Source: a virus. From it: a DNA stretch of 25,599 nucleotides. The stretch lies in IMG/VR virus record IMGVR_UViG_3300021960_000457, positions 1 through 25,599 of that record. One strand, 5' to 3'. Shown piece after piece: positions 1 to 25,599 of the stretch. Position 1 is the stretch's first letter; each line of letters starts with the position of its first letter. A program made the translations under genes and the position numbers. The notes under the pieces were generated by a model, which saw nothing but the letters and a program-made list of their open reading frames with translations, searched no databases and had not been told where the DNA came from.

Positions 1-1349
1 GAATTTTTAACCATAAAAAATGTTTGTCCGTTGTAACTACCGTCTAAAAGATTTACTAGTGCATTACTAGTGAGTACATGTGTCAAATTTAATCCACAAT
101 ACGTATCAGGATCCACATCTGTTAATGTGCTCCAGTTATTACCATTGTCTGTAAGTACAGGTCTTACCATTGGAGAGGCTGTTGTTTGTACTGTACCATC
201 TGGCCATGTTAATCCACTTGTATCAAACTGCCAGTTATGTATCACGTCACCTGCACCATATAATCCTATATTAGCAGTGTCCCCTAATTCAACAAAATTG
301 TTTAAACTAACATTTCCAGTGTAACTGGCTGTTAATAATGCTGTACCATTATCAGGTGCTCTAACAAAAGTTGATGGATAAACACCTAGATTACCTTCAA
401 GTATTGCACCGTTGTTTGGAAACTGTATTGTTGATGTTCCCAATGTTGTTGGAGTACCAACGGTTAAATTACCTGTGTAGATATCGCGCCATGGAATATC
501 AATGGTACCTAATGTATATTGATCAGGATTACTTGGCACGATGCCGTTGCCTTCAAGATTGTTAGTTTCAACAACTAATGCACCTTCACCCCAAGGGTCG
601 CCTAGTGCACCAGTGGAAATAGCCACTCTTCCGTTGCCACTAAATCCATATCCCTGTTGATCAATGTGTAGTGATTCAACTGTGGTTATACCAAATGACT
701 GTGATCCAGAAAGTGACAATAATGGTTGATCAACTGTGACACTGTATCCATCAAAACTTAATGTAGCTCCACCTAGGTAAACTGTATTACCACTGAGATA
801 TAGATCTTTCCACATCGCAGTTGGACTGCCTAGGTCATATGACACGTTAGCAGTAGGAACAACATTACCAAATGTTGTTGAACCATCTGTTAAGGATGCT
901 ACATCACCTTGTAGTATAGTAACATTACTTTCTAAATCATTAACATCACTTTGTAATGTGGCCACATTGGCCTCTACGTTTGCTAGATCTAATGTATCTA
1001 AGTTACTGATTAATTCTGCTTGAGCGGCCGCATTGGCTTCTAACGAAGCAATATTACCTTCTATGGTTGATATGTCAGACTGTATAGCGACAATATCACC
1101 TTCTACAGAAGTCATTGACGATTCTAAATTAGCAACGTCTGATTCTATTGTTGATATATTAGAAGTAAAAGTAGTACTGTTACTTTCTAAATTAGCAACT
1201 TGATCTGGTAAATCACCTAATACATAATCTTTTAGAACCAATCCAGTTGATTTTACAGTGGTAAACGTGGCGGCAGTATTAACTGCTACCACATAGGTAG
1301 TATCTGTAAATGTAGTCAAATTTCCAAGTTGGCTAATCTTAATAGTCAT
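1..1349 (-). CDS. Tail fibre-like structural protein, N-terminal 449 residues (runs off left edge)
   Basis: The frame is open from an ATG at 1349 to the window edge with no stop; the C-terminus is missing. The start is supported by GAGGAA lying in the last two codons of the upstream giant gene, whose TAG stop is only 2 bases away, so translation is probably coupled. Residues 1-48 (MTIKISQLGNLT..., then TTYVVAVN and LVLKDYV) resemble the short N-terminal adaptor of marine myovirus fibres. Residues 51-106 are eight uninterrupted heptads with V/I/L/M at a and d, a textbook coiled coil that continues less regularly to about residue 150. From about residue 180 there are beta-type fibre motifs such as WKDLYLSGNTVYLGG and, near 381-391, LTWPDGTVQTT. 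This fits a trimeric fibre or baseplate adaptor with a coiled-coil stalk and beta-rich distal part. Receptor and C-terminal chaperone or tip are not visible. Fibre class is fairly secure; exact identity is not. Confidence 0.8.
   Translation of the reverse strand, partial: MTIKISQLGNLTTFTDTTYVVAVNTAATFTTVKSTGLVLKDYVLGDLPDQVANLESNSTTFTSNISTIESDVANLESSMTSVEGDIVAIQSDISTIEGNIASLEANAAAQAELISNLDTLDLANVEANVATLQSDVNDLESNVTILQGDVASLTDGSTTFGNVVPTANVSYDLGSPTAMWKDLYLSGNTVYLGGATLSFDGYSVTVDQPLLSLSGSQSFGITTVESLHIDQQGYGFSGNGRVAISTGALGDPWGEGALVVETNNLEGNGIVPSNPDQYTLGTIDIPWRDIYTGNLTVGTPTTLGTSTIQFPNNGAILEGNLGVYPSTFVRAPDNGTALLTASYTGNVSLNNFVELGDTANIGLYGAGDVIHNWQFDTSGLTWPDGTVQTTASPMVRPVLTDNGNNWSTLTDVDPDTYCGLNLTHVLTSNALVNLLDGSYNGQTFFMVKN
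1032..1199 (-). repeat. Heptad-repeat coiled-coil segment of the fibre-like protein
   Basis: Eight consecutive 7-residue units (residues 51-106), for example VANLESN, ISTIESD, VANLESS, IVAIQSD, ISTIEGN and IASLEAN. Hydrophobic residues occupy first and fourth positions of nearly every unit, and small polar or acidic residues fill the rest. This predicts a rod-like, probably trimeric, stalk. Confidence 0.8.
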
Positions 1350-1351
1350 TT

Positions 1352-4300
1352 CTATTCCTCAATAATTATCTCACTGTCTTCAGTAATCAATGGATTGTCA
1401 AATATATTTACCGTTCTTTCTAACACCAGACCTTGATTAAAGATTGCAGGTTGTTCCTTAATAAATTCAGCGGCCATTGTTGTTGACCCTTCTAATCCTG
1501 TACCATCTGTAGTTGTGTACACCCCATCACCAGCATTGTACCAACTTAAGGCATTAGCAGTTTGGAAAACATTACCAACGTAGACATTTACTTCACCATC
1601 AGTTCTAACTTGATGCACTCCAACGTCACCTGACAATGACACTGCAAGAGCGTAAACATTGGATGATAAACTAGACCCATTAACTTCAATTTCATAACCA
1701 ACTGGTGGTATTTCGTCTACACTGACAGCAGTTAGTCCTGAATCTACACCGTTGATTAATATATTACCAACATTGGCAACCAATGATTCTGTACCAGTAG
1801 GGTTCAATGGGGCATATTTTCCTTGGAAAGTGTCTGTGCGACTTCCTGGATTAAATACCAATACGTTAGCACCTGTAGTTTCTTCTGTAAAGTAGGCCGT
1901 TGGTCCATAGATGGTTGTTTCAGCACTGAGTACTATTTCAACAGTTGCAAATTCATCAAGTGTTGGTGGTTCTATAATTTTTACAATGTCTATCACTTCT
2001 TCTTCATCAAAACTCTTACCTACAACCATTACATTAGATCCACTAGCAGGCACAGTGATAAAGTCTCCAGGATCAACAGTTAGATTTCCTAAAACTCTAA
2101 ATTTATGTGTTTTTGTAGTAGTTGCTGTCAATGATGTATTAGCAGTAATTTCTACATTACCAATTTCAACACCAGGTACTATTTGATCAAGTCCGCCATC
2201 AACAACGTAAGTACCATATGGATGTAGTTCAGGAGCACCTGTTCCCCAAGTGCCTCTTCTAATCTGACCTAGTGTATTGTTTGTTAAATCTCTTACAAAG
2301 TAAGTAATTCTCTCACCATTGATAAAGACTGCGCCAGGAATAGCACCAGCTGGATTTGGTGCTGGCATTTTAGATGCATCACCAACATGTATCACTGTGT
2401 CTGTTAATGCTAGTTCCTGTGTTAACATGGTAGTATAACTATCAGAAATTCTTAGATATGTTTCTTCACCCCTCATGTTGTAGAATATTCTATAACCAGC
2501 AATATCAACATTTCCACTACTTGCTAGGTTGGTGTAAATTTTCATATCAAGTGTTTCAAACATTACACCCGGAATTAGTTCTTCAGGTGCATGACTTGAG
2601 TATGTGTCTACGTAGGCTCCGCCTACAACATCAATATCTTCTGGACGGGTTCCCAAAGCTGTGTCGGCATAGGTACTTCTAATCACAGTATCTACTGTAG
2701 CAGTAGACAAAATTGGATTACCATCTTCGTCATATTCTACAGCGTCGTAGGTTGTTGAATCGTATGGTGTATCTGTAATCAATGATCTATATTCAATATC
2801 TACAAATTCAGATGCTACTTCAGATCCATTGATCTTAATATTAGTACCGGTTTCAAAATCAGCAGTGCTGTCTAATATACCAACAATTATTAGTCCACTA
2901 GATGCTGATGAAACAGTTAGCATTGGTTCTGACAGAGTCATAATGTTAGCAGTAGTAATACCAACATTACTCCAAGTTGTAGAATAATAATCAAATGTAG
3001 TAATTTCTTGTTCTACACCATTAATGAATACATTAGCTGTTTCTTCTACATCAAACTCAACAACTGAGTTGTAATTACCAAATATCTCCATGGTATCTGA
3101 ACTAGTAGTTAACACTGTGATATTAGCATTACCTTGGGTTAGGAAATCGCCCTCAGTAACACTTACAGAACTAGATAGATAAAGAGCAACATCAGGTACT
3201 GTTTGAGTAATCACATCACCAATGGCCACTGTTACACTTGAATTCACTATTAAATTTGCCAGAGCTGATCCATTGAATCCAGGCTGTCTAGTAAATGGAA
3301 GACCTGTAACTTGAACTCCAGGATATTCAACCCCTGGAACTAATAATTTTAAGTCTTTGGCAGGTTGACCGTTTTGTGGGTCATAGTAAGCCATAATACG
3401 GTCATTGGCATTAGTAAACAATTCAGATGAATATAATTCATAGTCACTGCTTGTGAATACTAATCCAGTGGTAATATTTGCCAGAACACGATATCCTTGT
3501 CCTTGATAACTTACTATGTCACCTTCATTGTAGTAGGAATTTGTAGCCCATTCCTGAACAGTTGATGAATAAGTAATTCTATCAAATTTCATTGTGGTTG
3601 AAATGCCTCGTACTTGAGTATTTTTAAGTACTGCATAGGCCTTGGCTCCTGTACCATTACCATTGATGATCACAGTAGGAGTAAATGTGTATCCACTTCC
3701 TGGCTTATCAACAACAATGCTGGTAATAGCACCAGTATCACCATTGATAACTGCATGAGCTTCTGCTCCTGATCCATTACCAACAATAGTAACTGTAGGT
3801 ATTTCTGTGTAATCACTTCCACCATCTTCTACAAGAATACTTTCAATGAACAGTGTTCTGTTACCATACCATTGTGAATACTGATCTTGTTGCCAAAGTT
3901 GAGAATCTTTTTCTGCTTGTTCTCCACTTGGAGATCTAAACAGTCTGTCTTGTGTGTCATAATATGCTGGCAGATCAAAATCAGTTACTGAACCTTCAAA
4001 TTGATCAAAGCTGTCATATGATACAAGATATTCTCTAATCTTAGTTTTATAAGGTTTTACTTCATTGATGTAGTCTTGATAATAACTTTGATTATCTCTG
4101 ATATAGTTAGGTAACTGATCAAGATTTCTTAATCTATGTGCTATACTAACAAAACTGGTTTTGAATATCCAATCAATATATTTCTGCTCACTAAGAGCAT
4201 AGTTCATCATAACAAAGAATAACTTGTTAGTTTCGTCTGTTAGTGTACCTGTAAAAATATCGTAACGTAGAGCATTTAGAATATTTCTAATTTCAATGTT

Positions 4301-7300
4301 TGGGCTCTGTGCATAGCGACCAAGATCATACCCTGAATTACCAAAACCAAGATTGGTATCTGTAAAGTCTGCCAAAATGTCTAACAGTTTAATTGTACCA
4401 TTTTGTATACCAACTAATTCAAACTCAGAGCTGGAATTAACAACAACCATTTGCCATTCACCGTTGCCTGAGTTAGCTATTCTAATAACGTCACCTACAC
4501 CATATGATAATTTCAGTGCTTCTACGTTAGATTCCGCAACGTAGGTTGTCTTGGTATTTTGATCGTAACCTTTAGCATACCAATCTTGATATTCCCAATA
4601 GAGTGTGGTGTCATAACTTTGAATGCGAACTAAAATCCATTCTTTATCTTCGCTGAGCTCATTTAATGTCCATAGGCCATCATTTTGTACACTGCTGGTA
4701 ACTAGAACTTTATACCCAGGATTTAATACTTCTGTGTCTATGTAAGTTAATTCTTCATCAGAGTCAACTCGTTGATTATACTCATTTAATTTAAAGTTTG
4801 GTTCTTTTTCTTTATCTAATAGTCTATCAAGTCTATATTGTTTTGCTATAGGATTACTTGCAAAAATATTATTAACGTAGCCAACTAAATTCTTCATGGC
4901 TTCAAATCTATCTTTGAACATTGACTGTCTAGGTCTTACGCTGATACCGTATCTGTCTGCAACACTAAGTTTTGGATCAGGAACCACACGACCAAGAATA
5001 TCAAGTCCTGCAAGACTGTCAATCATCTTATCAATGACTTTTGGAGCAACTCTACTTTGTCCATTGTTTTTCTGTACTAACTCATACTCACTGTGAATAA
5101 TATTTGAATTTTTGATTAATTCATAATCAACGTGTAACACTGTATCCGAAGCTGATAGATAGTTTGACGCATTGTACACTATCAGAGCTTGATTGTGAAT
5201 CACAGCCGCATAAGGTACTCCAGAACTTTTTGGATTTTCAATTAAGGTTTTAATTGTAGTCACTGGTAATTTTCTGTCTGAGTTTACTTTATCTAAACTT
5301 GGTTTGTTAATTACCCAATAATAATATTTGTTAGTAATAACTCCAGATGTATCTACATAGATTGTGCGAACATAAGCACTGTCATCTGGATACAATGGAG
5401 TTCCATCGTTAACCACAATATCATATTGACTTGGTGGTACTGTACTTTCAACCCATTCAGCAACTTCAATTACTGATCCTGGGAAGAAACGACCCCAATT
5501 AATACTTCTATAGGTCAATGAACCTTGTTCATAATCTAAGAATCTAACCTTGTTCAGATTCCACCAAACACGACCAACCTGTTCTGCTCCCCAATGTAAA
5601 TCACCATTGTATCTTCTACTGCCCATGTTATAGACAGCTGGGTCATATTCTGTTTTATAGCTAATTTCTTGTTCAGCTTGACCCATTATTTTACCTTTAA
5701 CAGGATCAATAAATTCCATGTTAGCTAGAATAGTATTTGAAACCTTGTCGTACATATACATACGATTGATAGAATCTATATCCACCTTAGGTGTTTCATA
5801 ACTAATTAATTTCCAACCACGACCACCTGTTAGATTTTCAAATAGATAGACTTTACCTGTATTATCTGATATATCTGTAGGATAAACCCCACTGTCTACA
5901 CCATTAACATATAATGTGTCTGACGAACCAGTTAGTATCTGTTGACTACTATAGTTGATTATACCTATACGATTTCCTTCTTCAACACTGTAGTAAGCGG
6001 TAAATTCATCAAGGCCAGCTGTTGGTTGAGTGATAACATCACCTGCCGCTACTGTGATGTTACCTGATAGCTCTAAATATGTATTGGTGTCATCATTGGG
6101 TGCTGTGGCCATAATATAATTGCCCACAATGTCAATAGCATGACCAAATTCATCACCAGGATTAAGTTCTTCTGGATCTAACTGTTGAGCATAGGCATAG
6201 CGTCCTGGATCTTCTACAGCGTCTCTAGGATCATCGTATAACTCATAGATATAGACACTGCCGCCGCCTTTGACTTGATCAGTAAATGTTGTGGATTCAT
6301 CATCAAATACTGTTTCGTTAACATCAAAAGTCATGTAACGTTTAGTTGTACCTTTGCCTGTTGATATGACCAACATGTAAGCGTTGCGAGCTAGAATAAC
6401 ATTGGTACCAAAGAATTCCCCTGGGGTGTTAAATGTACTTAAGATGATCTGCATTTCAGCAAATACAGCCATACCTGAATCAGCATATACTCCATCACTG
6501 CCTGTTACATTTCTGCCTGACAGAGTTCTTAATAAATTTTTAGCCACAGTTCTATCAGAGTTTAATCTAAAGTATCCGTGTTCGTTAACAGCAGTGATAC
6601 CTAATAAGTTAGCACTGTTGATATCTTCTACCCATTCGTCAAGTGTAGTTCTTCTTGGATAAGCAGTTGTGGGTGTTCCATTGATTGAAACCACGCCAGA
6701 TCCTAGTGTGAACACATTAGCATTGTTATAATCAGATATTGAAACTGTTACTGAACCACCAGTAGGCGAGTCTGCTGTAACAGTAACATTAGCACCTGAA
6801 CTAGACTGTGTGATAAAATCACCTTCTGATACTGTGACTGTTCCACTGAGTCTAAGTTTGACTTTAACTTCAAAGTTATCTAAACGTATTGTGTCGTTTG
6901 GTACAAAGGTAGGATCTTGTATACTACCTGTGTTAGTACCATATAATCTTCCTCTGTGATGGAATTTAAACACTGATCCTGTGTTATATGATGAGCCATT
7001 GTCATAATATGGTGCACCTACATAGATCGCACAGTTGTTAGAACAGATTGTTAGACTTGTTCCAAATCTTGCACCTTCTTGTACTATGGTACCAGTTAAT
7101 AGCTCAAGCAAATTAAATTCATTAGTTTCTACATAGACAACTTTGCCCACACCCAATGGTGTGATAAATCTAACAGTGTTAGATCCAACAATAGAATATC
7201 TACTTCTATCAACTTCTATGTCATCAACTAGTACTCTATAAATTCTACCAATGGTTCCTGTAACAACATAGTCAGTGCTGTCAGTACTATCAAATGCCTC

Positions 7301-10300
7301 AATTACACGATCATAAACGTGTACTGACCCTGCACCAGCATATACTGTAGAAACTGTTCCATCACCTGTGAATGCTCCAACCAAACTGGTAGTATTGGCA
7401 ACAAAGGTTGTACCAACTATATTGTTGGCCGCACCAACTGTGGTAAAATCTGTACTTACATTAGACACAATAGTATATGTTCTACCATGTTTTATCTTAT
7501 CAACTGTTTCGTTAACTGTCACTGGATCATTTGGTACACCAATACCTAACTGTGCACCATCTAAACTTGAATCCATAAAGTAACCAAACTCACTACTTGC
7601 ATTTCCCGTAAGTGTGTCAACATAAACATAGTAAGGTTGTTGGATAATGTCTAGTTCAATTACTGGTGGAACAAAATTAAATTGAATATTACCGCCATCG
7701 ACTACATAGTCAATGTTTGGAACAAAGGTGGTATTTTTATTTTTAACTAATAGTGAATCTGCATCGTCTGTGATCTGTGGAGTAAATGGTATTGCCACAT
7801 TAACGTCTACACCGTCAGGTAGTACCGTTCCAGATTCAAGTTCTATGGTTTCATCTAATCCGTAGACATAGACCAGATCATTGCCAGGAGCACCAACATA
7901 TAACCAACGACCTGATTCATCAAATGATATAGATGATCCAAATCTGTCACCTGTAGAAGCAACATTACCTACAACAACCTGACCAATATTCCAACCAGCC
8001 TGCCCTTCAGGTCTATTGTAGATATGTACAAAACCTAAATCTGACTCACTGCCTGGAGAACCTACACCTAATCTATCAATAGCAAAGTCAACAAATGATC
8101 CAAACTCGTATGTATTACCTGTTGATGGACTTATAACCACTGAGTGTTCATATTCGTTGTCATAGTTTCTAACAAATAGATTAACCTCGCCAACTCCTGC
8201 TGTTGTTGTATCAGTGATAACGTCATATCTAGATGCAGTTTCTCCACCCACAGCAATAGTAGACAGATCATAACTCATTCTAACTGAACTACCGTAGGTA
8301 TCTGCATTAGATTGCAAACCAACTGGTTTAGAAATGCCTGATTTCAATGACCACGGGTGTTGTTTTTCATAAACTTTCCAAGTATTTTGTACAGTGTTAA
8401 CGGGCTGACCTTGTACAAGGCTAGTTGCCGCGTCAGTATCAATCCAAATCTTATCACCAATCTTCCAACCGTGTTTTGGATTAGTTAATCCGTACACACG
8501 ACTGTCTTCCATAAAGGAAAATCGCATACTATCTAATTTAAACAATAAGCCGCGACCATCAATTGATGTTAGGTTTGTAGTATCACCTGCGTACTCAACC
8601 ATGATGCTGTTAAGATCAACAATCTTATAAGCACGATAAAATCCATTAAACTCTGTTATAAATTGTTTAAGGAAGAATAGTTCTTCTTTTTCTAAACCAT
8701 GTGGTTGTTCAAATGTAAATGTTACGAACCCGTCTAGATCATTTTTTACACCAATAACATTGTTATCAGTTTCTGTAACACGTAAAACGTCCCATTCTTG
8801 ACTGAAATTTTTTGCTACCCAAATTCTATAACCTGTGCCTATTTCATCTATCTTACTATTAAGTTCTTGATAGTTTGTTAGATCAAATATAGTTGTATCA
8901 ACATCATCAATATTAACATAACCAGCTGTTGGTATATCATTATCATAGTCACTTTCGTCCGTACGGTTAAGTGCTATATATCCTGAGAAACTTTCAGCAG
9001 TTCTATATAGTTCAGTTTTACTAAACTTAGTCAATCCATCTGCTAGACCTGCATCTTCTGCTGTTAAAAATTCTGCCCTAGCAGGATTAACCCCAAACTC
9101 TTTTTCATCTAATACAATTTCAATGTAAGGGTTAGTATCCAATGCGCCATATTCTCCAACACGTATAGCCCATTCTTCATAAAAATTAATTTGACTATCT
9201 AGATTACTAAACTGAGCATTAGTCAAAGCTTCAATACTGTTTGCTGTACCTTTTTGTTTGATATAGCCTTTATAGAATTCAATCTGTGTACTTTCATCTA
9301 AGCCAATGTCTGACAAATATTGTCTGGGTTTAAAACCAATCAAACCATGACTGTACTGTAACTGATTTTGATCTTGGAAGTAACCTTTAGAATCATAATA
9401 TGATTTTGATCTTGTGGCGTTACTTGAAAAGTTTGTAAGTAATCCTTTATTAAATTGCCCAGCGTCAGACAATTTCCATTTAGTAAAATCAAATTCCGCA
9501 GTTGCTGGTACATTATTCAATGCTACAAATAATTGATCTTTATATTTGACTATGTCTCCTTTGAGATAGTCTTTTCCTGAATTCCATGTCTGTGTTACAG
9601 CACTGCCATATATGAAGCCAGGAGCATACATACTACCATTCCAATCACCTGTCTTTTGACCAATAAGTTTCAAACGGTACTGTCTACTACCTAATTCAGG
9701 TTTGTAAATAATGTCATTGAACACTGTAGAATTGTCAAATATCAAAGTGTGTTCATATTGAACAAGATTTAATTCTATATAACCTACTATGCTATTTGCA
9801 TCAGTTAAAGTTAGAGTAAACTCTTCAGGCGAACGTGTGATATTATATTTGTTACGTTTGATCAATTTAAAGTTTTGGTCAACTACTCTTGACTCGTACT
9901 GCCTATCCGACACTTCGTCAACAATAGCCCCAATGGTACTAACAGCAATAGAATTTGATATAGGACTTAGTACTAGAATGCTACCTGAATTCCAACCTTG
10001 TTGAGCCCAGAATAACAATTCCTTGACTGACAATTTCCAGTTTTTAATTTCACCAAGCTCTTCTTCTATCTTGTTAAAAGTAAAACCCTGTGACATTAAG
10101 TATCTTTCGTAACTAATTAAGAAATCTACAGTCTGCTGAAGTGTTTTAAATTCATAGCCATAAGGCACTGTAAGTTTAATTGGTTGGTAGTCTAGATATA
10201 CTACACCTTCTTTATCAAGAACTTTAATTTTTCTAGCATTACTATTAACCACACTTGGGATGATAGTAAAATAAGGATTAGATACATCATAACCTTTTAC

Positions 10301-13300
10301 TGTATATCCACTGTCTGTTTTTTCAACAATCACAGCACTGTAGACTAGCCTGTCAACTGGTGTTGATTTGTAAAGATGAATATCATAGTTTTCATCTGGT
10401 ATAACAATACTTTCATTAGTACTTGATGGCGAACTTTGCTCAGCTAGAACCTGCAGGAATCTATGATCGCTGAACCCTGCCATCTTATAGGCTAATTGGA
10501 CTTGATAACGTTGAACTAGCAATGATAATCTAGCAGAAGGATCTATACCTAAATTAATTAATTGATCTGCTATCCAGTTAAGATAACTAGCAGTTCTATA
10601 GATTGAATTTTCTGAATTTAAGTACCCGTTGTAACTTACATCAGTTTGTCTAATATGATGAGAATTACTATTAATAAATTGTCCTAATTCATTATTTTTT
10701 CTATAGTCGTCAATGTCAATGTTTAGACCAAAATATTTTCCTGGTTTAGCCAACGCCATAGCAATCTGTACAGCATAAGGAAATTCACTTGAACGGCGCC
10801 ATGCAATTTCAGCAGGACCTTGTTCACCTATTGTCCAGGACTTGCTAGCTGATGATGCTCTAAGATTTCTACATAAGATACTGCTTGGTGGTATTAGCCC
10901 ACCATTGGCATCTACAGGAATAATAGTAGTAAGACCAGGTCTAGCAAATAAAGGATCAATACCGGCACGATCACCGTCTACAATACGACCTTGTTCAAGA
11001 TCTTCCCATAATAAAGCATTACCACCAGTGTAAGGTGCAGGTCCATAATAACCTTCCCACCAGTCTGGTTTGATACTAAATCCTAACATTTCCCATGGAC
11101 GTGTATTTGGTGCATCTGTATCATAAAAATATTGATAACAGGCTCTCCAACTACCTGGCAGGTCACTGCCATCTAATCTATCAGGCACACCTGAGTAATT
11201 CCAAGTAAATGCGTCATTGTTTTTGAATGTTACATTTTCTGAGAAATCAATTTTGTTATTACCAATCCAATTCAAAAATCCTTTAGACAATATTCTGTTT
11301 GCTTCATTGATAGTATAATCATTGTCTCTAAATCTACCTGGCAGTACATTATAGATATCTTCAAAGCTGAGTTGCATTGGTACTTTAATATTATTATAGA
11401 TACGTTTTTCTAATTCTAATAATACGTCATCTCTATAATCACCAAATGCAGGAGTTAGACTTCCGTCGTGCCCTCTAATCACAATTACTGGAGTTCTATA
11501 GGTATCATCTTCAAATACTTCTGGAATAAACTTAGGATAAAGTCCTAACTTGGTTGGTGTTTCAGGTATATAGTTACCGTCAGTGTTTGAATATTCAACT
11601 ATGGTTAATATATCATCTACTTCAAGAGTCACTGTTTCATTTATTGTAACTGCAGGACGATCTTGATTAAAGTAATAGTCCTTATCAATTACTAACTGAA
11701 CTCCATTGAGGTAAACTAAAATTGCCTGGTTACTTAACAATCTATTATTAAACACATTAATAATTTCATATGATCTAACCAATGGATCAAAGATAGTATA
11801 CCCAACATCTGCTACAATAGTTTTTAATGGACCATATGGTACCATGTCACTGTAATACCAAGGGAAAGTTGCATTTTTAATTTTATTAATTTCTGTTAGA
11901 ATCAAATCAACAGTGGCCACAGGATCAGTTGGGTCAACTCCTGAAAGAGTTGAACTAAGTTCTAAGAATTTATATTTAAATTTTGAATATTCTTGTTGTG
12001 CTAGTCTGACACTGTTAACAAAATTTGCTTCTTTATCTAGCAAGAACAATGCTGAATATGGCACAGGGGCACTGTGTTGAAGAATATTACCACCTTGTGC
12101 TTTTAGTTCTATATCTCTAAGATTACTTGCACCAAGTACATTGCCATCTAATTCTTTACTATTTTCACTCAAAGCCACTAAGTGGTTTCTCATTTGACCT
12201 AACGTTAATGTGTCTAGATCAATATTTTGTGCATTTAGGTTTAGATTGCTAGGAACTTCATAGTGCCCTAATTTACTAACCTGATCACTAAAGACAGCTA
12301 CTATAATTTTATCACCAGCATTGAGTGTTGGTGTTAAAGTCAACTCTCTATTAGAACTTAAAGTCCACTGTGTTGATTTTAATAATTGATTATTTAAAAA
12401 AACTTTAACATTTGGGGTTGTTTGTTCGGCACGTGGAGTAATATCTAATACAAAAGGATAGTTGTATTCATCATAGGTAAATTCAATTAATTGGTATTGT
12501 TTGCTTGGTTCAACTACAGTTTGCCAAACATTTTTTATTAAGTATGTTTCTCTACCTGTAATTTTATGTAAGAATCCTTGAGCTATAGAATCTACGATAA
12601 CATCTTGTCCATTGGTATACTCAAACGTATCAGTATCGAAGAAGTTAGTAAATTCAATGTCACCTTGAGTGGTAAAGGATCTATAACTTAATCCAAACCC
12701 AAGTATTGGGTCAGCAGTGTTAGCAGTATTAACTTTATAGCCAAATATCTTACTACCTGCAAAAGTTGATCGTGAATATGTTGTTAGGCTATTGTCATTT
12801 AAATCAAATACATCAAACAATGGTGCTTGATTCAATCCTGTTTTTTGTTGTGCTTCATACCATTGGTTACCGTCATACCACCATTGGGATCCTTTATATG
12901 GACCATCTGTGACTACTACACTGTCATTGACATCAGCATCACCATCATCAGCAATAGTTAATTTAATATGATAATCGCCAGTAGGCAATCCAGTAACTGG
13001 GTCTGCTTCATATTGTACTAAATTAATAACATAAATCTTATCTCTTACCAATGGGTCATTATCAGCGGCAAATAGAATACGCATGCCGTCAAATAACTCT
13101 GTACCAACTGCTATGGTATATGTTTTACCTTCTAACTCGTTAAATGCGTCAGCAGTAGTAGTATCTAATATATTGATCTGTCTTTTACCAATGGTACCAT
13201 AATTTAATAATTTTAGGTTTGATTCAAACTGTACAATAGGTCTCTTAGCACGAGCATTTTGATCTAATTCAATAGGTGTGTTATTATATCCTGCTGTGGC

Positions 13301-14899
13301 TATAATAATGTCCTGATGGAACCAGCGATTGTTTCTTGACCAAGCATTAAGATCAATACTACCACGTACAATAGTAATATAGTCAGGAAATATTTCATCA
13401 GGATAATTTAAAGCTAACTCATCTAAATAAGTCTCCGGAGTGACCATTAGTTCAACATCAACTAATCTAATACTATCACCAACGTTTTCAACATAATATT
13501 CTTTGTCAGCATAGGTACTAGGAGTAACATCAGTACCAAATCTAATTTTAAGACCACTGGTAAACACAATACCATTTGGACTGGTGTATGTTTTCTTTCC
13601 TAAGATGTCATTGTCAACATCAATTGACCAACCTGTTGGTTCAACAATTTTAATTGATTTATAAATTTCAGTGTCATTTTCATCTTGTATGTACAACGTA
13701 TTTTTTGTACTAGAAAGTAATGGCACTTCATGAAAGAAACCATCGTAATCTTTGTAATATTCTTTATTAGCATTGAGTACACCATATCTAATAAAAACTT
13801 TTTCGTTAATATCAACTGATTGTACTGGTACTAATCTAATTATTGGATCATTAATACCACCAGAAGAAAATACAACTTTCCACACACCGTAACGATCTGC
13901 ATCTGGAACTATTACACCTGCATCTAAGGTTGGTTCTGGATTACCATCAGGATTTATTACAGTTGGTGCAGTCCACGCAGGTTCACCAAGGTTGATTAAT
14001 GTTTCTACATCAATAAAAATTAAAGTTTTTCCATCTAGATTGCCAGTAATGCCAGCGTATTGTGGATATTCTTCTAAGAATGATGATAGGTAACGATTGT
14101 GTAATTCTGAGTAGGCCAATGGAGTAGCATAGTCTACATTGTAAACTGATGCCATTTTAATAAATCTATCTTGTGCATTAGACTGTGGAACATTAAATGT
14201 CACTGTTCCTGAATCAGCACCATTGTTGGTGACGCCTAACACAGATCTAGAACTAATAGTTGGAGTAGAATTTAATTTACCATCAACTCCTAATTCTGTT
14301 TGTATCCAAAAAGGATTACCTGTTTGATCTAAAACAAATTCATAACTACCACCACGTGCTAGTGTAATGTTATTAGTAATTGTGCCGTTGTCATCAAAAA
14401 TGTATTGATTGGTACTAGCATCTCTAGTCACGGTGAATGTTTTAGTAAGGTCAACACCTTCAGTACTTACGTTGACTGGATCTGGGCCATTAGGCAACCA
14501 ATAGTACTGAGTAAAATTAATTAGTTTATCAAGAGAAATGTGTGGATCAAATGTATAATATTCGTTGTCAAACAGTCTGTTATGATTGTTTGTAATACCA
14601 CCATAATATTTGATCTGATTAATTAGATCAATATAACTGCTAAAAAATTCAACATTATCTTCTTTGTCTTTAACAACTATACTAGGTTCAAGTTGATAGT
14701 TTTGTCTGTTAAAACTTGACTCTGTAACGTAACTATCACCTTTCTTATATGTAGGAGCAAACTTTCTTCCAATGTACCCGTGTACTCTGGTAAGATTTGG
14801 TTCTGAAACCAATTGATCAATGGTTGCTGATAAAAATTTTTCATTTGTATCAGTACGGAATATACCTGGTAATAAATTAAGAGTCTTTCTTACGGCCAT
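1352..14899 (-). CDS. Giant modular baseplate-associated structural protein (4515 residues)
   Basis: A 13.5-kb gene without interruption, starting 17 bases after the gp6 stop at an ATG preceded by GGATAGGT. The N-terminus (LPGIFRTDTNEKF, DQLVSEPN, GYIGRKFAPT, YYTFDPH, QYYWLPNGPDPV, residues 8-145) looks like the large virion protein that follows gp6 in marine T4-like phages (recalled family knowledge, not searched). Visible modules in order: cupredoxin-like segment near 176-204 (RGGSYEFVLDQTGNPFWIQT); NG-loop modules near 815-860 and 1057-1104; a conserved-looking W/P/G-rich block near 1250-1300 (PWEMLGFSIKPDWWEGYYGP); FG-GAP propeller-like repeats at about 2195-2940 with inserted modules; a mostly helical block near 3540-3683; a GSGYT pair near 3690-3760; and GDFITQ modules near 2685, 2946, 3888-3929 and 4270. 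No signal peptide, membrane segment or catalytic motif was recognised. It sits where T4 encodes gp7-gp12, so a peripheral baseplate or fibre-platform role is inferred. A tape-measure role is unlikely because it is beta-rich. Confidence 0.85.
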   Translation of the reverse strand: MAVRKTLNLLPGIFRTDTNEKFLSATIDQLVSEPNLTRVHGYIGRKFAPTYKKGDSYVTESSFNRQNYQLEPSIVVKDKEDNVEFFSSYIDLINQIKYYGGITNNHNRLFDNEYYTFDPHISLDKLINFTQYYWLPNGPDPVNVSTEGVDLTKTFTVTRDASTNQYIFDDNGTITNNITLARGGSYEFVLDQTGNPFWIQTELGVDGKLNSTPTISSRSVLGVTNNGADSGTVTFNVPQSNAQDRFIKMASVYNVDYATPLAYSELHNRYLSSFLEEYPQYAGITGNLDGKTLIFIDVETLINLGEPAWTAPTVINPDGNPEPTLDAGVIVPDADRYGVWKVVFSSGGINDPIIRLVPVQSVDINEKVFIRYGVLNANKEYYKDYDGFFHEVPLLSSTKNTLYIQDENDTEIYKSIKIVEPTGWSIDVDNDILGKKTYTSPNGIVFTSGLKIRFGTDVTPSTYADKEYYVENVGDSIRLVDVELMVTPETYLDELALNYPDEIFPDYITIVRGSIDLNAWSRNNRWFHQDIIIATAGYNNTPIELDQNARAKRPIVQFESNLKLLNYGTIGKRQINILDTTTADAFNELEGKTYTIAVGTELFDGMRILFAADNDPLVRDKIYVINLVQYEADPVTGLPTGDYHIKLTIADDGDADVNDSVVVTDGPYKGSQWWYDGNQWYEAQQKTGLNQAPLFDVFDLNDNSLTTYSRSTFAGSKIFGYKVNTANTADPILGFGLSYRSFTTQGDIEFTNFFDTDTFEYTNGQDVIVDSIAQGFLHKITGRETYLIKNVWQTVVEPSKQYQLIEFTYDEYNYPFVLDITPRAEQTTPNVKVFLNNQLLKSTQWTLSSNRELTLTPTLNAGDKIIVAVFSDQVSKLGHYEVPSNLNLNAQNIDLDTLTLGQMRNHLVALSENSKELDGNVLGASNLRDIELKAQGGNILQHSAPVPYSALFLLDKEANFVNSVRLAQQEYSKFKYKFLELSSTLSGVDPTDPVATVDLILTEINKIKNATFPWYYSDMVPYGPLKTIVADVGYTIFDPLVRSYEIINVFNNRLLSNQAILVYLNGVQLVIDKDYYFNQDRPAVTINETVTLEVDDILTIVEYSNTDGNYIPETPTKLGLYPKFIPEVFEDDTYRTPVIVIRGHDGSLTPAFGDYRDDVLLELEKRIYNNIKVPMQLSFEDIYNVLPGRFRDNDYTINEANRILSKGFLNWIGNNKIDFSENVTFKNNDAFTWNYSGVPDRLDGSDLPGSWRACYQYFYDTDAPNTRPWEMLGFSIKPDWWEGYYGPAPYTGGNALLWEDLEQGRIVDGDRAGIDPLFARPGLTTIIPVDANGGLIPPSSILCRNLRASSASKSWTIGEQGPAEIAWRRSSEFPYAVQIAMALAKPGKYFGLNIDIDDYRKNNELGQFINSNSHHIRQTDVSYNGYLNSENSIYRTASYLNWIADQLINLGIDPSARLSLLVQRYQVQLAYKMAGFSDHRFLQVLAEQSSPSSTNESIVIPDENYDIHLYKSTPVDRLVYSAVIVEKTDSGYTVKGYDVSNPYFTIIPSVVNSNARKIKVLDKEGVVYLDYQPIKLTVPYGYEFKTLQQTVDFLISYERYLMSQGFTFNKIEEELGEIKNWKLSVKELLFWAQQGWNSGSILVLSPISNSIAVSTIGAIVDEVSDRQYESRVVDQNFKLIKRNKYNITRSPEEFTLTLTDANSIVGYIELNLVQYEHTLIFDNSTVFNDIIYKPELGSRQYRLKLIGQKTGDWNGSMYAPGFIYGSAVTQTWNSGKDYLKGDIVKYKDQLFVALNNVPATAEFDFTKWKLSDAGQFNKGLLTNFSSNATRSKSYYDSKGYFQDQNQLQYSHGLIGFKPRQYLSDIGLDESTQIEFYKGYIKQKGTANSIEALTNAQFSNLDSQINFYEEWAIRVGEYGALDTNPYIEIVLDEKEFGVNPARAEFLTAEDAGLADGLTKFSKTELYRTAESFSGYIALNRTDESDYDNDIPTAGYVNIDDVDTTIFDLTNYQELNSKIDEIGTGYRIWVAKNFSQEWDVLRVTETDNNVIGVKNDLDGFVTFTFEQPHGLEKEELFFLKQFITEFNGFYRAYKIVDLNSIMVEYAGDTTNLTSIDGRGLLFKLDSMRFSFMEDSRVYGLTNPKHGWKIGDKIWIDTDAATSLVQGQPVNTVQNTWKVYEKQHPWSLKSGISKPVGLQSNADTYGSSVRMSYDLSTIAVGGETASRYDVITDTTTAGVGEVNLFVRNYDNEYEHSVVISPSTGNTYEFGSFVDFAIDRLGVGSPGSESDLGFVHIYNRPEGQAGWNIGQVVVGNVASTGDRFGSSISFDESGRWLYVGAPGNDLVYVYGLDETIELESGTVLPDGVDVNVAIPFTPQITDDADSLLVKNKNTTFVPNIDYVVDGGNIQFNFVPPVIELDIIQQPYYVYVDTLTGNASSEFGYFMDSSLDGAQLGIGVPNDPVTVNETVDKIKHGRTYTIVSNVSTDFTTVGAANNIVGTTFVANTTSLVGAFTGDGTVSTVYAGAGSVHVYDRVIEAFDSTDSTDYVVTGTIGRIYRVLVDDIEVDRSRYSIVGSNTVRFITPLGVGKVVYVETNEFNLLELLTGTIVQEGARFGTSLTICSNNCAIYVGAPYYDNGSSYNTGSVFKFHHRGRLYGTNTGSIQDPTFVPNDTIRLDNFEVKVKLRLSGTVTVSEGDFITQSSSGANVTVTADSPTGGSVTVSISDYNNANVFTLGSGVVSINGTPTTAYPRRTTLDEWVEDINSANLLGITAVNEHGYFRLNSDRTVAKNLLRTLSGRNVTGSDGVYADSGMAVFAEMQIILSTFNTPGEFFGTNVILARNAYMLVISTGKGTTKRYMTFDVNETVFDDESTTFTDQVKGGGSVYIYELYDDPRDAVEDPGRYAYAQQLDPEELNPGDEFGHAIDIVGNYIMATAPNDDTNTYLELSGNITVAAGDVITQPTAGLDEFTAYYSVEEGNRIGIINYSSQQILTGSSDTLYVNGVDSGVYPTDISDNTGKVYLFENLTGGRGWKLISYETPKVDIDSINRMYMYDKVSNTILANMEFIDPVKGKIMGQAEQEISYKTEYDPAVYNMGSRRYNGDLHWGAEQVGRVWWNLNKVRFLDYEQGSLTYRSINWGRFFPGSVIEVAEWVESTVPPSQYDIVVNDGTPLYPDDSAYVRTIYVDTSGVITNKYYYWVINKPSLDKVNSDRKLPVTTIKTLIENPKSSGVPYAAVIHNQALIVYNASNYLSASDTVLHVDYELIKNSNIIHSEYELVQKNNGQSRVAPKVIDKMIDSLAGLDILGRVVPDPKLSVADRYGISVRPRQSMFKDRFEAMKNLVGYVNNIFASNPIAKQYRLDRLLDKEKEPNFKLNEYNQRVDSDEELTYIDTEVLNPGYKVLVTSSVQNDGLWTLNELSEDKEWILVRIQSYDTTLYWEYQDWYAKGYDQNTKTTYVAESNVEALKLSYGVGDVIRIANSGNGEWQMVVVNSSSEFELVGIQNGTIKLLDILADFTDTNLGFGNSGYDLGRYAQSPNIEIRNILNALRYDIFTGTLTDETNKLFFVMMNYALSEQKYIDWIFKTSFVSIAHRLRNLDQLPNYIRDNQSYYQDYINEVKPYKTKIREYLVSYDSFDQFEGSVTDFDLPAYYDTQDRLFRSPSGEQAEKDSQLWQQDQYSQWYGNRTLFIESILVEDGGSDYTEIPTVTIVGNGSGAEAHAVINGDTGAITSIVVDKPGSGYTFTPTVIINGNGTGAKAYAVLKNTQVRGISTTMKFDRITYSSTVQEWATNSYYNEGDIVSYQGQGYRVLANITTGLVFTSSDYELYSSELFTNANDRIMAYYDPQNGQPAKDLKLLVPGVEYPGVQVTGLPFTRQPGFNGSALANLIVNSSVTVAIGDVITQTVPDVALYLSSSVSVTEGDFLTQGNANITVLTTSSDTMEIFGNYNSVVEFDVEETANVFINGVEQEITTFDYYSTTWSNVGITTANIMTLSEPMLTVSSASSGLIIVGILDSTADFETGTNIKINGSEVASEFVDIEYRSLITDTPYDSTTYDAVEYDEDGNPILSTATVDTVIRSTYADTALGTRPEDIDVVGGAYVDTYSSHAPEELIPGVMFETLDMKIYTNLASSGNVDIAGYRIFYNMRGEETYLRISDSYTTMLTQELALTDTVIHVGDASKMPAPNPAGAIPGAVFINGERITYFVRDLTNNTLGQIRRGTWGTGAPELHPYGTYVVDGGLDQIVPGVEIGNVEITANTSLTATTTKTHKFRVLGNLTVDPGDFITVPASGSNVMVVGKSFDEEEVIDIVKIIEPPTLDEFATVEIVLSAETTIYGPTAYFTEETTGANVLVFNPGSRTDTFQGKYAPLNPTGTESLVANVGNILINGVDSGLTAVSVDEIPPVGYEIEVNGSSLSSNVYALAVSLSGDVGVHQVRTDGEVNVYVGNVFQTANALSWYNAGDGVYTTTDGTGLEGSTTMAAEFIKEQPAIFNQGLVLERTVNIFDNPLITEDSEIIIEE
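1700..2095 (-). repeat. GDFITQ/NGVDSG module, copy 4 (in giant protein)
   Basis: Contains LTVDPGDFITVPASGSNVMV near residues 4270-4290 and ends with ILINGVDSGLTAV. The order of motifs matches the other copies, but the spacing is longer because about 70 residues are inserted. Confidence 0.6.
3000..3245 (-). repeat. GDFITQ/NGVDSG module, copy 3 with a duplicated front half
   Basis: SVTVAIGDVITQ is followed about 20 residues later by SVSVTEGDFLTQGNANITV, then VFINGVEQEITTFD. The tandem front half suggests a partial internal duplication. Confidence 0.6.
3620..3840 (-). repeat. Tandem GSGYT-type repeat pair (in giant protein)
   Basis: Two adjacent units of about 35 residues: GGSDYTEIPTVTIVGNGSGA then GSGYTFTPTVIINGNGTGA, each followed by A-x-A (AEAHAV, AKAYAV). 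The two units align position by position. Such G-S-G-Y-T...P-T-V...G-x-G-x-G-A repeats are common in large phage and secreted structural proteins. Confidence 0.75.
5865..6080 (-). repeat. GDFITQ/NGVDSG module, copy 2 (in giant protein)
   Basis: LSGNITVAAGDVITQPTAG near residues 2943-2960, ending LYVNGVDSGVYPTDISD. It follows directly after the last FG-GAP-like blade motif (GDEFGHAIDIVGNYIMATAP). Confidence 0.65.
6080..8320 (-). repeat. FG-GAP / beta-propeller-like repeat region within the giant protein
   Basis: Spaced blade-like motifs of the form G-x-x-F/Y-G-x-x-hydrophobic...hydrophobic-G-A/V-P: YGSSVRMSYDLSTIAVGG (about residue 2200), FGSFVDFAIDRLGVGSPGS (about 2285), DRFGSSISFDESGRWLYVGA (about 2320), EFGYFMDSSLDGAQLGIGVP (about 2440), ARFGTSLTICSNNCAIYVGA (about 2615) and DEFGHAIDIVGNYIMATAP (about 2915). 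Most are followed by a strand such as VHIYNR, VYVYGL, VHVYDR or VYIYEL. This resembles integrin-type FG-GAP repeats. Other modules interrupt it, so blade number and closure are uncertain. Confidence 0.65.
6650..6855 (-). repeat. GDFITQ/NGVDSG module, copy 1 (in giant protein)
   Basis: LSGTVTVSEGDFITQSSSGA near residues 2682-2702, followed by NVTVTADS and ending VVSINGTPTTAYP. It is inserted between two FG-GAP-like blades and is the clearest example of the module. Confidence 0.65.
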
Positions 14900-14916
14900 T
14901 GATGTTTACCTATCCA

Positions 14917-17900
14917 TTATAAAGATATTTGATTAAGTTGTGCCGCTGTAATAGCCGCAATTACTTGTACATTGTCTACTGTTGCAGAACTAACAATGAT
15001 TTCATTATATTCAGCATTGATCTGCATCAAACTACCAAAGTTGCTAGACTGACTTGACGGTACAATAATCACACTGGCTATGTTTGGTGCTAGAACACTA
15101 TGGAGGTATGCACTAAGTTCACTGAAATAAAATGTTTCTCCAAAGTCCCAATTGGCAATATCAAAATAACTGTTGATAGCCGCAATCACAGAAGTCTTAA
15201 CATCATTGTCACTAACCACCACACTAGCATTCTTAACAACTTTAAACACTGCCTGAAGACTAGGATCTGCTTCTGCACCAAATATAGGTTTAAATTTTGC
15301 AGGGTTATAGATCACTGTGTCACTTACACTCTTATATTTTTCTAATTTACTAAACTCTAATTCTAATTCGTCACCTGTTGGAATTTGTGGCTCACTAACA
15401 GTATTTGATGTATCCTGTATCCAAGCAATATAATCGTCAGCATACTGTTTGGTTAATATGTAAAGATCAATAATGTTGTTTGGACTTGGATCAATACGTC
15501 TGTAGTTTGGGGAGTTATGACGATATTGAAAATAGATATCCTGACGACCAATTTTGGCTGTAAACTCTGTTTGTTCTGTTAGTGTGTATACTGCGCCATT
15601 GACTGTTAATTTATAAAATATGTCATCATCTGGTACATAAAATATCTGACCATCTGTATATAATGTAGCAGATGATTGTATGTCTCTCAATGACGAATAC
15701 TCAGTAACCACACTGTTATTGTCATATGGTTGTTCGTTGATAAAATTATCATAGCCAACTACATTTTCAAAAAACACATATTTGTTTTGTGAATTTACAT
15801 CAGGTGCTACTATGAGTTCAAATAATTCTGGATTGTCTGGAATACCATCGTTATCAGTATCAGGGAATGTTACTTGAATTCTATTAGGATTCTCATAACC
15901 ATCAACTTCAGTGATCTTATCATAGATAAACCATGGATAGTCCAAAGCTAATGCTTCTATATCGTCTGGTTTCGTATTGATTTTAAGAATTTTAACCTGA
16001 TCACTAATTGTTAATCCTGTCTTTGGGTCATAAATTTTAACATCATTATCAAAATAAAAATTAGTTTCTCTCACACTTTCAAATATGTATTCAAGACCTC
16101 TACTAGTCACATTATAGGTCTGTTCTACTGTTTGGAAGATAATAGTCCAACTACTGTCTAGACCATTGCCACTGGTGTTGCCAGCATTTGTTAGGCTAAA
16201 CTCTGCTGTACTTAAATTTTCAGGATAAATGATAGTCCAAGCTGAAGTTTCCATGTTATATCTTAGACCAAAGTCTTGGAAAGCTTCAATATAGTTGATC
16301 ATTTCAATGATTAAATCTGTAGGAAACTCATTGTTAAACACAGCAAACACTTCCTGTGCTACAGCACCTTCAGGAACGTTTTGGTTAATGGTTACAGGTC
16401 CTGAGCCATTACTTAGATTTCCTAGTCCTCCATTGGTTCCGTCGCCTACAAGATCTTGTACTGCCGCATAGATATAATACTTGTCTCCATCTTTTGACGG
16501 AGTACCTGATTGTATTCTATTTTTAGAATCAAAGTAATTACCACTACCAGCAGAAAATTTAACAATAGCTCTTGGTAGTATGTAACCATAGTTACTACTT
16601 ACACCTTCACCTATCTGAATTGGTCTATCAAGACTGTTGACGAAAAATCCTGTACAACCATTGGCAATGGTTGTTGATTTATGCCAGTAACCGTCACTGA
16701 CTGCTAGTAAAGGATAATAAGCATAGAAAAATTGTAATGTTTGTTGTTTTGCTACAATTGGTTTTACTTGATTGAATATTACTCTATAGATATCATTTCT
16801 AGTATTATATTCAAAACTGAATGTTGTTATCGTAGGATTGCGATAGAGCATACCATCCTGGGCAAACACGTTGGTACTAGAATACTTACCTGTGGTATCA
16901 ATAACGTCCAGATAGCGACTTACACCTGAACTTGTTCTGTTAATTGCTTTAACTTTAAGTATGTTGCTGAACAAGGTATAAGGCAGAATATTATAATCTT
17001 CACCTGATACCATACGATCTTGTGTGTAATATTGTTGAGGTGCTTTCTGTCTAATATCCTCAATAGTTTCTCTAGTTGCCGCATTGGCCACTGTGTATTG
17101 CAAACTAGCAGTTATATTTAATGTTTCAATTCTACCTGTCTTACTAACATAATTAATAGGAACAGTTATAGATTGCATCTCATCGGGTGTAATCTTGTAC
17201 TGTTGGCCATTACTTACTCTATAATAGAGTCTATACCGTCCTTGAGGAACTGTGGCGAATGCACCATCGCCAAATACTAGATCAATTTGATCGTTGGCTC
17301 TGGTATTGATCTGATAGACTGTTCTATTAGTACCTTTGTTATAGATTACATTGGTAACACCAACAGCAGGAACCTGTTCCCATAATGTGCTTTCGTTGCC
17401 CAATGAATCAAGACTGTATAACCATACGTCACTATTATTAATATTGTCAACATTGATACTATAAACTCTGTTAGGAATACTTTCAGTAAAATTTAAATCA
17501 ACACTCTTAAGTTCGCCTTGTTTAAAATATAAAAAGAAACCTGTGTTATTACTGCTGTTGCCAAGATTATCATTTTTATATAAAAGATTAAATGATCTAT
17601 TTGGTCTTGGATCTGCTTCATAGATATAGGTTCTATTTGAACTAGTAGGGCTTATTGCTTCAAAGGTAATAGGCACGTTTTCAATGTTTGGTTGAAAACT
17701 ATAAGTACCAATCACATTAGGGATTAGATTAACCTGATATTCAGCATTAGTAACACCATTGATTAATTGTGTGTTACTTGGTTTACCAATAACCTGATTA
17801 GTATTAAGACTAGCGTTGATAATAGCAGTAAACTGTTCTTGCCAATTGTCGTTGGCTGAATCAGCCCAATTAACTACTAAACCAGCAAGATTTAATCCTG

Positions 17901-18297
17901 TACTGTCAAACACTGTTTCAGTAGTACTCACAGAGTCAAATTTGAGTAGACCTGATGCTGGTATATTTCTTTTAGGGTTGTAACTGATCAGTCTTGCTAG
18001 TTTTAAGATACTGTCACGACGTTGTGCTGTGTCAATAAAGTTTTCACGTGAATTAAGATCAGTTCTAAATGCCAAACTTTGACCTAAGAATGATAATAGG
18101 TCAATCAATGCAACAAATTCACTTGATTCAATGAAGTCATTGAAATCCTCAGGATAATACAACCTGAGATAATCAACCATTGACTTTCTTAGAGTTTCAT
18201 AGTCATAACTCTTAAAGTCAGCATTACGAAAAGTTTGATAGACTTTGGTCCAGTCTTCAGCAACTAATAAACTTGTTTGTCTTGTAGTTATAGCCAT
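14917..18297 (-). CDS. 6: Baseplate wedge protein gp6-like (baseplate J family)
   Basis: Wedge subunit that in T4 dimerises into the iris-like ring around the central hub and connects the wedges. The N-terminus (residues about 37-110: MVDYLRLYYPEDFNDFIESS, LSFLGQSLAFRTDLNSREN, LARLISYNPKRNIPASG) matches the gp6 pattern. The core has the baseplate J-like signature VFGDGAFATVPQGRYRLYYR near 336-360, then SGEDYNILPY and INRTSSGVSRYLDVIDTTGK near 430-470. The C-terminus (about 1030-1126) has WDFGETFYFSELSAYLHSVL followed by IASVIIVP, typical of the family's closing domain. At 1126 residues it is much longer than T4 gp6 (about 660); the extra length is mainly between roughly 520 and 1020 and is unassigned. 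Start: ATG with AGGAAAA upstream, after a 48-base gap carrying a possible late promoter. The next gene begins 17 bases downstream. Confidence 0.9.
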   Translation of the reverse strand: MAITTRQTSLLVAEDWTKVYQTFRNADFKSYDYETLRKSMVDYLRLYYPEDFNDFIESSEFVALIDLLSFLGQSLAFRTDLNSRENFIDTAQRRDSILKLARLISYNPKRNIPASGLLKFDSVSTTETVFDSTGLNLAGLVVNWADSANDNWQEQFTAIINASLNTNQVIGKPSNTQLINGVTNAEYQVNLIPNVIGTYSFQPNIENVPITFEAISPTSSNRTYIYEADPRPNRSFNLLYKNDNLGNSSNNTGFFLYFKQGELKSVDLNFTESIPNRVYSINVDNINNSDVWLYSLDSLGNESTLWEQVPAVGVTNVIYNKGTNRTVYQINTRANDQIDLVFGDGAFATVPQGRYRLYYRVSNGQQYKITPDEMQSITVPINYVSKTGRIETLNITASLQYTVANAATRETIEDIRQKAPQQYYTQDRMVSGEDYNILPYTLFSNILKVKAINRTSSGVSRYLDVIDTTGKYSSTNVFAQDGMLYRNPTITTFSFEYNTRNDIYRVIFNQVKPIVAKQQTLQFFYAYYPLLAVSDGYWHKSTTIANGCTGFFVNSLDRPIQIGEGVSSNYGYILPRAIVKFSAGSGNYFDSKNRIQSGTPSKDGDKYYIYAAVQDLVGDGTNGGLGNLSNGSGPVTINQNVPEGAVAQEVFAVFNNEFPTDLIIEMINYIEAFQDFGLRYNMETSAWTIIYPENLSTAEFSLTNAGNTSGNGLDSSWTIIFQTVEQTYNVTSRGLEYIFESVRETNFYFDNDVKIYDPKTGLTISDQVKILKINTKPDDIEALALDYPWFIYDKITEVDGYENPNRIQVTFPDTDNDGIPDNPELFELIVAPDVNSQNKYVFFENVVGYDNFINEQPYDNNSVVTEYSSLRDIQSSATLYTDGQIFYVPDDDIFYKLTVNGAVYTLTEQTEFTAKIGRQDIYFQYRHNSPNYRRIDPSPNNIIDLYILTKQYADDYIAWIQDTSNTVSEPQIPTGDELELEFSKLEKYKSVSDTVIYNPAKFKPIFGAEADPSLQAVFKVVKNASVVVSDNDVKTSVIAAINSYFDIANWDFGETFYFSELSAYLHSVLAPNIASVIIVPSSQSSNFGSLMQINAEYNEIIVSSATVDNVQVIAAITAAQLNQISL

Positions 18298-18318
18298 ACT
18301 TATTTTCCTGTTATACTA

Positions 18319-18326
18319 TATTTATT
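18319..18326 (-). promoter_or_regulatory. Possible T4-type late promoter before gp6
   Basis: Minus strand reads AATAAATA, 7 of 8 matches to the T4 late consensus TATAAATA, in the only sizeable intergenic gap of the cluster (18298-18345). It ends 21 bases before the gp6 ATG, leaving room for a short leader containing AGGAAAA. The first base differs from consensus and the region is AT-rich, so chance is possible. Confidence 0.4.
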
Positions 18327-18345
18327 CAAGGAAAAAAGTGCGTAT

Positions 18346-18723
18346 TTAATTTGCTATAAGATTTTCTGTTTGACGATCAAATCTTAGATTCATTAAATTA
18401 GTTTGATCAGTTTGAAGATATCTAAGTTCTAATTCTATTTGTATGCCTTGATCATATTCTGTAACAATGACCTTGTCAACAGATACTCTAGGGTCATAAT
18501 TAGCAATATCTTTGATATCTGTAGTAATTACGCTTTTAAGATCTTCTGTTAGTGGCTCATGTAGCACGTTCCATATGATCGTGCCAAAGTTAGGATTCAT
18601 TAACTTCTCACCTTTACGGATATGAAAGTGATTAACAAGATCCTGTTTTACTAGTTCAAAGTCAGTTAAACGAAACTTCTTGTTTCTACCAACTGTACTA
18701 AATCCTTTATACATTGTAGCCAT
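18346..18723 (-). CDS. 25: Baseplate wedge subunit gp25 (GPW/gp25 family)
   Basis: Small wedge protein, homologous to TssE of type VI secretion systems, that sits at the sheath-baseplate interface and helps start sheath polymerisation. Its 125 residues are close to T4 gp25 (132). Visible family features: N-terminal MYKGFSTVGRNKKFRLTDF, then LVKQDLVNHFHIRKGEKLM, the conserved NPNFGTIIWNVLHEPLTEDL block near residues 43-62, and a closing beta-hairpin IQIELELRYL. The position usually written E-P-R in this superfamily reads E-P-L. It begins 8 bases after the gp5 stop with a modest ribosome site (GGATAA). Its place between gp5 and gp6 is the compact arrangement of marine T4-like phages and many contractile systems, whereas T4 itself has gene 25 elsewhere. 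Confidence 0.92.
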   Translation of the reverse strand: MATMYKGFSTVGRNKKFRLTDFELVKQDLVNHFHIRKGEKLMNPNFGTIIWNVLHEPLTEDLKSVITTDIKDIANYDPRVSVDKVIVTEYDQGIQIELELRYLQTDQTNLMNLRFDRQTENLIAN

Positions 18724-18731
18724 AATAATAT

Positions 18732-20888
18732 TTATCCAGCGTTAATTTGTGGCACTTTAGGACCTAACACACTAACAGCATACTTACCTCGTTGGAAGTA
18801 GTCTGTGCCTGTAGTTCCGTTAGCATCTGCACCTGCTCCTGTATTACGCCAATCTTTAGCACCAGTTGCACCTAATAGGTGTGCAGTACTAAGCATGCCG
18901 CCAATCTCTTCTTTTGACATTTCTTTAGTAATTCCACCATTATTTAACAAGGTATTATAGTTTTTCTGTGTGTAAAGTTTTACAGCATCTTCCTGTGCTT
19001 GTGGAGTATTTAAAAACTCATTTAGGCTAGCAGGTTGTCCATCTTTTCCTAACCAATTATTTGGATTATTAAGATCAGCATTACTGGTCACTGATGATTT
19101 TACTAGTCCAGCGTCTATTAGAGCACTATGGCCCATTTGGTACTTACCAACATAGCCTAGCTCATTGGTTGATGTGTAGTCCCCACTGCTTTCACTCTGT
19201 CCTAACTGTGTGTAGTAGGCTGTCATGTCATCAGGTTCTAATGGACCTAATGTTTGATTAGACGTAGGTTGAACTCTTAATTGTTTATCACCTGCGGCAT
19301 TTTTAACTTCTGTGCCTTTAGCATCTTTAACAGCATCAACTGATCCAGTGTACTCACCTGATGGTAATTTCTGTACAGTTTTATCTAAATTCTCTTTAGT
19401 AGCATAAGCAGAAACATCAAATCGACCTGCGTCAATTGGTGACCAAGTAGGTTGGAATCTACCATATGGTTCGTGTGTAGGAGCCGCAGTGACCACACTG
19501 TCAAAACTGTTAGGAGTTGACACATATAGTCCAACATCTTTGTTCAGACCTACATCAGGAAATTTATTAGTCACAAGTTGTTTAGGCATTTTAAGTTTCT
19601 TTTCACCGCCACTGTTTTCTAAAATTTGACTACCTGTTAATGCTAGTTTGCCACCTGCTAGAACAGATATTGCTCCTGTAGCATCAACGTTGAATCCTTG
19701 TTGGCTTTTGATATTGGTTATACCATTAGATGCAAGATTAATTGCTCCTGCTGTTATCATAGTAAAACTTCCAAGATCCATCTGAGTTTTGTTTGTTGAT
19801 CTGATGTTTATTTTATTCTTTGCTTCAATGTTGACATTATTATCTGCCTGTAGATTTATATTAGTTTCAGATCTAATGTTTAGGCTACCTTTACTGTAAA
19901 CATTGACACTACCACTACTGGTCATTTCTAACCAACTGTTACCACTGCCATGAGCAATATACAACATGTCTGCTGAGTCGTGCATGGTTATTTGATGACC
20001 ATTGGCTGTGCGTAGTCTAATCATTTGATCAGCACCAGTTATTGACCCATCATCCATTACAAAGACATGTCCGCCTTTTTTAGTGTTAAATCTATAGAAG
20101 TCTTCGTTAAGTTTACCGTCTAAAATCTTTTGTACTAATTCTGTGTCATCTGCAGGATCATTGTAGGGTCTTCCAGGTGTTGATATACCAAAAACATTAC
20201 TAGGAGTTTCACGTTGACTACTGCTGGTAGTTGCCCCTCTATAAGGATCACAATCAAGACCTTGCTCTCTTAATTTTTTAAATTGGTATTCGTGTACGGG
20301 TTTTTTATTATTATAAAATGCTTGGCTTTTAAATGCGTTTTCGTTGTACTCATTAAACTCAACCACTGGAGGTTGTGGTTGTATATTAGCCCGCTCTAGA
20401 GCTGTAATTGCTTTTTGTGTTTCAGGCGAAGAATTAGAAATATCATATTTGGTACTGCCGGCAACCCCGGGAGTCATATGTTTACTAACATTTGAATTAA
20501 CGCAACCAATCCAATACCCTCTAGTAGGATCACCTGCTACAAATATTACAATGACTTCAACGTCAAGATCAGGAGGTATCATCCACATGCCATAGGTATG
20601 GCTTACAGTATCAAATTTATTAGACTTACTAGGAATAGTATTATTCTTAATAGGATGTGTGGTTGTACCCATAAATGGACTAGCATAACTTACAGTACGC
20701 CAGTTTTGAGCATCTTGCGGATCACCACCTAGGTCAGGAATCCATACCTGTAGTCTGCCACTACGTGAAGGATCAAGATTATTTTTAACTATACCTATGT
20801 ACGGATATGGTTCAATTCGTGTAGCAGACGCTTCTTCACGACGAAGATTTTTACTAACTTTTGTACCTAATCTATGATTGATTGCCAT
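18732..20888 (-). CDS. 5: Baseplate central spike gp5-like with C-terminal murein-hydrolase-like domain
   Basis: Central spike at the tail tip that pierces the outer membrane and, in T4, digests peptidoglycan. Residues about 30-130 are the gp5/VgrG OB fold (YIGIVKNNLDPSRSGRLQVW, then IPDLGGDPQDAQNWRTVSYA). Residues about 273-425 are a spike beta-helix: short alternating V/I-N-I strands such as SVNVYSKGSLNIRSETNINL and NNVNIEAKNKINIRS. There is no T4-lysozyme domain between OB fold and helix as in T4 gp5. Instead residues about 550-700 carry GQSESSGDY (candidate catalytic Glu566) and LGYVGKYQMGHSALIDAG, resembling a lytic transglycosylase-type fold. Length is 718 versus 575 in T4 gp5. AGGAAAT lies upstream of the ATG, 10 bases after the hub stop. 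Spike identity is strong; the hydrolase assignment rests on motif shape only. Confidence 0.88.
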   Translation of the reverse strand: MAINHRLGTKVSKNLRREEASATRIEPYPYIGIVKNNLDPSRSGRLQVWIPDLGGDPQDAQNWRTVSYASPFMGTTTHPIKNNTIPSKSNKFDTVSHTYGMWMIPPDLDVEVIVIFVAGDPTRGYWIGCVNSNVSKHMTPGVAGSTKYDISNSSPETQKAITALERANIQPQPPVVEFNEYNENAFKSQAFYNNKKPVHEYQFKKLREQGLDCDPYRGATTSSSQRETPSNVFGISTPGRPYNDPADDTELVQKILDGKLNEDFYRFNTKKGGHVFVMDDGSITGADQMIRLRTANGHQITMHDSADMLYIAHGSGNSWLEMTSSGSVNVYSKGSLNIRSETNINLQADNNVNIEAKNKINIRSTNKTQMDLGSFTMITAGAINLASNGITNIKSQQGFNVDATGAISVLAGGKLALTGSQILENSGGEKKLKMPKQLVTNKFPDVGLNKDVGLYVSTPNSFDSVVTAAPTHEPYGRFQPTWSPIDAGRFDVSAYATKENLDKTVQKLPSGEYTGSVDAVKDAKGTEVKNAAGDKQLRVQPTSNQTLGPLEPDDMTAYYTQLGQSESSGDYTSTNELGYVGKYQMGHSALIDAGLVKSSVTSNADLNNPNNWLGKDGQPASLNEFLNTPQAQEDAVKLYTQKNYNTLLNNGGITKEMSKEEIGGMLSTAHLLGATGAKDWRNTGAGADANGTTGTDYFQRGKYAVSVLGPKVPQINAG

Positions 20889-20898
20889 TTATTATTTC

Positions 20899-23800
20899 CT
20901 ATCGTGAATTTGGAGTAAGAACAACATCACCCTGCTGGGCTTGTGATAATGTGGATTTAGCCGCCGCAACATCAGCCACATATCTTTCTCGGGCGGCATC
21001 TAGTTTAGCCTGAGTCTCGGCACTTATACCTTTACCATCTCGATCAAAGAACCCACTGTTAACTTTCTGGTCAAAGCGTTTGAGCTCACTTTCAGCAAAG
21101 TCAACATTATTTTCTGCTCTTGATATATTACTTGCTTTCCAGTCACCATTAAACTCTCTTGTTGCTGTCTGCCCGGTGCTAGGATTAACCGCTTGAACCT
21201 GTATAGTTTGTTGATTATCAATTGCAGTAATAGTCCGATTAAATTCAGCAGATCCTGGTTCTACACCTGCAGGCACAGTAAGTCCTTTATATTGATAACT
21301 GCCAAACCTATCTTGAGTTACTCCATCTGGTAGTGTAACTGGAGTTACTGGCTCCGGTGGTGGTACCTCAGATGTTGGTTCATTTTGATTTGTTATTGGT
21401 TCTTCTTCTGCATTTTCTCTAATATCTTTTAAGTCCTCTACTTGAGATGTTTCAGGTTCATCTGGCGTTACGTCCGGTGCTGGTGGTTCTGCTTGGGTAG
21501 GGACATCTTCATCTCCTGGTGCAGTAGATGCTGTTGAATCGTCGGGTGCACCTATCTCGGTGTCTCCAGCACCAATACCTTTGTCAATGTTTAAATCTTC
21601 TGTACGTTCTTTTTTAGATTCACTACCTCGAAGTTTATTGCCTACTACATAGTCATAGGCACTTTGTCTAGGCATTCTAACCAATTCTAAATCCTGTATA
21701 AACTGTCCTCTACTAAATTTATTAACGACTCTGACCACACGATACATTCCTGAAAACATAGCAATTTGATTTTTATCAAATTTCATCATGCCTGTACTTT
21801 CATCAAGGTCAGTAGGTGTTCTAAATAAAATTTGTACGTAAAGTTCACCATGATCAGTTATTAAGCTACCATTTGCAGTTAGTCTAGGGTCAAAGTCTGT
21901 TGTATTGTCAATCTTTTCATCAACTGTATATCTAGGTGGATAAAATACATCATCCTGTTTGATGTAATCAGGATCACCAATGATAGATAGTTTAACCTGT
22001 ATCATATCTCCCATACTGCCACTTAATAGACTGGTGGCCGCATCTGCCACTGCTTGATCTTTAGCAGTGATATGATGTCCTGTTGCTGATTCACGCGAAT
22101 TATATTGATGCTGTATCACATTAGGTTGCACAGCATTGGGGTTATTTGATATTACTCCCTCGTATTGAGGCATGTATCCGCCTGGATTGGTATTCCTTGT
22201 TTCTTCTGTGGCTTGGGCCATAGGATTCACAGTGGTCTGATGGCTTCTATATGGAGTTAAAGCAGTAAAGTATAAGAAATCAAATTTTAATTCTAGATCT
22301 AAAATGTCGTCATTTTTTCCTGTGTATAGATAGTTATAGACTTTGACAGGATGGGTCTGTGTTTTCTGTGGCATAATATCTAATTTGGTATTATACACTT
22401 TATATGGAACAATGTGATAGGTTATATCACGTGACCATACCTGTTTGATTTTGTCAAAGTTTTTTAATTTAACTGTTGGTACTATTTTAAACCAGGACAT
22501 TGGTGAATCAGCAAATTTTTTCTTAGCCGCAATATACGCATCTGTAGTAGCAAAGGATTCAGGAATTACTATTTGCTCTCTAATGTATTGACTGTGTCTG
22601 ATTATGTAGTTTAATAACATGTCAATGGTAGTACCAGCATTAATAGAGATTGTAGTAACATTATAGTCTAAGTCTCTAGTAGATGCTCCAATATTAGTTC
22701 TTCTGATACTGATTGGTTCTTTTTTATTTTTGAGATTGGTCATACTAGTATTTTTAGGACTAGTTGTACCTTCAGTGGTTATGCTTGATTCTCCAATAGT
22801 TTTATCAAATTTAAAAAAGTAAGTATCAGGATATTGTATTTTATTTGTTTCTGTTAATCGTTGGTTCCAACTGTTGATAGCACTACCGTAACTCTTTACT
22901 TTATAAATTGGATCTTTTAACAGTAGATATGCTGAGTCAGCCCCAAACAAAGATTCTGTAACATTGTTGTTAATCTGTCCATCAGGACCAACAAAGTCAG
23001 AGTTGGATGTTCTACGTGCAATATTGTTATCTGATCGTTCTTCTATAGCAACAGTTTTAAATAATTCTTTTTCAGATTCTGAACTTTGAAAAAAACCTGC
23101 CACTGTCTGTGCGGTAATTTCAAAATTTGCTGGTGTCTGTACTGATGTTAGATCATAAGCACTATGATTAAATGGTACTGCTTTAATCTTATATTCACTA
23201 CCTCTATTGGTAATGTTTATACCCATACTAACCAATTTGATTGGTATTCGTTTGGTTATTCCAGAAATGATACCTGTAATGTTGCCGGTGTCGTCCATGC
23301 CATAAAAATCAATCTGTAATAGATAGGGTGCATGAGTATAGTTGTCAATTGATCCCACTTCGCTTGATGAACATACTTCTGCTACTTTGTTGACTAAAGT
23401 CATTCCGTATGGTTCAACTAAAGTAAAATCAAGGCTGATGGCATTAGTGGATCTTGACATTTCAGTTATGCCAATTACTGTATCAAATTCTAATCCTTCA
23501 AAATAGAAATCATCAGAAAACACAGAACTTCTGTTGAATGCACGATCACCAGTTTTAATATCGTTATATCTGCCAGCACTGGCTACCAGCACTTTGTTTG
23601 CCACATACTCTTGTGTCTCCACAACCTTGTTATACTCATCTACTGTGAGTAAGTGCCAACTAAGAGAATAGGCATAACTTGCATATTGGTGTAGTTGATT
23701 TGGTAAAGGATCTCCAACTGCATCTGTGTTTTGTTTTGTTGTTTCTGTACTGTCAGGTTTGCCTTTAGATGTTTCTGGTTCTGTTTTTGTTTCAAACTGT

Positions 23801-24126
23801 TCTTCTACACTTTGTAATGCTACACCTGCTTCTAATAAACCAGTAGCGGCCACTGGACTATCAAGCCCACCAACTGTTCCTGATGCAAGTCCAAACACAG
23901 AAAGTTTATCACCTGCACTCATATTTTCGTTTGCTAGGCTTAATAAATCTTTATCTGTACGAAACTGGTACTGTGCATGAGAAATTTGATTATTTAAACT
24001 TCTAAGTTCTCTTTGTTGTGCATCTGTAGGATTTGTAATGGCTTTAATTTCAGCCCGACGAGCTTCAGCCGTTTCAATTTGTTTCCTTAGCGCCTGGGCC
24101 TTATCAATTGATTCTTGAGATGCCAT
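20899..24126 (-). CDS. Probable baseplate hub protein (gp27/gpD-like core with extensions)
   Basis: Its place directly before the gp5-like spike is where contractile phages encode the hub that holds the spike. Residues 1-75 are charged and helical (KAQALRKQIETAEARRAEIK), probably coiled coil. The core, about 143-812, has hub-like features: LLQIDFYGMDDTG and KRIPIKLVSMGI near 265-300, EYKIKAVPFNHSAY near 310, INAGTTIDMLLNYIIRHSQY near 495, and near the end MYRVVRVVNKFSRGQFIQDL then ELVRMPRQ, a typical closing tube-domain motif. Residues about 825-940 form a Pro/Glu/Thr-rich linker (PTQAEPPAPDVTPDEPETSQ), and about 1000-1065 a second charged helix (FAESELKRFDQKVNSGFFDR). At 1075 residues it is far longer than T4 gp27 (391). 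The ATG is 1 base after the gp53 stop, with TAGGAT upstream. Hub function is inferred from context and motifs; other baseplate roles remain possible. Confidence 0.65.
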   Translation of the reverse strand: MASQESIDKAQALRKQIETAEARRAEIKAITNPTDAQQRELRSLNNQISHAQYQFRTDKDLLSLANENMSAGDKLSVFGLASGTVGGLDSPVAATGLLEAGVALQSVEEQFETKTEPETSKGKPDSTETTKQNTDAVGDPLPNQLHQYASYAYSLSWHLLTVDEYNKVVETQEYVANKVLVASAGRYNDIKTGDRAFNRSSVFSDDFYFEGLEFDTVIGITEMSRSTNAISLDFTLVEPYGMTLVNKVAEVCSSSEVGSIDNYTHAPYLLQIDFYGMDDTGNITGIISGITKRIPIKLVSMGINITNRGSEYKIKAVPFNHSAYDLTSVQTPANFEITAQTVAGFFQSSESEKELFKTVAIEERSDNNIARRTSNSDFVGPDGQINNNVTESLFGADSAYLLLKDPIYKVKSYGSAINSWNQRLTETNKIQYPDTYFFKFDKTIGESSITTEGTTSPKNTSMTNLKNKKEPISIRRTNIGASTRDLDYNVTTISINAGTTIDMLLNYIIRHSQYIREQIVIPESFATTDAYIAAKKKFADSPMSWFKIVPTVKLKNFDKIKQVWSRDITYHIVPYKVYNTKLDIMPQKTQTHPVKVYNYLYTGKNDDILDLELKFDFLYFTALTPYRSHQTTVNPMAQATEETRNTNPGGYMPQYEGVISNNPNAVQPNVIQHQYNSRESATGHHITAKDQAVADAATSLLSGSMGDMIQVKLSIIGDPDYIKQDDVFYPPRYTVDEKIDNTTDFDPRLTANGSLITDHGELYVQILFRTPTDLDESTGMMKFDKNQIAMFSGMYRVVRVVNKFSRGQFIQDLELVRMPRQSAYDYVVGNKLRGSESKKERTEDLNIDKGIGAGDTEIGAPDDSTASTAPGDEDVPTQAEPPAPDVTPDEPETSQVEDLKDIRENAEEEPITNQNEPTSEVPPPEPVTPVTLPDGVTQDRFGSYQYKGLTVPAGVEPGSAEFNRTITAIDNQQTIQVQAVNPSTGQTATREFNGDWKASNISRAENNVDFAESELKRFDQKVNSGFFDRDGKGISAETQAKLDAARERYVADVAAAKSTLSQAQQGDVVLTPNSR

Positions 24127-24127
24127 G

Positions 24128-24430
24128 TTATAATCCTAGAGCCGCTGTTATATTTTCCTTTTTAGGCACATAGATAACAACACCTGGACGAAAATCGTAG
24201 ATGGGATCTTGGATAGTATTTGGATTACGTTGAGCAAACACCCACCACAAAGCACTGTCGCCATAAAGGTCATTTGCTAATAGATCAGGACGATATTGAT
24301 AAACATTGTCAATTTGATATTGTACGTCACTAGGGTCGCGTGGAATGTCTCTAAATGTAGCAACATCAAGGAAAAATCCAAACGTGTCGGTATTAGCATA
24401 AGGGCTAGTTTTGCTGTACTTGACTGCCAT
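24128..24430 (-). CDS. 53: Baseplate wedge protein gp53-like (LysM-like fold)
   Basis: Wedge component that in T4 binds gp6 and gp25 and completes each wedge before assembly around the hub. The 100-residue product shows the family block YRPDLLANDLYGDSALWWVF, QRNPNTIQDPIYDFRPG and VVIYVPKKENI (residues 48-95), read as a LysM-like unit: Y-G-D, W-W, N-P-N, then P-G-x-x-I-x-V-P. T4 gp53 is about 196 residues, so this is a shortened form, as in related marine phages. The ATG overlaps the upstream stop (TAATG), and a perfect AGGAGG lies 9 bases before it, indicating translational coupling with strong re-initiation. Confidence 0.88.
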   Translation of the reverse strand: MAVKYSKTSPYANTDTFGFFLDVATFRDIPRDPSDVQYQIDNVYQYRPDLLANDLYGDSALWWVFAQRNPNTIQDPIYDFRPGVVIYVPKKENITAALGL

Positions 24431-25431
24431 TATAGGAATCCTCCTGTGCCTAGGTCTTTATTCTGTAATAATTTACCAGCGGCAAATTTATCAAGATCAA
24501 AGTTTTCATGTAAATTTTTACGACTGTAAACTGGTCTAACAGTAATAGTTATCGTACTCTGTGTTGGTACTCTAGAATATGATGTTAGGTTAGTAAACTG
24601 CATTTTGGTTGTTTGTGTGCCACCTGTCAATGATGGTAGTTTCTGTGTTTCACTTTGTAATAGGCCTGGAACATATTCTGCATTTTGTACTGAACCAAAA
24701 TTACCTGTTTCTTCAGGTACTGCAACTTCTTCAAGTGATGTTGTAGTTACAGGTATCTGTAGATAGTCTACGTCATTTGGAAGAACGTGTGTAAAGTTAG
24801 TGATTACACAAGGAACATGCGGAAAGTAATGACTGCCATAGCCGTCTAAGAATACCATTGGTGGCGGATTACCTGCATTTGATCCTTGGCCAAAAAACAT
24901 TTTGGTTGCTGAGCGGAAGAAATAGATAGCGGCCATTAGATACTGTCCTTCTGCTACATTTTGTACAGTAAATTCTCCCGATATTGAAATGTCACTCACT
25001 TCACTGTTCTGGTAAAATTGCTGTGCATAATTACTATGTGTGAGGCTGGCAGGATTGTAATTGGCCAAATGACTCACTGTAATACTAGGAAGATAAGGAA
25101 ATATCACTCCATTTGTTTCAATTAATGGACCCATTAATGAATTTTCAGGAGAACCTGTTTCAACGGCATTTTTATAGAATATGTTTGATTTATCAGGTAA
25201 ACTAATACGCACACGCCAATCGTCTTCAATGGCACCGGCTTCACCCATAGGACTAAAGCCAATGTTTGTTAGTAATTTGCCAATACCAGGTAAGCCACCA
25301 GGAAGTAGTCCTGATATAGCACGACGTGCTTTGCTAGGATCTAATAGGTCAAACGCAGAACTACCAATTTTACTGACACTACCGCCAACACTTGATGTTA
25401 CGGATTTGAACATACCTGAAAAATCTGCCAT
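24430..25431 (-). CDS. 48: Baseplate tail-tube cap protein (gp48-like)
   Basis: Protein expected to sit on the hub and nucleate the tail tube. It is first in the late cluster, 26 bases downstream of a perfect late promoter, with AAGAGGAT before the ATG. The N-terminus (MADFSGMFKSVTSSVGGSVS, then SGLLPGGLPGIGKLLTNIGF) is small-residue-rich. The middle has the conserved run FPYLPSITVSHLANYNPASL, THSNYAQQFYQNSEVSDISI, GEFTVQNVAEGQYLMAAIYF and FRSATKMFFGQ, then PPPMVFLDGYGSHYFPHVPC and DVDYLQIPV (residues about 115-230), which resembles a tube-protein beta-sandwich fold. The end is RPVYSRKNLHENFDLDKFAA. Length 333 is close to T4 gp48 (364) and gp54 (320). Neighbouring gp53 favours gp48, the usual marine-phage arrangement, but gp54 cannot be excluded. 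Confidence 0.75.
   Translation of the reverse strand: MADFSGMFKSVTSSVGGSVSKIGSSAFDLLDPSKARRAISGLLPGGLPGIGKLLTNIGFSPMGEAGAIEDDWRVRISLPDKSNIFYKNAVETGSPENSLMGPLIETNGVIFPYLPSITVSHLANYNPASLTHSNYAQQFYQNSEVSDISISGEFTVQNVAEGQYLMAAIYFFRSATKMFFGQGSNAGNPPPMVFLDGYGSHYFPHVPCVITNFTHVLPNDVDYLQIPVTTTSLEEVAVPEETGNFGSVQNAEYVPGLLQSETQKLPSLTGGTQTTKMQFTNLTSYSRVPTQSTITITVRPVYSRKNLHENFDLDKFAAGKLLQNKDLGTGGFL
24440..24445 (-). promoter_or_regulatory. Strong ribosome-binding site for gp53
   Basis: Minus strand reads AGGAGG, the full Shine-Dalgarno core, 9 bases before the gp53 ATG and inside the end of the tube-cap gene. It is the strongest such site in the window; the other genes use weaker AGGAAA or GGAT types. Confidence 0.8.
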
Positions 25432-25446
25432 AATATAAATATCCTC

Positions 25447-25475
25447 TTGTTTTATATATTTATAGGCATTATAAT
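25447..25475 (+). promoter_or_regulatory. Sigma70-like (early) promoter for the rightmost plus-strand gene
   Basis: A perfect -10 box TATAAT (25470-25475) stands 17 bases after a weak -35 (TTGTTT, 25447-25452, 3 of 6 matches to TTGACA). A transcript would start near 25482, about 20 bases before the ATG at 25504. The spacer contains the oppositely directed late promoter. The AT-rich context lowers confidence. Confidence 0.5.
25457..25464 (-). promoter_or_regulatory. T4-type late promoter driving the baseplate cluster
   Basis: Minus strand reads TATAAATA, an exact match to the T4 late promoter recognised by the phage late sigma factor gp55 with gp33/gp45. It lies 25 bases upstream of the first ATG (25431), so a start near 25451 would give a leader of about 20 bases carrying AAGAGGAT. 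Position and orientation fit the first gene of the operon. Confidence 0.8.
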
Positions 25476-25503
25476 AGTAGCATATAAAAGGAAACTAAAA
25501 TTT

Positions 25504-25599
25504 ATGAGAAAAGTAAATTACCTAAACAATAAAGACATTCTTAAAGAGATACATAAAAGCAAATTGACCTTCTGTTCTTTTGTAGACAAGACAAAAGAT
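25504..25599 (+). CDS. Divergent hypothetical protein, N-terminal 32 residues (cut by right edge)
   Basis: An open frame from ATG at 25504 to the end of the window, with AAGGAAA 9 bases upstream and a TATAAT -10 box before that. The visible start (MRKVNYLNNKDILKEIHKSK, then LTFCSFVDKTKD) is charged, soluble and has no signal peptide. The YLNNKD..KEIHKSK...C pattern is reminiscent of conserved small unknown proteins of marine T4-like phages, but I cannot confirm that or assign a function. It is the only plus-strand gene and faces away from the late cluster, so it is probably expressed in an earlier class. Confidence 0.65.
   Translation, partial: MRKVNYLNNKDILKEIHKSKLTFCSFVDKTKD

Follow-up and report, generated by a model that had tools for sequence, protein, structure and literature searches.

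A giant protein in the gp7 gene position of an uncultured T4-related phage, with a predicted FG-GAP propeller

In phage T4, the gene behind gp6 encodes gp7, a protein of 1032 residues that binds gp6 and gp8. Cyanophages carry giant proteins annotated as gp7 in the corresponding place (5195 aa in P-SSM2, 4454 aa in P-HM2), and both phages keep an adjoining gp8 gene. In pelagi- and cyanomyophages, VrlC seems to take gp7's place, according to the accessible part of PMC7029224. A further set of giant virion proteins comes from jumbo phages and is gathered in phrog_10938. Giant proteins at the gp7 position, very large for phages, are mostly named ‘virion structural’ or ‘hypothetical’ in the records that we opened or that our searches listed. 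Here, we describe a member of the jumbo-phage family from an uncultured virus, whose entire IMG/VR record of 25,599 bases (the window) was analysed.

One frame behind gp6 and its family

The giant gene P0001 (1352..14899, minus strand) is open from ATG to stop over 4515 codons and covers 53% of the window; the encoded protein has a calculated mass of 503 kDa and a pI of 4.5. This agrees with the first-pass annotation, which had described a single uninterrupted 13.5-kb frame filling over half of the window and had not given its strand. The runner-up in length is gp6 with 1126 aa, and no plus-strand frame in the list exceeds 92 aa, so that a chance open frame can be excluded. On the minus strand, the gene order runs from P0007 through a gp53-like gene (Pfam Phage_gp53), P0005, a gp5-like gene (Phage_base_V), gp25 and the gp6-like gene to the giant gene and a coiled-coil fibre-like gene. 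The gp6-like baseplate wedge protein (14917..18297, minus strand; phrog_10646 and phrog_219) lies immediately upstream of the giant gene, and the fibre-like gene after it (3..1349, minus strand) is truncated by the record end and encodes 492 aa in a longer contig. The earlier placement of a modular structural protein directly behind gp6 is thus borne out by the order gp25-gp6-giant and by relatives that are virion proteins. The phage itself is T4-related, since a T4-type Gp23 capsid gene was found in all seven records searched (its own longer contig, the contigs of five relatives and RaK2). We also observed that the gp6-like protein has 1126 aa compared to 660 in T4, so that wedge enlargement extends beyond the giant protein. 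Further downstream in the same phage (L066, 10415-19001), the frames at 12927-19001 resemble, by eye, a radical-SAM/SPASM-type run; the frame at 14507-15853 matches PHROG radical-SAM families, and the PHROG search with the frame at 10415-11260 gave no match. Phosso and Atu_ph07 likewise have annotated radical-SAM genes downstream of their giant genes.

But could a frame of this length join separate genes by misassembly, as the first-pass annotation had considered, or encode a chain that is cut into several mature proteins? A longer IMG/VR contig of the same phage (L026, 88,224 bases) carries an identical 4515-codon frame except for two bases, both of which change an amino acid; this contig could share the window's sample. 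With the core alignment as query, at least 591 stretches were found to encode a relative, and the 80 best loci were taken. The 127 IMG/VR loci from this and one other search comprise 61 complete frames, 56 that run off the contig and 10 without a start. All complete frames but one measure 3500-5066 aa, and the median of the 61 is 4460 aa; the lone exception (L024), with a stop at 2109 codons, is what speaks for an artefact or for cleavage. Between two close relatives (L018 and L019), dN is 0.014-0.085 and dS 0.41-0.86 across all six segments of the protein, and these substitution rates indicate that the giant frame is under purifying selection over its full length. The many contigs with a long frame and the purifying selection rule out an assembly artefact, and we consider the broader alternative, artefact or cleavage, very improbable. 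The longest frame in this analysis extends over at least 6581 codons and is still open where its contig ends (contig 1-19744, L048 and G002, two stretches in the same frame).

The phrog_10938 profile matches the giant protein with E=0 and 1231 bits in three stretches. A tblastn search with residues 1-1801 returned 60 phage records; RaK2-like phages, Atu_ph07, Phosso, PA5oct and SCTP-2 are among the 40 that were listed. Relatives with a name are jumbo phages whose hosts include Pseudomonas, Klebsiella, Erwinia, Salmonella and Agrobacterium, along with a Vibrio phage from seawater and a phage from a saltern; there is no cyanophage among the 40 listed of the 60. The N-terminus had previously been taken for the usual marine-phage type, a view that these mainly jumbo-phage relatives do not support. 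In eight opened isolate records, the orthologues measure 3326-4555 aa (RaK2 3326, CBB 3340, PA5oct 3857, Atu_ph07 4449, Phosso 4555), and RaK2-like loci hold 3331-3341 aa in 14 of 14 cases, counted from the first Met. While the protein does exceed all T4 baseplate proteins by far, as was initially stressed, the comparison with homologues' lengths proposed at that stage shows that its size is not exceptional: 4515 aa is close to the median of the complete frames, and giant gp7 proteins are already annotated in cyanophages. By length, the giant protein is an ordinary representative of a known large family of probable phage baseplate proteins.

Gene order and virion data from the relatives bear on its role. 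Six of the eight named isolates have a gene labelled as baseplate wedge directly before the giant gene. The Vibrio phage has, in the place of gp6, a neighbour labelled CBM family 5/12 only, and in SCTP-2 the gp6-like gene is not adjacent but sits ~90 kb away. Upstream of its giant gene, SCTP-2 has a gene for 3096 aa (L005, 6633-15923). For CBB_236, the part of the study available reports 21 unique virion peptides with 7.72% coverage (PMC5259590). The accessible portion of another lists phAPEC6 gp245, a protein of 381.88 kDa with 17 virion peptides (PMC7247149), whose orthology is assigned by gene order and size only. The record of PA5oct gp355 carries an ESI-MS/MS note of virion detection. RaK2 ORF070 is not named in the available parts of the RaK2 papers PMC10253068 and PMC3622015.

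A conserved core with adaptor-like modules

The division of the chain into conserved and variable parts was taken from an alignment of 26 proteins that includes 13 distant relatives. In the distant relatives, the N-terminal block, residues 1-150 (14450..14899, minus strand), has an occupancy of 86-100% and an identity of 35-40%. It is followed by a variable insert, residues 151-430 (13610..14449, minus strand), which is largely missing in RaK2, CBB, PA5oct and L043 and whose Pfam beta-sandwich matches are all below threshold. The main conserved core, residues 431-2080 (8660..13609, minus strand), was delimited with this alignment, a second alignment (A1) and a structure model, and the C-terminal core, residues 3031-3680 (3860..5809, minus strand), with the alignment and the orthologue comparison. 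In the distant relatives, conservation extends over about residues 430-2050 and 3040-3660 of these cores and also takes in residues 3750-3850 and 4050-4250; besides the insert, residues 2080-3030, 3870-4040 and 4260-4515 are variable. The core has invariant columns over 17 and over 83 sequences. Consequently, the initial description of much of the chain as a mosaic of beta modules holds for about half of it, while the other half is conserved core. By sequence, the giant protein gave three chance-level matches in the PDB (best E 0.51) and alignment A1 gave none; it had no match in NCBIfam, and a blastp self-comparison for repeats returned nothing.

Structure models cover residues 860-2050 and 2062-3255. 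For the core model (860-2050, 83 sequences; pLDDT 81.3, pTM 0.75), Foldseek found no PDB chain reaching E 0.001, and the matches in a viral model library were other uncultured phage proteins and Atu_ph07. VIA-align, which flags Z values under 8 as a possibly common arrangement, returned two recurring local matches to the core model, one of chitin-binding type (residues 1766-1814) and one to fibre adaptors (residues ~1024-1104). The latter falls into module d2, residues 1020-1112 (11564..11842, minus strand), whose predicted fold resembles podophage tail-fibre adaptors and CBA120 TSP4 in 11 of 50 rows (Z 5.0-6.5, with 62-80 residues superimposed at an rmsd of 1.9-6.6 A). Unlike in these proteins, the version found here is embedded in a 4515-aa chain and present in four related copies. 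The other three are d1, residues 815-905 (12185..12457, minus strand), d3, residues 2360-2440 (7580..7822, minus strand), which separates blades 3 and 4 of the propeller described below, and d4, residues 2528-2612 (7064..7318, minus strand), which separates blades 4 and 5. Pairwise hhalign probabilities, with controls of up to 12.3%, are high for d1 with d2 (90%) and d4 (93%) and for d3 with d4 (91%), intermediate for d2 with d3 (40%) and d4 (37%), and 4.6% for d1 with d3.

Several smaller domains follow the adaptor-like module in the core or lie near the C terminus. A beta-sandwich at residues 1511-1714 (9758..10369, minus strand) weakly resembles pilin domains and T5/DT57C portal-neck chains, with Z values of 4.9-5.8 that the tool flags as the common range. 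CBM5/12 module A, residues 1766-1814 (9458..9604, minus strand), scores 23.1 bits in Pfam, below the cut-off of 26.2; its predicted fold matches the baseplate receptor-binding complex of phage Milano (8fqc) with Z 8.0 and 1.1 A over 45 residues, and fibres of phage 7-7-1 with Z 7.8. Module B, residues 3778-3828 (3416..3568, minus strand), reaches 37.8 bits with Pfam CBM_5_12 at the same cut-off, 33.4 bits on its own slice and 97.8% with module A in hhalign. Because phage and contractile-injection chains have the same fold, the CBM5/12 modules may be mere adaptors. Next to module B, a GSGYT repeat module at residues 3680-3772 (3584..3862, minus strand) matches phrog_460 with E 3.9e-11 and is also present in cyanophage proteins. 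The idea put forward in the first-pass annotation that several peripheral functions are merged in one chain gains support from the four adaptor-like and two chitin-binding-type domains, as recognised by fold and profile comparison.

Taken together, we read the giant protein as a baseplate-wedge scaffold of T4-related jumbo phages that occupies the T4 gp7 gene position, with a probability of about two in three. The gene order, the virion peptides of relatives, the gp7 labels in cyanophages, the T4-type capsid gene, the conserved core and the fold matches to baseplate and fibre proteins argue for this reading, as do the propeller and the recurrent modules that spare the long core blocks (both described below). 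Weighing against it are the lack of gp7 similarity in an insensitive comparison (see below), the modest Z values of the adaptor matches, the core model's lack of a PDB match in Foldseek and the gene order in SCTP-2 and the Vibrio phage. In such a scaffold, the N-terminal block and the central core would join gp6 and build the wedges, and the adaptor-like and CBM5/12-like domains could serve as docking sites for fibres or receptor-binding proteins. The abundance of beta modules also fits a different protein, namely a long peripheral appendage, such as a fibre or whisker-like filament, that is encoded after gp6 by chance and whose beta modules form the shaft. CBM-type and adaptor-type domains occur in fibres too, and CBB and phAPEC6 bear tail hairs whose genes are not assigned in the parts of the reports available. 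However, about half of the chain is a strongly conserved core of mixed alpha/beta structure with a confident model, unlike a repetitive shaft, and the length of the RaK2-like proteins is nearly constant. Moreover, according to the accessible text, the CBB authors expect the hair genes among those missing from GAP32, and GAP32 has the giant protein. An appendage is thus unlikely in our view.

The propeller and a recurrent beta module

Between the two core parts lies an FG-GAP beta-propeller with nested inserts, residues 2181-3032 (5804..8359, minus strand), recognised with Pfam, by its blades and in the structure model. Pfam FG-GAP_2 reaches 27.5 bits on the whole protein (cut-off 23) and 23.6 bits on the slice, in three stretches. 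The blades are located at residues 2198-2250, 2262-2302, 2316-2350, 2434-2536, 2608-2653, 2826-2891 and 2914-3026; the blade HMM, built from the window's own blades, gives nine hits there because inserts split two blades. With the propeller model (2062-3255, 58 sequences; pLDDT 86.0, pTM 0.77), Foldseek found 130 matches at E 0.001, of which the best 50 rows are mostly integrin alpha (best E 7.1e-9). VIA-align superimposed integrin alpha-M with Z 24.6 and 2.6 A over 354 residues and a WD40 ring with Z 24.3. Since WD40 scores as high, the ring is well supported, while the affinity to integrin rests on the FG-GAP blades. Residues 2181-3032 are therefore predicted to form a closed seven-bladed FG-GAP ring. 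With integrin alpha, the propeller shares the seven-bladed ring, the FG-GAP-type blades and inserts between blades. Calcium-binding loops of the DxDxDG type are typical of integrin alpha; in contrast, no D-x-[DN]-x-[DN] motif occurs within residues 2181-3032, the identity is ~16%, and WD40 propellers match equally. Because these loops are absent, we do not class the propeller as an integrin.

How widespread is this propeller in the family? Among the 96 proteins with both cores (window included; 88 of them different), 77 have it, with four to nine blade hits each and seven hits in 47 of the 77. The 19 without blades at E 0.1 are seven named isolates (RaK2, XaC1, Vibrio 2.275.O, PA5oct, SCTP-2, Phosso, Atu_ph07), four RaK2-like contigs and eight other contigs. 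On the core tree, presence and absence of the propeller require three changes. The propeller thus appears to be carried by the window protein and uncultured relatives and to be absent from laboratory-grown family members. One relative (L038) lacks nearly all of residues 2157-3028, and two others (L203, L032) are bladeless, with their two cores spaced about as closely, showing that the propeller region is removable between the two core parts. The ring spans ~370 residues in L196 and L216 and ~850 in the window because of modules between and inside the blades. A translated search of 50,697 named phage records with residues 2190-3032 gave one weak match (E 2e-3), to a different protein of Phosso. 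This match links the first FG-GAP blades to an 11-kb hypothetical gene (PV764938.1, 57900-68978), so that further giant proteins of these phages may contain propeller-type repeats.

A further insert is a beta module of ~70 residues. Its HMM was seeded with four window copies, so that its matches to these copies are by construction. The module was found in 44 of the 148 sequences examined, a set that includes ten T4 and cyanophage controls and many fragments; at E 0.1, it had no match in named phages. In the window, it occurs at residues 2682-2749 between blades 5 and 6 (6653..6856, minus strand; an HMM seed that recurs in relatives), at 2942-3008 nested in blade 7 (5876..6076, minus strand; HMM match with locally low pLDDT), at 3906-3968 (2996..3184, minus strand; another seed) and as two overlapping HMM hits at 4268-4332 and 4322-4392 (1724..2098, minus strand). 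The hit at 4268-4332 is partial and falls below the length filter of the 140 filtered copies, none of which maps into either of the two long core blocks (residues 430-2080 and 3040-3680). Of the 44 module-bearing proteins, only the window protein and L152 have the blade-7 site occupied. After removal of seven near-duplicate loci and of short hits, 107 copies at 16 sites are left. The nearest copy lies at the same site in another phage for 71 of them, at another site in another phage for 32 and at another site in the same phage for four. This pattern supports turnover of the module by gain and loss, as judged from sequence comparison. As identities are low, these counts do not show recent movement or transposition.

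In the wedge-scaffold reading, the propeller would be an extra rim platform in the window's clade, and its inter-blade and inter-strand loops would accept further small beta modules, such that the host-facing surface varies and the wedge core stays fixed. It is tempting to go further and see in the integrin-alpha-like propeller a receptor- or fibre-binding head, with insertion into its loops, rather than swaps of fibre genes, retuning host range. We regard this as a tentative idea, possible rather than probable; if the propeller does bind receptors or fibres, host recognition by phages would gain a new element. As far as the openly accessible journal literature was searched, an FG-GAP propeller in a phage baseplate was not found, and the accessible part of a 2026 jumbo-phage review (PMC13282480) contains neither ‘propeller’ nor ‘wedge’. 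Within this scope, two features are new: a probable phage wedge protein that contains an FG-GAP propeller, and modules that turn over around this propeller.

Relation to described wedge proteins

Alternatively, the chain might be a fusion that unites gp7 and gp8 with further T4 wedge proteins. A T4-type gp8 profile, which does detect gp8 in T4 and P-SSM2, found no match in the 88-kb contig, in four relatives of 189-289 kb, all of them possibly incomplete contigs, or in the RaK2 genome record. The N-terminal domain of T4 gp9/gp10 is above cut-off in one of the five clade contigs and not in RaK2; as with gp8, the profile may miss distant members, and two more contigs have sub-threshold matches, which counts against a loss by fusion. 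The gp8 absence fits, without proving, merged functions in the giant protein. On the other hand, P-SSM2 has a gp7 of similar size yet a separate gp8, and the chain shows no similarity to the presumed parts. Profile comparison by slices, as had been suggested at first pass, gave no T4 gp7 match: 16 slices reached at most 0.5% probability in hhalign, a test that is insensitive, as the gp6 control (a single sequence against the T4 gp6 family) reached only 18.9%. Against T4 gp7, gp8, gp9 and gp10 together, nothing exceeded 20% with the same weak control, the best being 19.5% for d2 with gp10. T4 gp7 is also absent among the 50 rows listed per fold search with the two models, which excludes nothing. 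All in all, we consider a fusion quite unlikely and retain the wedge scaffold as the preferred reading.

Finally, we would like to place this scaffold among the described proteins. A conserved wedge core with exchangeable platforms offers a testable picture of how baseplates of large contractile phages are enlarged and varied. With the giant virion proteins of jumbo phages (phrog_10938), the window protein is homologous in the N-terminal block, the core and the C-terminal core, at ~23-44% identity per segment; it differs from the seven named isolates in its FG-GAP blades and its recurrent 70-aa module, both unmatched there at E 0.1. With the cyanophage giant gp7 proteins, it shares the size class and the place after gp25-gp6, and no core similarity to them was detected. 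Likeness to gp7 of P-SSM2 and P-HM2 is otherwise confined to small shared modules, namely the GSGYT module (hhalign 95% and 92% to slices of P-SSM2 gp7), probably one adaptor-type module (84.9%) and, as an ambiguous profile match of 40%, residues 4142-4224. With T4 gp7, the giant protein has in common the gene position behind gp6, at over four times the length.
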